DNA of 64,000 nt. Source: an uncultured Acidobacteriota bacterium (GTDB lineage Bacteria > Acidobacteriota > CAIWXX01). Below the pieces are notes generated by a model that did not search any database, was not told the origin of the DNA, and saw nothing but the letters and a program-made list of their open reading frames with translations. Of this stretch, positions 1 through 64,000 are shown in pieces; the stretch's first letter is position 1, and every line of letters begins with the position of its first letter. The stretch is taken from positions 1 through 64,000 of the forward strand of contig CAIWXX010000062.1 of assembly GCA_903916735.1 (NCBI GenBank), in the 5' to 3' direction. The position numbers and the translations under genes are program-made.

Positions 1-2
1 AG

Positions 3-143
3 GGACGTCAGCCGGCTCCATACGCACCATGGCTGATCAGGAAGGACGATCTTGATCAATATCTGGGAAGATCCGACGGCACAAACGATGACAAGGGATC
101 TTCACTACCACCGCTTTCGAAACAACAAAAGCTAGATTTTTAA
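3..143 (+). CDS. C-terminal end of a possible HTH/excisionase-family protein (partial)
   Basis: An open frame runs in from the window edge and stops at TAA 141-143, giving 46 residues. The stretch around PAPYAPWLIRKDDLDQYLG matches the wing and last helix pattern of excisionase/HTH_17 small DNA-binding proteins (a short basic loop, then an R/K-x-D-L-x-x-Y-L helix). The recognition helix would lie upstream of the window. Such proteins are common in mobile elements, which fits the IS debris just downstream. The family call rests on about 20 residues and is tentative. Confidence 0.35.
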   Translation, partial: GRQPAPYAPWLIRKDDLDQYLGRSDGTNDDKGSSLPPLSKQQKLDF

Positions 144-680
144 TAACGCTGCCAAGGAGGGGTATCGTGGGGCATCATTCATCGAAGCCCGGTCCCAATC
201 CAATGTCGTTGGCAAGATCCTGGCGAGCATCAAGTTCGTCTTCGAAGTTCTCAAGCTCCCAGATCATCTGCCACCTGCGCGCCCCCCCTGAGCCGGAGGA
301 GTACTGGGACGACGGTTCCCGCTCCGACGCTTCCTGCTTCTGATCAGCACCACGCCGGCCCACGTTGTTCAACTTCTGCATGGTCGGCCATCTCGCCAAC
401 CGCGCTTATTGACGCAATCTACAAAAACCCTTACTCTTAACCCGTGATTCAGATGCACTCCGAAAATATCTTCTCCTGGCAACCTTCTGTCACTCTCGGG
501 GGTGACAGAAGGCTGCCAGGAGAGGTCATGTTGACCCATTATTACTACAGCGGTAGTATTCCTGGTATCCGGTCGGAAAAGGAAACTCCTATAGCCTATT
601 TGTCATCATGCCATTTCGTGGTCAAGACATGGCTGCTGCCTATTCAGCAATCAAAGACGAATGCAGGAAGCTTAGGCTGC
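144..680. other. Gene-poor stretch beside IS remnant
   Basis: No convincing gene is visible here. Short open frames on both strands are low-complexity and match no family I recognise. The only clear structure is the long inverted repeat at 473-522. An AAGGAGGGG sequence near 152-160 resembles a ribosome-binding site, but the GTG frame after it reads as Ser/Arg-rich noise. The stretch is best read as decayed accessory DNA. Confidence 0.4.
473..522. repeat. 21-bp near-perfect inverted repeat with 8-nt loop
   Basis: The left arm 473-493 (CTCCTGGCAACCTTCTGTCA plus C) pairs with the right arm 502-522, with one mismatch (T/C) in 21 positions and an 8-nt loop (494-501). There is no T-tract after it, so it is not a normal intrinsic terminator. 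It could be two abutted ends of an insertion sequence, a MITE or a recombination site. It lies about 200 bp upstream of the IS3 transposase relic. Confidence 0.75.
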
Positions 681-682
681 GA

Positions 683-1112
683 GCGAGCCGTCCCCTCCTT
701 CCCCGTTCTCAATCTGTTGAAAGGTGCGAAGATAACGGGGGTGAACTAGGCGTGGGTCTCGGACATCACCTATATCCGGATACTGACGGCCTTTGTCTAT
801 CTGTCAGTCATCCTCGATGTCTTCTCACGGAAAGTTGTCGGCTGGGCGCTCTCCCTGATGATCGATACAGAGTTGACCAGAGCGGCGTTGCGGATGGCGA
901 TTGAGACGAGATGTCCTCCAAGAGGCTGCATTCACCATTCAGACAGGGGTATGCAGTATGCGGCAGACGACTACGCCGATGATCTCAAGGCCGCCGGCTT
1001 GCTGATCAGTATGTCACGGAAAGGGAATCCTTACGACAATGCCCAGGCAGAGAGCTTTATGAAAACCCTTAAGCACGAGGAGGTATAACTATGGGACTAT
1101 AAGACCTTGTCT
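683..1112 (+). pseudogene. IS3-family transposase (orfB) remnant
   Basis: The frame reading VWVSDITYI, then VILDVFSRKVVGWA, HHSDRGMQYA and NPYDNAQAESFMKTLKHEE is the DDE integrase core of an IS3-family OrfB; all three catalytic acids are visible (D in SDIT, D in HSDRG, E in AQAES). It is broken by an in-frame TAG at 747-749 and a TAA at 1086-1088. Homology continues past the second stop (LWDYKTLSD) and ends near 1112, so the C-terminus is missing. Homology upstream of the first stop (FPVLNLLKGAKITGVN) reaches back to about 683, and the N-terminal HTH part is not recognisable. It is not expected to be active. Confidence 0.85.
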
Positions 1113-1152
1113 GATTCGAACAACAAAACCAATGATGAAAGGAGAAAAGAAA

Positions 1153-2751
1153 GTGAAAGAATCTAAGGAAAAGATGTCCAAAGGAGTAACAAGGCGAGAC
1201 GCATTGAAGCTTTCCGCGATGGCCCTGGGCGGGCTGGCCGTCGGAGGCGCCATGAACGGTCCCGGAGCGGGCGACGCTCAGGCTGCCACGGAGTGCCCTG
1301 ATCCGGGGCACTGCTATCCGACCAACGACCCCACGCAGCAGTATTACTATTACGACCACCTGCCCAACGTATACAGACCGAACGACCCCACCGACCCGAA
1401 AATCGCTCTGCGGGATGACGAGATGCGGATCACGTTTCTGGGCTCGATGGTCCCGCCCGTTCGCCGCGCCCAGCAGGAGATGAGCGTTTTCGTCGAGGTG
1501 GGGCCGTGGGTGTACGACCCCAAGCACCCGACTGACCCCACGTACGGCCGCGCGACGGACAGCATCGTCTTCGATTGCGGCTCCGGCGTGTGCGCCAACT
1601 ACGGCGCCATGAACATCCAGTACTCCCGCATGAACAAGATCTTCCTGACCCACCTGCACGCCGACCACATGAGCGACTTGACGCACCTCTACTGCTTCGG
1701 ACCCGGCGGCGGCCGCTATTCTCCCCTGTATGTCTGGGGCCCCGGGCCTTCCGGCGTGAAGAACCCCAAGGCCCCGCCCAAGTATTACGACGACGGCACG
1801 AAGGCTCTATGCCGCAACCTGCGGGAAGCCCTGCGATGGTCCACGGAGAGCTTCAGCTTCCAGGCGTCGGCCTGCGAGGGCTACGAGCGTCCCACTCGGA
1901 AGAAATGGGGACTGCCATGCAATCCCGTCCCAGTCGGAGACGATCCCACCGATGACGGCTATGCCGTCGTTCCCATCGAGCTGAATTGGAGGCATTACGG
2001 CAAGAGTGAGAGGGACAACGTCGCGTATGACAATCCCGACACCGGCGTGAAGATCACCCACTTCCCGGTGATCCACTGCCGGAAGGGCTCCATCGGGTAC
2101 AAGCTCGAGTGGAACGGCCTGTCGATGATCTTCACTGGCGACACCAAACCCGAGTACATGAGCGTCAACAACGCCATCAACGGGAACAACGGCGTGGACG
2201 TCTTCATCCACGAGATGGGTCTTCCGCCGGAAGTGTGGGCGATGAAGAACTTGCACCTCAATAAGCCCGGCAGCGGATCGCAGTGGGATGCGTACGTCAA
2301 CGAAATGAAGAGCGTCATCAACAGCTCCCACTCCCCCATTGGGGCCTTCGGATACATCCTCAGCCAGATCAACCCCAAGCCCCGGCTCACGGTCGCCACG
2401 CACTTCCAGACGGCCGACGACACGGTCGACTGTGCCAAGAACAGCATCCTCCTCCATTGGCCGGACATGCAGTGGGGCCGGAATTTCATCGTCTCCTTCG
2501 ACCTCATGGTGCTCAATGTGACCAAGACGGCGATCACCCAATTCCAAAGCAAGGTGCCGGCTTTCGGGTTCTCACCGCTGATCTCTGTGCCTGACAACTT
2601 GAAGCCGCCGAAGTACTGGAAGTGGGGCCAAGACAGCCAAGGGAACCGCGTCAAGGTCGGGAATCCCTTAGCCCAGATCGATCGGTCCACGGAGATACCG
2701 GAAAAGGATCCGGCGACCGGGGATTGCAACTATCGCGACGACGGGTATTGA
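1153..2751 (+). CDS. Tat-exported metallo-beta-lactamase-fold hydrolase
   Basis: Metallo-beta-lactamase-fold protein of about 532 residues, predicted to be exported folded by the Tat system. A twin-arginine signal (TRRDALKLSAM, Arg14-Arg15 from the chosen start) precedes a hydrophobic stretch and a DAQA-A type cleavage site. The metal motif HLHADH lies at residues 167-172, and later GDT, HEMG and ATHF segments supply the usual remaining ligands. The GTG start at 1153 is preferred because AAAGGAG sits at proper spacing; an in-frame ATG at 1132 has no such site. The substrate is unknown: family members include arylsulfatases, RNases and lactonases. The gene is visibly GC-richer than its flanks, has no operon partner and abuts an IS relic, which suggests horizontal acquisition. 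The reading frame is intact. Confidence 0.8.
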   Translation: MKESKEKMSKGVTRRDALKLSAMALGGLAVGGAMNGPGAGDAQAATECPDPGHCYPTNDPTQQYYYYDHLPNVYRPNDPTDPKIALRDDEMRITFLGSMVPPVRRAQQEMSVFVEVGPWVYDPKHPTDPTYGRATDSIVFDCGSGVCANYGAMNIQYSRMNKIFLTHLHADHMSDLTHLYCFGPGGGRYSPLYVWGPGPSGVKNPKAPPKYYDDGTKALCRNLREALRWSTESFSFQASACEGYERPTRKKWGLPCNPVPVGDDPTDDGYAVVPIELNWRHYGKSERDNVAYDNPDTGVKITHFPVIHCRKGSIGYKLEWNGLSMIFTGDTKPEYMSVNNAINGNNGVDVFIHEMGLPPEVWAMKNLHLNKPGSGSQWDAYVNEMKSVINSSHSPIGAFGYILSQINPKPRLTVATHFQTADDTVDCAKNSILLHWPDMQWGRNFIVSFDLMVLNVTKTAITQFQSKVPAFGFSPLISVPDNLKPPKYWKWGQDSQGNRVKVGNPLAQIDRSTEIPEKDPATGDCNYRDDGY

Positions 2752-2921
2752 TTGTCGTGACCTGCGACGAGCATTCCCTGGTACCTTACTGCGGTTGACA
2801 TTCCGTAAGGGCAAAAAGGGGGTCAGGGAAATGGCCGGTGTCTTCTTGTAATACAATGATTATGCCGGTTCATTTCCAGGCCCCGTAGTACGGCTATGGG
2901 GTCAGGTTTTACTATTGACAT

Positions 2922-3589
2922 TTGATTTCAAGAGAGACAAAGACTCATCTTAATGATCTCTGCCCCTTCGTCTTCGTTCCAGGCAGCCAATCTTTGATCT
3001 GCGTCGCGCTCAATTGCTACAGCTCCGAGCCAACCCCTTTCCCGATCGCCCAATATGCACGGAATGTCGACTACCACCTTCTATTCAGGGAAACCCTGGC
3101 CGCCCTGGTCAAGAGTATCAAGGACATCTTGCCGGAGTGCTTACCGATCACATGCTGTGACACATCACCGGTCCAGGAGCGCGCCTATGCCGAACGCGCA
3201 GGAATCGGCTGGATCGGAAAATCGAGTCAACTGATCAGCCGCAATTTCGGCACATGGCTCCTTCTGGGAGAAGTTCTCATCAATCAGGAACTGATAACTG
3301 ATCAACCCCATCCCAACATGTGCGGCCGGTGCGATCTATGCATGAGAGCCTGCCCGACGGGCGCCATTGAACAGGAATATGTCGTCGACTGTCGACGCTG
3401 TCTTTCATATTATACGATTGAACATCGAGGATCATTGCCGGAAGCAATCACCGCTCCATGCGAGGGCACTTGTTCGGCTGCGACGATTGCCTCCAGGCTT
3501 GCCCCTTCAACAAGTTCGCACGCGAAACAATTGAACCGCGGTTCAAGGCCGGCATGAAGAGGAACTTCGCTGCAGCTATGGTATTATGA
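2922..3589 (+). pseudogene. queG: Epoxyqueuosine reductase (QueG) relic, 5'-truncated and frameshifted
   Basis: QueG reduces epoxyqueuosine to queuosine in tRNA using cobalamin and two [4Fe-4S] clusters. Conserved blocks are present: AERAGIGWIGKSSQLI, CGRCDLCMRACPTGAI and DCRRCLSYYTIEHRGSLP. The expected next block, GHLFGCDDCLQACPFNKFARETI, is found only in another frame (codon phase of 3452), ending at TGA 3587-3589. A frameshift, one base lost relative to an intact gene, therefore lies near 3440-3450. Roughly 70 N-terminal residues expected in QueG are absent; the remaining frame opens at a TTG at 2922 without a clear ribosome-binding site. A single sequencing error could explain the frameshift but not the missing N-terminus. 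Confidence 0.8.
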
Positions 3590-3650
3590 TAATTCCGTGA
3601 AAAAGCCATGTTTTTCCTGTACAAAGCCTGCCGATAACGGAGGCCTCATC

Positions 3651-5903
3651 ATGGCCAAACATCCCGGCACGATGGCGCCGCGCACCGCGAGGCAATCTGC
3701 CTTTTTTCAGCGTCGCGCTGCTGTCTGCAGAGGCTTTTCTCTTCTCCCCCTCTTCATCATCATCGGGGCTTTCTGTATGCTTCCGGGATGCCGACATGAA
3801 AATCGAATCGTCACAATTGACCTGCTCCAGGAAACACCCGAGATCATCAGCCCTACTGTTTGCCTCAAGGCTCAGGACGAATCCACACGACAACTCATCT
3901 ACGAGGGGTTCAGAACAGGGCCTGACGGCCAGTTTGCGCTGCCGCTTTCCACAGGTTCTGCTCGATTCGGCTTCTATGCAATCAATCCCGTGGACTGTTT
4001 ATCACTGACCACACGTTCGGATACGGTCTGCGACGTCTGGATACGCATCAATGGACAGGGGATTGGCGGAGGAAGAGTGGAACTGACATCAACGACCTTG
4101 ACGCTGCCCATCGCTTCCGGCATCACGGTGGATGGGCTTAACCTCTGTACAATGAGGTTAACTCCAGAGGCACGAACATCTGCCACGAGCACCATCCTGG
4201 TCAGCTCCATCACCTTCGGCAAATTTGCTACACATGTAGTAAAATACGGCAGCCCGCCCAGGAGCACTCTGCGGATGAGTCCGCCATCTGAAGTCAGCTG
4301 GTGCATCAATTTCCGACGAGAAACACTCGAATTTTCCGGTATCCTGTCATCTCCGCAGCCATCCTCCTGCCATGTCGAAATTTTTATGGAAACCGATCGA
4401 CTCAGAAGAACGTCCATCTGGAATTCGACTTTTCATTTGAATGGCGATCGGACATTCAGCGGCGAAGTCAATTTGGCACCTTTCGGGGGTGCCCCCGCCC
4501 GGATCATCGCCCGGTTAACTAGCGACTCCGGCAACCCATCGCTTGTCTGGAACCGTTTTTGCCTCACCCAGCCCGGGCATAAAACCCCGCCGGCGGCTTC
4601 TACTATAGCTCGCCTGCCGGCGCGTCCCAACGTCATCTTCTTTCTGATCGACGCGCTCCGTCGCGATCACCTGTCGACTTATGGCTACAATCGGCCGACA
4701 TCGCCGACTCTCGATCGCCTGGCCGCCACCAGTGCCGTTGTCTTCGACAATGCATGGACACAATCGGCCTGGACCGGCCAATCGGTTGCATCCTTGTTTA
4801 CAGGTGAATATCCGTCGACCACCGGGATCAGGAATCACTCGGATTCTCTTTTCAGCGGCTTCACAACGATTGCGGAATTTCTGAAAGCTGCCGGTTACCG
4901 TACGATTGCATTTGTGGCAAACTTCGGCCTCGGCACAAAAACCGGCTACTCGGACGGGTTCGTTGAGTTCAATTTCCGGCAAGGGGAAAAAATTGCTCCG
5001 CTCGTCGATGAAGCCATCAGCAGGGTGCCGTCTTCCGGGCAACCATTCTTCATGTACATCCACGTCATGGATGTCCACTTTCCATATCGCAGCGCTCCTG
5101 CCCCATTCAACGCTCTTGTGCAGCGCAGTAAAAAGGTAACACTGACAGAAGAGGAAATCTCCATCAAGAAACTGAAGCAGGGCACACAAGAACCGACTGC
5201 AGCCAACATGGCATTCATCCAATCTCTCTACGATTCGGAAATCCTCTCGGTCGATTCTTCACTGGGCCGTTTATGCGATGCGCTGCGGAAACGAGGCCTC
5301 TATGACAACACGATGATCGTCATCCTGAACGACCACGGCGAGGAATTCAATGATCACGGCAGCTACTATCACGGCCATTCGCTGTACAACGAACTGACGC
5401 GAATGGTGCTCATCGTCAAGCCGCCTTTTCCAACGCAACATCATCGCGTCGCATCACCGGCTCAAACAATCGACCTCTACCCGACCGTCGCTGCATTTCT
5501 GGGCCAATCCCCCTCCGTGCCCGGAAATGACCTTGGGCCGCTCTTGCGAACCGGCGCTTCTGACAACAAAGAGAATGTGCCCATATACTGCGAGACGGAT
5601 CTCATCACCAGCTATCGATCAATCCTGGACGGCAATCACAAGCTGATCCTGCGGAATCGCCGTCGTGAAGGTCGTGCCGATACCTTTTCTCTCTTCGATG
5701 AAAGCCGTGATCCTTTGGAAATGAATGACTGCGCCTCTGCAATGCCGGTGACCGCGGCATATCTGGCTTCCCTCATTCGGAGGCATGAAGAGCAGTCAAT
5801 CAAGCGCCGTCACTTCTCGCAGGAGGAAATTCATCGGACCATCGATGAGGAAACCCAGCGCCAACTCGAAGCGCTCGGCTACGTTAATGCCGGCAAGGAA
5901 TAG
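3651..5903 (+). CDS. Sulfatase-fold lipoprotein with N-terminal beta-rich domain
   Basis: Predicted lipoprotein of 750 residues with a hydrophobic signal ending in the lipobox MLPGC. About 270 residues of beta-rich sequence follow, possibly a carbohydrate-binding sandwich, then a sulfatase/alkaline-phosphatase-superfamily domain from about residue 325 (NVIFFLIDALRRDHLSTYGY) to the end, with metal-site motif NDHGEEFNDHG. The sulfatase nucleophile motif C/S-x-P-x-R is replaced by T375-G-Q-S-V, so formylglycine cannot form; Thr is the nucleophile in LtaS-like and phosphotransferase branches. ATG 3651 is chosen because GGAGG precedes it by 7 nt; an upstream GTG at 3597 has none. It is convergent with a paralogue at 6162-8360. 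Phosphoester or phosphoglycan transfer in the envelope is more likely than sulfatase activity; the substrate is unknown. Confidence 0.8.
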   Translation: MAKHPGTMAPRTARQSAFFQRRAAVCRGFSLLPLFIIIGAFCMLPGCRHENRIVTIDLLQETPEIISPTVCLKAQDESTRQLIYEGFRTGPDGQFALPLSTGSARFGFYAINPVDCLSLTTRSDTVCDVWIRINGQGIGGGRVELTSTTLTLPIASGITVDGLNLCTMRLTPEARTSATSTILVSSITFGKFATHVVKYGSPPRSTLRMSPPSEVSWCINFRRETLEFSGILSSPQPSSCHVEIFMETDRLRRTSIWNSTFHLNGDRTFSGEVNLAPFGGAPARIIARLTSDSGNPSLVWNRFCLTQPGHKTPPAASTIARLPARPNVIFFLIDALRRDHLSTYGYNRPTSPTLDRLAATSAVVFDNAWTQSAWTGQSVASLFTGEYPSTTGIRNHSDSLFSGFTTIAEFLKAAGYRTIAFVANFGLGTKTGYSDGFVEFNFRQGEKIAPLVDEAISRVPSSGQPFFMYIHVMDVHFPYRSAPAPFNALVQRSKKVTLTEEEISIKKLKQGTQEPTAANMAFIQSLYDSEILSVDSSLGRLCDALRKRGLYDNTMIVILNDHGEEFNDHGSYYHGHSLYNELTRMVLIVKPPFPTQHHRVASPAQTIDLYPTVAAFLGQSPSVPGNDLGPLLRTGASDNKENVPIYCETDLITSYRSILDGNHKLILRNRRREGRADTFSLFDESRDPLEMNDCASAMPVTAAYLASLIRRHEEQSIKRRHFSQEEIHRTIDEETQRQLEALGYVNAGKE

Positions 5904-6161
5904 GCGCTGTTTTTAATCGAAGAAAACACCTGTCCCCTCAGAGATGCAAAACAGTAGGAAACATCCAAGACATCCCGCAAAGTGAAAGATCAAATGTGGA
6001 AACCTCAAGCAAATGCTGCTGAGTGTCATTTCGATTCTGATTTTATGAGTTGCCAGTATCGGTTGGTCATACTCCCAGCCGAGCACCTTCGTGGCTTTGA
6101 TATCAACTGGGCACCGTATTGGTGGAGATGATTTTCGCGAACAGGGGATCCCTCTGTCAGC

Positions 6162-8360
6162 TCACTCGATATACCCAAGCGCTCTCATGTTCTGTAAATC
6201 CTCTTTCGACAACCTGATAGTCGCTTCATCGGATGCAACCTTCTGGCGCATCTGACAGTCGCGCATCCATCGGTGTAATTCCTGACGGAAAAACGAGACA
6301 ATCATCGGGTGTTGCTCACTGAGATTGACCTTTTCGGCCGGATCTGAGTCAAGTGCGAAAAGCAGGTCACTCGGGGAAGGCGACTCATCTTGTGAAAACG
6401 TAATCAACTTCCACTGACCGTTGGTCGCGGAAAGGATTTTTCCTTTCAGTTCAGTTTCCGCAAAGACCGTGTCGATTGTGTAGGCACCCTGATGGAATAG
6501 TGACGCGAAACTGTGTCCTGGGAGATCGTCGGGGATAGGACGGCCCATTAACTCCAGAATTGTAGGCACAATATCGATCTGCTGGACCCTGGCCGTCACA
6601 ATTCCCGGCCTTCCCAATCCTTTCGGCGATTTGACGATGAGTGGGAGGTGCACGATCTCCTGATACAAAGTATGTCCATGCAGGAAACCGCCGTGATCGC
6701 GGAACTCCTCGCCGTGATCAGCTGTGAAAATGATCATCGTGTTGTCATAGATTCCCGCTTTCTTCAGTGAATCGATGAATTCGCTGAAACCAAAATCGGA
6801 ACGTCGAACCTCGGAATCGTAGAGTGACCGAAGGTATTCGACATCTCGAGATGCCAGCAATGCGGAGCGTTGTCTCAGATCACGGATGAATGAGACTGAA
6901 TGCTTGTCGGGAACCGACTCAAGCTCAGAGCCCACATGTGCGATAAGGTTATCAAAAGGCGGGATCGCATCATAGGGATAGTGTGGATCCATCGCGTGGA
7001 CGTATAGGAAAAATGGAGTTTTCTTGCGCGACAGATCGCCGATAACCGGCCTTAATAAGCGATTGACTTCCAGCGCGGTCGTTGTGCTCGGATAGGCATA
7101 ATATCCAGATTCAAACCCCTGAGCAAAACCCGTTTCACGGACGACCAACGGCTGAGTGGAGAAAAACACGCGTTGGAACCCCGACAATCGCTCAGCAAGC
7201 GTGACTATTTTCGAGTGTAGAATCCTGTTGCGTCGCGTGACCTGATGGATCATGGGATAGTAACCCGTCAGCAGGCTGGCGACCGAAGGTTTGGTCCAGG
7301 ATGTATGTCCCAGCGCATCTATGAAAACCTTGGATTCGGCTGCAAACTGCCGGAGGAACGGTGAGGTCTCACGATGATAGCCGTATGGTTGAAGGGCATC
7401 GGCGCGCAGAGCGTCCACAAGAAAAATGATGATGTTGAAAGGAGGCGTGGAGGGCATGGGGGTTTTAGTTGGCGGAGGGCCGTCGAGAACGAGCCGAGGG
7501 TTACCCCAGAAGATCCTCCCGTTTGGAACTCCCATGGATAGCCGCCCAAAGCCTCCACCGTCTATTCTCACATTGCACTCGACCAACCCTTTGCCTTGTC
7601 GATGAGTCGTGTAAATCAACTGCCTGCCGCCGCTCTCCGGCGTCCATGTCAATGAAGCATCGCATGGAGCTTCAAACCCCACGTCAAATCGGAGCCGGCA
7701 AGGCGCGCCCGGCAATTGGAGGTATACATTGATCTCCGGCATCGTAACTGATTGCCAGTAGCCGTCTATCTTGCGATTCTGAAAACTAAACACACCGGGG
7801 CCGCTGAGCAACCTCGGGCTCGTCATCGAGAATTCAATTTTCGAGAGCCGAAGACGAATGTTTTGTCTCTCCATCTTTCTTTTCAGATTGCTCAAACCAA
7901 TCGTCAATAAGTTCCGACCCTTTCGGAGCGAGGCTGGAGGGAGTGAGATCCGGCAAGAACCTCTTTGTGAGGCAAGCCAAATCCCGATGCATTGTCCGTT
8001 GATCATAATAGGCACATCGAGGTGGCCTGCGTCAGTCTCGCCCATCAGAACAACCCTTTCGTGTCTCCCAGTGAATTCGAAGAAGTTGAGGGTAAGGTCA
8101 CGTCGCGGCAAAAGCACAGAACTCATGCCGGCACGAGTCAGTTGAGCGCCATCTTTTCCGGCTGCTTGAGCAATGGCCGTCGCATCGATCAGCTCCGTCT
8201 CTTCTTCCCTTTCTGTGACCATCAGACTCGGGAGCAACCTCTGCGCATCATGATCGGTCCGCCTTCCTGATGAACAACCGACAGCCATGAAAATACTCAG
8301 CAGCGCTGCCAATGGCAAGAAGCGACCGAGGGCAGTTCCCGAAATGAACTTTAGGAACAT
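6162..8360 (-). CDS. Sulfatase-fold lipoprotein, paralogue of the 3651-5903 gene
   Basis: Predicted lipoprotein of 732 residues with lipobox MAVGC, an N-terminal beta-rich region and a C-terminal sulfatase-superfamily domain (FNIIIFLVDALRADALQPYGY, later FTADHGEEFRDHGGFLHGH). As in its convergent neighbour, the nucleophile motif reads T356-K-P-S-V in place of C-x-P-x-R. The ATG at 8360 is preferred: it opens directly into the signal peptide and has AGGAAAG upstream, while the longer frame to 8477 adds 39 non-signal residues. Both proteins end in a short helix with a conserved ALGY ending. The tail-to-tail duplication suggests an old gene duplication with inversion. An envelope phosphohydrolase or transferase role is likely but unproven. 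Confidence 0.8.
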   Translation of the reverse strand: MFLKFISGTALGRFLPLAALLSIFMAVGCSSGRRTDHDAQRLLPSLMVTEREEETELIDATAIAQAAGKDGAQLTRAGMSSVLLPRRDLTLNFFEFTGRHERVVLMGETDAGHLDVPIMINGQCIGIWLASQRGSCRISLPPASLRKGRNLLTIGLSNLKRKMERQNIRLRLSKIEFSMTSPRLLSGPGVFSFQNRKIDGYWQSVTMPEINVYLQLPGAPCRLRFDVGFEAPCDASLTWTPESGGRQLIYTTHRQGKGLVECNVRIDGGGFGRLSMGVPNGRIFWGNPRLVLDGPPPTKTPMPSTPPFNIIIFLVDALRADALQPYGYHRETSPFLRQFAAESKVFIDALGHTSWTKPSVASLLTGYYPMIHQVTRRNRILHSKIVTLAERLSGFQRVFFSTQPLVVRETGFAQGFESGYYAYPSTTTALEVNRLLRPVIGDLSRKKTPFFLYVHAMDPHYPYDAIPPFDNLIAHVGSELESVPDKHSVSFIRDLRQRSALLASRDVEYLRSLYDSEVRRSDFGFSEFIDSLKKAGIYDNTMIIFTADHGEEFRDHGGFLHGHTLYQEIVHLPLIVKSPKGLGRPGIVTARVQQIDIVPTILELMGRPIPDDLPGHSFASLFHQGAYTIDTVFAETELKGKILSATNGQWKLITFSQDESPSPSDLLFALDSDPAEKVNLSEQHPMIVSFFRQELHRWMRDCQMRQKVASDEATIRLSKEDLQNMRALGYIE

Positions 8361-8483
8361 GTCGCCCACTTTCCTGATCTTTCCTGCGCCTGTGCCTCGA
8401 AAAGAAACAGCCACTGACGACCGGACATTGTATATGTCCCTATCATTGATGCCCAAAGTATCACACTGATGTGTCATAGGGTC

Positions 8484-8539
8484 AAAAACCCTGCATGGTG
8501 GATTTCTCAGGTGAAATGGACGAAGTCGCGATGCAGGGT
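8484..8539 (-). terminator. Intrinsic terminator-like hairpin after the dnaG-rpoD-zinc-ribbon genes
   Basis: ACCCTGCAT (8488-8496) and ATGCAGGGT (8531-8539) are perfect 9-bp inverted arms. On the minus strand the distal arm is followed directly by TTTT (plus A-run 8484-8488). The internal sequence has a second small hairpin (ATTTC/GAAAT). The position, about 95 nt past the stop of the zinc-ribbon gene and just before the sulfatase-like gene, fits termination of the upstream operon, although the loop is longer than usual. Confidence 0.5.
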
Positions 8540-8633
8540 GTCTGTGAACCGAGTTCCGAACTTAGAAAGCCCGAAGTACAGGGTCGTCGGGCGAATCGAG
8601 CCGCTTAACCTCTTAGCCGGCTTCAATATCCTT

Positions 8634-9386
8634 TTAGTCGGGCTCGTTTGACTCAGGAGATTCATCAGATATGGATAGCGGAGGCGGGCCGTCATAATAG
8701 AGAATTCTGTAGCAGGAATCGCATGTGATCAGCTGATTGTTATTCCTGATATCGTTGTAAACCTGCGGTCGCAAGCGGACATGACATTCCATGCAGAATT
8801 CATCACGAGCTTCGGCCAACGCCCCGCCCCTTAGTGCACGAACGCGACTGTACGTATGTCGCACGGTTTCGGGGAGTATCGCTTCCACTTCGACGCGTTT
8901 GCTCTCAAAACCGGATCTCGCCACGCGTGTCTGCGCCAACTCCGATTCCAATGTGGCCTTTTCGGCGAGGAGCTTTGATTTCTCCGACTGGAACCAGCTT
9001 TCGATCTTCTTGATATGGGCGTTGTGCTCATCCACCTCGATCAGAAAGCCGATGATTCTCTCCTCGATCCCATCTACCTTCTTCTGGGCAGCGTCGATTT
9101 CCTTGAGGAGTGCGGCATACTCTTTGTTGGTTTTTACCGAGAGGAGCTGATCTTTGTAATGCGCGATTTTGCCGCGCATCAATTCAACTTCCGCCTCGGC
9201 TTCTTTTTTCGATTTCAGCAGTTCCGTGAGCTTCCCCTTTTCGAGCTCCATCTCCTTCTGGCGAGACGCAATCTCATCTTCCAGTGTCAGGATCCTGCGA
9301 GGAAGCTCTTCCTCTTTTCGGAGGCAATCATTAATGGAAAGATCGATCTGTTGCAGCTTGAGGATGGTGGCTAGGTCAAACTCCAT
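8634..9386 (-). CDS. Coiled-coil protein with C-terminal C4 zinc ribbon (COG1579-type)
   Basis: A 250-residue protein with a long antiparallel coiled coil (about residues 10-165, rich in Glu/Lys/Leu heptads), then a zinc ribbon with C198-x2-C201 and C222-x2-C225. This is the layout and length of the COG1579/CdsZ-like family, proposed to bind nucleic acid or act near the ribosome. It lies 63 nt downstream of rpoD in the same direction and precedes a terminator-like hairpin, so it is probably the last gene of the dnaG-rpoD unit. The tail after the ribbon is short and acidic. Confidence 0.85.
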   Translation of the reverse strand: MEFDLATILKLQQIDLSINDCLRKEEELPRRILTLEDEIASRQKEMELEKGKLTELLKSKKEAEAEVELMRGKIAHYKDQLLSVKTNKEYAALLKEIDAAQKKVDGIEERIIGFLIEVDEHNAHIKKIESWFQSEKSKLLAEKATLESELAQTRVARSGFESKRVEVEAILPETVRHTYSRVRALRGGALAEARDEFCMECHVRLRPQVYNDIRNNNQLITCDSCYRILYYDGPPPLSISDESPESNEPD

Positions 9387-9449
9387 TATCGCCGCTCCCG
9401 CGGCTGATTGATCATCACGATTCTCATACTTCCGTTCACCCGAACCCGC

Positions 9450-11123
9450 TTAGTATACTCTGGTGCTTTCCAAAAAGGAACGCAATTTCTTGGCTCGGGA
9501 TGGATGGCGAAGCTTCCTCAAGGCTTTGGCTTCAATCTGCCTGATGCGTTCGCGAGTCACCTGGAAGCTCTGCCCAACCTCTTCAAGAGTATGCTCGTTG
9601 CCCTCTTCCAGACCAAATCGCATCTTCAAAACCTTTTCTTCGCGTGGTGTGAGTGTCCGCAGAACATCATCAGTCTGTTCTTTCAGGTTGAGCCGGATGA
9701 CGGTATCGGCCGGCGACGGAATCTGAGAGTCCTCGATAAAATCGCCGAGGTGGGAATCTTCTTCTTCGCCGATGGGAGTTTCCAGAGAAATCGGTTCCTG
9801 AGCGATCTTGAGAATCCGGCGCACCTTGAACACCGGGATCTCCATTTTCTCAGCAATTTCTTCGCAGGTCGGCTCGCGGCCCAGTTCCTGAACCAGGCTC
9901 CGCGATGTGCGAATCAGCTTATTAATAGTTTCAATCATGTGCACAGGAATTCGGATCGTGCGAGCCTGGTCGGCAATAGCGCGCGTGATGGCTTGCCGTA
10001 TCCACCAGGTGGCATACGTCGAGAATTTGTATCCGCGGCGGTATTCAAATTTGTCGACGGCTTTCATGAGACCAATATTGCCCTCCTGGATGAGATCCAG
10101 GAACTGAAGCCCGCGGTTGGTATATTTTTTTGCGATGGACACAACGAGACGCAGGTTAGCTTCCACGAGCTGCTGTTTGTATTTCTCCGTGTCCTCTTTG
10201 CCCCGCTGAATCGTTGCGAGCGATCTCTTGAGCTGATCAGGGTTCGTCTGAATTTTCTGAGCCAGCTCTGAGATCCGTCCTTCAACCTCCGCTGCCTTTT
10301 CCTTTAAGGTCTTGCGGTCTGCAGGTCGTCGGCTACGGTTATGCTGCTCAATGAAACGCTGCCGTTCGTGAGCGAGCTTGTCGAACATCTCCTGCTGCCC
10401 CTTCAGGTGATTGATGAAAGAGACGATATGCAGATCAGAGAAATCGATCCTCTGAACGATCCAGGATATTTTGATCCGAAGCTGGGCTATATTCCATGCC
10501 AGTTTCCGTCGGTTTCGATCAGATTGGCTCTTTTGAATCTTCGTCACCACCTGCTCGACATCTCGCAAGCGCCCTCGAATTCGAGTCGCCACCCGCGTCA
10601 TCTCGGCGCAGCGTTCTGCGATTTTTTCGTCTCCGATTTCATCGTCATTCAGATTGAGAATATCCTTGACCAGCTCAGGGCGTTCCTTCAGGCGGTCGAT
10701 AATTGCCAACAGATAATTGATGATAATGGAGCTGCGCGACAGCGCCTTGAGAACGCAATTTTCAGAGCGTTCGATCTTCTGTGCGATTTCGACTTCGCCG
10801 TCTCTCGTCAATAGCGGCACAGTTCCCATCTCGCGAAGGTACATCCGCACCGGGTCGTTGGTCTTCTCGACAGTCGGCGCCAGAGGATCGGGTTCCGGCT
10901 CCTCTTCAAACTTCTGGCTCTTCTCGGCGATCTTCGCCTTCTCGGCCGAATCCACGAGCTCGATTCCAGCCGAATCGAAGAGGCCGAAGATGCTGTCATA
11001 TTCGTCGGCACTCGCGACCTCAGGCGGCAGAAGATCATTGACTTCCTCGTAGAGCAGGTAGCCCTTCTCCTTGCCGATGTTGATCAGGTTTCTGACTTCT
11101 TCCAATTTGTCATCGATAGACAA
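9450..11123 (-). CDS. rpoD: RNA polymerase primary sigma factor RpoD
   Basis: Housekeeping sigma-70 factor (557 residues) directing RNA polymerase to -10/-35 promoters. It shows region 1.1 at the N-terminus, region 1.2 ([20 protein letters not shown]), a non-conserved insert rich in charged helices, the diagnostic region 2 ([20 protein letters not shown], then [20 protein letters not shown]), region 3, and region 4.2 with the HTH ending [20 protein letters not shown]. Its length is typical of non-enterobacterial RpoD. It sits 26 nt after dnaG, the order of the classic macromolecular synthesis operon (here without rpsU), and ahead of the zinc-ribbon gene. Confidence 0.97.
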
Positions 11124-11149
11124 TGCACAATCTCCTTATAACGAGAGAA

Positions 11150-12922
11150 TCAATTATCGACCTCGTACAGTCTCCGGGCTGATTCCTGTTTGCGCCGGAG
11201 AGCCTCGTCGAGAAGTTCCGGGTCGGCGGCTGCATGTTCGATCTCATTCTGCATCTGCATCATGTCGCCGGCATCATTGCGCAGCGCCTGCAGGCAGCTT
11301 GTGATCTCCCTGCTGTCCGGCCACCCGGCTTCTTCGGCTTCCATGAGCACGCCGGAAAGTCCGGCTGCTTCTTCTTCGTCGAGTATCTGGAAAACCCGCT
11401 TCTGATCGTAGTTTTCACCGCGTGTGGCCAATACGGCAAGCTTCTTGAAAAGTGGTTGACAAACCAACCCTTTGAGTGAAGCCAATTCAGCGGCAACCTC
11501 ACTACACTGACGGGCATTCGCGACACTATACAGCAACAGCCGCTTCTCAGCGTGTCCCGGAGCGCGCCGAAAAGCAGAGGCCGGCGCAACATAGGATGAA
11601 ACAGCTGCAATCTGCGGATCGGGAAGACGAGCCAATTCAGCGCGAAGCTGATCGATCCCGATGCGGAATCGAGCCGAAGCTTCGCGGAGAGCCAGGTCCT
11701 GTCGAACCGCATTGCTCATGTGACGGATAAGCCGGAGATACTCGGTGACATCAGCCACCCGGCCGTCGGTTGCATGATCTGTGTATGAGAGGAACAGTGT
11801 GTCCAACGCGAAGATCTCACCGGCGGGCGCATTCGCCAGCAACTCTTCATAGGCTTTCAATCCTTCCTTCAGAATGAAGTCATCGGGATCGAAACCCGTC
11901 GGGAGCGCCAGCACGCGAACGCCGGCATCTTCTTCAAAGAAGATTTCGAGCGATCGAATGATCGCAGCACGGCCAGCCGGGTCCGGGTCGAAGTTGAGAA
12001 CCCCGCGTGCTCCATGCCGGTTGAGAATCTTCACTTGAGGTCGCGTCAGACTGGTACCCAGGCAGGCGACGCACGTTCTGATGCCTTCCTGGAAAAGGAC
12101 GAGGAAATCCATGTAGCCTTCAACGATGACGGCTTCAGCAGCCTTGCGCACGTGTTCCCGTGTCAAGTTCAGCCCGTAGAGTTCCCGCCCTTTCGTGTAA
12201 ATGGCTGTTTCAGGCGAATTGACGAACTTGGGGACGCCGGCGGACGCATCGACCTTCAGGAGAGTCCGCCCGCCGAAAGCGATGACGTCGCCGTTCTCGG
12301 AAAAAATAGGAAACATCATGCGATCACGAAAGCGGTCGTAGTAGCCGGCACTGCTCTGCTTTTCAACAATCAGCCCTGCCTTAGCGATGTGTTCCGGCTC
12401 AAGGCCCTGCCGACGGAGATGGTTAAAAAGGCGATCCCACTGTGGGGGCGCGAAACCCAATTGCAATGCAGACACAGACTCCGATTTCACACCGCGCTTT
12501 TTCAAAAATTCCCGCGCCATCCACCCATCCGGCGATTGAAGAGCTTTTTGAAAAAAACCGAGTGCCGCCTGGTTGATGTCAATCAAACGCTTTCGCTCGC
12601 TTTGAGCGATCCCATCGCCGCGAGATGGCGACAACTGAATGTGATATCGCTCGGCCAGATTTCGAAGTGCTTCCGGGAAAGTACATCGTTCCATCTCCAT
12701 CACGAGGCGAAAAACATCCCCCCCTCGATGACATCCAAAGCAATGATACAATTTCTTGGCTCTATCGACGGTGAAAGATGGCGTTTTTTCGGCGTGAAAA
12801 GGACAGAGACCGATATGTTTTCCAGCTCTTTGTTTGAGTGGCGTATAGGCGGAAGCAATCTCGACAATGTCAGCTGCTTCGTATACCTTATCGCGGTCGT
12901 TGGTAAATCCTTGATTTTTCAA
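11150..12922 (-). CDS. dnaG: DNA primase DnaG
   Basis: Synthesises RNA primers for replication. The 590 residues contain the N-terminal CHC2 zinc domain (C40, H43, C61, C64), a Toprim core (VIVEGYMDFLVLFQEGI and FDPDPAGRAA) and a diverged C-terminal helicase-interaction region. The frame opens with TTG at 12922 (LKNQGF), with an AGGAGG about 14 nt upstream, which is slightly far, so the exact start is open by a few codons. It is first in the dnaG-rpoD-zinc-ribbon unit and has a good promoter about 75 nt upstream. Confidence 0.96.
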   Translation of the reverse strand: MKNQGFTNDRDKVYEAADIVEIASAYTPLKQRAGKHIGLCPFHAEKTPSFTVDRAKKLYHCFGCHRGGDVFRLVMEMERCTFPEALRNLAERYHIQLSPSRGDGIAQSERKRLIDINQAALGFFQKALQSPDGWMAREFLKKRGVKSESVSALQLGFAPPQWDRLFNHLRRQGLEPEHIAKAGLIVEKQSSAGYYDRFRDRMMFPIFSENGDVIAFGGRTLLKVDASAGVPKFVNSPETAIYTKGRELYGLNLTREHVRKAAEAVIVEGYMDFLVLFQEGIRTCVACLGTSLTRPQVKILNRHGARGVLNFDPDPAGRAAIIRSLEIFFEEDAGVRVLALPTGFDPDDFILKEGLKAYEELLANAPAGEIFALDTLFLSYTDHATDGRVADVTEYLRLIRHMSNAVRQDLALREASARFRIGIDQLRAELARLPDPQIAAVSSYVAPASAFRRAPGHAEKRLLLYSVANARQCSEVAAELASLKGLVCQPLFKKLAVLATRGENYDQKRVFQILDEEEAAGLSGVLMEAEEAGWPDSREITSCLQALRNDAGDMMQMQNEIEHAAADPELLDEALRRKQESARRLYEVDN

Positions 12923-13279
12923 ATCTTAGACCTGAACCTCCTCCCTACAGAGTATACACCGCCCAACATCGCCTATGGGACGACGCACAACCTTTCATCC
13001 TAACAGGGAAAGGCTCCACTTTTCAAGGGGATGAATGACGGAAAAATGAGATTTTTCAATTTTTACAAAATATGGAGTGATATTTGCCATACGAAACACC
13101 CAAAGAAGCCGCGATAAACTAGGAAAAGTAAACCAAGAAAGTAGCCAAGCCGATTTCATTCGCTTGGAACGACCGAGAGGAGTTTGAGAGATGTCAATCT
13201 CGCACTCGCTCCTTCTCTGCGATCAACCCCTTTCCTCTCCGCTTACGCTCTGTGCGATGTCGAGGCCGGGACATCGGCT
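12923..13279. other. Intergenic region upstream of dnaG
   Basis: A 357-bp gap between the start of dnaG and the stop of the next minus-strand gene. It holds the dnaG promoter (12997-13026), an AT-rich stretch at 13030-13085 and a weak CCAAGC/GCTTGG hairpin around 13157-13179. I see no gene or structured RNA. Confidence 0.5.
12997..13026 (-). promoter_or_regulatory. Sigma-70 promoter for dnaG-rpoD
   Basis: On the minus strand TTGAAA (plus 13021-13026) and TAGGAT (plus 12997-13002) are separated by 18 nt, close to consensus. The expected start site near 12990 gives a leader of about 70 nt before the dnaG start codon. Confidence 0.55.
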
Positions 13280-16200
13280 TCAGGATTTTGCTTCTCGGGC
13301 CTTTTCGAAGATCTCTCCTATCCACTTGGCGAATCTGGATTCGAGATGATCCAGGAACATGGTCGGCACAGTGGTCACCGGCACTGGAAATTTGTCAATA
13401 GCCAATGCCTGCCGTTTGAGCGGGAAGTGGCCGATATCCCAAATAGCGTCTGATTCGTGGCTATCGATCACGATGCCACGATACAGAGGCGCGACGCGCT
13501 GAATTTCTTCCATGACATCGCCGGGATGGTTGTACTTCATCTTGAAACGATACCCCATCCTGGCTGCAATTTGAGTCATCACTTGCCACGTTTCGAGGCC
13601 AAGGAGAGGCGGGATCGCCTGCTTCAGCCTCTGGATACGACGCTCGGAATTCGTGAATGTTCCGCTTGTTTCAGCGGTGCTGCTTAATGGAAGCACGACG
13701 TTGGCAAGTTTGGCTGTTTCAGTGAAGAACTGATCGGCAACAACAAGGAAATCAGCTGCTGCCAGCCCGTTCTTGATTTCATCAGGAACACCCGGATCGC
13801 CGAAAGGATCTTCGCCGATCAAGACGGCCACTTTGATCTTCCGATCACGGAGCAGCGCGGCCATGTCGACAGCATCGGCATCAAGGTCACGCAAGGCAAC
13901 ACACCATTCCTTTTCGAGATTTTCAACCACAGCATCATCATGAATAGACTGATATCCGGGGTACCAGGCAGGGTTTGCGCCCATATCAAGCAGCCCCTGC
14001 ATATTGGATTTTTCGTGGAGAGCCAGTGTCGCACAGCCGAGAAGGTCGGCAGCCAGTGAGAAGAGCCGACTATCTTGTGGGGTTCTCTGCCCGCGATAAT
14101 CCTTGTTGAAGATAAGCACCTTGACGATGCTCTTGGCCAGGATCCGTGCGGCCTCAGAGATGAGTGCTGTATTGACGCCGGTGATTTCGCGAAGGCGATC
14201 GGGCGTCAGACCGTCAATCGTTTTCCGCAACTCGGCATCTCCAACATCGCTCGCTGGAACCGCTTCCTTGAGGATGCCTAAGACGACAAACGGCTCGGTG
14301 CCGGGCTGACACTTAAGGAAAACTTCGGCCAATCGCGAAACCTGATTTTCCTCCGGATGGATGTAAATCAGCTTGCCGCCATTTCGAAGTGATCGTTTGC
14401 AGAGCAGATCGGCGACGAAGTGTTCTTCGTCGAGGCGAGAGTTGACAAGCAGGATCGTCTGAGCATCCGCGACGTCCCGGTAGGTTGCGGTCGAAACCAC
14501 ATCGGGACAGTTGAATTCCGAGTTAACGACATGTGCAAGTGACGTGACGTTGTGAGTTTTGAAGGCGATTCGCGCGAATTTCTGCGCGAGATAAATTTCT
14601 TCATTGGTCAGGCGAGGTGAAACGAAAACGGCCATCTCCTTGCCCGAATAGCGTCGCGCCAGCTCTTTCAAACGCATGGCTGTATAGTCGATGGCACTCT
14701 CAAGGGTTGCATCCTGCAAGACCCGTCCAGCGCGTATCTTCGCCCGCTGCAGGCGTTCGAGTGAATGGATATGATCAAATCCGAAGCGGCCTTTCTTGCA
14801 GTGCAGACCTGACGTAATAGAACCGTTTTCACTACGAGCGACCTTGACGACGGTGTCCCCCGATGTTTCGTATTCGATACGGCAGCCGACACCACAGTAC
14901 GAACAAACGGAAGAAACAGGCGTTGTCTTCCACGGGCCGGGCTTGGCGAGGGGGATTTTTTGCGAGATGGCACCGGTCGGGCATGTGCCGACGCAGAGCC
15001 CACATGTCACACAGCCGGTATCGAGCAGAGATCCGCCGAGTTCCGGTTTCACAACTGTGTTGAAGCCGCGCTGGAGGAAACCGTACGCAGCCACGCCGAC
15101 GACTTCGGAGCACATCCTGACACAACGACCGCAGAGGATGCACTTATTCTGATCCAACTCGATCAAAGGGTGGGATGCATCCACTGCATGTTGTTTGGCT
15201 TCGCCGAGGAACTGGCTGATGTCGATGCCATATTCTGTCGCATACTGACGAAGATCGCAGTCGAAGAGAGCGATGCAGCCGCACTCGATGCACCTGTGCG
15301 TTTCTAGAAGAAGATCCTCCGCTGTGTACCCTTGCTCGACTTCCACAAACCCCCTGATACGATCTTCGACGGGAAGGACGGGCATGGATCTCCGACCACT
15401 TTTCTCCTGGCTTCTCAAATCCGCGACTGTGACCTTGGCGAAGGTATCCTTCCGGCTGAAAAATTCCTTCGGTTCGGGCATTGCTTTTCCGCCCATGAGA
15501 TACTGATCAATGGCATGGGCCGCTTTCCGGCCGGCAGCAATGGCTTCGATGGCGGTCGCGGCGCCTGTGACGACATCGCCGCCTGAGAAAACGCCTTCCA
15601 CGCTCGTTTCGCCGGTTCCCTCGGCGGTCTGAATCGTCTGCCAGCGAGTGAGGTTCAGCACTTCGCCAAGTGGCAGGAAGTTCGGGATGTGGCCATCCAG
15701 CAGTTCTGGAACTCGAGTGCTCTGCCCGATTGCTGAAAGGATGTAATCGCAATCCATGACGAACTCGGAACCGCGAACCGGCTTGGGACTGCGCCGGCCG
15801 CTGGCGTCAGGTTCTCCCAGCTCCATGCGAAGACACTCGAGCCCGGAGACACGACCATTCGAAGTGATGACACGAACCGGAGCGACGAGGAAATCCATGT
15901 TGACGCCTTCCTGTTCAGCGTCATGGATCTCCACTTCATTGGCCGGCATTTCTTTCCGTGTTCTCCGGTAGACGATGCGGACGTCTTTGACGCCCAGGCG
16001 GAGCGCCGTTCGAGCGCAATCAATCGCCGTATTGCCACCGCCCACAACCAGCACTCGGCCATGGATCTCGATCTTTTTTCGAAGGCCGAAATTTTTGAGA
16101 AAATCGATGCCCGACAGCACCCCTTGCGACTCCTCGCCTTTGACACGCATTTGCGAGCTGCTCCAGGCACCCATCCCCATGAAGATGGCACCGAACCCCT

Positions 16201-17038
16201 GTTCCTTGAGGCTCGTGACGGTGAAATCTCGACCCAGCACGGTGTTTGTTTTGAGCCTGACGCCGAGGCTCAGGATCTGGTTGATCTCGATGTCGAGCAC
16301 ATCTTTGGGCAGGCGATACTCAGGGATGCCGTAACGCAGCATCCCACCGGCTTCCGGCAGCGCTTCATACATCTGAACATCATAGCCCTTGAGGGCCAGG
16401 TAATAGCTGCAGGAGAGGCCCGCAGGTCCAGCCCCGACAATGGCAACCTTTTTGCCGTTGGGTGCCTTCACCTCAGGACGCCATGCATCGCCGCTTCCCA
16501 TATCGAGGTCGGTGATGTATCTCTTGATGTAATCGATGCCGACGGCTTCATCCAGGAGATTGCGCCGGCAACCCTTCACTTCGCAGGGGCGCGTGCAGAC
16601 TCTACCGCAAACCGACGGAAGCGGATTCTTGTCCTTGATGAGTCTGACGGCATCGCGATATTTTCCGAGGGCCGCCAACGCGATATAGCCCTGGATATCG
16701 ATGCCGGCGGGGCATGACAGCTGGCACGGGCCGATGCAATCGGCGTAGTGATTCGAGAGAAGCAGCTCGAGCGCCGCTTTTCTCGATTTTCTAACATCAG
16801 GGCTATCGGTTTCGACCACCATTCCGTTCGCAACTTTGGTGGAACAGGCGGGAATCAGCGTCCGAGCGCCTTTCACCTTGACGACACAGAGGAAGCATGA
16901 GGCAAAGGGTTCGAGCTGATCGTCGTGGCAAAGGGTCGGTATGTTGGTGATGCCATTCTCGCGGGCAACCTGCAGAATCGTCCGGTTGCCGTCGGCAATG
17001 ATTCGCTTTCCGTTTATTTCAAGTTTGACTAGGGCCAT
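13280..17038 (-). CDS. Ferredoxin / GltD-type flavoprotein / molybdopterin-oxidoreductase-like fusion (SfrAB/NuoG-like)
   Basis: A 1,252-residue cytoplasmic electron-transfer protein. In order: NuoG-type [2Fe-2S] domain (C37, C48, C51, C65); His-Cys cluster region around C101-C109; GltD/NfnB-like flavoprotein with two dinucleotide motifs (GAGPAG at 202, GGGNTA at 333); cysteines around 583-594; two [4Fe-4S] motifs (C633/636/639/643 and C676/679/682/686); and a molybdopterin-oxidoreductase-type domain with its own cluster (C712, C715, C719, C747). At the position of the formate dehydrogenase Cys/Sec Mo ligand the sequence is A-H-V-V838-N-S, so formate oxidation is unlikely. It resembles a single-chain version of Geobacter-type SfrB plus SfrA. 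With NuoE/NuoF homologues immediately upstream it probably links NAD(H), NADP(H) and ferredoxin pools. GGAG stands 6 nt before ATG. Confidence 0.85.
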   Translation of the reverse strand: MALVKLEINGKRIIADGNRTILQVARENGITNIPTLCHDDQLEPFASCFLCVVKVKGARTLIPACSTKVANGMVVETDSPDVRKSRKAALELLLSNHYADCIGPCQLSCPAGIDIQGYIALAALGKYRDAVRLIKDKNPLPSVCGRVCTRPCEVKGCRRNLLDEAVGIDYIKRYITDLDMGSGDAWRPEVKAPNGKKVAIVGAGPAGLSCSYYLALKGYDVQMYEALPEAGGMLRYGIPEYRLPKDVLDIEINQILSLGVRLKTNTVLGRDFTVTSLKEQGFGAIFMGMGAWSSSQMRVKGEESQGVLSGIDFLKNFGLRKKIEIHGRVLVVGGGNTAIDCARTALRLGVKDVRIVYRRTRKEMPANEVEIHDAEQEGVNMDFLVAPVRVITSNGRVSGLECLRMELGEPDASGRRSPKPVRGSEFVMDCDYILSAIGQSTRVPELLDGHIPNFLPLGEVLNLTRWQTIQTAEGTGETSVEGVFSGGDVVTGAATAIEAIAAGRKAAHAIDQYLMGGKAMPEPKEFFSRKDTFAKVTVADLRSQEKSGRRSMPVLPVEDRIRGFVEVEQGYTAEDLLLETHRCIECGCIALFDCDLRQYATEYGIDISQFLGEAKQHAVDASHPLIELDQNKCILCGRCVRMCSEVVGVAAYGFLQRGFNTVVKPELGGSLLDTGCVTCGLCVGTCPTGAISQKIPLAKPGPWKTTPVSSVCSYCGVGCRIEYETSGDTVVKVARSENGSITSGLHCKKGRFGFDHIHSLERLQRAKIRAGRVLQDATLESAIDYTAMRLKELARRYSGKEMAVFVSPRLTNEEIYLAQKFARIAFKTHNVTSLAHVVNSEFNCPDVVSTATYRDVADAQTILLVNSRLDEEHFVADLLCKRSLRNGGKLIYIHPEENQVSRLAEVFLKCQPGTEPFVVLGILKEAVPASDVGDAELRKTIDGLTPDRLREITGVNTALISEAARILAKSIVKVLIFNKDYRGQRTPQDSRLFSLAADLLGCATLALHEKSNMQGLLDMGANPAWYPGYQSIHDDAVVENLEKEWCVALRDLDADAVDMAALLRDRKIKVAVLIGEDPFGDPGVPDEIKNGLAAADFLVVADQFFTETAKLANVVLPLSSTAETSGTFTNSERRIQRLKQAIPPLLGLETWQVMTQIAARMGYRFKMKYNHPGDVMEEIQRVAPLYRGIVIDSHESDAIWDIGHFPLKRQALAIDKFPVPVTTVPTMFLDHLESRFAKWIGEIFEKAREAKS

Positions 17039-17073
17039 GTATTACTCCATCGATCATCGTGTCGCTTCCAACG

Positions 17074-18840
17074 CTAATCTCGATAGATCGCGTCGAAGCG
17101 GCACACTTTATAACACGCACCACAGGTGATGCACTTTGCCATGTCGATCACATGCTTTTTCTGCTTCTGGCCGCTGATTGCGTTTGTGGGGCAGCTTCGA
17201 GTGCAGACCATGCAGCCGGTGCAGGCATCGGTGATGCTGTAGGTCAGCAGTTTCTGGCAGTAATGCGCCGGGCATTTCTTGTTGCTGATGTGGGCTTCGT
17301 ATTCGGATCGAAAATACTTGAGCGTCGTGAGAACCGGATTCGGCGCCGTCTGGCCCAACCCGCACAGCGACGTGTTTTTCACCCGAACCGCCAGCTCCTC
17401 CAACAACTCGATGTCGCTTTCCTTGCCCTGGCCTTCGGTGATCCGCGTGAGAACTTCCAACATACGCTTGCTGCCGACACGGCAGAAGGTGCATTTGCCG
17501 CAGGATTCGCGCTGTGTGAAGTTCAGAAAGAACCGGGCCACTTCTACCATGCATGTCGCATCGTCCATGACGACAAGGCCGCCGGATCCCATGATGGCCC
17601 CGGTTTTATTGATCGACTCATAGTCGATCACCGTGTTCATCAACTCGGCCGGTATGCAACCGCCAGATGGGCCGCCCATCTGCACGGCTTTGAATTTTCG
17701 GTTGTTCTTGATGCCGCCGCACACATCAAAGACGATATCTTTGATGGAAATGCCCATGGGTACTTCGACGAGGCCTCCGCGCTTGATCTTGCCGGCCATG
17801 GCAAAGACCTTGGTGCCTTTGCTGTTGGCTGTGCCGAGGCTGTTGAACGCCGAAGCGCCGTTGAGAATGATCCAGGGCACGTTCGCGAAGGTTTCGACAT
17901 TATTGATATTGGTCGGATAATCCCACAACCCCTTGACGGCTGGAAATGGAGGCCGGACGCGCGGCATACCGCGCCGCCCTTCGATGGATCCGATCAGCGC
18001 TGTTTCTTCGCCGCAGACAAACGCGCCGGCTCCTTCCTTGAGCTTGATGTGGAAGGAAAAGTCCTTGCCAAAGATCCGATCGCCGAGCACACCGTGCTTT
18101 TCAGCTTGCTCAATAGCAATCGTGAGACGCTTGATGGCGAGCGGATACTCGGCTCGCACATAAATATATCCGTCCTTTGAACCGATGGCGTGAGCGGCTA
18201 TCGCCATGCCTTCGAGAACGGAGTGTGGATCGCTTTCGAGGACGGAACGATCCATGAAGGCTCCCGGATCACCTTCGTCGGCGTTACAGATGATGAACTT
18301 TCGCTCCCCCTTCGAGAGTCTCGTAAAACGCCATTTCAGACCGGTCAGGAAGCCGGCGCCACCGCGGCCGCGCAGCCCCGATTCGATCATCTTCGTGATG
18401 ATGGCTTCGGGGTTGTTTTCTTCGATAACTTTGTTAAGGGCCTGATACCCGTTGATCTTCAGATATTCGTCGATATCCTCCGGATTGAGGTTCCCGCAGT
18501 TGCGCAGAACAATGCGCCTCTGTCTCGCCAGAAAATTCACATCGGTGCCTTGGTTTTCGTCGGACCAGACGAGCCAGTCGTCAATGATCTTCCCCTGGCT
18601 GACACATTCATCGACCAGTCGGTCGACTTTGTCAGCGGACATTTTTCCATAAAGATGACGATGGCCCTGCCCGTTGCGGACTTCCACGAGCGGTTCCTGG
18701 TAGCACATGCCGATACAACCGGTTTTTGCGAGTTCAAGGCCGGCGCCTGTGGAAGGCAGTTTTTGAGTCAGAGCCTTGTAAGTTTCTTCAGCTCCGGCAG
18801 CGATGCCGCAGGTGCCGAGGCCGACGATCAGCTTGGTCAT
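17074..18840 (-). CDS. NuoF/HydB/HndC-like NADH-oxidising flavoprotein subunit
   Basis: FMN- and NAD(H)-binding Fe-S subunit of the type found in complex I and bifurcating hydrogenases (588 residues). Domains are an N-terminal thioredoxin-like [2Fe-2S] domain (TGCIGMCYQEP), the NuoF core (GLRGRGGAGFLTGLKW, NADEGDPGAFMDR, CGEETALIGSIEG), an SLBB segment, an N3-type cluster (ESCGKCTFCRVG) and a C-terminal 2x[4Fe-4S] ferredoxin (CTGCMVCTRSCP, CITCGACYKVCR). That C-terminal ferredoxin is typical of HydB/HndC rather than respiratory NuoF. The start overlaps the NuoE-like stop by 4 bp (ATGA), and the fusion subunit follows after 35 nt, so the three are translated together. Confidence 0.92.
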   Translation of the reverse strand: MTKLIVGLGTCGIAAGAEETYKALTQKLPSTGAGLELAKTGCIGMCYQEPLVEVRNGQGHRHLYGKMSADKVDRLVDECVSQGKIIDDWLVWSDENQGTDVNFLARQRRIVLRNCGNLNPEDIDEYLKINGYQALNKVIEENNPEAIITKMIESGLRGRGGAGFLTGLKWRFTRLSKGERKFIICNADEGDPGAFMDRSVLESDPHSVLEGMAIAAHAIGSKDGYIYVRAEYPLAIKRLTIAIEQAEKHGVLGDRIFGKDFSFHIKLKEGAGAFVCGEETALIGSIEGRRGMPRVRPPFPAVKGLWDYPTNINNVETFANVPWIILNGASAFNSLGTANSKGTKVFAMAGKIKRGGLVEVPMGISIKDIVFDVCGGIKNNRKFKAVQMGGPSGGCIPAELMNTVIDYESINKTGAIMGSGGLVVMDDATCMVEVARFFLNFTQRESCGKCTFCRVGSKRMLEVLTRITEGQGKESDIELLEELAVRVKNTSLCGLGQTAPNPVLTTLKYFRSEYEAHISNKKCPAHYCQKLLTYSITDACTGCMVCTRSCPTNAISGQKQKKHVIDMAKCITCGACYKVCRFDAIYRD

Positions 18841-19316
18841 TTATTCTCTCCGTCACGGTGCTTCTTGAGAACTTTCTTCACCTGAGCGGGCGTGAGGTTC
18901 CCATAAGTGGTATCGTTGATCATGATGACGGGCGCCAAGCTGCAGCAGCCCAGGCAAGCAACCGTTTCGATTGTGAAGAGGTTGTCGCGTGTCGTCTCGC
19001 CGCTGCGGGCACCCAGCTGTTCTTCAACCGATTCAGTCAAATCCTTGGCGCCGCTCACATGGCACGCCGTGCCATGGCAGACGCGCAGAAGATGCTTGCC
19101 GATTGGTTTGAACCGGAACTGGGCATAAAAGGTGGCGACCCCGTATATCTGCGTCAGCGGGATCCCTGTTTCCTCATGAATCAGCCGCAGGCGTTCGGGT
19201 TTTAGAAAACCGTCTTCAGCCTGGACTTTCTGCAGGAGCGGGATCAGTTTGCCTTCAGCGCCGACGTAGTGTTGGTGCTTGAAATCGTACCGTTTTGTCG
19301 CGTTTGTCGCGTCCAT
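18837..19316 (-). CDS. NuoE/HydC/HndA-like [2Fe-2S] subunit
   Basis: Thioredoxin-fold [2Fe-2S] subunit (159 residues) with the four-cysteine signature C80, C85, C121, C125 and the helical N-terminal part of the NuoE family (IHEETGIPLTQIYGVATFYA). It passes electrons to or from the NuoF-like partner, with which it overlaps by 4 bp. It lies 12 nt after the HydS-like gene. Length and motifs are normal for the family. Confidence 0.92.
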   Translation of the reverse strand: MDATNATKRYDFKHQHYVGAEGKLIPLLQKVQAEDGFLKPERLRLIHEETGIPLTQIYGVATFYAQFRFKPIGKHLLRVCHGTACHVSGAKDLTESVEEQLGARSGETTRDNLFTIETVACLGCCSLAPVIMINDTTYGNLTPAQVKKVLKKHRDGENK

Positions 19317-19328
19317 GCAGGCTCCCGT

Positions 19329-21074
19329 TTAATCGTGTGGAGTGTTTAACATTTGATTGACGAGCGTGATCATTTGATCGATGTCTCCGAATCCGCCAAG
19401 AGCGTGCCCGGTGCATCCGTGGCGGCAGCAGAATTCCAGATAACCGCCGCCTTTCAGATTGAGTGATGCCATTGTGGCGCCGCAGAGCTTGCATGGGATG
19501 TTCAACATCAGGCTTTGATCGCATGTTGGACATCGGAATTCGGCGGTCGCTCCCTCGGGGACGTCGAGATCGGTTTGGATTGCGTAGTCACCAAAAATAG
19601 CGCTCAGGAAGATCTCACCATCCTGGTTCGTGTCTTTGACATACGCATCGAGATGCACCCTGCGGCCTTCCGTCAAAACATCGTTGCAGTTAGGGCAGGT
19701 CACATCCATCACCAGCATTTCGTTGCTCATGTTTGCCTTTTCTCCTTTGCGCGCCGGGATGCGGCTTTCTTCCACCTTCTCCACTCGTGACACCTCCGGC
19801 TCCCGGGTGGTGGGACCGGCGGCGAGCTTCTGCAGCCTGATAAAAACACAGTCGTTTATGGATGCGGCGCCTCCGAGAATATCCCCTGTGAGGGTGACGC
19901 AATCAGGGGCGCCACAGGCAGCGCAATCCTTATGAGGAAGACCGGCAAGAAGCCTGGTCTTCTCCTGCTTGAGCTTGATAGCCTGAGTCAAATCCTTGGC
20001 CGGCGGTTTGATGCTTCGGGCCTTGATCGCTTCCTCGATATCGAAAAAATGCTCTCGAAACAGCGAGCGAACTTTTTCCTCTTTGATCGCGTTTTGCAAC
20101 CCGATGTGGCCGGCGATTTCATGGATCGTCCGCTTAGCCGCATAGCGCCCTTCGATTAAGAGCGGCCCACTGACACAACCGTCCGGGCAGATATAGGCTT
20201 CGATGAAATCGACATTTTGGAATTTGCCGGCTTCAATTCGATCGAAAACGTACGTGATTTCCTGGACACCGCTGAGAGCCAGGGTATTGGTGTTGCGCAT
20301 CATGGCAATCTCGCCGCCGGCCGCAGCCCATTCCAGGCCTTTCGGGCTGAAGCCAGTTCCCATGCTTTTGGGGCTGTCCGCTTTGATCGCCTTTAAAAGA
20401 GGTCCATAGAGCTCGGCGATTGAAAAGGCTCCATCGAGGTAGGACTCATCGAGGCCGACCGGGCAGATGATCGACTGCATGATTGCTGAGCATGGGGTTG
20501 TATAGAAGACGCCGATATCGGATGGAGCGATGTGACGTTCAGTCGCCAGCTTGCGCCGCACATATTTGGCCGTCAGTTCCCGAGGAACTTCGAAGGGCAC
20601 GAGGTGAGGTAGGAGATCGGGATATCGGATCTGGATGAGACGCAGAATGGCAGGGCATGTGATCGATATTTTCGGCCAGGGTCCCTTGCACTCGGAAAGG
20701 TATGTGTCAATGGCCCTGCCAACCATCTCGCACATCCATGACATATCAAAGAAAGCATCAAATCCAACGTGCGTGAGAGCCGAGACGATTTCTTGAGGCT
20801 GAACATCACTTCCGAACTGCGCAAACAATGTTGTCGAAGGGACAGCCACGGTGTATTTAAACTTCTTGAGGTCTGACGGCGATGATGTGCGGGCGCTGAC
20901 AGCGTCATAGGGACAGATGCGGATGCATTCACCACAGTCGATACAGAGTTCGGTTTTAACCACCACCCTGCCCTCTTTGATTCGAATGGCCCGTGTCGGG
21001 CAGGCCTTGCAGCAGGCAACGCAAGCAACGCACTTTTCCAGATCGAAAATAACGGAATGGATGAGTTCAGTCAT
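19329..21074 (-). CDS. HydS-like [FeFe]-hydrogenase homologue with C-terminal Fe-S and zinc-rich modules
   Basis: A 581-residue protein: two ferredoxin clusters (C15/C18/C21/C25 and C44/C47/C50/C54), then a hydrogenase large-subunit-like core keeping the four H-cluster cysteines (C140 in ITCP, C195 in TPC, C296 and C300 in CPDGC). The proton-relay Cys of TSCCP is replaced by Thr139, and the Lys of the second motif is missing, as in sensory (group C/D) rather than catalytic enzymes. A C-x2-C-x4-C-x16-C Fe-S motif follows (384-409). After a linker come four further cysteine groups (residues 449-581). Its start overlaps the HATPase stop by 4 bp. A redox- or H2-sensing role coupled to the kinase-like neighbour is inferred. 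Confidence 0.8.
   Translation of the reverse strand: MTELIHSVIFDLEKCVACVACCKACPTRAIRIKEGRVVVKTELCIDCGECIRICPYDAVSARTSSPSDLKKFKYTVAVPSTTLFAQFGSDVQPQEIVSALTHVGFDAFFDMSWMCEMVGRAIDTYLSECKGPWPKISITCPAILRLIQIRYPDLLPHLVPFEVPRELTAKYVRRKLATERHIAPSDIGVFYTTPCSAIMQSIICPVGLDESYLDGAFSIAELYGPLLKAIKADSPKSMGTGFSPKGLEWAAAGGEIAMMRNTNTLALSGVQEITYVFDRIEAGKFQNVDFIEAYICPDGCVSGPLLIEGRYAAKRTIHEIAGHIGLQNAIKEEKVRSLFREHFFDIEEAIKARSIKPPAKDLTQAIKLKQEKTRLLAGLPHKDCAACGAPDCVTLTGDILGGAASINDCVFIRLQKLAAGPTTREPEVSRVEKVEESRIPARKGEKANMSNEMLVMDVTCPNCNDVLTEGRRVHLDAYVKDTNQDGEIFLSAIFGDYAIQTDLDVPEGATAEFRCPTCDQSLMLNIPCKLCGATMASLNLKGGGYLEFCCRHGCTGHALGGFGDIDQMITLVNQMLNTPHD
19741..19748 (-). promoter_or_regulatory. Internal ribosome-binding site in the HydS-like gene
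   Basis: Within the coding frame the minus strand reads AAAGGAGA, then 10 nt, then ATG at 19730 (codon 449, MSNEMLVMDV). This could give independent translation of the C-terminal 133-residue zinc-rich module in the same frame, so the gene may yield both a long and a short product, or this may be the junction of a recent gene fusion. Confidence 0.45.
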
Positions 21075-21526
21075 TGCGTCTCCGACGCAGCAGGCATCGT
21101 GAGAGAAACGGCGTATCGCAATGTGGTGCCGATTCCCGGAGTGGATGTGATATCGAAGCGATCGGCATTTCTCTTGATATTAGGCAGCCCCATGCCGGCG
21201 CCGAAACCGCGAGCCCGCATTTCCGCGGTGGCCGTTGAATAACCCTCTTGCATGGCTTGTTCGATATCAGGAATTCCCTTGCCCCGATCCGCCACGATCA
21301 CTTCAATTTCACGAGGGCCGACCGTAAACTCCAGCCGACCTTCATCGGCGTACATGACCAGGTTCATCTCGGCCTCGAAGTTCGCGATCGAAAGCCTGCG
21401 AATGATGGTTGACGAAATGCCGAGCTCCTTCAAAATGGATTTGACCTTGGTTGCGACTTCGCCCCCATGTTCATAGTCATTTCCGAGAATGGGAAACGAT
21501 TCGCGGTAAAGGACCTCATCTTGCAC
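21071..21526 (-). CDS. HATPase_c ATP-binding protein (anti-sigma/RsbW-like)
   Basis: A 151-residue single-domain GHKL ATPase with an N-box-like ANFEAEMNLVMYA, a G1 box VADRGKGIPD and a G2 region (RGFGAGMGLPNIKR). The lack of sensor and dimerisation domains fits RsbW/SpoIIAB-like serine kinases or stand-alone regulators found beside HydS-type hydrogenases. It overlaps the HydS-like start by 4 bp (ATGA), implying coupled translation. It probably transmits the state of HydS to a target not encoded nearby. Confidence 0.8.
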   Translation of the reverse strand: MQDEVLYRESFPILGNDYEHGGEVATKVKSILKELGISSTIIRRLSIANFEAEMNLVMYADEGRLEFTVGPREIEVIVADRGKGIPDIEQAMQEGYSTATAEMRARGFGAGMGLPNIKRNADRFDITSTPGIGTTLRYAVSLTMPAASETQ

Positions 21527-21710
21527 GACTGATTCCCCCCTTTATGAGGCCCTGACCGGACCTGTCACCCCTATATCTGCCCGACCGCGAGATCCAGGTC
21601 ACAGCAGAGGCCAGGATGATAAAAAGATAGAAGGCGTGAACTGACCGCACGAATTGTAGCAGTGCCTTCCAATTCGATATCTGCTCCCAACTTAAAATAA
21701 ATCATTTAAA

Positions 21711-22151
21711 TCATTTCGAACCTGGAAGTTCCATTGTCTCTTTCCGGGATTCCTCTGCGACTTTATCTCGCTCGTGATATCCGCCTTTGAGCCCCTTGCC
21801 ATAGAGAAGCCCACAGGCTTCAAACATGGTGTACGGAGTTGACAGGACGGGGATTTGTTTCGCCTGAAGGATATCCAGGACTTGCTGCACGGGCTTTTTG
21901 TTGAGGACGAAAAGAATCGCCGTCAATTCCGCTACATCTGCCGTGTGGATGGATTGCACCCCCGTCAAACCAGTGATCAACATGGCGCGCGGCTTACAGA
22001 AGGCCAGAACATCGCTCATCATATCGGCGGCGAAGCATTCGGTGATGTCCGAGTCCAGGCGGTTGGAACCGCAGATGACGTCGCAATTGAGCAGTGCACG
22101 CACCTCATCGAGTTTCATGCCGGCGCTCTTCGCCAATGGGGCGATGTCCAT
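21711..22151 (-). CDS. DRTGG-like regulatory domain protein
   Basis: About 146 residues, with no catalytic motif recognised. The fold pattern (LNCDVICGSNRLDSDITECFAADMMSD, then LITGLTGVQSIHTADVAELT and a final PVLSTPYTMFEACGLLY helix) matches DRTGG-type domains accompanying HydS/HATPase genes. The ATG at 22151 is preferred: it follows the upstream DRTGG stop by 7 nt, whereas the longer frame overlaps that gene. The last residues (about 120-146) are charged and likely disordered. It probably acts as a partner or sensor in the cluster. Confidence 0.65.
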   Translation of the reverse strand: MDIAPLAKSAGMKLDEVRALLNCDVICGSNRLDSDITECFAADMMSDVLAFCKPRAMLITGLTGVQSIHTADVAELTAILFVLNKKPVQQVLDILQAKQIPVLSTPYTMFEACGLLYGKGLKGGYHERDKVAEESRKETMELPGSK

Positions 22152-22158
22152 CGACAGC

Positions 22159-22494
22159 CTAGCGAATCCCTGCCTCGTATAGCATGCTGGCAATCTGCCA
22201 ATTGTTCAGGTCGGTCGAAAAAACCGAGATCCCCGCCTTTTCAGCCAGAGCCACCATGTCATCCGAAGGCTTACGACCGCGTGTGATCACGATACCTGAT
22301 ACATCTACCAGGTTGGCCGCGGCGATGACGTTATTATGCACCTGAACGGTGATGAGAATATTGCCCGCCTTTGCATTGGCGATCACGTCGCTCACCATGT
22401 CCGAGATGTAAACCCCTGTGACACTCTTGTCGAAAACCTTGGTCAAGCCTTTCAGCTCAAGCTTCTCGGCGACCTCCCTTATGGTCATCTTCAC
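22159..22494 (-). CDS. DRTGG domain protein
   Basis: A 111-residue protein formed almost entirely of a DRTGG-like domain (TGVYISDMVSDVIANAKAGN, VHNNVIAAANLVDVSGIVIT, then SVFSTDLNNWQIASMLYEAG). This domain is a small ligand- or protein-binding module, also seen in PTA and CBS-associated proteins. The same strand and tight spacing to the second DRTGG gene indicate one transcript. Pairs of DRTGG proteins with HydS and HATPase are a recurrent arrangement in anaerobes; their exact function is not established. Confidence 0.75.
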   Translation of the reverse strand: MKMTIREVAEKLELKGLTKVFDKSVTGVYISDMVSDVIANAKAGNILITVQVHNNVIAAANLVDVSGIVITRGRKPSDDMVALAEKAGISVFSTDLNNWQIASMLYEAGIR

Positions 22495-22527
22495 GTACTC
22501 CTTTCCCTGGTGCAGAGGTACCCCAGC

Positions 22528-23052
22528 CTACTCCATTGCCGTCAGGCCAAGGTCGACCATGATCTGCCCATAGGAGAATTCTTTGTATAGGTTGAAATAG
22601 TCCGGAAGGATAAGGATCTTTTTCTCCCGGTCCTGCAAGCGCTCATTATAGTATCGATTGAGAAACCTCAACTTGTCGATGCTGATGTTGGGCCTGGAAC
22701 CATCCGAGGCTTCGTAGGTGATCGCCACATAGACTGAGATTCGATTCTCCTGCGCGAGATCACCGATCTGAAACACCTGGCTGTTCTTGGGGCAATTCCC
22801 GTAATAAATCAGCCCCAACAAGTCAGCAAAGGACATTAATTCGCCGGTCGTTTTGTCCCGGATGTCAAACCGAATGGATTGAGCGATAGCGGAAGAAGAC
22901 CAGATCTTGCTGCCTTCCCGGTACTCCTCCACAGGCGGCGTCGGATCGCCCGAAAAATAGGATCGTTTCGCCTGACTGTAAACTTCATGTTCAACAACGA
23001 TGTACCCCGGTTGAACATTCGCCATCTCGTACCGATGCGTTCCCGCTACCAT
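22528..23052 (-). CDS. Uncharacterised protein at head of the HydS cluster
   Basis: A 174-residue protein that I cannot assign. It has no signal peptide, membrane segment or cysteine motif, and appears as mixed alpha/beta soluble sequence with conserved-looking GLIYYGNCPKNSQVFQIGDL and a helical C-terminus. The start at 23052 is supported by AGGAG 8 nt upstream. It ends 33 nt before the first DRTGG gene on the same strand, so it is probably the first gene of the hydrogenase-sensor-like transcript. Confidence 0.65.
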   Translation of the reverse strand: MVAGTHRYEMANVQPGYIVVEHEVYSQAKRSYFSGDPTPPVEEYREGSKIWSSSAIAQSIRFDIRDKTTGELMSFADLLGLIYYGNCPKNSQVFQIGDLAQENRISVYVAITYEASDGSRPNISIDKLRFLNRYYNERLQDREKKILILPDYFNLYKEFSYGQIMVDLGLTAME

Positions 23053-23334
23053 AGCATTTTCTCCTGATGCTCTACATCGGCTGCTCTGGAGAGACAGTAT
23101 CTATCGCCATCATTGCAAGACATCGCGTACCACCGCCGAGGGCGAGCAATATGAGATGCGGAGGAATCTATCAGCCGCACACGCATTTTCCGCATCACGA
23201 GGAAGAAAAGTAACATCGAGGATGAGATGTGTCAAGTCCAAGCATTTCATGATCGTGGGAGGAATCGTCTGTCGCGCGGTTTCGGCGCTCACGAGCGGGC
23301 ATTCTTTGACCCAGTTCCGTTGTCCAAGGCCCTA

Positions 23335-24084
23335 TCAAATGCGATTAATGAGGCTCGCCAGAAATCCGGCGCCAAATCCATTGTCAATGTTAACGACGCC
23401 GATGCCCGAGGAACAGCTGTTGAGCATGCTGAGCAGCGCTGCGATGCCGCCGAAACTCGCCCCATATCCCGTGCTCGTCGGCACGGCAATGACCGGCGCC
23501 GCCACCAGACCGCTGACGACACTCGGCAATGCCCCCTCCATGCCCGCCACCGCGATCACGACTCGGGCTTCCCTCAACTGCGGCATGAAGCTGATGAGAC
23601 GGTGGATGCCCGCGACACCGACATCGTAGATTTTAAGGACTTCATTCCCGAGCAGCCAAGCCGTCAGATATGCCTCTTCGGCGATCGGAATGTCGGAAGT
23701 GCCGGCCGTAATGACAGCGATCTTCCCTTTGCCGTAAATTGCGAAATCGCGCTGAATGTATATCATCGAAGATTCAGATGAATATTTGGCGGATTTAAAC
23801 TTCCGCTTGATCAGCGGATAGGCGGTCTTCCGGGCGCGCGTGACGATGATATTCTGGTCTCCGGCGGCATGGAGACGTTCGACAATCGATGCGATCTGTC
23901 GATCCGTTTTCCCTTGCCCATAGACAACCTCCGGGTATCCGCGGCGAAGCGCACGATGATTATCGATTTTTGCGAAATGCAGCTCTTCGAAAGGCAGTTT
24001 GATGAGCTGGGAGAGGGCTTCTGAAGGCTGGAGCGTGCCGGCGGCCACGCGATCGAGGAGTTCACGGAGAGCTCGTTCCCTCAA
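23335..24084 (-). CDS. larB: LarB-type nicotinate adenine dinucleotide carboxylase/hydrolase
   Basis: LarB begins synthesis of the nickel-pincer nucleotide cofactor by carboxylating and hydrolysing NaAD. The 249-residue length and motifs fit: an N-terminal helical region (LRELLDRVAAGTLQPSEAL), LRRGYPEVVYGQGKT, and the AIR-carboxylase-like core VITAGTSDIPIAEEA and GMEGALPSVVSGLV. larA, larC and larE are not in the window, so the cofactor user is unknown. The start overlaps the stop of the upstream transglutaminase/TPR gene by 4 bp. Confidence 0.88.
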   Translation of the reverse strand: MRERALRELLDRVAAGTLQPSEALSQLIKLPFEELHFAKIDNHRALRRGYPEVVYGQGKTDRQIASIVERLHAAGDQNIIVTRARKTAYPLIKRKFKSAKYSSESSMIYIQRDFAIYGKGKIAVITAGTSDIPIAEEAYLTAWLLGNEVLKIYDVGVAGIHRLISFMPQLREARVVIAVAGMEGALPSVVSGLVAAPVIAVPTSTGYGASFGGIAALLSMLNSCSSGIGVVNIDNGFGAGFLASLINRI

Positions 24085-25262
24085 ACAGTTTCTCCCAATG
24101 ACTGCATGAGCTTCAGGATATCCGAATCATCCGGGGTCAGCTGCAACCCCTTTCGGAGCGCATCGACGGCTTCGCGCCTCTTGCCGAGTGCAATCCGAGC
24201 TCGGGCAAGCGACAGATAAAAATCCGAATTGCGCCCGCGCGATGACGCTTTTTCGTAATTTGATTCGGCATCCGAATAGCGTCCGAGAGAAAAATAGACA
24301 TTCCCAAGATCGTAATAGGAGTAGGGATTCGAACCGTCCAATCTGATGGCCGTTTTCAGTTCCTCGATAGCCTCTTTAGTTTTCCTCATGCCGAGATAAA
24401 CCGATGCACGGTTCGAGTATGCTTCGGCGAATCGGGGATTGATTTCAAGGGCTTTGGCATAAAGCTGCAGAGCGCGGCTTGCATCACCTCGATGTTTGCA
24501 CGCCGTTCCCAGATTGTTGTACGCGGGAAAGAAATCAGGCTTGATTCGAATGGCTGTCTCGTACAACTGGATTTCCTTTTCCTGGCGTGCTTCGAGAGAG
24601 AGGCCCGTTGAATGGTAGGCCGTTTCATAACCCGTATTATTGTAGAAATGGGCGACGGCGGCCAGGTCATCCAGGATATCATACGAATGGTATTGACGCG
24701 TGTTTCCGGGAGAAAAATCCACAAGAGTCACGCGACCTGCTTCTGAGATGCCGGCGCAAATGTGGGAACTATGCACAACAACACCCGATCCTCCTGAATC
24801 GGATGATCCATTGCCGATCCCGCCCCCGGCTTCGGAGAATCGCGTCACTTCTGTGACATGAACATAATAGGCATCGATAGAAATATTCCGAGCCATCCCG
24901 ATGAAAAGATTGGTCAGCGAGAGACAATTGCCAATGCGCTCTTGATAGACGTCCATCGCCGTCCTCGAAGCGACCGGGTCGTAGGTGATTCCCAGTTCAT
25001 CCTTATTCAGCATGAAGTCAATGAGCCTCCGGCACTTCGTCTGCAGGCCAATGCTGGAGCGGGTCACGAGTTTGGCTTGGGCGATGGCCTCTTGGTCAAT
25101 CTGAAACGGAATTTCAATACGACCCGCCTCGATCGGCCCGACCGCCGCGATCAGCTTGTCGTTCAGATGCTTGAGAGATTCGACATAATAATCGCGGGCA
25201 ATAACCGGCAATGCACTAAAGGCAACAACCACCGCCGAAAGAAAAATACGATAGACCAGCAT
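24081..25262 (-). CDS. Secreted transglutaminase-like/TPR protein
   Basis: A 393-residue protein with an N-terminal signal peptide (VYRIFLSAVVVAFSALPVIA). A transglutaminase-like domain covers about residues 30-205, with Cys in ERIGNCLSLTNLFIG, His in SSHICAG and Asp in LVDFSPGN forming the expected triad. At least five TPR units (about 215-390) follow. Proteins of this design act in the periplasm, as proteases/peptidases or scaffolds. Translation appears coupled to larB (4-bp overlap), but a biochemical link is not evident. Confidence 0.8.
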   Translation of the reverse strand: MLVYRIFLSAVVVAFSALPVIARDYYVESLKHLNDKLIAAVGPIEAGRIEIPFQIDQEAIAQAKLVTRSSIGLQTKCRRLIDFMLNKDELGITYDPVASRTAMDVYQERIGNCLSLTNLFIGMARNISIDAYYVHVTEVTRFSEAGGGIGNGSSDSGGSGVVVHSSHICAGISEAGRVTLVDFSPGNTRQYHSYDILDDLAAVAHFYNNTGYETAYHSTGLSLEARQEKEIQLYETAIRIKPDFFPAYNNLGTACKHRGDASRALQLYAKALEINPRFAEAYSNRASVYLGMRKTKEAIEELKTAIRLDGSNPYSYYDLGNVYFSLGRYSDAESNYEKASSRGRNSDFYLSLARARIALGKRREAVDALRKGLQLTPDDSDILKLMQSLGETV

Positions 25263-25554
25263 TCTTTCTATACTATCTATCCAATGCCAAGTTTTTTCAA
25301 GAGCTCATTCTTGTTCTCATTGGTTTCGCTTTGGAAAGTTCAGCATGTCGGCAAACTCATTGGCCGGGCATTGGAGCTCGCGGTTTCCTGCCGCGATCGA
25401 GGCAACCAGAAAAGCGTTGCATTCATGCACCGAATGGTTTTCGCGAGTGTGTCTTTTACGCACTGATTAACTTCCGCCTTTCTTTTAAGCCACTGATTAT
25501 AAACAAATTTGTCAGAAGGTCGAATTTGGTATCTTTCTTGCTTATTAGAAAGGC

Positions 25555-26460
25555 ATGAGACAGACAACTCTTAAGCGGCAAATCTCGATCAGCGGTATGG
25601 GTCTTCATAGCGGTATCCCGACAACGCTCACTCTCCTGCCCTCCTATAATGGAAAAGGGATCGTCTTTCGGCGGACAGATGCGGGCAACATTGAGATTCC
25701 TGCATCGCCTCGATATGTCCAATCCACGAACTATGCAACCCGCCTCGCCCGAAACGGAGTGGTTGTCGAAACAGTCGAGCATATTCTCGCTGCATTGTAT
25801 GCCTGTGGTGTGGACAACGCCATCATCGAATTGACGGGCCCTGAAGTGCCAAGTGTCGATGGCAGCAGCGAACCGTTCGTGACCCTGATCGAAGAAGCTG
25901 GCTTGGCAGAGCTGCCGTCTCCCAGAACCACGCTCAGAATCATAAAACCGCTTTCTATCCTGGAAGATGACAAGTCGATTCATATCTATCCAGCCCGCGG
26001 ATTCCATATCACATATACCATCGAATTCAATCACCCACTCCTCGCCTTCCAGAAACACACAGCGCATATCACTCGATCTCAATTCACAACGGAAATCGCC
26101 CCAGCGCGGACATTCGGGTTCCTGAGAGACGTTGAAGCATTGAGGAAAATCGGCCTTGCCAAGGGAGGATCACTGGCGAATGCCATTGTCATCGCCGAAG
26201 ACCGTGTGCTCAATGGCGACCTTCGATTCGAGAATGAGTGCGTTCGCCATAAAATATTAGATCTGATCGGAGATTTTGCCCTGGCAGGAAAGCCGATTGA
26301 TGGACATGTTGTCGTTCATAAAGGCGGCCACCACATGCACACAGCGCTTCTGCAGCTCCTGTTCTCTCGAAAGGACGCATACGAGATTGTTGGGCCGGTT
26401 AGGCCGGATGGTGTTTTTCACGAAGTCTTCACCCCAGCCTCAGCAGCTCTCGCCACATAG
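25555..26460 (+). CDS. lpxC: UDP-3-O-acyl-N-acetylglucosamine deacetylase LpxC
   Basis: Zinc-dependent committed step of lipid A synthesis. The 301 residues show both halves of LpxC: zinc ligands H76 (TVEHILAAL), H232 and D236 (RHKILDLIGD), catalytic H259 (KGGHHMHTALL) and the substrate loop PSVDGSSEPF. The length is normal. It demonstrates a lipopolysaccharide-type outer membrane. It is monocistronic and divergent from the transglutaminase/TPR gene; an imperfect AAAGG lies close to ATG. Confidence 0.96.
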   Translation: MRQTTLKRQISISGMGLHSGIPTTLTLLPSYNGKGIVFRRTDAGNIEIPASPRYVQSTNYATRLARNGVVVETVEHILAALYACGVDNAIIELTGPEVPSVDGSSEPFVTLIEEAGLAELPSPRTTLRIIKPLSILEDDKSIHIYPARGFHITYTIEFNHPLLAFQKHTAHITRSQFTTEIAPARTFGFLRDVEALRKIGLAKGGSLANAIVIAEDRVLNGDLRFENECVRHKILDLIGDFALAGKPIDGHVVVHKGGHHMHTALLQLLFSRKDAYEIVGPVRPDGVFHEVFTPASAALAT

Positions 26461-26481
26461 CGGCCATCTCCTTTTCCAGGA

Positions 26482-26498
26482 AGGCGAAATTTTCGCCT
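26482..26498. repeat. 17-nt palindrome after lpxC
   Basis: AGGCGAAA-T-TTTCGCCT is a perfect palindrome of 8-bp arms 21 nt past the lpxC stop. It lacks a T-tract and may help RNA 3'-end formation. Confidence 0.35.
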
Positions 26499-26614
26499 CG
26501 ATCAACTTAAGAGCAAGACTGCGCTTGATGCCATCCAAAGCGACGACTTACGGACCAATTCAAGGAGCGCATCTCAAGAAAGTTGCCACTGTGGGAAGCG
26601 TGGCTCAATAGATG

Positions 26615-26688
26615 TAACCACAGACAAACTCGGATGCACACAAATGCCATCCCTCCGATCTGTGTCCATCAGAGTTCATCTGTGGTTA
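26615..26688. repeat. 74-bp imperfect palindrome bounded by TAACCACAGA/TCTGTGGTTA
   Basis: The outer arms TAACCACAGACAAACTCGGA (26615 onwards) and the complement of the right end (TAACCACAGATGAACTCTGA) match at most positions, with internal sequence that is itself reminiscent of ACACAGAT repeats. This class of CCACAGATgaACaCAGAT palindromes is scattered in many bacterial genomes and behaves like a small non-autonomous repeat. It lies between the convergent lpxC and kinase genes. Confidence 0.7.
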
Positions 26689-26761
26689 GAAAAACGATTG
26701 GTGCTCTATCCGAGACAGCGGATATCTGCAATGTTCCCGTCATTGCCAAGAATCCCGGTCG

Positions 26762-29700
26762 CTATGCGACTTTTGCGAATTTCTGAGCTTCGCGTCGCAC
26801 ATCCCGATATTCGCGCTCCAGCAAAGGATTCATCTTGAAAGCTCTTTCGAGGGATTCCAGGGCACGGCGCGCCGACTCGATGCGCCGGCTTGGATCCAGC
26901 TCACTCCGAGCCTGCGTCAGGTAGAGTGCGCCATGCAAGGCGACCGCATCCGCCATAAGTGGATTGATCGAGAGCGCTTTTCCGAGCATTGCCAGGCCGT
27001 CGCGGAGATCTGTCTGCAACGGCTGAGATTTATTGATGCGCCATTCCGCCTGCCACCGGCGTAATTCGGCAAGCGAAAGGCAAATTTCGGCTTTCGCGGG
27101 GTTCAATTCGAGAGCGCTATTCAATGCCTTTTGCGCGCGCGCAAAAGATTCAACAGGATTGTTCCCTCTTTGAATCCTCCATCGCGCTTCCAGGAGGTCG
27201 GCATCGCCGAGATGATGCAGCGCATCACTGGATGTCGGATCGATGGCAAGGGATTTCCGAAGATATGCCTTCGCCTCATCCAGAGCGGCAAACGGCGAGC
27301 GGCCTGCATTTAATTCGACTCTAGCTCTGATCATGGCGACACCAGCCATCTCGTCGTAAGTGGTGGCGTCACCTGGATCAATCCGGATCGCTTTTTGAAA
27401 ATTATTACTGGAAAGGCTCAGTGAAGTCTCCGGGCTCACTCCTGTCAAATAATCGTATTCACCAAGACGCAAGTAAGCTTCTCCTAAGTTCCAGTAGGGC
27501 AGCGCATTATTGGGGTTGATGCTGACGGCTTTCCGCAATATATCCTGAGATTTCTTGAGATCATCTCGCGGATCCCTGCCCTGAGATAGAGCAACTTCAG
27601 CTTGAGCTACATAGGTCGACCCCAGGCTGTTGAGTGCCAGGATGGAGTTCTGATTAATTGAGACGGCCTTCTCGAATTGAGCAATCGCCTCTCTGAAAGA
27701 GCTGGATGAGTCCTGACCATGATTCTTTTCACACTCGCCCTTCTTCAGGTAGGCGTTGCCGAGATTGGTTATTGCCATTGCCATTTGAGGTTGAATTTGA
27801 ACCGCCTTCTTCAGGAACCGTATCCCTTCCTCGATGGTTGTGGCCGGATTTGCCCCATGGGCGTCCTGATAAATGGAATAGCTGTTGTAAATTGAACCGA
27901 GATTCGAATAGGCGGCGATATTAGTAGGATCGACCTGGATCAGTTTTTTATAGCTCCCGATCGCAGCTTCGAATGCCTGTCGTGGATCACGGCCATTGAT
28001 CGAATCGTATTCGGCTTGCAGATGCTGTGAAACGGCCGTGTAAAGGCTTGCTTCTCCGATGTTCGGTTGCAACCGCCCTGCTTCCTTCGCAGATTCCGCG
28101 GCTTTCGAGAGCGCTTCGGTCGGATCCTCACCGTGACCCAATTGGTATTCGCCATACCGCCAGTAGGCTGCAGAACGGGCAATATGCACATCCCAACGCT
28201 CGGGGTCGGCAATCAATGCAGCGTCGATGGCTTTAAGTGCCAGATCGAGATGAGTCCGTAGATCGCTGCCTTTCCCGTACAAATCAACTTCCATGACGGA
28301 AGTCCACAGGCTACAAATCCGTTCATATCCCCGTGCATCGCTCTCTCCGATCCTCACCGCCTGGCGGTAAGAATCATCGGCCGATCGGTATTCCGACATG
28401 GCGGCCTCAGAGTCACCACGATTTTTCTTTTCATTGGCAATTCGGTAATGAGTGTCCCCCTCTAGAATCTTGGCTTCATAGAGTGAGGGGGTTTTTTCGA
28501 AGGCCGCCTTGGCCTTTTTCAGCGATTCATCGTACTGCCGGTTGTAAAACGCAATCAATCCTTCGACATATTCCGGCGCCTGTCCCGGGACCCTTTGACC
28601 GGCCTTCAGATAACTCACCGCAGGTTGGCGGTACTCGGCATCGATTTTTGTTCTTTCCGATTCGCGCTGCTGTTCGTCCTGTATCGTTTCTGCCGTGTCC
28701 AGTCGTGCTTTGTAGAGGACTCCGAGCGTGAGGCCAAGAGCCGATGCCACATCCGGTCCTTGCAGCCCCGAGTTCCAGGCCTTTTCGAGATAAGATCGCG
28801 CAGCATCATATTCACCGAGGGCCATCTGACCTCGTCCCAGTGCGAAGTTGCCTGGAGCTTCGGCTGCCCGCCCGATGTTCCTCATCTGCTCTTCGATCCT
28901 CTGCGTCGTCTGACGGACGAACAATTTTTCCGGGCGAGTATCATGCAGAGGCGTCAGGTAGGCAATTCGCATGATGGTATCGATCCGTTCGATTTCCTGG
29001 CCGAATTCTTGCGCCAGGCGCGCCTGTCGGGCAGCGGTCCACCGCGCATGCAATCCCAAGACGGCGAGGATCATGACGGCGAGCAAGGCGAAACCGGAGA
29101 CGAAAACGATCGCCTTGTGCTTGCGCAACTTTTTGGCGGCTCGATAACTCCAGCTCGCTCGTCGTGCCACAATCGGCTCACCGTCCAGGAATCGTTGGAG
29201 TTCTTCGGCGAGGAAGTGAGCGGAATCATACCGGCGTCCCGGCTCTTTCTCGATGCATTTCATCACGATGGTTTCGAGATCGACCGGAATGGATGGCTCG
29301 ATTTTTCGTGGCGATATCGGATCTTCCTGAACCAGCTTGACCATGATCTCGATGCCCGTTCCGCCATCGAAGGGAGGACGTCGTGTAAGGATGTGATAGA
29401 GAGTCGCACCCAATCCATAGACATCCGTTCGGCGATCGATATCTTTTGAGCCACGAGCCTGTTCAGGAGACATGTAGGACGGCGTCCCGATCGCCTGGCC
29501 TGCTGTCGTCGTAGCCCCGGGCCCGGTGACGTCGCGCGCCAGTCCGAAATCCATGACGCATGGACGCCATTGTCCATCGTCCATCTTTTCAACCATGATG
29601 TTGGTGGGCTTGATATCACGATGGATCAGGCCGATCCGATGAGCCGATTGCACCGCGTCTGCGACCTCCTTGGCGACCCGCACTTTCTGCTCCAGTGTCA

Positions 29701-30286
29701 TCTCATTCTGGGCGTGTGCAAGCGTCTGCCCGTTTATCAGCTGCATCACGATATAGGGCTTGCCATCGAGCTCGCCGGCTTCATATATTTTGCAGATGTG
29801 TTCATGATCGAGACGCGCCTGCATCCGGGCTTCTTGGAGAAAACGTGCAATGAGCCTCGGATCCTCGCAATGCAGAAATTTCACGGCGACATCGCGCCTC
29901 AGAACCGGATCGGTCGCGCGATAAACTTCTCCCATTCCGCCTTCACCGAGCAATTCTCCGATCTCATATCGCCCGCATTGCTTTCCGGACCAGAACCCCG
30001 ATTGGCGAGTGGAATCATCGCTGACAAAATGAGTTTCACCAAGAGATCGCATCCGCACCGTCGGCTCATTCAAGGCGTCCTTTGGTACAACGAGCGTCTC
30101 ACCGTTCTGTAATTCAGATTGAATATCTCTGACGATTTCCGCATCGAGTCTCCCCGTGCCAATGAGCGAACCAAGGCGTGATCCGTAGCGATTCAGCATT
30201 CTTTCGAGAAGCATCAAGCCCTGAGAATGAATCAAGCCCAGGGCAACGGCACGTTCGAGGATCTGGGTTTCTAGGTTTCGATCCAT
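26762..30286 (-). CDS. Transmembrane Ser/Thr protein kinase with long C-terminal TPR array
   Basis: A 1,174-residue Hanks-type kinase. The cytoplasmic kinase domain (about residues 105-365) has a glycine loop (LLGEGGMGEVYRA), VAVKF lysine, catalytic HRDIKPTN near residue 225, DFGLA and an APE-equivalent (SPEQARG). A single transmembrane segment at about 390-412 follows. The remaining 750 residues are a succession of TPR-like units, several with the repeated GRDPR/GSNP-type insert between helices, predicted to be extracytoplasmic. This architecture is frequent in Acidobacteriota. All kinase motifs are intact, so it should be active; no target is evident. No partner gene is tightly coupled. Confidence 0.93.
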   Translation of the reverse strand: MDRNLETQILERAVALGLIHSQGLMLLERMLNRYGSRLGSLIGTGRLDAEIVRDIQSELQNGETLVVPKDALNEPTVRMRSLGETHFVSDDSTRQSGFWSGKQCGRYEIGELLGEGGMGEVYRATDPVLRRDVAVKFLHCEDPRLIARFLQEARMQARLDHEHICKIYEAGELDGKPYIVMQLINGQTLAHAQNEMTLEQKVRVAKEVADAVQSAHRIGLIHRDIKPTNIMVEKMDDGQWRPCVMDFGLARDVTGPGATTTAGQAIGTPSYMSPEQARGSKDIDRRTDVYGLGATLYHILTRRPPFDGGTGIEIMVKLVQEDPISPRKIEPSIPVDLETIVMKCIEKEPGRRYDSAHFLAEELQRFLDGEPIVARRASWSYRAAKKLRKHKAIVFVSGFALLAVMILAVLGLHARWTAARQARLAQEFGQEIERIDTIMRIAYLTPLHDTRPEKLFVRQTTQRIEEQMRNIGRAAEAPGNFALGRGQMALGEYDAARSYLEKAWNSGLQGPDVASALGLTLGVLYKARLDTAETIQDEQQRESERTKIDAEYRQPAVSYLKAGQRVPGQAPEYVEGLIAFYNRQYDESLKKAKAAFEKTPSLYEAKILEGDTHYRIANEKKNRGDSEAAMSEYRSADDSYRQAVRIGESDARGYERICSLWTSVMEVDLYGKGSDLRTHLDLALKAIDAALIADPERWDVHIARSAAYWRYGEYQLGHGEDPTEALSKAAESAKEAGRLQPNIGEASLYTAVSQHLQAEYDSINGRDPRQAFEAAIGSYKKLIQVDPTNIAAYSNLGSIYNSYSIYQDAHGANPATTIEEGIRFLKKAVQIQPQMAMAITNLGNAYLKKGECEKNHGQDSSSSFREAIAQFEKAVSINQNSILALNSLGSTYVAQAEVALSQGRDPRDDLKKSQDILRKAVSINPNNALPYWNLGEAYLRLGEYDYLTGVSPETSLSLSSNNFQKAIRIDPGDATTYDEMAGVAMIRARVELNAGRSPFAALDEAKAYLRKSLAIDPTSSDALHHLGDADLLEARWRIQRGNNPVESFARAQKALNSALELNPAKAEICLSLAELRRWQAEWRINKSQPLQTDLRDGLAMLGKALSINPLMADAVALHGALYLTQARSELDPSRRIESARRALESLERAFKMNPLLEREYRDVRREAQKFAKVA

Positions 30287-30379
30287 ACCAACCTCAAGCG
30301 ATCTTCCGATGTGTGATGAATCAAGCGAGCATCATTCTACATGAGATACCCGGTCAGGCTCCAATACCGTGAGTTTGCT

Positions 30380-31510
30380 TTAATGATCATTGTCAATATT
30401 TTTAGCCGTCTTCTTCTCTTGGATGAGCGCCTGGAATGCGGGCTGTCGATCGACCAGCGGCAGAGTGATTCGACGTCCATCAGAGGAAGCGGATCGATAG
30501 ATGGCGTTGATGACTTCGAGTGCCGCTCGTCCGTCTTCTCCACTCGAAAGACTCGTGCGCCCCGTTTGGACACACTCGATCAATTCAACTACCGCCCCGG
30601 CAAAGGGATTGACCGCTCCTTCCGATGGAGCAGGAAACTCGGCCGGCAGCAAATCTTCAAATCCCGTATACATGCGACTCTCCCCGGATATTTGCAGCCC
30701 AATGATCCCATTTCCGATTCGAATCCGTCCATGGCTTCCCTGAATGTCGAGCTCAAAATTGAAGTACTCACGATCTCCACCCGCCTCGATGAAGCCAATT
30801 ACTCCATTTCTGAACCGCAACATCGCCGCGGCCGTGATTTCCACATCGGATTCGACGCCCCCTACTTCAACATCTGCCGACACCCAGCCGATATCCCCGC
30901 TGAGGAATCTCATCATGTCGATCAGATGAGTTCCATCATGAAGAAGCGGCCCGCCCCCCGACAATTCCGGATGATCCTTCCAGCGACCACCGGCCCACCG
31001 CCGGCAAAGCACATTGCCGATGATAGTGCGAAGCTCGCCGATTTCTCCTGTTTGGATGATCTCCCGGGCCTTGCGGTAGTATCTGTCAAATCGCCGTTCA
31101 TGATTGATGACGAGCGGTACATGAGCATCTCTGCAAGCCGCCACCATAGCGTCGGCGAAAGCGAGATCGGTTGAGATCGGCTTCTCACACAAAATTCCCC
31201 GAATACCGACCTTGCAGGCCTCCAAAACGATGGGCGCGTGAGTCGATGTCCAGGAAGCAATTACCAGCAGATCAATCTCCTCACGATGCAACATCTCTTC
31301 GTATGAGGAATATAGATGAGAGACTTCGTAGCGGCGTCCGAGCTCATCAAGCCGTCCACCGTCAATGTCACACGCAGCCACAAGTTCAACGTTGGGCGCG
31401 GCCACAATCGCTCCTGCATGAGTGCATGGATGAATGCGGAGCGGGTCGTCTTCCAGAAGAAAACCGATCCGGCCGCAACCAACAAGTGCCGCTCGGAGTT
31501 TCACAATCAA
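30380..31510 (-). CDS. Gfo/Idh/MocA-family NAD(P)-dependent oxidoreductase
   Basis: A 376-residue dehydrogenase of the Gfo/Idh/MocA family, which oxidises sugars, inositols or related polyols. The N-terminal Rossmann domain (LRAALVGCGRIGFLLEDD, ELVAACDIDGGRL) is followed by the family signature LCEKPISTDLAFADAM, with the catalytic Lys in EKP, and the C-terminal beta-sheet domain with GGGPLLHDGTHLIDMM (H/D pair). The substrate cannot be inferred from context, as the neighbours are unrelated. Confidence 0.9.
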   Translation of the reverse strand: MIVKLRAALVGCGRIGFLLEDDPLRIHPCTHAGAIVAAPNVELVAACDIDGGRLDELGRRYEVSHLYSSYEEMLHREEIDLLVIASWTSTHAPIVLEACKVGIRGILCEKPISTDLAFADAMVAACRDAHVPLVINHERRFDRYYRKAREIIQTGEIGELRTIIGNVLCRRWAGGRWKDHPELSGGGPLLHDGTHLIDMMRFLSGDIGWVSADVEVGGVESDVEITAAAMLRFRNGVIGFIEAGGDREYFNFELDIQGSHGRIRIGNGIIGLQISGESRMYTGFEDLLPAEFPAPSEGAVNPFAGAVVELIECVQTGRTSLSSGEDGRAALEVINAIYRSASSDGRRITLPLVDRQPAFQALIQEKKTAKNIDNDH

Positions 31511-32027
31511 TTTCCCTGAAGGGAAGGCATGAGAACGAGTGAGTCGGATCTGCTCAGTTGCAATGAAACAATCCTCTTTGCAACCAAGTTTATCATAAAT
31601 CTTCCAGGCATCTGGCCGGCGAGAAAAGGCTGACGGCTTTTAGTTCAGTATTCCCAGTCATCCATCATTCATTGCTCTGCAGGCCGGGGCAGCTCACCGA
31701 CAGCAAAGCCGCTAATAGCATCTTACCGCTTACCGTTCAGCAGGCCGAAGTGCAATCCCGTAAACGAGCCGTGTGATATCAGCCAGAATATCCGGATTGA
31801 TGCTGTAGATGGTGTCACCTGACTGGTGATAGAAGCTATCATCCCCATCAGATCCAAAAGAAAGACATGGGATGTCTTTTTGCAAAAAGGGCGAGAGAGC
31901 AGGGCCTCAGGTACTTGACACTCAACCCTTCGCGGTTCTAAGTTTTCGTCATGAACAGAAAACCAGATCCTGTCGATGATCGGAAATCCGGAATTGCTTC
32001 GCCCCGCATGAAGGGAGGTACCAATTT
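31511..32027. other. Intergenic region with peptidase remnant
   Basis: A 517-bp gap between the divergent oxidoreductase and aminotransferase genes. It contains the M28 peptidase fragment at 31730-31906 and otherwise nothing recognisable. The segment 31950-32027 should hold the aminotransferase promoter, but no strong -35/-10 pair stands out. Confidence 0.5.
31730..31906 (-). pseudogene. C-terminal fragment of an M28-family peptidase
   Basis: The minus-strand frame reads GPALSPFLQKDIPCLSFGSD, then DDSFYHQSGDTIYSINPDIL and a final helix ADITRLVYGIALRPAER, ending at a stop (31730-31732). This is the end of the Zn-aminopeptidase M28 domain (the SD-H-x-PF, G-I-P and Y-H-x-x-x-D-T motifs), where the conserved His of YHQSGDT is a metal ligand. 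An in-frame TGA lies immediately upstream (31907-31909) and the rest of the enzyme is absent, so this is a decayed gene end. Confidence 0.7.
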
Positions 32028-33197
32028 ATGCAAAACCCGCGCCCAGCCATCAGACGCTCTCTGATACCGTTCGGATCCAGCATCTTTGGCGAGATGACGA
32101 GCCTGGCTCTGGCTCATAACGCCATCAATCTCTCTCAAGGATACCCAGATTTCGATGGACCTGAGTACATCCGGCGGGCAGCCGCTGAAGCCGTCATGCA
32201 TGGCCCCAACCAGTATGCAAGAACCATGGGACTTCCCGAATTTGTCCGTGCCATTGCCGACAAGGTGTCTCACCACTACGGCATCCATCTCGACGCCGAT
32301 CGGCAGATCACGGTCTTTTCAGGAGCCACCGAAGGCATCTTCGCTTCGTTCATGGGGTTGCTCGAGCCCGAGGATGAAGTCATCTTATTCGAACCTTATT
32401 ACGATTCTTATCCGGTCTGCGCCGTTCTGGCAGGAGCCACACCGAGGTTCTGCACACTGCAGTGGCCCGATTTCCATTTCGATCGCAAAGACCTCTCTTC
32501 CCTCTTCAATGAGAAAACCAGGCTCATCATGATCAATACGCCGCATAATCCGACGGGCAAGGTTTTCACTCGGGAAGAACTGGAATTTATTGGAGATCTT
32601 TGTCGGAAACACGGCGTTTTCATTGTCACCGACGAAGTCTACGAACATCTCACCTATGGCGTCACCCACATCCCGATGGCGACGCTTCCAGGCATGTCCG
32701 AACGGACTCTCACTCTCTCCTCCACCGGCAAAACCTTCAGCCTCACCGGCTGGAAAATCGGGTATGCGCACGGCCCGGTTGAACTCGTCGCGGCCGCTCA
32801 GGCGGCTCACCAGTTCATCACTTATACAACGGCCAGCCCGCTTCAACATGCCATGGCACAGGCCCTCCGTGCTTCGGATGATTTCTATGCGGAGCTCCGA
32901 GACGAGTACATCGAGCGTCGGGATTTCATGGTCGATGCCCTGCGGTCGGTCGGCTTCAGGGTGACCGTGCCCGAAGGGACGTATTTCATTCTTGCTGATT
33001 TCACACCATTTGGCTTTGAGGACGACATTGCATTTGCCCGGCACCTGACAACCGAGATCGGTGTCGCATGCATACCGACATCGGTTTTCTACAGCCGGAA
33101 TGTCCGCGACGGCAAGCGCCTTGTCCGATTCGCTTTTTGCAAAAAGCGCACGACACTCGAACAGGCTGCCGATCGATTGCGCCGCTTGAAAAAATAA
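32028..33197 (+). CDS. Class I/II aminotransferase (methionine/glutamine transaminase-like)
   Basis: PLP enzyme of 389 residues, similar to YbdL/KAT-type transaminases acting on methionine, glutamine or aromatic amino acids. Visible are NLSQGYPDFDGPEYI at the N-terminus, NTPHNPTGK, the cofactor Lys235 in SSTGKTFSLTGWKIGYA, and the C-terminal Arg region (RLVRFAFCKK). GGGAGG precedes ATG at good spacing. It is followed after 14 nt by a nitrilase-family omega-amidase, the classic partner that hydrolyses the 2-oxo-acid amide made by glutamine transamination, so 2-oxo-4-methylthiobutanoate-to-methionine salvage is a reasonable job. Confidence 0.88.
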   Translation: MQNPRPAIRRSLIPFGSSIFGEMTSLALAHNAINLSQGYPDFDGPEYIRRAAAEAVMHGPNQYARTMGLPEFVRAIADKVSHHYGIHLDADRQITVFSGATEGIFASFMGLLEPEDEVILFEPYYDSYPVCAVLAGATPRFCTLQWPDFHFDRKDLSSLFNEKTRLIMINTPHNPTGKVFTREELEFIGDLCRKHGVFIVTDEVYEHLTYGVTHIPMATLPGMSERTLTLSSTGKTFSLTGWKIGYAHGPVELVAAAQAAHQFITYTTASPLQHAMAQALRASDDFYAELRDEYIERRDFMVDALRSVGFRVTVPEGTYFILADFTPFGFEDDIAFARHLTTEIGVACIPTSVFYSRNVRDGKRLVRFAFCKKRTTLEQAADRLRRLKK

Positions 33198-33211
33198 CGG
33201 AGTTGCCGAAC

Positions 33212-33997
33212 ATGAAAATTGCCGGAATTCAGCTCGACATTGCATGGGAGAACCCCGAGGAAAATTTTCGCCGGGCGGATTCTCTTGCCCGCGAGGCACT
33301 CCTCCAGGGAGCGCGCATCATCGTTCTGCCGGAAATGTTTGCCACCGGGTTCTCGATGAATGTTTCATCACTCTCGGCAGCGGCTCCACGCATCAAGGGC
33401 TTTTTGCAGAGCCTCGCCCGTGAATTATCAATCATCGTCGTCGGCGGTGTTGCCGAAGCCTTACCTGATGACCCGCTCGGGCGTGGATGCAATCTGGCTC
33501 TGGTTTTTGGTCCTGACGGCGGCCTGATTTCCCGTTATCAAAAAATCCATCCGTTCAGCTACGGTCACGAACAAAAATACTACGCCGGAGGCACATCGCT
33601 CGGCGCCTTCGTCGCCGACGATCTCAGGATCACGCCATTCGTCTGCTACGACCTGCGCTTCCCGGAAATATTCCGTGCCGCCGCTGATCGTAGCGATCTC
33701 ATGCTGGTCATCGCCAACTGGCCCGCAGCCCGATTCCATGCATGGAGGACATTGCTCATGGCACGAGCACTGGACTGCCAGTGTTTCGTGCTGGGTGTGA
33801 ATCGCGTCGGCCAAGGCGGCGGGCTCGACTACCCTGGCGGCACGATGTTGGTGGACCCGATGGGTGCCATCATTCAGGAAGCCGCGCCGGGCCAGGGATT
33901 TGTCTTGGGCAATGTGTCGCCTGAAGACGTCACAGCCGTCCGCGATCGCTTCTCCTTCCTTAAAGACCGAAAGCCTGACGTCTACCGCCGGTTGTGA
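33212..33997 (+). CDS. Omega-amidase, nitrilase (carbon-nitrogen hydrolase) family
   Basis: A 261-residue YafV/Nit2-like amidase that would hydrolyse alpha-ketoglutaramate or alpha-ketosuccinamate. The Glu-Lys-Cys triad is complete: E41 (VLPEMFATGF), K111 (YQKIHPFSYG) and C145 (FVCYDLRFPE). ATG 33212 is chosen for GGAG 9 nt upstream and family length; the frame is open further upstream but that part lies inside the preceding gene. Its position 14 nt after the aminotransferase marks a two-gene transaminase/omega-amidase operon. Confidence 0.9.
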   Translation: MKIAGIQLDIAWENPEENFRRADSLAREALLQGARIIVLPEMFATGFSMNVSSLSAAAPRIKGFLQSLARELSIIVVGGVAEALPDDPLGRGCNLALVFGPDGGLISRYQKIHPFSYGHEQKYYAGGTSLGAFVADDLRITPFVCYDLRFPEIFRAAADRSDLMLVIANWPAARFHAWRTLLMARALDCQCFVLGVNRVGQGGGLDYPGGTMLVDPMGAIIQEAAPGQGFVLGNVSPEDVTAVRDRFSFLKDRKPDVYRRL

Positions 33998-34097
33998 AGG
34001 CACTCCTCCATCAGAAATTCCACATATGTAGTAAATTGAATTCGCATGATCCGCACTCTGAATTCAGCAGAAGGCTGAAGCTGTCGATCGACGTTGA

Positions 34098-34655
34098 TCA
34101 TCCCACAAGAAATTCGGGAGGGACGTCGTATCCTTTTTCCTCCAACAATTCCAGGAGGGAGATCCGTTTCATTCGGAAATCCGGAGTGAAGAGGGGTTTG
34201 CACATGAGGACCGAAACATCTCCGGCGAGAAGCCGGGCCGCGAAGGCCATGCATGTCAGCTGGCCGCACTCCTTGCAATTGGTCCCCGGAAGGCCTTTAT
34301 AGACCTGGAGAGCGTTCAGTTGTTCTCCTCTATCGACGCTGGGCACAATCTCAGCTCGACGTGCCCAAACATCATTGATGAGGTCGACGAACGCTGCAAG
34401 TTCACTGCGAGCATGATCGACATCACGGAGTTTTGTCGCCGAAATCCGCATCCCCTTGAAGCTGAAATGCATGCCGTCCTTCTGAAGACTGAGGCTTCTC
34501 CCCTGTGGATTGAAAATGACTCTCTTCAGAATCGAGTTCAAATAGGGCAGCAGATCACCGATATCAACATCAAGGATAGCCGTGACTCGAATCTTGGAAG
34601 TATCGGCCAGACATGGGACTACCTGAATGATCTCACAGCGGTTCACGAACGGCAT
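34098..34655 (-). CDS. Small Fe-S cluster protein beside NifS
   Basis: A 185-residue cytoplasmic protein. The C-terminal part carries C127-x2-C130-x4-C135-x16-C152 within GLPGTNCKECGQLTCMAFAA, the four-cysteine Fe-S domain known from acetyl-CoA synthase/CdhD-related and RnfB proteins. The N-terminal about 110 residues (VRVTAILDVDIGDLLPYLNS type) are a small alpha/beta domain of unknown role. It starts 6 nt after the cysteine desulfurase gene and is surely cotranscribed, which suggests it receives its cluster, or helps in sulfur or iron handling, with that enzyme. The same cysteine spacing occurs in the HydS-like protein. Confidence 0.7.
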   Translation of the reverse strand: MPFVNRCEIIQVVPCLADTSKIRVTAILDVDIGDLLPYLNSILKRVIFNPQGRSLSLQKDGMHFSFKGMRISATKLRDVDHARSELAAFVDLINDVWARRAEIVPSVDRGEQLNALQVYKGLPGTNCKECGQLTCMAFAARLLAGDVSVLMCKPLFTPDFRMKRISLLELLEEKGYDVPPEFLVG

Positions 34656-34661
34656 ATTTTT

Positions 34662-35795
34662 CTACCGGAAGGAGAGCCGTCCCAAAACATCAGCCGTTTT
34701 GTCGATCTCCTCGATTGTGTTCCCTCGCCCGATGCTGAACCTGAGAGATGCACGGGCTTCTTTCGGCGGAATACCCATGGCCAGGAGAACATGCGACGGA
34801 GTCGTCTGCCCTGTGGTACAGGCCGAGCCATGACCCGCTTCGATTCCCTCCCTTTCGAGCGCGAAAACCAATTCTTCGGCCTCCCATCCTGGAATCGATA
34901 CATTGAGGACATTTGGGAGGCCGTTTTCCATATCTCCATGAACCCGGGCGCCTGATATCTCAATGCGAATCCTTTCCCAGAGGCGATCCCGCAGGATCCG
35001 CATTTGTGGCGCATCGGCAGCGATCCTCTGGAATGCGATCTCGGCCGCTACGCCGAGTCCATGCGCGCCCGCGACATTCTCGGTCCCCGCTCGAAGACCA
35101 CGCTCCTGCGAGCCTCCGTGGAGAAGCGGCGCGAGTCCTGAGCCGGGTTGTCGAATCCAGACGGCGCCGATGCCTCGCGGGCCATGAAACTTGTGAGCCG
35201 AGAGCGTCAGGAAATCCACGCCGAGAGCCTTCACATCCAGAGGAACCTTGCCCACCGCCTGAACGGCATCGGTATGAAAGAGCGCGCCGGAGGTTCGACA
35301 GATCTCTGAAATCTCCGCGATGGGATTGATCGTGCCAACTTCATTGTTCGCAAACATGATCGATACGAGCCTCGTTTCAGGTGTCAGGGCGCGACGGATG
35401 GCGCCTGGATCCACACGGCCAAGATGATCAACAGGGAGATATGTCACATCCAGCCCCTGCTCTTCCAGCCGGCGGCATGGTCGCAGAACAGCTTTGTGCT
35501 CCGCCATAGACGTGATGAGATGCATGCGATGAGAGGGATGAGAACAACGGGCGCCGAAAAGCACCATGTTGTTGCCTTCCGTGCCTCCTGAAGTGAAAAT
35601 GATGCCGGAAGGATCATCGGCTCCGATCAAGGCTGCAATCTTTTCACGTGATGCATCGAGAATCCGTCGTGCGTTTTTTCCGGTGCCGTAGAGGGTCGAC
35701 GGATTTCCCCATGATTCGACCATCGCTGTCGCAACTGCCGTAATGACAGCCGGATCAGCGGGTGTCGTGGCGTTGTGATCGAGGTAAATGGGCAT
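34662..35795 (-). CDS. Cysteine desulfurase (NifS/IscS family)
   Basis: A 377-residue PLP enzyme that removes sulfur from cysteine for Fe-S clusters and thiolated tRNA. Motifs are YLDHNATTP at the N-terminus, MAEHKAV (H100), PLP Lys202 in SAHKFHGPRGIGA and the persulfide Cys326 in GSACTTGQTTPSHV. The short active-site loop and length fit the NifS/IscS class I group. No iscU or nifU is visible in the window; the partner is the small Fe-S protein 6 nt downstream. Confidence 0.93.
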   Translation of the reverse strand: MPIYLDHNATTPADPAVITAVATAMVESWGNPSTLYGTGKNARRILDASREKIAALIGADDPSGIIFTSGGTEGNNMVLFGARCSHPSHRMHLITSMAEHKAVLRPCRRLEEQGLDVTYLPVDHLGRVDPGAIRRALTPETRLVSIMFANNEVGTINPIAEISEICRTSGALFHTDAVQAVGKVPLDVKALGVDFLTLSAHKFHGPRGIGAVWIRQPGSGLAPLLHGGSQERGLRAGTENVAGAHGLGVAAEIAFQRIAADAPQMRILRDRLWERIRIEISGARVHGDMENGLPNVLNVSIPGWEAEELVFALEREGIEAGHGSACTTGQTTPSHVLLAMGIPPKEARASLRFSIGRGNTIEEIDKTADVLGRLSFR

Positions 35796-35847
35796 GAGCC
35801 GTCACTATCCCATCTTCATTGATCGAAATCACCGATGAAAAATTCAA

Positions 35848-36273
35848 CTAGCCGATCGTCAGGAGAATGATTCCGCCGACCGTGAGAACCATTCCCAGGA
35901 TCGTTTTCAATCCAAGCTGTTCACCTCCAAAAAAAGCCCCCATCAAAGCTCCAAACAGAGGTGCCGTAAAAGCAATCGGCATGACTCTGCTTAACGGAGC
36001 GCTCTTGATCGCCACATAAAAACAGAGCATCCCAGCGGCTCCAGCAACAACCCCTCCCCCCACCATCAGGTAGAGGATTGACTTGATTCCGGCTTGTGGA
36101 ACGCTTTTCCAATGCGGATAGCTTACGAAAGCAAGGATGACCAATGCGACCGATGTCCGAATCGTGATCCCCATCTGTGGATAAAGATGTCCCAGATGAA
36201 GACCCTTCTTTTCAAAATAGCCGCCGATCCCCCATGCGAGTGCAGTTAATAAGGCAAAGAGTTGTGGTTTCAT
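35848..36273 (-). CDS. Half-size EamA-family transporter
   Basis: A 141-residue membrane protein with one EamA unit of about five hydrophobic helices (LFALLTALAWGIGGYFEKKG at the start, GMVLTVGGIILLTIG at the end, with the PLFGALMGAFFGGEQ motif). Most EamA proteins have two such units; single-unit members (COG2510 type) work as dimers, as small multidrug-resistance proteins do. The frame is complete, so this is not a truncation. The substrate is unknown. Confidence 0.85.
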   Translation of the reverse strand: MKPQLFALLTALAWGIGGYFEKKGLHLGHLYPQMGITIRTSVALVILAFVSYPHWKSVPQAGIKSILYLMVGGGVVAGAAGMLCFYVAIKSAPLSRVMPIAFTAPLFGALMGAFFGGEQLGLKTILGMVLTVGGIILLTIG

Positions 36274-36437
36274 TTTCCCCTATCCGATTGAATGATTAGT
36301 GCATACATCAAGGTCATCATAATGAATTTCGGAAGTCGATGCATCTCGCCGCGTGTCATCGGATGTGTGGACATTTGGCAATTGCAGAGAACGTCGTTTA
36401 GACTTGTTAAAAGAGGCGCTTGACGCAAGGAGGATGT

Positions 36438-37250
36438 ATGGCCCAGCGGATGAAAATCAACGGCACTGAATTGATGGTCGACGCCATCGGACCGATGACA
36501 GGTGAGGTCGTCATTTTCGTTCACGGCTATCCCTTAAGCCGGCGCATCTGGGCGCCACAGATTGAAGCCATCGGAAGCCGATGTCGCACGATATCGTATG
36601 ACCTTCGGGGATTCGGTGAAAGCGCATCAGGCGAACGCGATTTTTCAATGGAGCTCTTTGCCGATGATCTCCTCGAACTTCTCGACGCACTGCAGATCGA
36701 TAAGGCGATTGCCGTCTGCATTTCCATGGGCGGGTACATCCTCCTGAACGCGGTCGACAGGCACCCGGAGCGATTCAGAGGGTTGGTCCTGTGTGATACG
36801 AGAAGTGGAGCCGACAGCGAAGAGGGCCGAAAAAAACGCCTTGAGACTATTGAGTTGATCACATCCCACGGCAATCAATTTTTCGCCGAAGATTTTCTGA
36901 CGAAACTCTTTGCGCCGTCTAGTCTGACGAAATGCGCCAAAGAGGTCGATGTCGTGCGGAGCATGATCCTGAACACCTCTGAAGAGACGCTCCTGCGCGC
37001 ACAAAGAGCCATCATGCTGAGAAAGGACATGACGGCGAGCCTTTCGAAAATTTCCGTGCCGACCATCATGATCGTTGGGAGCGAAGATCTGTTGACTCCG
37101 CCATCGGATTCCGAAATGATGTATCGTGCAATCCCTGGATCACAACTGCGGATCATCCCTGAAGTCGGTCATATGAGCAATCTGGAAAACACCGAAATGT
37201 TCAACCGGCATTTCCTTGAATTTCTAAAACTCTCAGGAGCCGGGATCTGA
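36438..37250 (+). CDS. Alpha/beta-fold hydrolase
   Basis: A 270-residue single-domain hydrolase similar to 3-oxoadipate enol-lactonase and esterase families. It shows the oxyanion motif VHGYPLSRRIW, the nucleophile elbow CISMGG (Cys where G-x-S-x-G usually has Gly), Asp in GSEDLLTPP and His in PEVGHMSNLE. ATG 36438 follows AGGAGG, whereas an upstream in-frame TTG includes that site. No partner genes are evident and the substrate is unknown. Confidence 0.88.
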   Translation: MAQRMKINGTELMVDAIGPMTGEVVIFVHGYPLSRRIWAPQIEAIGSRCRTISYDLRGFGESASGERDFSMELFADDLLELLDALQIDKAIAVCISMGGYILLNAVDRHPERFRGLVLCDTRSGADSEEGRKKRLETIELITSHGNQFFAEDFLTKLFAPSSLTKCAKEVDVVRSMILNTSEETLLRAQRAIMLRKDMTASLSKISVPTIMIVGSEDLLTPPSDSEMMYRAIPGSQLRIIPEVGHMSNLENTEMFNRHFLEFLKLSGAGI

Positions 37251-37318
37251 TCAGGTCTCAAACAAAACGCCCGGTCTCGCATCTTGGGGAGAACACTGAG
37301 TCAACTCGCAATCACTCT

Positions 37319-38884
37319 TCATTTGAACTTCACGAAATTAGTGATGTCCTGAAATTGGTATGGATGCTGGGGATCAGAGGCGTAGAAGGTTTTGTCATCG
37401 AGGATAGGATACTGCGTTCCGAAAATCCCATTAAAGATCAGACGGAAAGTGTTGACGGGCGAAATTGATTTATAGAAGGATTTGTCGCCCATACCCGGCA
37501 CATAATAGGCATTGAAGATTCGCGCTCGAAACCTAAGACGATCCAGCCTTTTCAAGTTAAGAGATTCCATCATTTTCAGACGAGGGCCTTCATCGGCTTG
37601 AAGAATGATGATCGGCGGTTCCGCCGACCGCTTCAGGATTGAATTGACCAGGACCCTGATCTTCTGATTCCCATACATCACATATTCGATGTAGTCCTGT
37701 CTTTCACGGTCGCCTTCGCCTTCATAGCCGTAAATCGCTTTCCCGTCCCGATTGAAAAGATAGGGCGGGTGTGGAAGAAAAATATGCGCAAAAACGAATT
37801 TGGGGCCGGGCTCCGTCACAACTTCCGCCAGCTTATCAAACTGGAAGAGAAGGCGCCCCCGGTACTCGGCCACCTGCGTCGTTGTACCAGCTGTCATTAT
37901 GTCGAGGGCACTTTGGAGAAGAGTCGTCGTGAGAAGTTTCCTGGAAAATTCATTCAGAGGAATGCCGAAATAAGATCGATAGTAATTGTAATTCTCATCG
38001 GCAAATCGATTGAGCCGGGTTGGTTCCCAGGAAGAGCCGAAGTGAAGATATCGATATCCACGGGCCTTTAGAAGACGAAGGACTTCAAAATCCTGCAATG
38101 TCTCATAGACGGCTGAACGGTCCTTGGTCTCGACCATCTCGCTGTCTTTCAGATCGTTGACGTACCTCATATTGAGGCTCGATGCCAGCGAGAGAAAAGT
38201 GGTCGCATAGTTGCAGCAGCTTTTTGATGCGACAAAGAAACCCTTGTGGCTCAGATAGCGAGTGAAATCATTGTTGCCGAAATCAAAATATTCTTGAAGT
38301 GTCGAGGCGTTGCCGTACCGGTCAAGAATGATGTAGTAAATGTCAGGACGGGTTTTGGAGATGGTCGAGGCAGCCATGCCGGCCGCCGATTGGGCGTTTT
38401 GCGCCGCTTCGGTCCATGACGAAGCATGCCTTCGATATTTCACATAGTAATATCCCATATTGGCGGCGGAGAGGATCGTCATCGTCACGGCCGTCAAGTT
38501 GAGGATGGCCGTCAACTCGCGGTATTCCCATCGAGAGCGGATAATAAGAATGGTGACGGCAATAATGATCAACAAGCAGGCGATAAAAGGGTAAAGCGGA
38601 GAACGCGGAATCACCCGCGCAAGAATGGATTCATTGACCCGTCGCACAACATGCCCATATGAAAAAAACGAAAAAATGAGGAATGTCAGGAGGACGCCCG
38701 CTTTTCCCCTATTCTTCATCTTCGCGGTAAGAGAAAACCAGGCAAGCAGAACGATACTCGGAGCAATAATCAAGGGCCACATAATGGATTGAAATGGCAG
38801 CTGTTCGATATTGTGGTTAAAGAGGGCCAGGATTGGAAAAATCGTAAAAAGAAGCGGATGGATGACAGGTGAACGGAAATTCAT
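37319..38884 (-). CDS. Membrane-anchored alkaline-phosphatase-superfamily (sulfatase-like) protein
   Basis: A 521-residue protein with four or five N-terminal transmembrane helices (about 10-160), then a periplasmic domain beginning PDIYYIILDRYGNASTLQEY. That domain keeps the superfamily core (ILDRYG metal site, candidate nucleophile in YATTFLSLASSLN, FAHIFLPHPPYLF, LQADEGPR) but differs from classical sulfatases, as in LtaS/EptA-type transferases. The start at 38884 gives an ATGA overlap with the methyltransferase stop. A role in modifying a surface glycan or lipid is inferred from topology and neighbours. Confidence 0.8.
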   Translation of the reverse strand: MNFRSPVIHPLLFTIFPILALFNHNIEQLPFQSIMWPLIIAPSIVLLAWFSLTAKMKNRGKAGVLLTFLIFSFFSYGHVVRRVNESILARVIPRSPLYPFIACLLIIIAVTILIIRSRWEYRELTAILNLTAVTMTILSAANMGYYYVKYRRHASSWTEAAQNAQSAAGMAASTISKTRPDIYYIILDRYGNASTLQEYFDFGNNDFTRYLSHKGFFVASKSCCNYATTFLSLASSLNMRYVNDLKDSEMVETKDRSAVYETLQDFEVLRLLKARGYRYLHFGSSWEPTRLNRFADENYNYYRSYFGIPLNEFSRKLLTTTLLQSALDIMTAGTTTQVAEYRGRLLFQFDKLAEVVTEPGPKFVFAHIFLPHPPYLFNRDGKAIYGYEGEGDRERQDYIEYVMYGNQKIRVLVNSILKRSAEPPIIILQADEGPRLKMMESLNLKRLDRLRFRARIFNAYYVPGMGDKSFYKSISPVNTFRLIFNGIFGTQYPILDDKTFYASDPQHPYQFQDITNFVKFK

Positions 38885-40281
38885 GCGTCTGCTTTCCTGA
38901 TGCAAAGATGCAGGCTTCTTTTGGAATCGTCGATCGGCACGGATTGATCAATCCGGAAGAATCGACCAAAAGCCTCCAGAAAGTCATTCTCAGAATAGTC
39001 GGTAAAAATGTCCTCCCGGCTTGCAAGAAGCCGTTGAACCTGGGAATCCGTCTTTGGCACGAACTCGATGATCAGCGTCCGCGTCATATCCCGAAAGAAC
39101 TCCGCAAGTATCGGCAAAGGGACATTGTTTGAAATCGCGAGATGATGGATGAGAGCCAATGCGAGGACAGCATCGGCCGGACCTCGCTCCAGAAGAGACC
39201 GTCGCTCGGCATGATGCCATCCAATGGCTGGGCTTGGATTCGTCAAGTCGACCACGAGAGGCAGAATAGAGGTTTCCCGATGTCGCCGGCACTCGATATA
39301 GTTTCGTTCAACGGCGGCTGGATCGACATCAAACGAGAGAGTCGATATCCCCATGTGCGCAGGAACCCTGCTGTACCGCCCGGTGTTGGCGCCCAGGTCC
39401 CAGATGCAATTGGGTTTGATCACACTCAGAAATTCCCGGACAATCGACTCCTTGTGCGATGCCGCCCGTTCGGAGTAATTCGTCTCTGAGTAGTATTCAG
39501 CCCATTCTGTGCCGGCGGGCTTCCAGTTGAGCTTGCGAACGGCCGATTGGAGGCTGTCGATGAGTCCGAGCATGCCCATACGGGTTAGATGCGCATCCCG
39601 AGCCTTGCCACCCTTGTCGGCATATCGCGCTTGCGATCGGGCATGAATGTGGATGTGTGTCAGGAGTGAAAAAGAGAACCGGGTACGAATCGGCAGGAGA
39701 ATCGATGCCAAATCGAGAGGAATTCCATCAATATGCACACGCAGGAGCTGGCTCAGGCGGATGTCCGTGTGGCACATGAGCGCGAGAGGCGCCAAGAAGT
39801 GCTGACAGAATTGTCGATACGCCACCCACGGTCTCCCCTCCTTGTATTTTTCAAAAGAGAGAGTGTCGATAAGGATCGGCTGATAACTGAGAAACTGAAT
39901 ATTATACGAGCTTGCATCTTTCAGCGACATTCCAAACTCAATGGCGATCTTTTGTATTTCGAGTGTCGCCAGAGCCGCGTCCTTCAGCTGGCTGAAACAC
40001 CATTCATACGGATATGAAATGAAGGGCACAAGTGCCGGCTTGATAATCTTATAAGCCCGGCTGGAATCCGCAGGCGCAAGATCGACCTCTTCATGCGAGA
40101 TCATCAACCCCGATTCCCGGAGGTGCTTGTAGAGCCCGCTGGAAATGAGGGTCGCGTAATGGTCGCCGAAGACCCGGTTCACCTGCCGATAAAGAACCCC
40201 TCCCCGGTTGAATAAAAAGCCGCTCGGATCACGAAACGAGCCGGCGATCCGTTGATCACTCAGCTCTGGTCTCGGCATCAA
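38881..40281 (-). CDS. SAM-dependent methyltransferase (NoeA-like)
   Basis: A 466-residue protein. The N-terminal half (RDPSGFLFNRGGVLYRQVNR, later YKIIKPALVPFISYPYEWCF) is the region typical of NoeA-like class I methyltransferases. The SAM-binding Rossmann part is C-terminal, with motif I IWDLGANTGRYSR near residue 293, acidic DVDPAAV and LALALIHHLAI. It overlaps the downstream membrane phosphatase-fold gene by 4 bp and the upstream small membrane protein by 26 bp, so the three genes form one unit. Likely acts on a surface glycan or its precursor; the substrate is unknown. Confidence 0.82.
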   Translation of the reverse strand: MMPRPELSDQRIAGSFRDPSGFLFNRGGVLYRQVNRVFGDHYATLISSGLYKHLRESGLMISHEEVDLAPADSSRAYKIIKPALVPFISYPYEWCFSQLKDAALATLEIQKIAIEFGMSLKDASSYNIQFLSYQPILIDTLSFEKYKEGRPWVAYRQFCQHFLAPLALMCHTDIRLSQLLRVHIDGIPLDLASILLPIRTRFSFSLLTHIHIHARSQARYADKGGKARDAHLTRMGMLGLIDSLQSAVRKLNWKPAGTEWAEYYSETNYSERAASHKESIVREFLSVIKPNCIWDLGANTGRYSRVPAHMGISTLSFDVDPAAVERNYIECRRHRETSILPLVVDLTNPSPAIGWHHAERRSLLERGPADAVLALALIHHLAISNNVPLPILAEFFRDMTRTLIIEFVPKTDSQVQRLLASREDIFTDYSENDFLEAFGRFFRIDQSVPIDDSKRSLHLCIRKADA

Positions 40282-40495
40282 CTTTTTTTTCCAGCGACTT
40301 CTTTCTGAAGAAAGCTGTGATCTTTTTCCAGTAAACCTTTATAGCGAAAAGCCCGCCCAGCAGGCCTCCAAGGACCATCTGCAGGATGTAACTTCCTGTT
40401 CCCGGATCGATATATGCGGCCGCCACGCCCGGCAAAAGCAATACGGCAATGGCGGAGAGCATCACGGCTGCTCTCAAGCCCGTTCCATACTTCAT
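40256..40495 (-). CDS. Small membrane protein of the methyltransferase cluster
   Basis: A 79-residue protein with an N-terminal hydrophobic segment (VMLSAIAVLLLPGVAAA), the motif YIDPGTGSYILQMVLGGLLG and a second helix ending in a Lys-rich cytoplasmic tail. Proteins with the YIDPGTGS motif are widespread beside NoeA-like methyltransferases and phosphatase-fold membrane proteins; their function is unknown. ATG 40495 is chosen since GGGAGG lies 10 nt upstream, inside a longer frame starting at 40513. It overlaps the methyltransferase start by 26 nt. Confidence 0.78.
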   Translation of the reverse strand: MKYGTGLRAAVMLSAIAVLLLPGVAAAYIDPGTGSYILQMVLGGLLGGLFAIKVYWKKITAFFRKKSLEKKVDAETRAE

Positions 40496-40726
40496 CGTCA
40501 CTCGTCCTCCCATCAGGTCGATTCGGCCATCACCGCCGTTATCCGGTCTCAGCCCCGACGCCTATACTAACCTCAGGAAGGATGTATTTTCAAACTCTCT
40601 TATCTCGCCGCATTCAGTATTGATGATCGTGGGACTCTGAGTATCGATTTCCATACGACCGGATTTATTTTGACAATCGAAGGATCATGCCTCAGCGCAG
40701 AGTCCGAGTTGTGCGCCGGCCGGAAG

Positions 40727-42121
40727 TTATGGGAAAATTTTCCCCGGATTTAAAATGCCGTTTGGATCGAACAGCCGTTTGATTCCCCGCATCAATTCGA
40801 TTTCCGTCGAGGTTCTAACGATCGGCAGATAGCGTTTCTGAGAATAGCCGATGCCATGTTCGCCGCTTAAGGTTCCGCCCAGGCTTCGCGTGAACTCGAA
40901 CATTTCCTGCACGGCGCCGTGTATCTCGCGTGCCCAGCGCTCGCCGTCCATGTCTCCTTTGATGACATTGACATGAATGTTGCCGTCTCCCGCATGTCCA
41001 TAACACATTGTCCGGATACCATACCGCGATGCGATGGCTTTCACCCCGCGGATCAGTTCAGGCAGCCGAACGCGCGGAACAACCGTATCCTCTTCCTTGT
41101 AAATGGAAATGGACTTGACGGCCTCACCTGCGGCCCTTCTCCAATCCCACAACTCCTTCTGGCGAATTGGATTATCGGCGACAAGAATGTCGATCGCATT
41201 GAGGGATTGGCAGACACCGGCGATTTTTTCCAGATCGCGGTCCAGTAGCTCTTCATATTGTCCGTCGATCTCGATCAGGAGCTGTGCATCTGCGTCCGAA
41301 AACGGAATCCGAACCTCCTTATATTCCTCAATTCGCTTGACCACATCCCGTTCCATGAATTCACAAGCGCATGGCACAACTCCTGCCTGAAAAATCCGTG
41401 CAACCGCCATCGCCGCATCTTCCATGCGGGAAAAAGGAACAATGAGAGTTTTTCGCAACGGTGGATACGGGATGAGCCGCAAGACGGCACGTGTGAGGAT
41501 GCCGAGAGTTCCTTCGCTTCCGACGAAAAGCTGGGTCATGTTGTAACCGGCGGCATCCTTGAGCAACTTCCCACCGAACTCGACCATCTCACCCGACGGA
41601 AGCACGGCCTGGACACCGAGCACATAATCCTTCGTCACGCCATATTTAAGAGCGCGAGGCCCGCCGGCGCATTCGGCGATGTTGCCTCCGATTGTGCAGC
41701 TTCCTCGGCTGGCCGGATCCGGAGGGTAAAACAGACCGATCTTTTCGACCTCCTCCTGCAGAGTCTGCGTGATGACCCCGGGTTCGACGACAGCGACCAG
41801 GTTTTCGCGATCGATTTCGAGAATCCGATTCATTTTCTCCATCGACAGCAGAACTCCACCCTCGACGGGTAGCGCGCCGCCACTCAAGCCTGTACCGCCT
41901 CCTCGAGGTGTGACCGGGAAGAGGCGTTCGTTCGCCAGCTTCATGAGCGCCGCAACTTGCGCCGTCTCGGTCGGCTTCACCACCAGAGACGGAGGAAATT
42001 GGAAATCCTCGGTTTCATCATGGCCGTAGAGTTGCAATGAAGCATCATCTGTCAGCAGTGAATCCGGCGGGAAAATGCCGTGCAGCCGAAGCAGGGTTTC
42101 GGAGTCTATAAACACTATCAC
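40727..42121 (-). CDS. FAD-linked glycolate/D-lactate oxidase (GlcD type)
   Basis: A 464-residue PCMH-fold flavoprotein that oxidises a 2-hydroxy acid such as glycolate or D-lactate. Motifs are TPRGGGTGLSGGALP (FAD pyrophosphate loop), DPASRGSCTIGGNIAECAGG, the C-terminal HAGDGNIHVNVIKGD and the final GEHGIG and FDPNGILNPGKIF. GlcE and GlcF are absent here, so the electron acceptor may be an ETF or Fe-S protein elsewhere. The start overlaps the endonuclease IV stop by 4 bp. Confidence 0.9.
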   Translation of the reverse strand: MIVFIDSETLLRLHGIFPPDSLLTDDASLQLYGHDETEDFQFPPSLVVKPTETAQVAALMKLANERLFPVTPRGGGTGLSGGALPVEGGVLLSMEKMNRILEIDRENLVAVVEPGVITQTLQEEVEKIGLFYPPDPASRGSCTIGGNIAECAGGPRALKYGVTKDYVLGVQAVLPSGEMVEFGGKLLKDAAGYNMTQLFVGSEGTLGILTRAVLRLIPYPPLRKTLIVPFSRMEDAAMAVARIFQAGVVPCACEFMERDVVKRIEEYKEVRIPFSDADAQLLIEIDGQYEELLDRDLEKIAGVCQSLNAIDILVADNPIRQKELWDWRRAAGEAVKSISIYKEEDTVVPRVRLPELIRGVKAIASRYGIRTMCYGHAGDGNIHVNVIKGDMDGERWAREIHGAVQEMFEFTRSLGGTLSGEHGIGYSQKRYLPIVRTSTEIELMRGIKRLFDPNGILNPGKIFP

Positions 42122-43017
42122 GAGGTCTTACGCCTTTCTCTAAGTCTCCGCAAGTTCATCGGATCTTTTTTCTCACCTTCAGGCGTTTCGAGAATCTTGG
42201 CAATCGCAAGGAAGCGATCATCATCCATGAGGCGATGGAAAGCCTTGAGGCCGATCTTGCCTTTTCCGATGTGTTCATGCCGATCAAGCCGGCTGCCGAG
42301 ATCTCCCTTGGAATCGTTGAAATGAAAAACAGCGATGCGATCCAGGCCGATGAGGCGATCGATTGAATCGAAGGTTCGGCCGTAATTGACCTCATCCCGG
42401 AAATCGAATCCTGCAACGAACAGGTGGCAGGTATCGATGCAGAGACGCATGGGATGGTGAACATGATGAACAATTTCCGCGATGTGTTCGAGTGATGCGC
42501 CGATAGAGGTACCCTGACCGGCGGTGATTTCGACGGTGAAATGCGGGATCTCGCCGTTGCGAGAAGCGACAATGTTCAATGAGTCGATCAGACGAGCGAG
42601 TCCCCTCTCGATTCCGCTGCCGAGATGCGATCCTGGATGAAAAACGAGAAATGGAATGCCGAGAACGTGACAGCGGCGAGCTTCAGCAGCAAAAACATCG
42701 ATGCTTCGTTTTCTCAGGCCGGCGGATGGACTCGCCAGATTGATCAGATAAGACGCATGGGAACAAACGAAATCCACTCCCCAATCTTTCCTCTTCTGCC
42801 GGAACGAATCAGCCTCCAACCCGGACACCGTCCTCTGCTTCCACTGCAACTGATTTGAAGTGAACACCTGCATGGCGCGAATCCGAAGGCGAGCGGCTCG
42901 TTCTGGCGCCAGTGAAATCGAACCAGCCGTGGAAATGTGAGCGCCGAGCAAATCCGCGGGAGTGCGCAGGACTCGATGATGACGCACAGGCTTTGCTTGA
43001 GATCGCATAATGCACAA
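42118..43017 (-). CDS. nfo: Endonuclease IV (AP endonuclease)
   Basis: A zinc-dependent AP endonuclease of TIM-barrel fold (about 299 residues). Metal-site segments are LLGAHISTAGS near the N-terminus, FHPGSH, FTVEITAGQG, LCIDTCHLFVAGFD and FHFNDSKGDLGSRLDRHEHIG. The length is normal. The exact start is uncertain: ATG at 43017 or 43008 (MRSQAK). It overlaps the GlcD-type gene by 4 bp on the same strand. Confidence 0.93.
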   Translation of the reverse strand: MCIMRSQAKPVRHHRVLRTPADLLGAHISTAGSISLAPERAARLRIRAMQVFTSNQLQWKQRTVSGLEADSFRQKRKDWGVDFVCSHASYLINLASPSAGLRKRSIDVFAAEARRCHVLGIPFLVFHPGSHLGSGIERGLARLIDSLNIVASRNGEIPHFTVEITAGQGTSIGASLEHIAEIVHHVHHPMRLCIDTCHLFVAGFDFRDEVNYGRTFDSIDRLIGLDRIAVFHFNDSKGDLGSRLDRHEHIGKGKIGLKAFHRLMDDDRFLAIAKILETPEGEKKDPMNLRRLRERRKTS

Positions 43018-44003
43018 TTCTACCGTTCACTGAGATTCATCTCAACTGGTCACGATGGGCCCAGATCCCCGGTTACCCGATCTCTTGAGAGAAGTCGAGC
43101 ATGCTTGAATTTTCCTGCCCTCATCTAAAACCAATATCTTTGCTATGGTGAGGAAAAGGCAGGTCGGAACACGATCCCAGCATGGTCGCGAAGGATATCG
43201 TGTGGAAGTTCGGGCAGTGACTTTACGGTTTCCCGTCAGAGGATCAGACATCAGAGCATTTTCGGAAAACAAAAATTCTTCATGCCGAATCCCATGAAAA
43301 ACTGCAGCAGAAGTTTTTAACCTCATTGCAAAAGGCCAAAAAGCCGAAGCCGAAAAGAGAATGAATTCTGGCGGATCTTATTTTGACGCTTCAGGCAAAC
43401 TTCAGATCGATTTATTATCGACCACGCATTTGAAAATGAATGCTTTGCTCAGAAACCTGGAAACCGCCTCGCGGTTGTGTGCTGCAATTTCTCGGCAGTC
43501 AAATTCAGGCTGGGATGCTCTATTTTTCAGCCAGTGATTTCTGGGAATGGATTTTTGGTGGTGGGTGGAGAGAACTGGCTATCCCATATATTCACCCGCG
43601 TACCCTGACGTGTTCAGCTGAACGTCAATAAGAGATGATGCACCCCTATCCGCGAGTAAGCACACGCCTATTGCGACAAAATGACTTCGGAGCCTCTGCG
43701 GCACGGCTCGCGAGGATGCCGAGCCCTCCCCTCCGTATATCAAGCGTTCCCCTGATCGATGGTTTGGGAGGGCGAGGCTCCTGCCGAGCCGTCATACCGG
43801 GTCTATCGAGACTATCTGATGGCTTGCCGCCATTCCTTATCCGCGGATTTCCGGGCTACGTTCTACATTGCACACCGAAAGATAAGCAGCTATTCTAAGG
43901 TGCTATGCAAAAAACATAAGAAATAAGCCGGATCCAATTCCCCGGATGAACGCCCCTATTAATTCGAAATATCGGCTCTTAAGATCATCGCCAGGAGGCT
44001 CTG
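43018..44003. other. Gene-free region of nearly 1 kb
   Basis: No frame here reads as a protein I recognise; those above 60 codons have unnatural composition. It contains the palindromic repeat at 43703-43792 and, near the right end, the upstream region and ribosome-binding site (AGGAGG) of the B3/B4 gene. It may be the site of a lost gene or a regulatory RNA that I cannot identify. Confidence 0.5.
43703..43792. repeat. GGCTCGGCAGGAGCCTCGCCCTCCC-class palindromic repeat
   Basis: The left arm around 43703-43731 and right arm 43766-43792 (GGGAGGGCGAGGCTCCTGCC and GAGCCGT) are imperfect inverted copies. This sequence class, containing GGCTCGGC and GAGGCTCC, is a widespread dispersed intergenic repeat of unknown function in several phyla, including Verrucomicrobiota and Acidobacteriota. 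Confidence 0.6.
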
Positions 44004-44672
44004 ATGGAGACACACATATCGATCGAAGTCAAAGTTCGCGATATGGCGATAGCGTGGGTTGTCGCTGAAGGTTGCCGTGTCAAATCATCGCCTGATCCAC
44101 TCGTCGAGGAGATTCGCGCGGCGATGGCTATAGCCATCAGCAAGAAGGATTCACTGGAGAGCTCAACCCGTAAATCGATCGTGAGGAACATGCTTCGCTT
44201 CGGATCCTACAAGCCCACAGGGCGCGGAAAACCGTCAAGCGAGTATCTTCTTAACGCGGCGATTGAAAACGAATTCCCATTCATCAACAATCTCGTGGAT
44301 ATCAACAACCTGATTTCACTGGAGAACCTTCTTCCCATATCCCTGGTCGACCTGGATCGAGCCGCTGCGAGCACATTCCGCGTGCGACACGGCCGTGAAG
44401 GCGAAGACTACGTCTTCAATCAATCGGGGCAGATTCTCACTCTCAAAGACCTCCTTCTCACATCCCATCTGCCATCGGATACGCCATGTGCCACTCCGAT
44501 TAAAGACTGCCAGGCGACCAAAACACATGATGGGACTCAGCGAATTCTTGCCATCATCTATGCGCCGCATGATCTCTCCGCGGTCGCTCGTGAAGCGGCT
44601 CGCCGTATGGCCGACCGGATCATGGTCTATGCGGAGGGTCAGGCGGAATCGGGCGTTGTGATCGGTCTGTGA
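44004..44672 (+). CDS. Free-standing B3/B4 tRNA-binding/editing domain protein
   Basis: A 222-residue stand-alone protein homologous to the B3/B4 domain of phenylalanyl-tRNA synthetase beta (COG3382). Visible are the N-terminal IAWVVAEGCRV segment, a central VDINNLISLENLLPISLVDL and the C-terminal GTQRILAIIYAPHD, LSAVAREAARRMADRIM. Family members are thought to hydrolyse mischarged tRNA or act in tRNA quality control, mostly by homology. AGGAGG precedes the start. The next gene starts 24 nt later in the same direction. Confidence 0.85.
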   Translation: METHISIEVKVRDMAIAWVVAEGCRVKSSPDPLVEEIRAAMAIAISKKDSLESSTRKSIVRNMLRFGSYKPTGRGKPSSEYLLNAAIENEFPFINNLVDINNLISLENLLPISLVDLDRAAASTFRVRHGREGEDYVFNQSGQILTLKDLLLTSHLPSDTPCATPIKDCQATKTHDGTQRILAIIYAPHDLSAVAREAARRMADRIMVYAEGQAESGVVIGL

Positions 44673-44696
44673 TAAACTGCAAAAAAGCGAGGAAAC

Positions 44697-46724
44697 ATGA
44701 GGATGGCATTCGATGAGGTCGTTGGAATGAGCAGACGGCATCAAATACTGGTCGCAGTGGCATGCATTTTTCTGGCGAATACGAGCGGAGTTTTCGGGGG
44801 TGTAGAACTTCCCGAGCGATACAAGAAATGGATCGAAGAAGATGCGCGGTACATTATTTCCCATGAGGACCATGATGTCTTCCTTCATCTCAAAACCGAC
44901 CACGAACGCGATGTCTTCATCGAAAATTTCTGGAAAAAACTGGACTCAATTCCCATCACTCCTCAGAATGAATTCAAAGAAGAGCATGATGCCCGCGTCG
45001 CATACGTTCGAGATCACTACGGCATTAATGGTGATCAAGGCCGGATTTGGATTCTACTCGGGAAACCCGATCGCCTCGTATCACGTCCTGTCGACAACAG
45101 CTTTTATTCGATGGAATACTGGGAATACACACGGCTCAATGTGCCGGGCCTGCCACCCGATCTGCGTCTCATTTTTTACAAAAAATGGGGATTCGGCAAT
45201 TACGTCCTCTATTCGCCTCTCTTCGATGGAATCCGGGCTCTTCTCGTGAACCGCCAGCTCGATCCGGATAACCGGGATGTTCAGAAGTGGCTCTTGGCCA
45301 ACATGGACTTCGATATGCGCATTGCTTCTCGATCAAGCTCAACAGGCCTCAGCGAGTTCCAATCACAGGATATTATCGCCAAGCTCTTTTGGAACTATGG
45401 GGATCTTCTGGCACGCTTCAGGAAGAACAGGGTTGAAGCCAAGATCGTTTTCCAGGGAGAAGAGACAATCCCTGCCGACATCGACTTGTATCCCTTCCCG
45501 TCCGATCAGGATTTCTTCAATCTGGGTATCGCGGTCGAGGTTCCGCCGGCAGGAATCTCTTTCGAAAAAGTCAAGGATCACTTCGTCGGCAGAATCGATC
45601 TCTATGTAACTCTGCTCGATTCCAAAGGCCGGACAATCGACGATGGCCGTGACAGCCTCACCATGGAACTGACTGAGGCTCAGCTATCAACCTCAAAAGC
45701 ATTCCCTCTACTCTACCTGACCGAGTTTCCTGTGATCCCAGGAAACTACTCGGTCGAAGTGCTGGTCAGGGATTTCGCGACGACAAGGATCGGCAAAGCG
45801 AGGCGAGGTATCGTTATCCAGAAGTCAGATGACTCGAAAATGACCGCTTCAACTCCACTTCTCGCCTACAAGCTGGAACAGGCTGGGACCGACAGCAAAG
45901 GCCTGCCCTTCCGCTATGGGGGATTCACGCTTTTTCCAAAAATTTCGGGCATCTTCCAAAAAGGCAGCAACCTGTATTTCTTCTCGCTGCTGCAAGCTCC
46001 AAAGGATCTCCACGAAGCCAACACTCTTCCTCTGCGGTATGAAGCCGTTCGCGGCGGGCAAGTGGTGATGGGATTTGAGGGCTCGGCGCAGGTTCAACCG
46101 GGTGGAGCGCCGACGGTCCTTGCTGAAGGGTTCTCGACCGAAAAGCTGCTCGCCGGCGAATATCTTTTCCGAATTTCCGCTGTGGCACCTGGCGGCCCGG
46201 TCACTTTGTCTGAAAAGCCGTTTACGATCCTGGAGGCGCCATCAACCAATGGCCGGTTCCTGTTTGAGAGTGCTGGGAAGGGGGAAGCCGAACGACATGC
46301 GGCCATTGGAACCGAATGTCTGTACGCAGGTCGTGCCGCGGATGCAGCTACCCATTTCGATCTCGCCCGCAACTACGCTCCCGGCATGACGGAAGCCGGC
46401 ATCAATCTGGCCCGCGCAACAATCCTTATCGGCAATCCCCAAAAAGCGCTTCAGACAATCGATGGAATTCTCAAGGAAAATCCGGATAACACGGACGCTT
46501 TGATGGTCAGGGTTCAGGCTTTGAATAAGCTCGGGCGAACTCAGGAAGCCGAGCAACCACTCGCGCGGCTCCTCACTCTCGGGCCTAGCAACACGAACAT
46601 TCTCAATTATTGCGCCGACGTCTATATGACGGCAGGGCAACGGGAGAAGGCCCTGGAGCTTTTTAAAAAATCCATCGAACTCGATCCGGAACAGCCCGAT
46701 GTTGCTGCGATCCTCAAACAATGA
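44697..46724 (+). CDS. Secreted GWxTD-domain protein with TPR repeats
   Basis: A 675-residue protein with an N-terminal signal peptide (about residues 12-35), a GWxTD domain (WIEEDARYIISHEDHDVFLH, FWKKLDSIPITPQNEFKEEH and QGRIWILLGKPDR), a long beta-rich middle and a C-terminal TPR array (about residues 535-675). GWxTD proteins are a lineage-rich, poorly characterised group common in Acidobacteriota; a role in the cell envelope is inferred. A second GWxTD protein is at 57644-58681. GAGGAAAC stands at the right distance before ATG. It may share a transcript with the B3/B4 gene and the MFS gene. Confidence 0.85.
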   Translation: MRMAFDEVVGMSRRHQILVAVACIFLANTSGVFGGVELPERYKKWIEEDARYIISHEDHDVFLHLKTDHERDVFIENFWKKLDSIPITPQNEFKEEHDARVAYVRDHYGINGDQGRIWILLGKPDRLVSRPVDNSFYSMEYWEYTRLNVPGLPPDLRLIFYKKWGFGNYVLYSPLFDGIRALLVNRQLDPDNRDVQKWLLANMDFDMRIASRSSSTGLSEFQSQDIIAKLFWNYGDLLARFRKNRVEAKIVFQGEETIPADIDLYPFPSDQDFFNLGIAVEVPPAGISFEKVKDHFVGRIDLYVTLLDSKGRTIDDGRDSLTMELTEAQLSTSKAFPLLYLTEFPVIPGNYSVEVLVRDFATTRIGKARRGIVIQKSDDSKMTASTPLLAYKLEQAGTDSKGLPFRYGGFTLFPKISGIFQKGSNLYFFSLLQAPKDLHEANTLPLRYEAVRGGQVVMGFEGSAQVQPGGAPTVLAEGFSTEKLLAGEYLFRISAVAPGGPVTLSEKPFTILEAPSTNGRFLFESAGKGEAERHAAIGTECLYAGRAADAATHFDLARNYAPGMTEAGINLARATILIGNPQKALQTIDGILKENPDNTDALMVRVQALNKLGRTQEAEQPLARLLTLGPSNTNILNYCADVYMTAGQREKALELFKKSIELDPEQPDVAAILKQ

Positions 46725-46748
46725 GGCGGGGCGTATCAATCTTCTCAT

Positions 46749-47945
46749 ATGAAACCGGATCTTCGAATGTCAGACTTCAGCGTTCGGGCTTTGCCGCGCA
46801 ACGTCCGAGTTCTTGGGTTTGTCAGTTTCCTGACGGACGCCTCATCGGAAATGATCTACCCGCTGCTACCCATATTTCTCTCGACGGTACTCGGAGCAGG
46901 ACCGGCCTTTCTGGGCTTCATTGAAGGGATCGCCGAAGCGACCGCGAGTCTGACCAAGCTCTTTTCCGGCGTCCTGGCGGACTGGTTCGGCCGGCGGAAG
47001 CCGCTTGTGCTCCTGGGCTATTCTCTCTCAACACTCTCTCGCCCGCTCATTGCGATCGCTCAATCTCCGTTGCATGTTCTGCTGATCCGCTTCTCCGACA
47101 GGATTGGAAAGGGCGTGCGAGGAACGCCCCGCGACGCTCTCATCGTTGATACATGCTCCGTCGAAGAACGCGGACGGGCTTTTGGGTTCCAGCGTGCAAT
47201 GGACCACATGGGAGCGGTTGTCGGGCCGCTCATTGGATTCGTCGCCGTAACATGGCTCCTGCTGGATCTTCGTACCATCTTTGCGCTCGCTGCCATCCCA
47301 GGAATCCTGGCCGTCATCGTCATCTTCAGAGGTGTTGTCGATCGAGTGCCGGCGAGCTGTGTATCACAGTCCGGCTTGGGCTGGGCTGGATTGGCTGATA
47401 ATTATAAGTATTACCTGCTCGTTGTCGCCGTCTTCGCCCTCTCGAACAGCTCCGATGTTTTCATCATACTCCGTTCGAAGGAGTTGGGATTCGGCGCCGG
47501 CGCCATTCTCCTCCTCTGGACTCTCCTCCATGTCGTCAAAGCACTCACATCGGTGATCGGTGGCGTGCTGTCGGATCGGCTCGGCCGGAAATCGCTCATC
47601 ATCGCCGGCTGGTGCGCGTATGGCATGTCCTACGCCGGCTTCGCTCTCGCCGGCAAGCACTGGCAAATGATATTTCTCTTCGCGTTTTATGGTCTTTATT
47701 TCGGTTGCACCGAGGGCGTTGAACGAGCCCTTGTGGCCGATCTTGTCCCGGATGAAAGAATGCGCGGACGCGCTTTTGGGTTTTATCATTTTGTGATCGG
47801 AATTGTTGCCTTGCCTTCAAGCCTCCTTATGGGAGTGCTCTATGCAAGGTTCGGCGCCCTTATGGCATTCGGGAGCGGAACGGTTCTCAGCGTTCTATCG
47901 ATACTGCTCCTGATTCCATTGAAAGTCCCGCGTAAGAACACATAG
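46749..47945 (+). CDS. Major facilitator superfamily transporter
   Basis: A 398-residue polytopic protein with about 12 hydrophobic helices. Signature segments include VSFLTDASSEMIYPLLPIFL, the loop 2-3 motif LADWFGRRKPLVLLGY, RIGKGVRGTPRDALI and LSDRLGRKSLIIAG in the second half. These resemble the small-molecule MFS group with the GKGVRTPPRDAL motif. The substrate is unknown. It follows the GWxTD gene by 24 nt and ends against a hairpin and the convergent tonB-like gene. Confidence 0.9.
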   Translation: MKPDLRMSDFSVRALPRNVRVLGFVSFLTDASSEMIYPLLPIFLSTVLGAGPAFLGFIEGIAEATASLTKLFSGVLADWFGRRKPLVLLGYSLSTLSRPLIAIAQSPLHVLLIRFSDRIGKGVRGTPRDALIVDTCSVEERGRAFGFQRAMDHMGAVVGPLIGFVAVTWLLLDLRTIFALAAIPGILAVIVIFRGVVDRVPASCVSQSGLGWAGLADNYKYYLLVVAVFALSNSSDVFIILRSKELGFGAGAILLLWTLLHVVKALTSVIGGVLSDRLGRKSLIIAGWCAYGMSYAGFALAGKHWQMIFLFAFYGLYFGCTEGVERALVADLVPDERMRGRAFGFYHFVIGIVALPSSLLMGVLYARFGALMAFGSGTVLSVLSILLLIPLKVPRKNT

Positions 47946-47947
47946 AA

Positions 47948-47987
47948 TGTGCGTGCCCTGCCGGCATCCGGCCACGGCGCACGCACA
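47948..47987. terminator. Hairpin between convergent MFS and TonB-like genes
   Basis: TGTGCGTGC (47948-47956) and GCACGCACA (47979-47987) are perfect 9-bp inverted arms, and inside them GCCGG/CCGGC form a second 5-bp stem with a CAT loop. No T-tract follows on either strand, so it is a strong structure that may stop or stabilise both transcripts rather than a textbook terminator. Confidence 0.4.
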
Positions 47988-48055
47988 AATCATGAGTCTC
48001 CACCCACCACCGAAAGATCAGTTCTTTCTGTTTGTCCACTGATCAAAGATCCGTC

Positions 48056-48781
48056 TCACCTCAATTTGAAGGTGACCGTCACATGGAAGATGACAGGCCG
48101 CGGTTTGCCATTGAGATAGAAGGGCCTGTATATCCATTGCTGAACGGCCACAACTGCCGCATTGTTGAGAATTGCATTCGAAGAATTCACAACCTGTACA
48201 TCGATGACTCGGCCCTGAACATCGGTTGTGGCATCGATGTCGACAGTGCCTTGGATGCCTGCCAGACGAGCTGCAATCGGGTAAATCGGATCGACCTTGT
48301 GGAGCAACTGTGGCTGTTCTATTCGTATGACGGGAGGCGGCGACGGTGGCTCCACTGTCGCCGGGAGCTGTGTCATATCCTGCGCCTGCCCGACCCCCGT
48401 CGAATCCTTGGAGCCTCCGTTAACACCTATGTTGTCACCCGTCGAATCGTCAAAGGTAAAAGGCTCCTCAACAATCTTGCTGGGCTCCTCTCTCGGAGCA
48501 ATGAATGCACTGCTTGAAGGTCGCGGTGCCTGAGCCACTCTGTGGTTGTGATTGGGATGATTCAATCCCTCTGCTGGGGGCGTTGGAGTCGAGATTTTTG
48601 GAATTTCTTTGATAATAAAGATTGAGTGTGGCAGATCAGGCAGTTTTGTGTTTGTCAGAATCGGCACAAGGATCAACAGGCTGATAACGATCATGTGCCC
48701 GAAAAAAGCCCCGGAAAATGCCGCTGTTCGAGACCCTTTGTGCGTCGTACCCCCGGCATCGATCAGAGATTCGACTAACAT
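48056..48781 (-). CDS. TonB-family energy transducer
   Basis: A 241-residue inner-membrane protein with one N-terminal helix (FFGHMIVISLLILVPILTN), a proline-rich spanning segment (residues about 55-165) and a C-terminal TonB domain (VDPIYPIAARLAGIQGTVDI, ending in VVAVQQWIYRPFYLNGKP). It couples the proton gradient to outer-membrane transport, or works in another TonB-like role. ExbB/ExbD genes are not adjacent. Together with lpxC it supports a true outer membrane. Confidence 0.9.
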   Translation of the reverse strand: MLVESLIDAGGTTHKGSRTAAFSGAFFGHMIVISLLILVPILTNTKLPDLPHSIFIIKEIPKISTPTPPAEGLNHPNHNHRVAQAPRPSSSAFIAPREEPSKIVEEPFTFDDSTGDNIGVNGGSKDSTGVGQAQDMTQLPATVEPPSPPPVIRIEQPQLLHKVDPIYPIAARLAGIQGTVDIDATTDVQGRVIDVQVVNSSNAILNNAAVVAVQQWIYRPFYLNGKPRPVIFHVTVTFKLR

Positions 48782-49029
48782 GGCTACTCACCCGCCTTTC
48801 TCCCGTTCATAGAGACGGGATTTCATTTTTGTCCTATCCTAATAAACGCGCTGAGATGCTTCAGGGATTTCAATAGACAAAAATATTCGGCCGGAAAGCG
48901 GTTTCTCAGAGCACACCGTCGGCCCTGACTGGGCTTTCACAATGGATGATCGAGATTCAGCAAACCCCAGCGAGCGTATAGAGGACGTCTCCTTCGCCCG
49001 AGACAGACGCTCAGTTCCGGAATCGTGAA

Positions 49030-49731
49030 CTAACGATGTGGTGTCAGGAGCGTTCGAGGGTTCACATCGAGCGGCTCGGCCGAGTAAAATCCGTCGCCGT
49101 ACTTTCGGTCGATGCAACTTCCATGGAGTATTTTATAGGCTTCCAGGTAGCTTCTCAGGTATCCATTTCGAAGATTATCGATCTGACTCTCGTGAGCGGA
49201 AATTGCCTTGACCCAATCATCATAATAATCCGTGAAATCGATAACGAATGTCGGCAAAAACCCCTTCGGAACCATATAAAAGAAGAGATTTTGGACGAGA
49301 TGCGGCGGTTCGGGTGCCCGATACTTGCTGAACTTGGCGAGCCGGCAGGCTTTTTTGACGAGCTCACCGCAAGCGACGTGATCCGGGTGGGCTGAACCAT
49401 CCCGATGAGTGTACGGATTCCGATCGAACGGCGCGAAACAGATCTGCGGACGCAGTTCGCGAATCACATTCACGATCTGCATCACTCCTTCTTTCGTGAC
49501 CTCGACTTCGCCGTCTCGAAAATCCAAGAAACGAAGACCACATCCGATAACATCGGCTGCATGCTGCTGCTCACGAGCCCTCGTCTCTGGGTCTCCGTAC
49601 GTACCGCCTTCACCTCGCGTCAGCACAACCTCGGTGACAGACAATCCTTCCCGCACCATGCGTACCAGAGCGCCGCCCATACCAAATTCCAAATCATCCG
49701 GGTGGGCACCAAAGGCAACGATATCTACCAT
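49030..49731 (-). CDS. bshB1: PIG-L family deacetylase, BshB1-like
   Basis: A 233-residue zinc deacetylase. The metal motif AHPDDLEFGMGG (H10, D12, D13) and HPDHV (H115, H118), with RGEGGTYGDPETRAREQ and FDRNPYTHRDGSAHPDH, match the BshB1 group that deacetylates GlcNAc-malate in bacillithiol synthesis. bshA and bshC are not in the window, so bacillithiol production is plausible but not shown; related PIG-L enzymes act on other GlcNAc derivatives. Confidence 0.82.
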   Translation of the reverse strand: MVDIVAFGAHPDDLEFGMGGALVRMVREGLSVTEVVLTRGEGGTYGDPETRAREQQHAADVIGCGLRFLDFRDGEVEVTKEGVMQIVNVIRELRPQICFAPFDRNPYTHRDGSAHPDHVACGELVKKACRLAKFSKYRAPEPPHLVQNLFFYMVPKGFLPTFVIDFTDYYDDWVKAISAHESQIDNLRNGYLRSYLEAYKILHGSCIDRKYGDGFYSAEPLDVNPRTLLTPHR

Positions 49732-50155
49732 ATTAATATCTCCATCATGGTTATTTTACCTTAGTCGTAACGTTCAAAGTTAGAGGATGGGGCCAGGGGA
49801 AAGGGACGAGGGCCCGGAGCATAGGATTTAGGCTTCCTAACCGATAAGAAAAAAAACCAGACACCGGAGATCATGAACCCTGCCCCTCAATTTATCCGGA
49901 AGGGATTTTCATTTTGCAATTGGCTCTTTGCATTCTCTCATCCACGATGAGTCCTTTGTCGTTGCAGCATATATTGAAAACTCCACAATTCCGCCCTGTC
50001 ATATTGGCAACCACCCTCTTGCGCGCATTTTTCGCGCTGTCCCGCACTCTTTCCTGGCCCCTCTGGTCTACGCCCCAATGCAGGCGCGACGCACGATCGT
50101 TCAACTGATCTAATATCAGAGAAGGTCCTCTCCTATTTCCTCCTATTGAGCTGCA
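49732..50155. other. Intergenic region with a possible coding relic
   Basis: A 424-bp gap. A plus-strand frame at about 49910-50112 reads RDFHFAIGSLHSLIHDESFV and, later, HPLARIFRAVPHSFLAPLVY, which looks protein-like, but it has no start with a ribosome-binding site and I do not recognise it. The rest is purine-rich and featureless. Confidence 0.3.
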
Positions 50156-51262
50156 TCAGAGGAGCTTCTCACTCGATGTCATGTATTTTCTGATCAAGTC
50201 TTCACGCACGAGCACACCGAGGCCGACGCCGGTAGGCACCTGGATGAATCCGCCCTCACGCAGTTCAAAGGGTGGCTCCACGATGTCCTCGTGCCAATAT
50301 CTGGCACTTTCAGAGATATCACCTGGAAGCGTAAAGTTAGGGCATGAAGCAAGATGCACGTTGTAAGCGCGGCCGATGCCGCTTTCAAGCATGCCTCCGC
50401 ACCAGACCGGCACGGATGCGGCACGACAGGCATCATGAATCGCGAGGGATTCGGTAAAGCCCGCGACTCTTCCTGGCTTGATGTTGATGATGGAACAGGA
50501 GCCGAGGCGGAGCGCCACCCGGCAGTCGCTCACATTTTCGATGGACTCATCCAAGCAGATCTTTGTTTGAAGCTGGGCCGCCAGGGTAGCGTGTTCGAGC
50601 AAATCATCTTCGCTGAAAGGCTGCTCGATCATCACCATATTGAAGTTGTCAAGTTCACGAAGGATTCCAATATCGGCAGGTACGTATGCAGCATTCGCAT
50701 CGACGGAGAGAGGAATTGAAGGAAAGTGCCGGCGGATTTGGCCGAGGATCCCCACATCATGCCCCGGTTTAATCTTCACCTTGATGCGCTGATAACCGCG
50801 CTCGAGATAGTGTGAGATTTTTTCCACCATGGCAGAAGCAGACTCCTGAATCCCAACGGAAACACCGGAACGCACGGCCGGCTGAGTGCCTCCGAGCAAC
50901 CGATTGAGCGGTACTCCGCGAGCGATGGCGGCGAGATTCCAGATATTCATTTCGACGGCGGCCCGTGCCATTCGATTGCCCCGTACTTTCGAAAGAAGCT
51001 CATGGGCGGCCCGGCCATCGTCGATATCACGATCCTTCAGGAGCGGCATGATGAAGTCTTTAATGATATGCCGCGCGGTCACAACCGTTTCGCCATTATA
51101 GAAAGGATCAGAGTCCGTCACAACTTCCGAATAGCTTTCTCCGAACTCCGAGGTAAACTTCAGCAGCGCGATATCCCGTTCGAAAACGGACCCAAAACTT
51201 GTCTCGAATCGATCCTTCAGTCGGAGTCGGATCAGGATGAGCTCAGCACTTTTTATTTTCAT
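50156..51262 (-). CDS. menC: Enolase-superfamily racemase (OSBS/N-succinylamino acid racemase-like)
   Basis: About 368 residues of the MenC/NSAR family, (beta/alpha)8 barrel. Catalytic and metal residues are visible: KVKIKPG (acid/base Lys), SVDANAAY (Asp), MIEQPF (Glu), CLDESI (Asp) and NIKPGRV (second Lys). Family members make o-succinylbenzoate, racemise N-succinyl amino acids, or do both. Men genes are absent; the GNAT acetyltransferase immediately upstream matches the known pairing in the D-to-L amino acid succinylation pathway, favouring the racemase role. ATG 51262 is chosen, as AAAGGAG precedes it; the upstream TTG overlaps the GNAT stop. Confidence 0.85.
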   Translation of the reverse strand: MKIKSAELILIRLRLKDRFETSFGSVFERDIALLKFTSEFGESYSEVVTDSDPFYNGETVVTARHIIKDFIMPLLKDRDIDDGRAAHELLSKVRGNRMARAAVEMNIWNLAAIARGVPLNRLLGGTQPAVRSGVSVGIQESASAMVEKISHYLERGYQRIKVKIKPGHDVGILGQIRRHFPSIPLSVDANAAYVPADIGILRELDNFNMVMIEQPFSEDDLLEHATLAAQLQTKICLDESIENVSDCRVALRLGSCSIINIKPGRVAGFTESLAIHDACRAASVPVWCGGMLESGIGRAYNVHLASCPNFTLPGDISESARYWHEDIVEPPFELREGGFIQVPTGVGLGVLVREDLIRKYMTSSEKLL

Positions 51263-51273
51263 GAGACTCCTTT

Positions 51274-52047
51274 TCAACGAATCAAAAGATAATGTCCGAG
51301 CTTTTTATCTTTATCGAATTGGAAATCAACGGCACGGAATCCCTTCTTGAAAGCGGCCAGAAAGACACCACGCAGCCGCTGCTGCCAGTCGAGCGCCGCT
51401 TCTGAATCAATCGATTTGAGATCCTCGATGTCGGCAGGGATTGCGAAGCGGAAGGCTCGTCCGCGGAGGAAATCTTTTTTACTACAATCGTAGATAATAG
51501 GAGCATCTCCCGCGTTCGGCTTCCAGCGAGCACGCTTGGCCCGGCCAGGCATCCAGCGCGCCAGCAGCCGGTCGGTCGGCAGCCCGTGATGCAGCGGGGA
51601 GCTGGTCTCTCCATACAGATTGACGTAATAATCCCCGGCTTCGGCGCCGAGTCGTCCCAGGTTCAGAGATGCGTTGCGAGCTTGCAGCGGATCATATGTC
51701 CAGGCGATCGTTTTGAAACCTGCTGCCATCGCCGCCCGACCCTGTGCCGCCTTGAGCCGGAGCCCGATTCGATGCCGGCGATAGGCTTTAACAACCGCCA
51801 GCATATGCGAATACTGGATCCACTCCTTATCGAGAAGCGCGGGGAGCGAATAAACAAATCCAATCATCAGGTTGCCGTCATACGCGCCCATGACGATTCC
51901 GCCGTGATGAGCGGCGATGGTGAACATCGGGGCTGGGACGATATCGAGATCCTCAAATCCCCATGCCTCCCGCTGCAGCTCTTCGCATCTTCTAAAATCG
52001 GCCAGGTCAGTCATCGATCGAATCCGGATTTTTCCAGTCGGATGCAT
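51274..52047 (-). CDS. GNAT-family N-acyltransferase (COG3375-type)
   Basis: A 257-residue acyl-CoA transferase. The N-terminal GNAT core includes LQREAWGFEDLDIVPAPMFT, HHGGIVMGAYDGN and VVKAYRRHRIGLRLKAAQG (acyl-CoA loop). The longer C-terminal part (from about residue 125) is typical of this subfamily. Start 52047 is preferred for GGAGG 10 nt upstream. It is 11 nt upstream of the racemase gene. In Geobacillus, a GNAT next to N-succinylamino acid racemase succinylates D-amino acids, so the same is inferred here; the matching desuccinylase is not in the window. Confidence 0.8.
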   Translation of the reverse strand: MHPTGKIRIRSMTDLADFRRCEELQREAWGFEDLDIVPAPMFTIAAHHGGIVMGAYDGNLMIGFVYSLPALLDKEWIQYSHMLAVVKAYRRHRIGLRLKAAQGRAAMAAGFKTIAWTYDPLQARNASLNLGRLGAEAGDYYVNLYGETSSPLHHGLPTDRLLARWMPGRAKRARWKPNAGDAPIIYDCSKKDFLRGRAFRFAIPADIEDLKSIDSEAALDWQQRLRGVFLAAFKKGFRAVDFQFDKDKKLGHYLLIR

Positions 52048-52179
52048 TTGTGAAATCCCTCCAAATCTACCAGCTGTCACCGATCGACTCTCTGGATGAT
52101 GAGGCTATCATAGGCGGTTCCAGAGTGCCGATGCTTGAGTTTTCAGTCATATGTTGCATGTCAATTCCAGCGGCATATC

Positions 52180-52653
52180 TTATTCGAGACAACTCGACTT
52201 TTTCGCTATGTGTGATTTCGCCGCGATTGCCGGAAGACCGACGAAGATGAAAAATAAGGCGCCGGCGAAAGCACTGATGATGACGGTATGGAGAGTGAGA
52301 ATGCTGGATGCCATGCACCGAAGGAGAGCCATAAGGAAAATCATGAGGCTGAAAATGGCTGATGTCCAGAGAGTATAATCGACCGGAGGCAAAAAGCGTC
52401 GCGCGGCCAAAGTGACAAAAAACGAGGATGCCGCCATAGTGACGGCGATGATGGAGAGCAGGAGGATCCATCTCGGAGCGCCGCTCATCAACCGTACCTG
52501 ATGACGGAAAAACAGGTTCAACAGCAGGAGAGCAAAAGCCGACATCAGAACCGGCACAAAGAACAACACAAGCTCGAAAGCGACCTGCACCGCCACGCGC
52601 ACAGCCATCTGGTGTGAGTCCGGATCGCGTAATCCAGTTGATTGGCGGCTCAT
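52180..52653 (-). CDS. Four-helix inner-membrane protein, unknown
   Basis: A 157-residue protein with four predicted transmembrane helices (ELVLFFVPVLMSAFALLLLN, WILLLSIIAVTMAASSFFVT, then two more around residues 95 and 120). I recognise no family. The start at 52653 overlaps the upstream HEAT-like gene by 4 bp (ATGA) and has AGGAGG 7 nt before it, so the two proteins are made together and may interact. Confidence 0.7.
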   Translation of the reverse strand: MSRQSTGLRDPDSHQMAVRVAVQVAFELVLFFVPVLMSAFALLLLNLFFRHQVRLMSGAPRWILLLSIIAVTMAASSFFVTLAARRFLPPVDYTLWTSAIFSLMIFLMALLRCMASSILTLHTVIISAFAGALFFIFVGLPAIAAKSHIAKKSSCLE

Positions 52654-53426
52654 GAACAAGCCTCCTCCTGCTTAAACCCGACAATCTCGCGAGCCTGCTG
52701 CACGATGACCTCCGGCTGACTCCGATCCGTGCTCAGCATCTTCAAGTCGTTGAGTTTAAGAAATGGAAGGACACGGAGAACGAGTGGGACGGGGCTGCGA
52801 GCGGCATGAGCCAGAGCCAGCTTGACATCGTAGAGAACGAACCATCGAGGCATTTGTGCAATCGCCAAGAGAAAGGATGCTTGTACGCGATCCGATCGGA
52901 TGAGTCGAGTTGCTGTGTCGACGGTGGCCCGTGGATTTTGCAGACAAGCAGTGAGAATACGAGGATCATCGTCGAGGACAACCGATTTGAGGACCTCCGT
53001 TGTCGCCATCCGAGCCAATTCCATCTTTTCTCCAATAGCCATTTTTCGCAGATGATCCACGATCGCCTTTTCGGCCTTGCGGCGACGCACCGTGCTGATA
53101 CGAAAATTTCGTGCAACGAGCAGCTGATCCTTCCAGAAGAGACCCGGCAGGAATCGAAGCGCATAAAGATCGGGCGTCTTTGGATTCTGCGTCAGAGCGG
53201 CCTGAACTTGATAGGATGAGAGGAAGATTTTTTCACGGCAGATACGTTCAAGCGCCGTGACGGGCAGCGCAGGATTACGTAAGAGCAAAACCAGCACCTT
53301 ATCATTGAGGTCGGGCCGTTCGAGGAGCCCGCTCAGAATCGTCGGGTTCCCCGAGAACACGAGCTTGATGAGATTCTCCTCGCTCGCTGCTCCCGACGAC
53401 GCCGCCGGCCGATTCAATCGTTCCAT
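52650..53426 (-). CDS. HEAT/leucine-rich-variant-like repeat protein
   Basis: A 258-residue soluble, all-helical protein with recurring units ending in N-P (SGNPTILSGLLERPDL, LRNPALPVTALERIC, TQNPKTPDLYALRFL, LQNPRATVDTATRLI), a solenoid pattern like leucine-rich-variant repeats seen in several Gram-negative phyla. Such proteins bind partners; no enzymatic motif is visible. The chosen start (53426) lies just after an extended -10 promoter, implying almost no leader. It is coupled to the four-helix membrane protein and divergent from the GTPase/BMC genes. Confidence 0.7.
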   Translation of the reverse strand: MERLNRPAASSGAASEENLIKLVFSGNPTILSGLLERPDLNDKVLVLLLRNPALPVTALERICREKIFLSSYQVQAALTQNPKTPDLYALRFLPGLFWKDQLLVARNFRISTVRRRKAEKAIVDHLRKMAIGEKMELARMATTEVLKSVVLDDDPRILTACLQNPRATVDTATRLIRSDRVQASFLLAIAQMPRWFVLYDVKLALAHAARSPVPLVLRVLPFLKLNDLKMLSTDRSQPEVIVQQAREIVGFKQEEACS

Positions 53427-53435
53427 TTGTGATCG

Positions 53436-53441
53436 ATTATA
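53436..53441 (-). promoter_or_regulatory. Extended -10 promoter for the HEAT-like gene
   Basis: The minus strand reads TTTTGCTATAATCGATCACA then ATG at 53426. TGCTATAAT is a full extended -10 element. Transcription would start 6-8 nt downstream, that is 1-4 nt before the ATG, giving a leaderless or near-leaderless mRNA; no ribosome-binding site precedes this ATG. Confidence 0.45.
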
Positions 53442-53594
53442 GCAAAAGTAAGAAGGATAGGAATCAGCGCTCTGATTCACCTCCCCGTGTCTATCCCCAG
53501 CGAGAAACCCGTGCGTGCTCCGCTTGGCCGCAGATTTCGGTTCCTTGACTCCTCAGTGACCCTATGCTATCTTCCTGCAACGCAAGGGGATATT

Positions 53595-54833
53595 GTGGTT
53601 TTTTTTAACTATTCCACGATGCAGATGGCCGCGAAGATCGTCTACTATGGTCCCGGCCTCTGCGGAAAGACAACAAATCTCCAGATTATCTATAAGAAGA
53701 CGGCGCCCAACAGCCGCGGCGAAATGGTTTGCCTCGAAACTGAAACTGACCGGACGCTGTTTTTCGATCTCCTCCCCATGGATGTCGGCGTTATCGGCGG
53801 GTTCAGAACACGCTTTCAACTGTACACGGTTCCAGGCCAGGTTTTTTATAATTCAACGAGGAAGCTTGTCTTACGAGGGGTCGACGGCATCGTCTTCGTT
53901 GCAGACTCGCAGATTCCGATGGAAGATGCCAATGTGGAATCACTGCAGAATCTGAGAGAGAATCTGCTCGAACATAATATCGACATCGAGACGATTCCTC
54001 TTGTCTTTCAATTTAATAAGAGAGATCTTACGAATGTGATGCCGGTAGAAAAAATGAACCGGCTCTTGAACCCAGTGGGATTGCCTCATCACGAGGCGGC
54101 GGCGGTGCAAGGGATTGGAGTCTTCGAGACTCTTAAGGGAATCTCCAAAGCGACCTTGTTCTCACTCAGGAGAAAGGCTCTGGGGGACGAGAAAGTCCAG
54201 AAGCCTTCAACAGTTGCTGTACCGACATTGCATCCGAAGCAGCCGGAACCGCCGGGCGAGGAAAAAACACTCCCGGGCGATAGGGTCACTCCGCGGCCAG
54301 CCCCGAGTCACCGGGCTCCGACTCCGACAGCCACCCTATTTCCAATTCCACTGAAATCACTTGAAGTCGCACCCAAGGTTGAAGCTCCGGCTCTTGATAA
54401 AGCCCTGGTTGAAGAGAAGGTGGAGTTTGCAGTTCGATCGGTGCAGGCGGCAAGTCTGGACCAGGAGAAGATTGCAATGAAAACGATCGCTATCAATTCG
54501 ACCATCGACATCGGCCAGCAGCTGGATGCACTTCGCGAACGGTTCACGCAAACGAAGACGCCCTCTGAGAAGGCCCACACAAAAACGTACGACGATAAGA
54601 AGCTGGAGGATCTGCTCCAGAGCGCCAAGCCTTCAGCGGCTCAGGAGCTGAAAAGGAAGACCTCTATATCGATCCCCTCCGCGATGGTCAAAGCAGGCCC
54701 AACAACACTCGTTTTGACAATTCAGAACACATCGAGCCAAAAAAGCGAAAGCGTCGAAATTCCCTTAGAGATCGATAAAAGTAGCGGGAAGATCTTTCTC
54801 AAAATCGACCTCGATATCACAATCGTTCAGTAG
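53595..54833 (+). CDS. MglA-like small GTPase with long C-terminal extension
   Basis: A 412-residue protein. The first 195 residues are a Ras-like MglA-family G domain: P-loop GPGLCGKTTN at 19-28, the switch region ETDRTLFFDLLP, YTVPGQVFYN and specificity motif FNKRDL. A proline-rich linker (about 200-270), helical segments and an Asp/Lys-rich C-terminal beta-like stretch (about 345-412) follow, absent from MglA itself (about 195 residues). GTG 53595 is chosen because AAGGGGA precedes it and the start then matches MglA's N-terminus. Only 20 nt separate it from a BMC shell gene. MglA governs polarity and motility; PduV/EutP are GTPases of microcompartments, so a compartment-positioning role is an attractive inference. 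Confidence 0.88.
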   Translation: MVFFNYSTMQMAAKIVYYGPGLCGKTTNLQIIYKKTAPNSRGEMVCLETETDRTLFFDLLPMDVGVIGGFRTRFQLYTVPGQVFYNSTRKLVLRGVDGIVFVADSQIPMEDANVESLQNLRENLLEHNIDIETIPLVFQFNKRDLTNVMPVEKMNRLLNPVGLPHHEAAAVQGIGVFETLKGISKATLFSLRRKALGDEKVQKPSTVAVPTLHPKQPEPPGEEKTLPGDRVTPRPAPSHRAPTPTATLFPIPLKSLEVAPKVEAPALDKALVEEKVEFAVRSVQAASLDQEKIAMKTIAINSTIDIGQQLDALRERFTQTKTPSEKAHTKTYDDKKLEDLLQSAKPSAAQELKRKTSISIPSAMVKAGPTTLVLTIQNTSSQKSESVEIPLEIDKSSGKIFLKIDLDITIVQ

Positions 54834-54853
54834 CAAAAAGGAGATAGGTTCAC

Positions 54854-55141
54854 ATGTCCCAGGAAGCCCTTGGAATGATCGAAACGAAAGGTCTGATAGG
54901 ATCCATCGAAGCGGCTGATGCTATGGTCAAATCTGCGAATGTCGTTCTTACAGGCAAGGAATACATCGGTGCGGGCTACGTGACTGTCTTCGTGCGTGGC
55001 GATGTCGGAGCAGTGAAAGCAGCAACCGATGCAGGCGCGGCGGCGGCGCGCCGTGTTGGCGAGCTCGTCTCGGTCCATGTCATTCCGCGGCCCCATCAGG
55101 AAACCGAGAAGGTCCTCCCCGGGGCCATCACCAAGAAGTAA
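54854..55141 (+). CDS. BMC-H bacterial microcompartment shell protein
   Basis: A 95-residue single-BMC-domain protein that would form hexameric shell tiles. Canonical features include [40 protein letters not shown] (pore-loop region) and [21 protein letters not shown] ribosome-binding site AAAAAGGAG precedes ATG. It lies 20 nt after the GTPase and 12 nt before the aldehyde dehydrogenase. No BMC-P pentamer or BMC-T gene is in the window, so a closed shell needs other loci. Confidence 0.95.
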
Positions 55142-55153
55142 GCCGCAGCCGTC

Positions 55154-56863
55154 ATGGCTGACCAGGATCTGACATCCCGACAGGAAGCGAGGGATCTCGC
55201 CACAACCGCTGCAGCCGCCTTTGCGATTTTTAAGGAATTCACCCAAGAACAAATCGACAGCATCATCACATCGATGGCGGCTGCCGGTTTGCGGGAATCC
55301 AATCGGCTGGCTCGAATGGCGGTCGAAGAAACCGGCTACGGCAAGATCAAAGACAAAGATATCAAGAACCGTTTTATCTGCGAAGATCTCCACAAACACA
55401 TCAGTTCGCTCAAAACAGTAGGCATCGTACGAGAAAGCGGTTCCATTCTGGAGATTGCTGAACCGGTCGGAGTCGTCGCGGGAATCATACCCTCCACAAA
55501 TCCAACATCGACGGTCTTCTATAAATGCATGATCGCTTTGAAAGCGCGAAACTCGATAGTGATCAGCCCTCATCCATCAGCCCGTCGCTGTGCCATTGAA
55601 GCAGCGAAGGTGATGTCAGACGCCGCTGTAGCAGCCGGAGCACCCGAGGGGGTCATCGGCTGCATGCAATCGCCGTCAATTGAGGGATCGCAAGAGTTGA
55701 TGTCTCACAAGAACATCGCTGTGATCCTGGCGACCGGCGGACCTGCAATAGTAAAGGCTGCGTACAGCTCCGGCAAACCGGCCTACGGCGTCGGGCCGGG
55801 CAACGTGCCGGTTTATCTCGACCGCTCAGCCGACGTTCCAAAAGCTGTCCGAGACGTGGTTGCAGGAAAAACATTCGATTACGGCACGGTGTGCGCGTCC
55901 GAACAAGCGCTCATCGTTGATGCCCCAGTCAGGGAAAGAGTGATCGAGGAGCTTTTGCGGAATGGGGGGTATTTTCTGAATCAAGAGGAGATCAGGAAAA
56001 TCACATCCATCATTCTGACGCCAAGCGGATCGATCAACCCGGATCTCGTCGGGCGCTCGCCACAGATCATTGCCCGACTCGCCGGCTTCGAAGTGCCGGA
56101 GAATATCGAATTGCTCGTAGCACCCTTGGAAGAGGTCGGCCACATGATTCCACTCTCACGTGAAAAGCTTTCGCCCATCCTGGCCTTCTACATCGTCGAT
56201 GGATGGCAAGCCGGCTGCGAGCTCTGCAAGAAGATACTGGCACTCGGCGGGATGGGCCATACGCTGGGGATTCATGCATCCAACCGCGATGTGATCATGC
56301 AATTCGGACTTCAGAAACCGGCACACAGAATCATTGTCAACTCGCCGACAACTCACGGAGCGATCGGATATACGACCGATCTCACGCCATCGTTGACGCT
56401 TGGTTGCGGAGCGGTCGGAAACAACATCACATCTGACAACATCGGCCCGCTGCATTTGATCAACATCAAGAGGATCGCCTTCGAAACCAAACCGCTCAGC
56501 CACATCGTGCAGCCGCCCACAGGCGAATCAGCAAGCCCCAGCCGAGAAGTCGCTCCTCCGATAAAGCCCCTTGGCCCGGCACTGACAGATCAGATCCGAG
56601 CTTTTCTGGAATCGAAAAAGGTGCTCCGGACAAAATGCCCCTGCCCTGCTCCATCAGATGTCCCTCCCCGGCCGGCCGCTGTTGCGCCTCACGCGATGCT
56701 CGCCCGAACCCCGGATCAGCAGCAACCCAAACCTGTTGAATTCGTCTGCGAAGATGATGTCCGGAAAGCGGCTGATCGGGGTGAAAAAATCGTCATCGGG
56801 CCGAAGACGATTGTCACACCGGCTGCCCGCGATCTCGGCAACGAGAAAAACGTATTCGCCTGA
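55154..56863 (+). CDS. Acylating (CoA-dependent) aldehyde dehydrogenase with BMC-type C-terminal tail
   Basis: A 569-residue enzyme of the EutE/PduP/AdhE-N group converting an aldehyde, CoA and NAD+ to acyl-CoA. Visible are [20 protein letters not shown], the nucleotide region [14 protein letters not shown] and catalytic C247 in [13 protein letters not shown]. About 440 residues of enzyme are followed by a Pro/Ala-rich linker and a terminal module [20 protein letters not shown] ... [17 protein letters not shown] resembling tails of other microcompartment-associated proteins, likely for lumen targeting or docking. It directly follows the BMC-H gene, so it is the probable cargo. The aldehyde source (lyase, diol dehydratase or aldolase) is not encoded here. 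Confidence 0.92.
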
Positions 56864-56926
56864 TCAGGCTCAGGAATCCTTCCCGCACTGCCGAATCAGA
56901 GTGCCTGCGATCCGGCCTCAGTAGGA

Positions 56927-57325
56927 TTATGACGGCTTATGATGACGCGGGCTGGGACGCCGGCCTTCCTGCAAACGAGCTGCATAGGAATCGATGAGAT
57001 GAACGATTTCGACAACCCGGCCGTAATAATCCTCAAATTGGGATTGAGTGATACAGCGCAAGTCCAAGGCCAGATAAAGGTAACTCTGGAAGCCGCTGGC
57101 TGCTCCGATCGCCGAATAGAGGAAATTTTCGTAATCCTGCCTCTGATCGCAGGATGAGCCTTCAGCGATATCCGCCATGATTGACATGGCATACCGCTCG
57201 ATCTGCGCCCCCAATTCAAAGTTGTGCTTGAAGGACGGCTCACGAGTGGCCATGAGGATATTCCGCGCCAATTCGCGCGCCTTCTGCCAGAAAATCAGAT
57301 CTTCAAACTTGTTTTCGACGAGCAC
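56927..57325 (-). CDS. Four-helix-bundle protein (S23/IVS type)
   Basis: A 132-residue protein of the four-helix-bundle family first seen in 23S rRNA intervening sequences: it begins KFEDLIFWQKARELARNI and ends with a helix HLIDSYAARLQEGR, with the conserved YAMSIMADIAEGSSC segment between. Members form pentamers, and their role is unknown. The frame opens with GTG at 57325, with AAAGGAAG about 11 nt upstream. It is convergent with the aldehyde dehydrogenase. A Lys/Arg/His-rich tail follows the bundle. Confidence 0.85.
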   Translation of the reverse strand: MLVENKFEDLIFWQKARELARNILMATREPSFKHNFELGAQIERYAMSIMADIAEGSSCDQRQDYENFLYSAIGAASGFQSYLYLALDLRCITQSQFEDYYGRVVEIVHLIDSYAARLQEGRRPSPRHHKPS

Positions 57326-57643
57326 GTGTATCCACTTCCTTTCAAGGGACGTATCTTACCACGGAAAAGCAAGTCAACAAATTCTGCAACTCAAGCCTCC
57401 CCCGGCGCGTCTGATTCAAAGGAATCCATCAAAGAGCGCATGAAGAGTGCCGTTGAGGAATTGCGCGAAGCAGCAAAAAATGAAATCAGATATGAAGGAG
57501 GCGGAACACGAGAGGCACTGATCAATCAGTATTGAGACGGATCGCTGATCGAACTTTCACTGTTGCCGGCTCTCAGTTCCCAACCAATCCATCTGCGAGT
57601 CTGTGCATGGAATTGAGAACCGGCAACAATATGACTTCCAAGC
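57326..57643. other. Intergenic region with inverted repeat
   Basis: A 318-bp gap. A plus-strand frame ending at 57535 finishes with a helix-like SIKERMKSAVEELREAAKNE ... REALINQY. It looks protein-like but has no convincing start, so a small gene is possible but unproven. The other feature is the long inverted repeat at 57561-57628. Confidence 0.35.
57561..57628. repeat. 20-bp near-perfect inverted repeat
   Basis: TGTTGCCGGCTCTCAGTTCC (57561-57580) and GGAATTGAGAACCGGCAACA (57609-57628) pair at 18 of 20 positions with a 28-nt loop. It lies 16 nt past the stop of the GWxTD gene, so it may serve as its 3' structure. There is no T-run, and the length suggests a small mobile palindrome instead. 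Confidence 0.65.
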
Positions 57644-58681
57644 TCAATTACCGGCCGGCACTGCCAGGGATTGAGTGAGATAGCCTACACGCAATGTAAG
57701 ATCGTCTTCCAGAACCAGCTCGATCTGATACGACCCGGGAGCGATATCGAAAGCAACTTGATGTTCAGCAGCGGAATCCACGCCGCGCAACAATTCATCC
57801 TGAGTTTTCTGCACGATAATCGGACCGTCAACGCTGATAAGCTTCTCTTTCTTTGAATCAGAAACGGTGACATGCAGAGTCATCGATGCTTTCTTCACGC
57901 CCCCTCCAGCATCAGTGAAGGACATTTCCTTGATCGGAATTTTCACGGAAATCTGTGCGTGCCGTTTTCCTGTCGGGCCATTAGAGAAACCAGCGTCCCA
58001 GGAGAAAGTAATCAACTTGACCTGGTACTCAGTCGAGACTTTTCCGGTATATAGGAGATCGTCATAATTCAATTCAGGCTTTTCGATGGATCGCTTGTTC
58101 CAGACCGCTGAGGCCTCAACATAGCGAAAAGGAATATTGGTCAGAGTGGCTGACTGAATTTCGGCACGTCGCTGCGCCCAATCAATCAGAGTTCCACCTG
58201 TGGGTGGAGCCGGTGGAAGAAGGTACATCCGACTATCATTATGAAGCTCGACGAACATGAATGCCTCATTTGGATCCATCTGGGGAAGCTTTAATTTTCC
58301 GTACCACCAGAGAGAGACTCGAGTTGAATCCATGAGTTTTTGTTCGGTACGAAGCGGAGGACCCCAGATGACATAGATCTGCCCCATGGCTGTTTTCCAC
58401 CCTGGAATACTTCCGACAGCAAATTTCTCATTGGCGTAAGCCACGCGTCGCTCGAACTCAACACGGAATTCATTGACCAGAGTATCGGGATCGGGATCAC
58501 GCCTCGCCCAGAAGATGCGAGTAAATGTAAACTTCGCTTCGGGCGTCTGAAGCTTTTCGAATGTATTGGCCTCATCGTCGGTCATAATCAGCTTGACAGG
58601 GCCGTTCAGCCACTGAGAAAAGTAGTCATCGGCGGCGAAGCCAACTGCCGAAACCAGCAACGTAATCAGAATCGCTCGACG
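57644..58681 (-). CDS. Secreted GWxTD-domain protein
   Basis: A 345-residue protein with a signal peptide (MRRAILITLLVSAVGFAADD). A GWxTD domain follows (YFSQWLNGPVKLIMTDDEAN, FTRIFWARRDPDPDTLVNEF, PGWKTAMGQIYVIWGPP), then a beta-rich C-terminal domain. ATG 58681 is preferred because AGGAGG precedes it, while a longer frame (to 58705) includes that site. Unlike the homologue at 44697-46724 it has no TPR tail. The function is unknown; the family is a marker of Acidobacteriota-like genomes. Confidence 0.85.
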   Translation of the reverse strand, partial: RRAILITLLVSAVGFAADDYFSQWLNGPVKLIMTDDEANTFEKLQTPEAKFTFTRIFWARRDPDPDTLVNEFRVEFERRVAYANEKFAVGSIPGWKTAMGQIYVIWGPPLRTEQKLMDSTRVSLWWYGKLKLPQMDPNEAFMFVELHNDSRMYLLPPAPPTGGTLIDWAQRRAEIQSATLTNIPFRYVEASAVWNKRSIEKPELNYDDLLYTGKVSTEYQVKLITFSWDAGFSNGPTGKRHAQISVKIPIKEMSFTDAGGGVKKASMTLHVTVSDSKKEKLISVDGPIIVQKTQDELLRGVDSAAEHQVAFDIAPGSYQIELVLEDDLTLRVGYLTQSLAVPAGN

Positions 58682-58856
58682 CATATTCTCTTCCTCCTCC
58701 TGCAATATCCAGAGATTCTAATCCGATTCTGCCTTGGAATCCAAGTAAAATGGTCTCACCGGGAATCGAGAAGACCTCCTTGATGATTGATCGAGAGATG
58801 CCCGCGATAAGATCTGTTGATTCAATGAGCGCGTGGTGCTCTCGCCTTCTCGCTCC

Positions 58857-59795
58857 TCACGGCGTATCCACATCAAGAGATTTGAACGGCAGGATGAGCC
58901 TGTTTAAAGAATGGGCCAGTTCGGCGCCCCACAACATGATGATGGCGGAAAAATCGACCCATATCGCAAAAACCACAACACTCTCAAGTTCACCGTACAT
59001 CCTGCCATAAAGCGCCAGGTTGGCGACATACCAGGTAAACGCCCGTTTCACAGTTTCCCAAAGGAACGACGCAACGAATGCCGCAATGAATGCCACCTTT
59101 GAGGGCACATACGTGTTCGGGACAAATTTGTATATGGCGGCAAAGAAGAGAACACTGAAGAGATAAGGCAAGAGGATTCCGAACAACAGACCTTGAGCCT
59201 CCTCCATCCAATGAGGCGGAACCAGAAGTGGAGTGGATGCGAGATGATAATTGAGGAAGCCTTCGACCGTCGCGGCGATCGATGAGAGAACAAAGGAGAG
59301 AATCAGACAGCATGTCCCACCCAAGATAAGCCCCGCTTCCATGAGCTTCCTCAGCAGAAAGTGCTTGCGTTTTTTGACCTGCATGATCTGATTCAAAGCG
59401 GCATCGATTTTGGAAAAAACTGCGGTTGCGATCAGAATAGATGCAACCATTCCGGCATTCCGATATCGCCCAAGGCTTTCCAGGAAATTGCGTGCATTGT
59501 AAATGAAGGATGGATCTGTTTGAATGATAAAATCGCGCGTATAGGCCAGAGTTCCTTCATAGGCCGCCGCCATTGAACCGAAGAATTTCTGTGCAGCCAC
59601 GATCAACACGATCAGCAGTGGCACGAAAGAAAAAATTGCGTAGAAAGAGATCAAAGCGGCATGATCAAAACATTGATCATGAAAAAAATTACGAGTGCTC
59701 TGCCGGACAAGAACCCAGGCTAAACGCAGAGGCCGCAAAACCTCTACTGCCTTCACGCCGGCAATGGCAGCTTCTCCTTGATCATTCATGTACAC
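58857..59795 (-). CDS. YihY/BrkB-family inner-membrane protein
   Basis: A 312-residue polytopic protein of the YihY (formerly 'ribonuclease BN') family. It shows the conserved opening helix region HAALISFYAIFSFVPLLIVL, a GRYRNAGMVASILIAT segment, and PNTYVPSKVAFIAAFVASFL in the C-terminal half, with about six membrane segments. The molecular function is unproven. It has an ordinary length; the start could be ATG at 59795 or 59789. Confidence 0.9.
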   Translation of the reverse strand: MYMNDQGEAAIAGVKAVEVLRPLRLAWVLVRQSTRNFFHDQCFDHAALISFYAIFSFVPLLIVLIVAAQKFFGSMAAAYEGTLAYTRDFIIQTDPSFIYNARNFLESLGRYRNAGMVASILIATAVFSKIDAALNQIMQVKKRKHFLLRKLMEAGLILGGTCCLILSFVLSSIAATVEGFLNYHLASTPLLVPPHWMEEAQGLLFGILLPYLFSVLFFAAIYKFVPNTYVPSKVAFIAAFVASFLWETVKRAFTWYVANLALYGRMYGELESVVVFAIWVDFSAIIMLWGAELAHSLNRLILPFKSLDVDTP

Positions 59796-60395
59796 AATAC
59801 CTTGAATTCGGATGTTTTTCGATTGGGATCGTACTACAAATGGAGCCGATCACACAATGGAAACGCGGCAAATTTTTGCCGCGACGGAACTATTCATTTC
59901 ATGGACAAGAGTATCGTCATGGTCATCAGGCAAAGCGAAGGTGCAAATTAACCTTTTTTTTCATCTCCCGGCTGATTTCGCAGCATGCGCAAATTCGTCC
60001 CAATCCGGATGCCATAACATAGCAGTTGAGATACTCTTCCTCTTGTAACAGTACAGGTGCAGAAGAGCGGGAGAAGGGCGACTCATATTCGCTTCTCCGA
60101 ATCACCGCCCATTTGAACTCAGCTTGCCATGCGAACTCGGTGGTATTTAGTGATGATGCTGCCGCACCGGGCAGGCATTCACATTTAAGTACCATCAATC
60201 TGTATCTCTCATTGCCCATCAATTGATTGAGCAGAAGGAATTCGGAAATTCCCCATAACACTAGTTTGACCAAGCTTTAACCGTCCTCGCTCAAGGATGA
60301 GACTAACAATCTGGCGAATTTTGCTGCGACAAAAGCGGTATCTTCTTTATAATCTATATCTTATACTATTAGCGAATAACACTCATATTTTATGC
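59796..60395. other. Gene-free region upstream of hsp20
   Basis: About 600 bp with no gene that I can support. Frames of up to 115 codons exist on both strands but do not resemble any family and lack ribosome-binding sites. The right end becomes AT-rich and leads into the hsp20 promoter. Confidence 0.5.
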
Positions 60396-60424
60396 TTGAC
60401 AAATTGTCAATGTTGCATTATATT
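60396..60424 (+). promoter_or_regulatory. Sigma-70 promoter with overlapping palindrome for hsp20
   Basis: A perfect TTGACA (60396-60401), a 17-nt spacer and TATATT (60419-60424) form a near-consensus promoter; AT-rich DNA precedes it. The -35 box is the left half of the palindrome TTGACA-AAT-TGTCAA (60396-60410), a probable operator. It does not match the CIRCE or HAIR consensus. GGAGG precedes the hsp20 ATG, so the leader is about 30 nt. Confidence 0.7.
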
Positions 60425-60460
60425 ATGGCCGAAACGTTAAAAAGATGGAGGAAATGAAAA

Positions 60461-60904
60461 ATGAGACTTGTGAGATGGGAACCTTTCCGAGCCTTGGCGG
60501 TCAATCCATTCGGGGACAGCACGATGTTTGGTGATTTCGATCGCAACAAATGGCCTGAGATAGACCAAAGAGAGCAACTCGCTCCCGCGGTTGATGTTTA
60601 TGAAGGAGATAGCGAGGTTATCCTGAAAGCTGATCTACCTGAGTTTGACCGCAAGAACATGTCGATCAGCATTGAAAACAATGTGCTGACTTTGAAGGGG
60701 GAGAAGAAATTCGAGGAAGAAGCGAAAAAGGAGAATTACCACAGGATTGAACGAAGCTACGGCTCCTTTGCCCGCTCCTTCAACCTCCCGAATACGATTG
60801 ACCAGGACAAAGTCAAAGCTGACTACAAAGACGGCGTCCTGAAAATCACGTTTCCCAAAAAGGCGGAGCATAAGTCGAAACAGATCACGGTCACAGTCGA
60901 CTGA
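60461..60904 (+). CDS. Hsp20-family small heat-shock protein
   Basis: A 147-residue alpha-crystallin-type chaperone that holds unfolding proteins. The alpha-crystallin domain runs from APAVDVYEGDSEVILKADLP to DGVLKITFPKKAEHKSKQIT, with the A-x-x-x-n-G-v-L motif ADYKDGVLKI; the N-terminus MRLVRWEPFRAL is typical of bacterial HspA-like proteins. It is monocistronic, driven by the strong promoter at 60396-60424 and followed by a short GAGCAT/ATGCTC hairpin. The palindrome over its -35 box suggests repression relieved by stress. Confidence 0.95.
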   Translation: MRLVRWEPFRALAVNPFGDSTMFGDFDRNKWPEIDQREQLAPAVDVYEGDSEVILKADLPEFDRKNMSISIENNVLTLKGEKKFEEEAKKENYHRIERSYGSFARSFNLPNTIDQDKVKADYKDGVLKITFPKKAEHKSKQITVTVD

Positions 60905-60980
60905 GGTTTGAGCATAATGCTCTTCCCTTTCTATCTGGGAAATCAGATCAAATAGAATCAGCCCCCGGATCGAATAGCGA

Positions 60981-62369
60981 TTATGGCGCCGTCGGGTTAT
61001 CCTCCGGCGCCATTCGCCTTTCCCGGTCACCGCGGTCCAACAGCCCTCCACACCACTCCGAGACCACAATGACTGCAATTGGTGCAATTTGCAGCACAAT
61101 CCGAGGGAATGCAATGCGTATGTGGGCTTGAACCGGCTGCCATGACGAAAGAATAAAAGCTGGAATGATCAAACAAAGAAAAGAAAAAACAAGAAAACTC
61201 AACCAACCCCGGCCTTTTTTCGCCCGGAACGCGGCAATCAGAAACAGCGGAAAAAGAAGGCCCCAATAAGTGGGCATAAGAATCAGCTTCGCCATTTCTC
61301 CGCAAATGCCGATGATCCGAGGCAGGCCAAGTTCAAATTGGCGGGCAATGAGTAATCCGTCGTAGTCCATCGATGAATCAAATGGAAGATGCCGCTTGAG
61401 CAGAAACCAGCAGGAAAGGCCCACGAGTGATACGAGAAAAGGGATCGAATACCCGAATGATATGAAGCCACGCAGAGTCGGCCTGGTTCCTCGTCGAGAG
61501 GCAATCATCATACAGGCGAGAAGAAAGAGAATAAGGGACCCCTCAGGTTTACTCAAAGAGGAAAGCGATGCGAAAAAAAAGATGAATCCAGCCGAAAAGG
61601 TGTCGTCTCTGTCTATCCATCGAGCAAAAAGACCGGCAGCCGCGACATTAAATGATGCGGAAACGATCTCGACAAGAGAGACATCCAGCGCTGATGCCCA
61701 TGTTGGCAGGTATGCAAGGAGCGTTGCTCCAAACAGCGACACTCCTGTCGTCATTCCTCGTTGACGTAGAAAGCCGAACATCAATACCAGGGCGGCGATT
61801 CCGAAGAGCGCGATAGGCGGTTTGAAGAGGCGATCGTCGCCGGCTGGCCCGAAACCGGCAAAATATGCCTGGAGAATCGGAACGAGAACTGGGTAAGCCG
61901 GCTGGAGATGAACTCGGTACGGATCCTCAAAAGCCGGGACTCGGATCGTCCCTTCTTCTAAAAGGACCTTGGCTTTGTATCCCCATATGATTCGGCTGTC
62001 CCATCCAAGGAGAGGCAGGATTTGAGTTTCCGCGATTGGTTTCATTGCCGCGATACAAAGAAGAACCGACAGGACGATCGGCCAGGCGGAGAATCGGGGA
62101 CAACTCCAGTTCTTGATTCGGACGATCCAATCTCGCAGCCCGAAAACCCCCGTGAGGAGGAGAATAGTGGTGATTGCCGGATTCAAGATCCGGCATCCGA
62201 CGGCAATAAACACCAATCCGCAAATGCCGGTAATCCCTGAACCTGCGAGAAACGAAAGCGAGACAAACAAGGCAGGATGAAGCTTGGAAGCAATGCCTCC
62301 ACGTGATAAAAACCCGGCACCGCCCCAGAGCAGCAAAATAGCCGGCGGCAGCATCGAGAGCAAGATCAC
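60981..62369 (-). CDS. Polytopic membrane protein, GT-C glycosyltransferase-like
   Basis: A 462-residue protein with about 11-12 hydrophobic helices. The periplasmic loop after helix 3-4 contains GWDSRIIWGYKAKVLLEEGT, where the acidic/aromatic residues resemble the catalytic loop of ArnT/mannosyltransferase-like GT-C enzymes. It probably transfers a sugar from a lipid carrier to an envelope target. An 8-bp inverted repeat (ATGGCGCC/GGCGCCAT, 60983-61012) overlaps its stop. It begins 2 nt after the upstream small gene. Confidence 0.75.
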   Translation of the reverse strand: MILLSMLPPAILLLWGGAGFLSRGGIASKLHPALFVSLSFLAGSGITGICGLVFIAVGCRILNPAITTILLLTGVFGLRDWIVRIKNWSCPRFSAWPIVLSVLLCIAAMKPIAETQILPLLGWDSRIIWGYKAKVLLEEGTIRVPAFEDPYRVHLQPAYPVLVPILQAYFAGFGPAGDDRLFKPPIALFGIAALVLMFGFLRQRGMTTGVSLFGATLLAYLPTWASALDVSLVEIVSASFNVAAAGLFARWIDRDDTFSAGFIFFFASLSSLSKPEGSLILFLLACMMIASRRGTRPTLRGFISFGYSIPFLVSLVGLSCWFLLKRHLPFDSSMDYDGLLIARQFELGLPRIIGICGEMAKLILMPTYWGLLFPLFLIAAFRAKKGRGWLSFLVFSFLCLIIPAFILSSWQPVQAHIRIAFPRIVLQIAPIAVIVVSEWCGGLLDRGDRERRMAPEDNPTAP

Positions 62370-62371
62370 AA

Positions 62372-62842
62372 CTAATTACCTCGGATGGGTACTCGTTTGA
62401 GCAACTGGCGGCGAGCAGTTCCTGCCGCAAAGTCCTCGATCATCCACGAGACTTCGATGTCGGGTTTTCGCGGGAACAGCCTCTGACGAGGAGATGGCTT
62501 GATGATCTGAAGATCGATATCCGGTGTCGTGGTTTCCTGGAATAGCTGATCGGGGTAGAGATAATAATTCAACAGCCAGGGCTCAGCATCAGTCCGCAGG
62601 AGGACTCTCTCACCAGGCGGAATGACGCGTCGGCACAGCATGGTCAATTCAGCCCACTGAGGACGATATAGATAACTCGCCCGGTGTTCAATGTCAGCGC
62701 TCCACCACCATCTGATAAGATGATACTTGTTAGAAAAAACCCCTTCGGCAATGTAAATCGAGAATGCTGTATGCAGGCCCACTAGGAATAGTCCGACTTG
62801 TCGCCGGAATTTCGCAGACACGATAAAAGATGGCACTTGCAT
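62372..62842 (-). CDS. Small protein with N-terminal membrane anchor, unknown
   Basis: A 156-residue protein. One hydrophobic segment (QVGLFLVGLHTAFSIYIAEG) is followed by a soluble alpha/beta part (RVIPPGERVLLRTDAEPWLL, then ending RRQLLKRVPIRGN). The latter resembles a fragment of the C-terminal soluble region of GT-C proteins, and it sits directly upstream of the GT-C-like gene (2-nt gap), so it may be a detached domain of that enzyme. This is inference; no family was recognised. Confidence 0.6.
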   Translation of the reverse strand: MQVPSFIVSAKFRRQVGLFLVGLHTAFSIYIAEGVFSNKYHLIRWWWSADIEHRASYLYRPQWAELTMLCRRVIPPGERVLLRTDAEPWLLNYYLYPDQLFQETTTPDIDLQIIKPSPRQRLFPRKPDIEVSWMIEDFAAGTARRQLLKRVPIRGN

Positions 62843-62862
62843 CAGATCAATGGCATGGCCAA

Positions 62863-64000
62863 CTATAGGTATCGATCTATGCTTCGCAACTGTATGGCTT
62901 CGGCCAGGTGATTCTGATCGACCCTCTCCTGCCCTTCCAGATCGGCGATTGTCCTGGCGACTCGCAAGATGCGATGGTAGGCGCGTGCGCTGATCCCCAT
63001 TTGGCGGGAGGCCGTATCGAGGAGAGCCGTCATTTTCTCGTCAAGAGGGCAATGTTTCTTGATCATCCTCCCATCCATTCGGGCGTTGATTCTGACTTTC
63101 GGGAGGCGAGCAGCCTCGCGGTCACGGGCCTGGCGGATTCGTTCTGCCATGCGGCTGGATGGTTCTCCCATCCGGTCGCTCCGTAATTCCTGGATGTGGA
63201 CGGCCGGGACTTCGAGCTGGATGTCGATCCGATCGAGAATCGGTCCGGAGATGCGGTTGAAATATTTCTGTCTTTGCAGGGGTGTACAAACGCATTGGCG
63301 GTTGCTGTCGCCGAAAAATCCACAGGGGCATGGATTCAGTGCCGCGACCAGCATGAATCGGCAGGGGAAGGTCACCGCTTGCGTTGCACGTGAAATGGTC
63401 ACAACGCCGTCTTCAATGGGCTGTCGGAGTGATTCGAGCACAGTTCGAGGGAACTCGGTGAACTCATCCATGAAAAGGACTCCATTGTGAGCCAGGCTGA
63501 TCTCGCCAGGCTTCGGATGCGACCCGCCTCCGATGAGACCGGCTTCAGAGACACTGTGGTGAGGTGCACGAAACGGGCGAATGCGAACGGCTCCTCGTCC
63601 ATCCATCAAACCCGCAGCCGAATAAATCTTAGTGCATTCGATGATTTCCTCCAGACACATGTCGGGCATGATTGAGGGGAGGCATCGTGCAAGCATCGTT
63701 TTCCCCGACCCCGGCGGTCCGACCATCAACACGTTGTGTCCGCCCGCAGCAGCGATCTCCAGCGCGCGTTTCGCGGTCTCCTGGCCTTTGACCTCCTGGA
63801 AATCCTGCGATGGTGTTGAGTCATCGATCGGCGGAGGAGCCATAGGCCGTGATTCTGTATTCCCATGTGTCAGGAGTGAGATGACATCAGAGAGACAAGC
63901 TGCCGATAAGATTGGAAAATCGCGCACCAGCGACGCTTCGGATGCGTTGATCTGCGGCAGCACAATTCCATGGAATCCGGAGTTCCGTGCAAGCACAGTC
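62863..64000 (-). CDS. comM: YifB/ComM-family Mg-chelatase-like AAA+ ATPase (5' end beyond window)
   Basis: About 379 residues of a family protein that is usually near 505, so the N-terminal part lies outside the window. Visible are the end of the N-terminal domain, Walker A VGPPGSGKT, Walker B LFMDEFTEF, the APHHSVSEAGLIGGG motif, the four-Cys segment NPCPCGFFGDSNRQCVC and the C-terminal helical domain ending LAEAIQLRSIDRYL. ComM is a hexameric helicase helping branch migration during natural transformation. It is 20 nt upstream of the anchored small protein, which could be cotranscribed. Confidence 0.93.
   Translation of the reverse strand, partial: TVLARNSGFHGIVLPQINASEASLVRDFPILSAACLSDVISLLTHGNTESRPMAPPPIDDSTPSQDFQEVKGQETAKRALEIAAAGGHNVLMVGPPGSGKTMLARCLPSIMPDMCLEEIIECTKIYSAAGLMDGRGAVRIRPFRAPHHSVSEAGLIGGGSHPKPGEISLAHNGVLFMDEFTEFPRTVLESLRQPIEDGVVTISRATQAVTFPCRFMLVAALNPCPCGFFGDSNRQCVCTPLQRQKYFNRISGPILDRIDIQLEVPAVHIQELRSDRMGEPSSRMAERIRQARDREAARLPKVRINARMDGRMIKKHCPLDEKMTALLDTASRQMGISARAYHRILRVARTIADLEGQERVDQNHLAEAIQLRSIDRYL

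Follow-up and report, generated by a model that had tools for sequence, protein, structure and literature searches.

Gene organization and domain composition of the locus

The window, a stretch of 64,000 nucleotides (positions 1 to 64,000 of contig CAIWXX010000062.1) from an uncultured Acidobacteriota bacterium (GCA_903916735.1), harbors a tight operon on one strand, in which the StnA and StnB homologues overlap by 4 bp and a gap of 35 bp separates the StnB from the StnC homologue, as listed in Table 1. The StnC reading frame begins with the ATG at 17038, and the sequence-only reading, which had placed a chain of 1,252 residues after NuoE/NuoF-like genes, was confirmed for the reading frame, the neighbors and their common strand. 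The A-B-C order was observed in 68 of 80 related loci, this set being the 80 best-scoring loci and not all of them. In 10 of the 12 loci where the order was not seen, the StnC match begins no more than 2 kb into the available sequence, and no neighbor was found in the other two, L097 and L104.

Table 1. Positions in the window of the Stn homologues, the StnC domains and the genes upstream of them
Feature	Position	Strand	Basis
StnC homologue (Nfn-Bfu BfuA), 1,252 aa	13280..17038	-	solved relatives and fold search
StnC formate-dehydrogenase-like domain, aa 708-1192, predicted inactive	13463..14917	-	FDH alignments
StnC NuoG-type 4Fe-4S dicluster domain, aa 624-691	14966..15169	-	Pfam Fer4_Nqo3
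StnC inserted GltD module (FAD, NADPH, FAD-adjacent clusters), about aa 103-587	15278..16732	-	Pfam Fer4_20 and Pyr_redox_2
StnC N-terminal [2Fe-2S] NuoG-type ferredoxin domain, aa 3-79	16802..17032	-	Pfam Fer2_4
StnB homologue (NuoF-like, FMN/NADH, C-terminal ferredoxin domain), 588 aa	17074..18840	-	solved relatives; B2 ligands
StnA homologue (NuoE-like [2Fe-2S]), 159 aa	18837..19316	-	Pfam 2Fe-2S_thioredx
FeFe-hydrogenase-like iron-sulfur protein, 581 aa, putatively sensor-like	19329..21074	-	Fe_hyd_lg_C
HATPase (anti-sigma/kinase type), 151 aa	21071..21526	-	Pfam HATPase_c_2
Two overlapping DRTGG-domain genes	21711..22494	-	Pfam DRTGG

The GltD part of StnC matched Fer4_20 (aa 103-180) and Pyr_redox_2 (aa 196-503), and the C-terminal part matched Molybdop_Fe4S4 (aa 708-759) and Molybdopterin (best stretch 1054-1146), with no NCBIfam model reaching its own cut-off among the matches listed (25 of 66). 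The boundaries of the GltD module were set from NuoG and hydrogenase matches falling into two stretches, and the module sits inside the NuoG His-Cys3 motif, between His97/Cys101 and Cys588/Cys594. The single-chain SfrB-SfrA fusion of the sequence-only reading is correct in that the GltD and NuoG/FDH parts occur in one chain, but the GltD part is inserted and not joined end to end. Judged by these domain matches, StnC resembles NuoG and formate dehydrogenases and carries a GltD (NADPH/FAD) insertion, an arrangement that is the StnC architecture of Sporomusa StnABC. Its best solved relatives by sequence are 9bov_A (859 bits), 8oh5_C (781) and 9n5u_A (669), the first two of which cover nearly the whole chain and score more than twice as high as the next kinds of relative. 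The fold search likewise gave Nfn-ABC/StnABC as the top four, with 9bov (Nfn-ABC) the best; the structure model (aa 1-1200) has a pTM of 0.52 with low confidence in the Fe-S regions and carries supporting weight only.

Cofactor ligands and key residues

Conservation of StnC was assessed over 85 aligned rows, which are related and not independent, and which include two rows from the same contig (L008 and L036) and three short ones (L091, L097 and L108). The [2Fe-2S] ligands C37, C48, C51 and C65 are present in all 85 rows and each of the eight cysteines of the dicluster domain in 84 or 85 of them, and StnC as a whole exhibits ligand sets for six [4Fe-4S] clusters and one [2Fe-2S] cluster, the grouping into clusters being predicted from motifs. 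NADPH-binding residues are not missing from the flavoprotein domain, as the NADP motif (G333, G335, A338) together with R358/R359 is conserved in 85/85 rows, and a FAD motif is also present. K170 and R239 of Sporomusa StnC align with K172 and R242 here, both of which are likewise found in every row. K172 loses weight as an Stn-specific marker, because the K170 position is occupied by Lys in two further GltD-type paralogues of the genome as well. The genome's own NfnB and its own GltD487 carry Glu at the canonical NfnAB cluster-ligand position, where StnC has Lys172, and the neighbors of StnC are NuoE/NuoF-like, with no NfnA. Cys114 of Sporomusa StnC, which lies near cluster C7 and whose change to Ala halved the activity, corresponds to Ile115 here and is Cys in 2 of the 85 rows; because Kumar et al. 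report Val or Ile at this position in two homologues, with Cys114 not strictly conserved, it is not defining for StnC. That K172, R242 and most of the cluster ligands do not vary over the 85 rows fits the published Stn mechanism, in which bifurcation takes place at the NuoEF-like pair and not at the StnC FAD.

The partner subunits were compared in alignments of 69 (StnA) and 71 (StnB) rows retained after score and length cut-offs. The best solved relatives of StnB are 9bov_B (840 bits), 8oh5_B (823) and 9n5u_B (802), versus 740 and 713 for HydB. All B2 [2Fe-2S] ligands of bifurcating BfuB, as defined in PMC9304861, are present in StnB (C430, T468, H517, C523 and C528), and the full set is absent from the genome's three NuoF paralogues of non-bifurcating type (complex I, NAD-hydrogenase and NAD-FDH). 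StnB also possesses the B1 ligands C447, C450, C453 and C493 and eight C-terminal cysteines (two [4Fe-4S]). Where the N-terminal domain of BfuB has its B5 [2Fe-2S] site, StnB shows three Cys and Gly16, a pattern also seen in Sporomusa StnB, for which Kremp et al. described a loss of Cys. The best solved relative of StnA is NfnC (9n5u_C), followed by HydC (8a6t_C), which ranks above Sporomusa StnA and so counts against the StnABC reading.

Relationship to known enzymes

Sporomusa ovata StnABC (PDB 8oh5/8oh9; PMC7483475, PMC10482914) has the same three subunits and StnC domain order, shares K170, R239 and matching numbers of cluster ligand sets, and is alike in its bifurcating NuoEF-like pair, with the N-terminal Cys/Gly pattern and the C-terminal ferredoxin domain. 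On the other hand, StnC is longer here (1,252 versus 1,172 aa), Ile occupies the C114 position, the FDH-like domain is more FDH-like in sequence, and sensor-like genes lie upstream in the branch studied here. The S. ovata enzyme has been produced in E. coli (PMC10482914) and contains about 42 Fe. In sequence, both StnC and StnB match Nfn-ABC of Caldicellulosiruptor saccharolyticus (PDB 9bov; StnC of 1,178 aa) most closely, and the fold search ranks it first for StnC. The Thermococcus sibiricus NfnABC (Nfn-Bfu; PDB 9n5u; PMC9304861), which couples NADPH oxidation to NAD+ and ferredoxin, is of the same three-subunit Nfn-Bfu type, but its chain of 963 aa has a shorter C-terminal domain and lacks the Cys for one cluster. 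Canonical NfnAB has the GltD-like NADPH/FAD module and the overall reaction in common, whereas it consists of two subunits, bifurcates at FAD, contains no NuoEF and has Glu in place of Lys.

Taken from homology, the three genes very probably specify an electron-bifurcating transhydrogenase of the StnABC (Nfn-ABC, Nfn-Bfu) type. One complex with separate NADH (NuoF/FMN) and NADPH (GltD/FAD) sites, as earlier predicted, appears right in outline, and its suitability for ferredoxin-linked transhydrogenation would follow from the homology to StnABC. The novelty then implied does not hold, as this kind of enzyme is already known, StnABC having been characterised in 2020, with its structure following in 2023. 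SfrAB, then chosen for comparison, is not the best one, since StnABC, Nfn-ABC and Nfn-Bfu share the subunit set and the domain order (PMC7483475, PMC10482914, PMC9304861).

We infer the reaction, its direction, the assembly of the complex and a non-bifurcating StnC FAD from the characterised homologues. NADPH would pass a hydride to the FAD of the StnC GltD module, single electrons would travel via the StnC [4Fe-4S] clusters and the N-terminal [2Fe-2S] cluster to the FMN in StnB, and the StnAB core would divide them between NAD+ and ferredoxin, while the direction in vivo may often be the reverse, from NADH and reduced ferredoxin to NADPH. An Stn-type complex without tight coupling, acting simply as an NADPH:NAD+ or NADPH:ferredoxin oxidoreductase, is highly unlikely: the Ile in place of Cys114 and the uncoupled side activity known for Stn would speak for it, but all examined cluster ligands and the StnB B2 ligands are retained, and most homologues also have no Cys at that position.

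Unlike Geobacter SfrAB, which consists of two separate subunits and for which, to our knowledge, NuoEF partners have not been described, StnC is a single chain with NuoE/F neighbors, SfrAB being compared by its description. Kremp et al. found the GltD part to be similar to SfrB of Geobacter sulfurreducens and the NuoG/FDH-like part to be similar to SfrA, and the identities given there for StnC (39.9% of the N-terminal part to SfrB, 27.8% of the C-terminal part to SfrA) would suit a fused NADPH oxidoreductase of this kind, with NuoEF as mere neighbors and no bifurcation. Such an enzyme is even less probable than loose coupling, given the NuoE/NuoF adjacency kept in 68/80 best-scoring loci, the full bifurcation ligand set of StnB and the whole-chain relatives, which are Stn/Nfn-ABC (with SfrAB judged by description). 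SfrAB was rejected as the closest relative, whole-chain and partner evidence favoring StnABC.

The least probable of the alternatives is an NADP- and NAD-linked formate dehydrogenase with an active Mo or W site in the C-terminal domain. Over the C-terminal 556 aa, the score is 204 bits with an FDH but 121 with StnC, and one homologue (L074) has an intact FDH domain. However, the catalytic column, Cys or Sec in 11/11 aligned FDHs, is Val in the StnC studied here (P0001), Cys and Sec are likewise missing from this column in the other 15 StnC rows of that alignment, and the C-terminal pterin domain (Pfam Molydop_binding) was not found in StnC; with both features missing an active domain was rejected, and by sequence the domain looks dead. 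A recent swap for a true FDH domain, suggested by the higher FDH score, was rejected on the C-domain tree (47 rows), in which P0001 and five relatives fall outside the supported FDH clade, their placing among the Stn rows being weak (48/65); the position of P0001 in this tree also counts against an active FDH site. L074 itself is an StnC with an intact FDH domain; a search of its class for further ones gave 1 of 148 genomes, namely L074, and L135, its next best relative, shows no FDH site.

Distribution and putatively sensor-like upstream genes

The genome contains four POR gamma matches and one CdhC/AcsB match, with no match to PntB, a set that speaks for the StnABC reading. It also encodes canonical NfnAB. 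The co-occurrence counts against this reading, since Stn and Nfn are nearly mutually exclusive in acetogens. A BfuABC x NfnAB hybrid cluster is located elsewhere in the same genome. Near full-length StnC was detected in 23 of 297 sampled Acidobacteriota genomes, and the Stn transhydrogenase is not rare in this phylum. Stn, characterised so far apparently in Sporomusa, Caldicellulosiruptor and Thermococcus, is now placed in an anaerobic acidobacterium. No paper on StnABC in Acidobacteriota turned up in a literature search. Holophaga foetida is an acidobacterium. Kremp et al. already list it with Stn, so the occurrence in Acidobacteriota extends a known range.

What is new here is only the Acidobacteriota/Eisenbacteria branch (P0001 and L030-L034) with its upstream sensor-like module. 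The StnC tree comprised 81 rows; L008, which shares its contig with L036, and the three short rows (L091, L097, L108) were left out, and Sporomusa StnC is absent. The 581-aa protein matches Fe_hyd_lg_C with 77.6 bits, versus 307.6 for the catalytic-type HydA of the genome, and its H-cluster motifs are changed. A match to it lies upstream in 5/5 nearest relatives, and the 151-aa HATPase and the first DRTGG-domain gene each lie upstream in 4/5. That this branch represents a distinct Stn subtype, in which a dedicated sensor module (FeFe-hydrogenase-like protein, HATPase and DRTGG) is produced together with the transhydrogenase and controls it, is a tentative and rather doubtful proposal; if true, the module would couple the NADPH supply to the sensed redox state or to hydrogen.

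Identity and domain layout of the StnC homologue

Sequence comparison of P0001, the StnC homologue, with solved structures gave the highest scores for 9bov_A (859 bits), titled as Nfn-ABC of Caldicellulosiruptor saccharolyticus, 8oh5_C (781 bits), StnC of Sporomusa ovata, and 9n5u_A (669 bits), a chain of NfnABC from Thermococcus sibiricus, with the next match at about 315 bits. The same three complexes also led for the NuoF-like partner (840, 823 and 802 bits vs 740 and 713 for HydB-type chains). The NuoE-like partner is non-discriminating, because HydC 8a6t_C (160 bits) outscores 9bov_C (155) and 8oh5_A (151), with NfnC of 9n5u on top (177). Ranks 1–4 of a Foldseek search with a predicted model of residues 1–1200 of P0001 (mean pLDDT 80, pTM 0.52, Fe-S regions of low confidence) were occupied by Nfn-ABC/StnABC/NfnABC-type enzymes, and the cut-off was reached by none of the best 25 of 66 NCBIfam models.

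NuoG-like and hydrogenase sequences align to P0001 in two stretches, up to about residue 102 and again from about residues 584–593, and the GltD module is therefore placed inside the NuoG chain; from these alignments, the insert would divide the His-Cys3 cluster motif of NuoG into His97/Cys101 and Cys588/Cys594. Cysteine motifs of the same kind are described for StnC by Kremp et al. (PMC7483475), who also cite the idea that a NuoG-like protein took up GltD. The sequence-only reading had proposed a fusion of SfrB-like and SfrA-like proteins beside NuoE/NuoF, suited to transhydrogenation or bifurcation. The single 1,252-aa chain in that position stands, and the function holds in outline through homology to StnABC/Nfn-Bfu, but the two parts are not joined as supposed, the GltD module being inserted within the NuoG chain, and SfrAB was the wrong reference system, since the whole chain and its NuoF-like partner score best against Nfn-ABC/StnABC, the nearest solved enzymes.

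Genes of the stnABC region and Pfam domains of P0001
Feature	Position	Strand	Remark
StnC homologue P0001	13280-17038	-	open frame of 1,252 codons, ATG start
NuoF-like gene (StnB)	17074-18840	-	directly upstream of stnC, 35 bp gap
NuoE-like gene (StnA)	18837-19316	-	upstream of NuoF-like gene, 4 bp overlap
FeFe-hydrogenase-like gene	19329-21074	-	12 bp upstream of NuoE-like gene
HATPase gene		-	upstream of FeFe-hydrogenase-like gene, 4 bp overlap
Two overlapping DRTGG genes		-	184 bp upstream of HATPase gene
174-aa ORF	22528-23052	-	operon direction; no match in Pfam search
Fer2_4	aa 3-79		Pfam
GltD-type Fer4_20 + Pyr_redox_2	between aa 103 and 503		Pfam
Fer4_Nqo3	aa 624-691		Pfam
Molybdop_Fe4S4	aa 708-759		Pfam
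Molybdopterin	aa 1054-1146		Pfam, best stretch

Cofactor residues and the formate-dehydrogenase-like domain

Residues K170, R239 and C114 of StnC (8oh5_C) align with K172, R242 and I115 of P0001; K172 and R242 are present in all 85 aligned StnC sequences, and position 115 is Val in 62, Ile in 15, Ala in 6 and Cys in 2. The FAD/NADP glycines and R358/R359 are conserved across the same set, except for Ser at G207 in 6/85, while C105 is replaced by Ala in 2/85, and the Molybdop_Fe4S4 cysteines 712, 715, 719 and 747 are retained in 76 or 77. As a control, the Lys position was compared in paralogues of the same genome, where NfnB and a second NfnB-type protein carry Glu and two other GltD-type paralogues carry Lys; the Lys therefore distinguishes StnC from NfnB, yet also occurs outside Stn. 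In StnB, C430, T468, H517, C523 and C528 show the same spacing as the B2 ligands that Schut et al. (PMC9304861) list in the NiFe enzyme, namely C438, C476 (replaced by Thr in roughly two thirds), H525, C531 and C536. Of 71 StnB sequences, 70 retain C430, H517, C523 and C528 and one has a gap; at position 468, T occurs in 58, C in 10, S in 1 and V in 1, with one gap. Five NuoF-type paralogues of the genome served for comparison: neither the full B2 set nor the ferredoxin Cys is found in those of the complex I, NAD-hydrogenase and NAD-formate-dehydrogenase types, the paralogue on contig C160 has 8/8 ferredoxin Cys and 4/5 B2 residues (Ser for Thr), and the NuoF::GltD chain on contig C70 (cut to 640 aa for comparison) has all five B2 residues with an incomplete ferredoxin set.

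The C-terminal 556 residues of P0001 score 204 bits against the best formate dehydrogenase (FDH) vs 121 against StnC. The catalytic column holds Cys or Sec in 11/11 aligned FDHs and neither in P0001 nor in 15 other StnC sequences, no Molydop_binding domain was matched in P0001 by Pfam, and a tree built from 47 C-terminal domains unites P0001 in one clade with its relatives L030–L034 (100/100), apart from the FDH clade (100/98) and with weak support for its position among Stn sequences. The domain is therefore predicted to be inactive, as in StnC. According to Kumar et al. (PMC10482914), StnC without the FDH-like domain gives no functional complex.

The FDH clade also takes in one Stn sequence, L074:2564-6631 (Clostridiales bacterium AS09scLD_400, JAAYHT010000049.1), a StnC homologue of 1,356 aa that adjoins StnA and StnB and has the catalytic Cys with full Molybdopterin and Molydop_binding domains. 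It alone among 85 StnC sequences carries the catalytic FDH motif, and no second StnC with an FDH site was present among the loci fetched from a search of 148 genomes of its class. The enzyme is perhaps a formate dehydrogenase linked to NADP, NAD and ferredoxin; the locus is a MAG contig and may be chimeric.

Gene neighbourhood, distribution and related gene sets

The order StnA-StnB-StnC was observed in 68 of the best 80 named loci (of at least 80); in 10 of the other 12 StnC starts <2 kb from the start of the available DNA, and two have no detected neighbour. The nearest relatives among the matches listed share 64–72% identity and are labelled Acidobacteria, Terriglobia and Eisenbacteria. A FeFe-hydrogenase-like match lies upstream in the five nearest (partial in L034), with HATPase and DRTGG matches in four, and the other 75 include one weak upstream FeFe-hydrogenase-like match and one locus with HATPase and DRTGG matches, counts that may be low as some loci end short on the upstream side. 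Compared with the genome's HydA, the FeFe-hydrogenase-like protein of the window has Thr for Met in the MPC motif, without the Lys, and the GGGQ stretch is absent. Near full-length StnC (match from model position ≤4 to ≥1034) was detected in 23/297 sampled genomes of the window's phylum; in G001, the sole genome of the window's family in a 40-genome sample, full-length StnC was not found. At loci L164 (G323:C48) and L176 (G443:C12), the StnC match is part of an open frame that runs to roughly 1,700 aa or beyond and has about 460–500 additional residues ahead of the GltD motif; these are perhaps StnB-StnC fusions, or else simply long open frames.

Stn clusters are recorded by Kremp et al. (PMC7483475) in Firmicutes, Proteobacteria, Synergistetes and Euryarchaeota, and also in Holophaga foetida, and Schut et al. 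(PMC9304861) add Bacteroidetes. The Holophaga foetida entry means that the Acidobacteriota group was already covered; our literature search found no paper on StnABC in Acidobacteri*. The stnABC of the window is a further example of a known enzyme type, not a new kind.

Other NuoF/GltD gene sets occur in the genome. In L121 (G000:C160:14000-24500), 788-10093 encodes in series NuoE, NuoF, a 1,150-aa chain that is NuoG-like and resembles NfnA in its C-terminal part (DHODB_Fe-S_bind 1085-1122), an NfnB-type GltD with the corresponding Glu, and a FeFe-hydrogenase-like protein. By its sequence it looks like a BfuABC-type NuoEFG joined with canonical NfnAB, a complex with two bifurcation sites. NuoG-like and NfnA-like matches on the same strand, ≤1.5 kb apart, recur in 24 other genomes (297 of the phylum searched), and among five of these inspected, NuoE, NuoG, NfnA and NfnB matches are present in 5/5 and NuoF in 4/5. 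No description of this set was found in the portion of Schut et al. (PMC9304861) covered or at title and abstract level among the best ten of 25 papers from a literature search, and it may be reported elsewhere; it is the most unusual of the side findings. L120 (G000:C70:20000-37500), 11534-17067, carries a NuoF::GltD fusion (1,094-aa frame), preceded by a small putative NuoE-like frame and followed by a FeFe hydrogenase (655-aa frame with Fe_hyd_lg_C and Fe_hyd_SSU), on the predicted proteins a third mode of NuoF and GltD joining within one genome.

Mechanism and metabolic setting

Kumar et al. (PMC10482914) place bifurcation at the FMN of StnAB, with the StnC FAD as non-bifurcating NADPH entry point, and Schut et al. 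(PMC9304861) assign the enzyme to the Nfn-Bfu type and report that the Thermococcus enzyme reduces ferredoxin with NADPH in a coupled reaction. By homology, NADPH would enter the window's StnABC at the non-bifurcating FAD of StnC, and bifurcation would occur at the FMN of StnAB. A canonical NfnA-NfnB pair lies in the same genome (L124, G000:C55:102000-107500, 841-3206); Stn and Nfn are nearly mutually exclusive in acetogens, with exceptions including Clostridium magnum and C. carboxidivorans (Kremp et al., PMC7483475). The genome has four matches to POR gamma, one to CdhC/AcsB and none to PntB, a predicted gene content in line with an anaerobe that would produce NADPH from NADH and ferredoxin.
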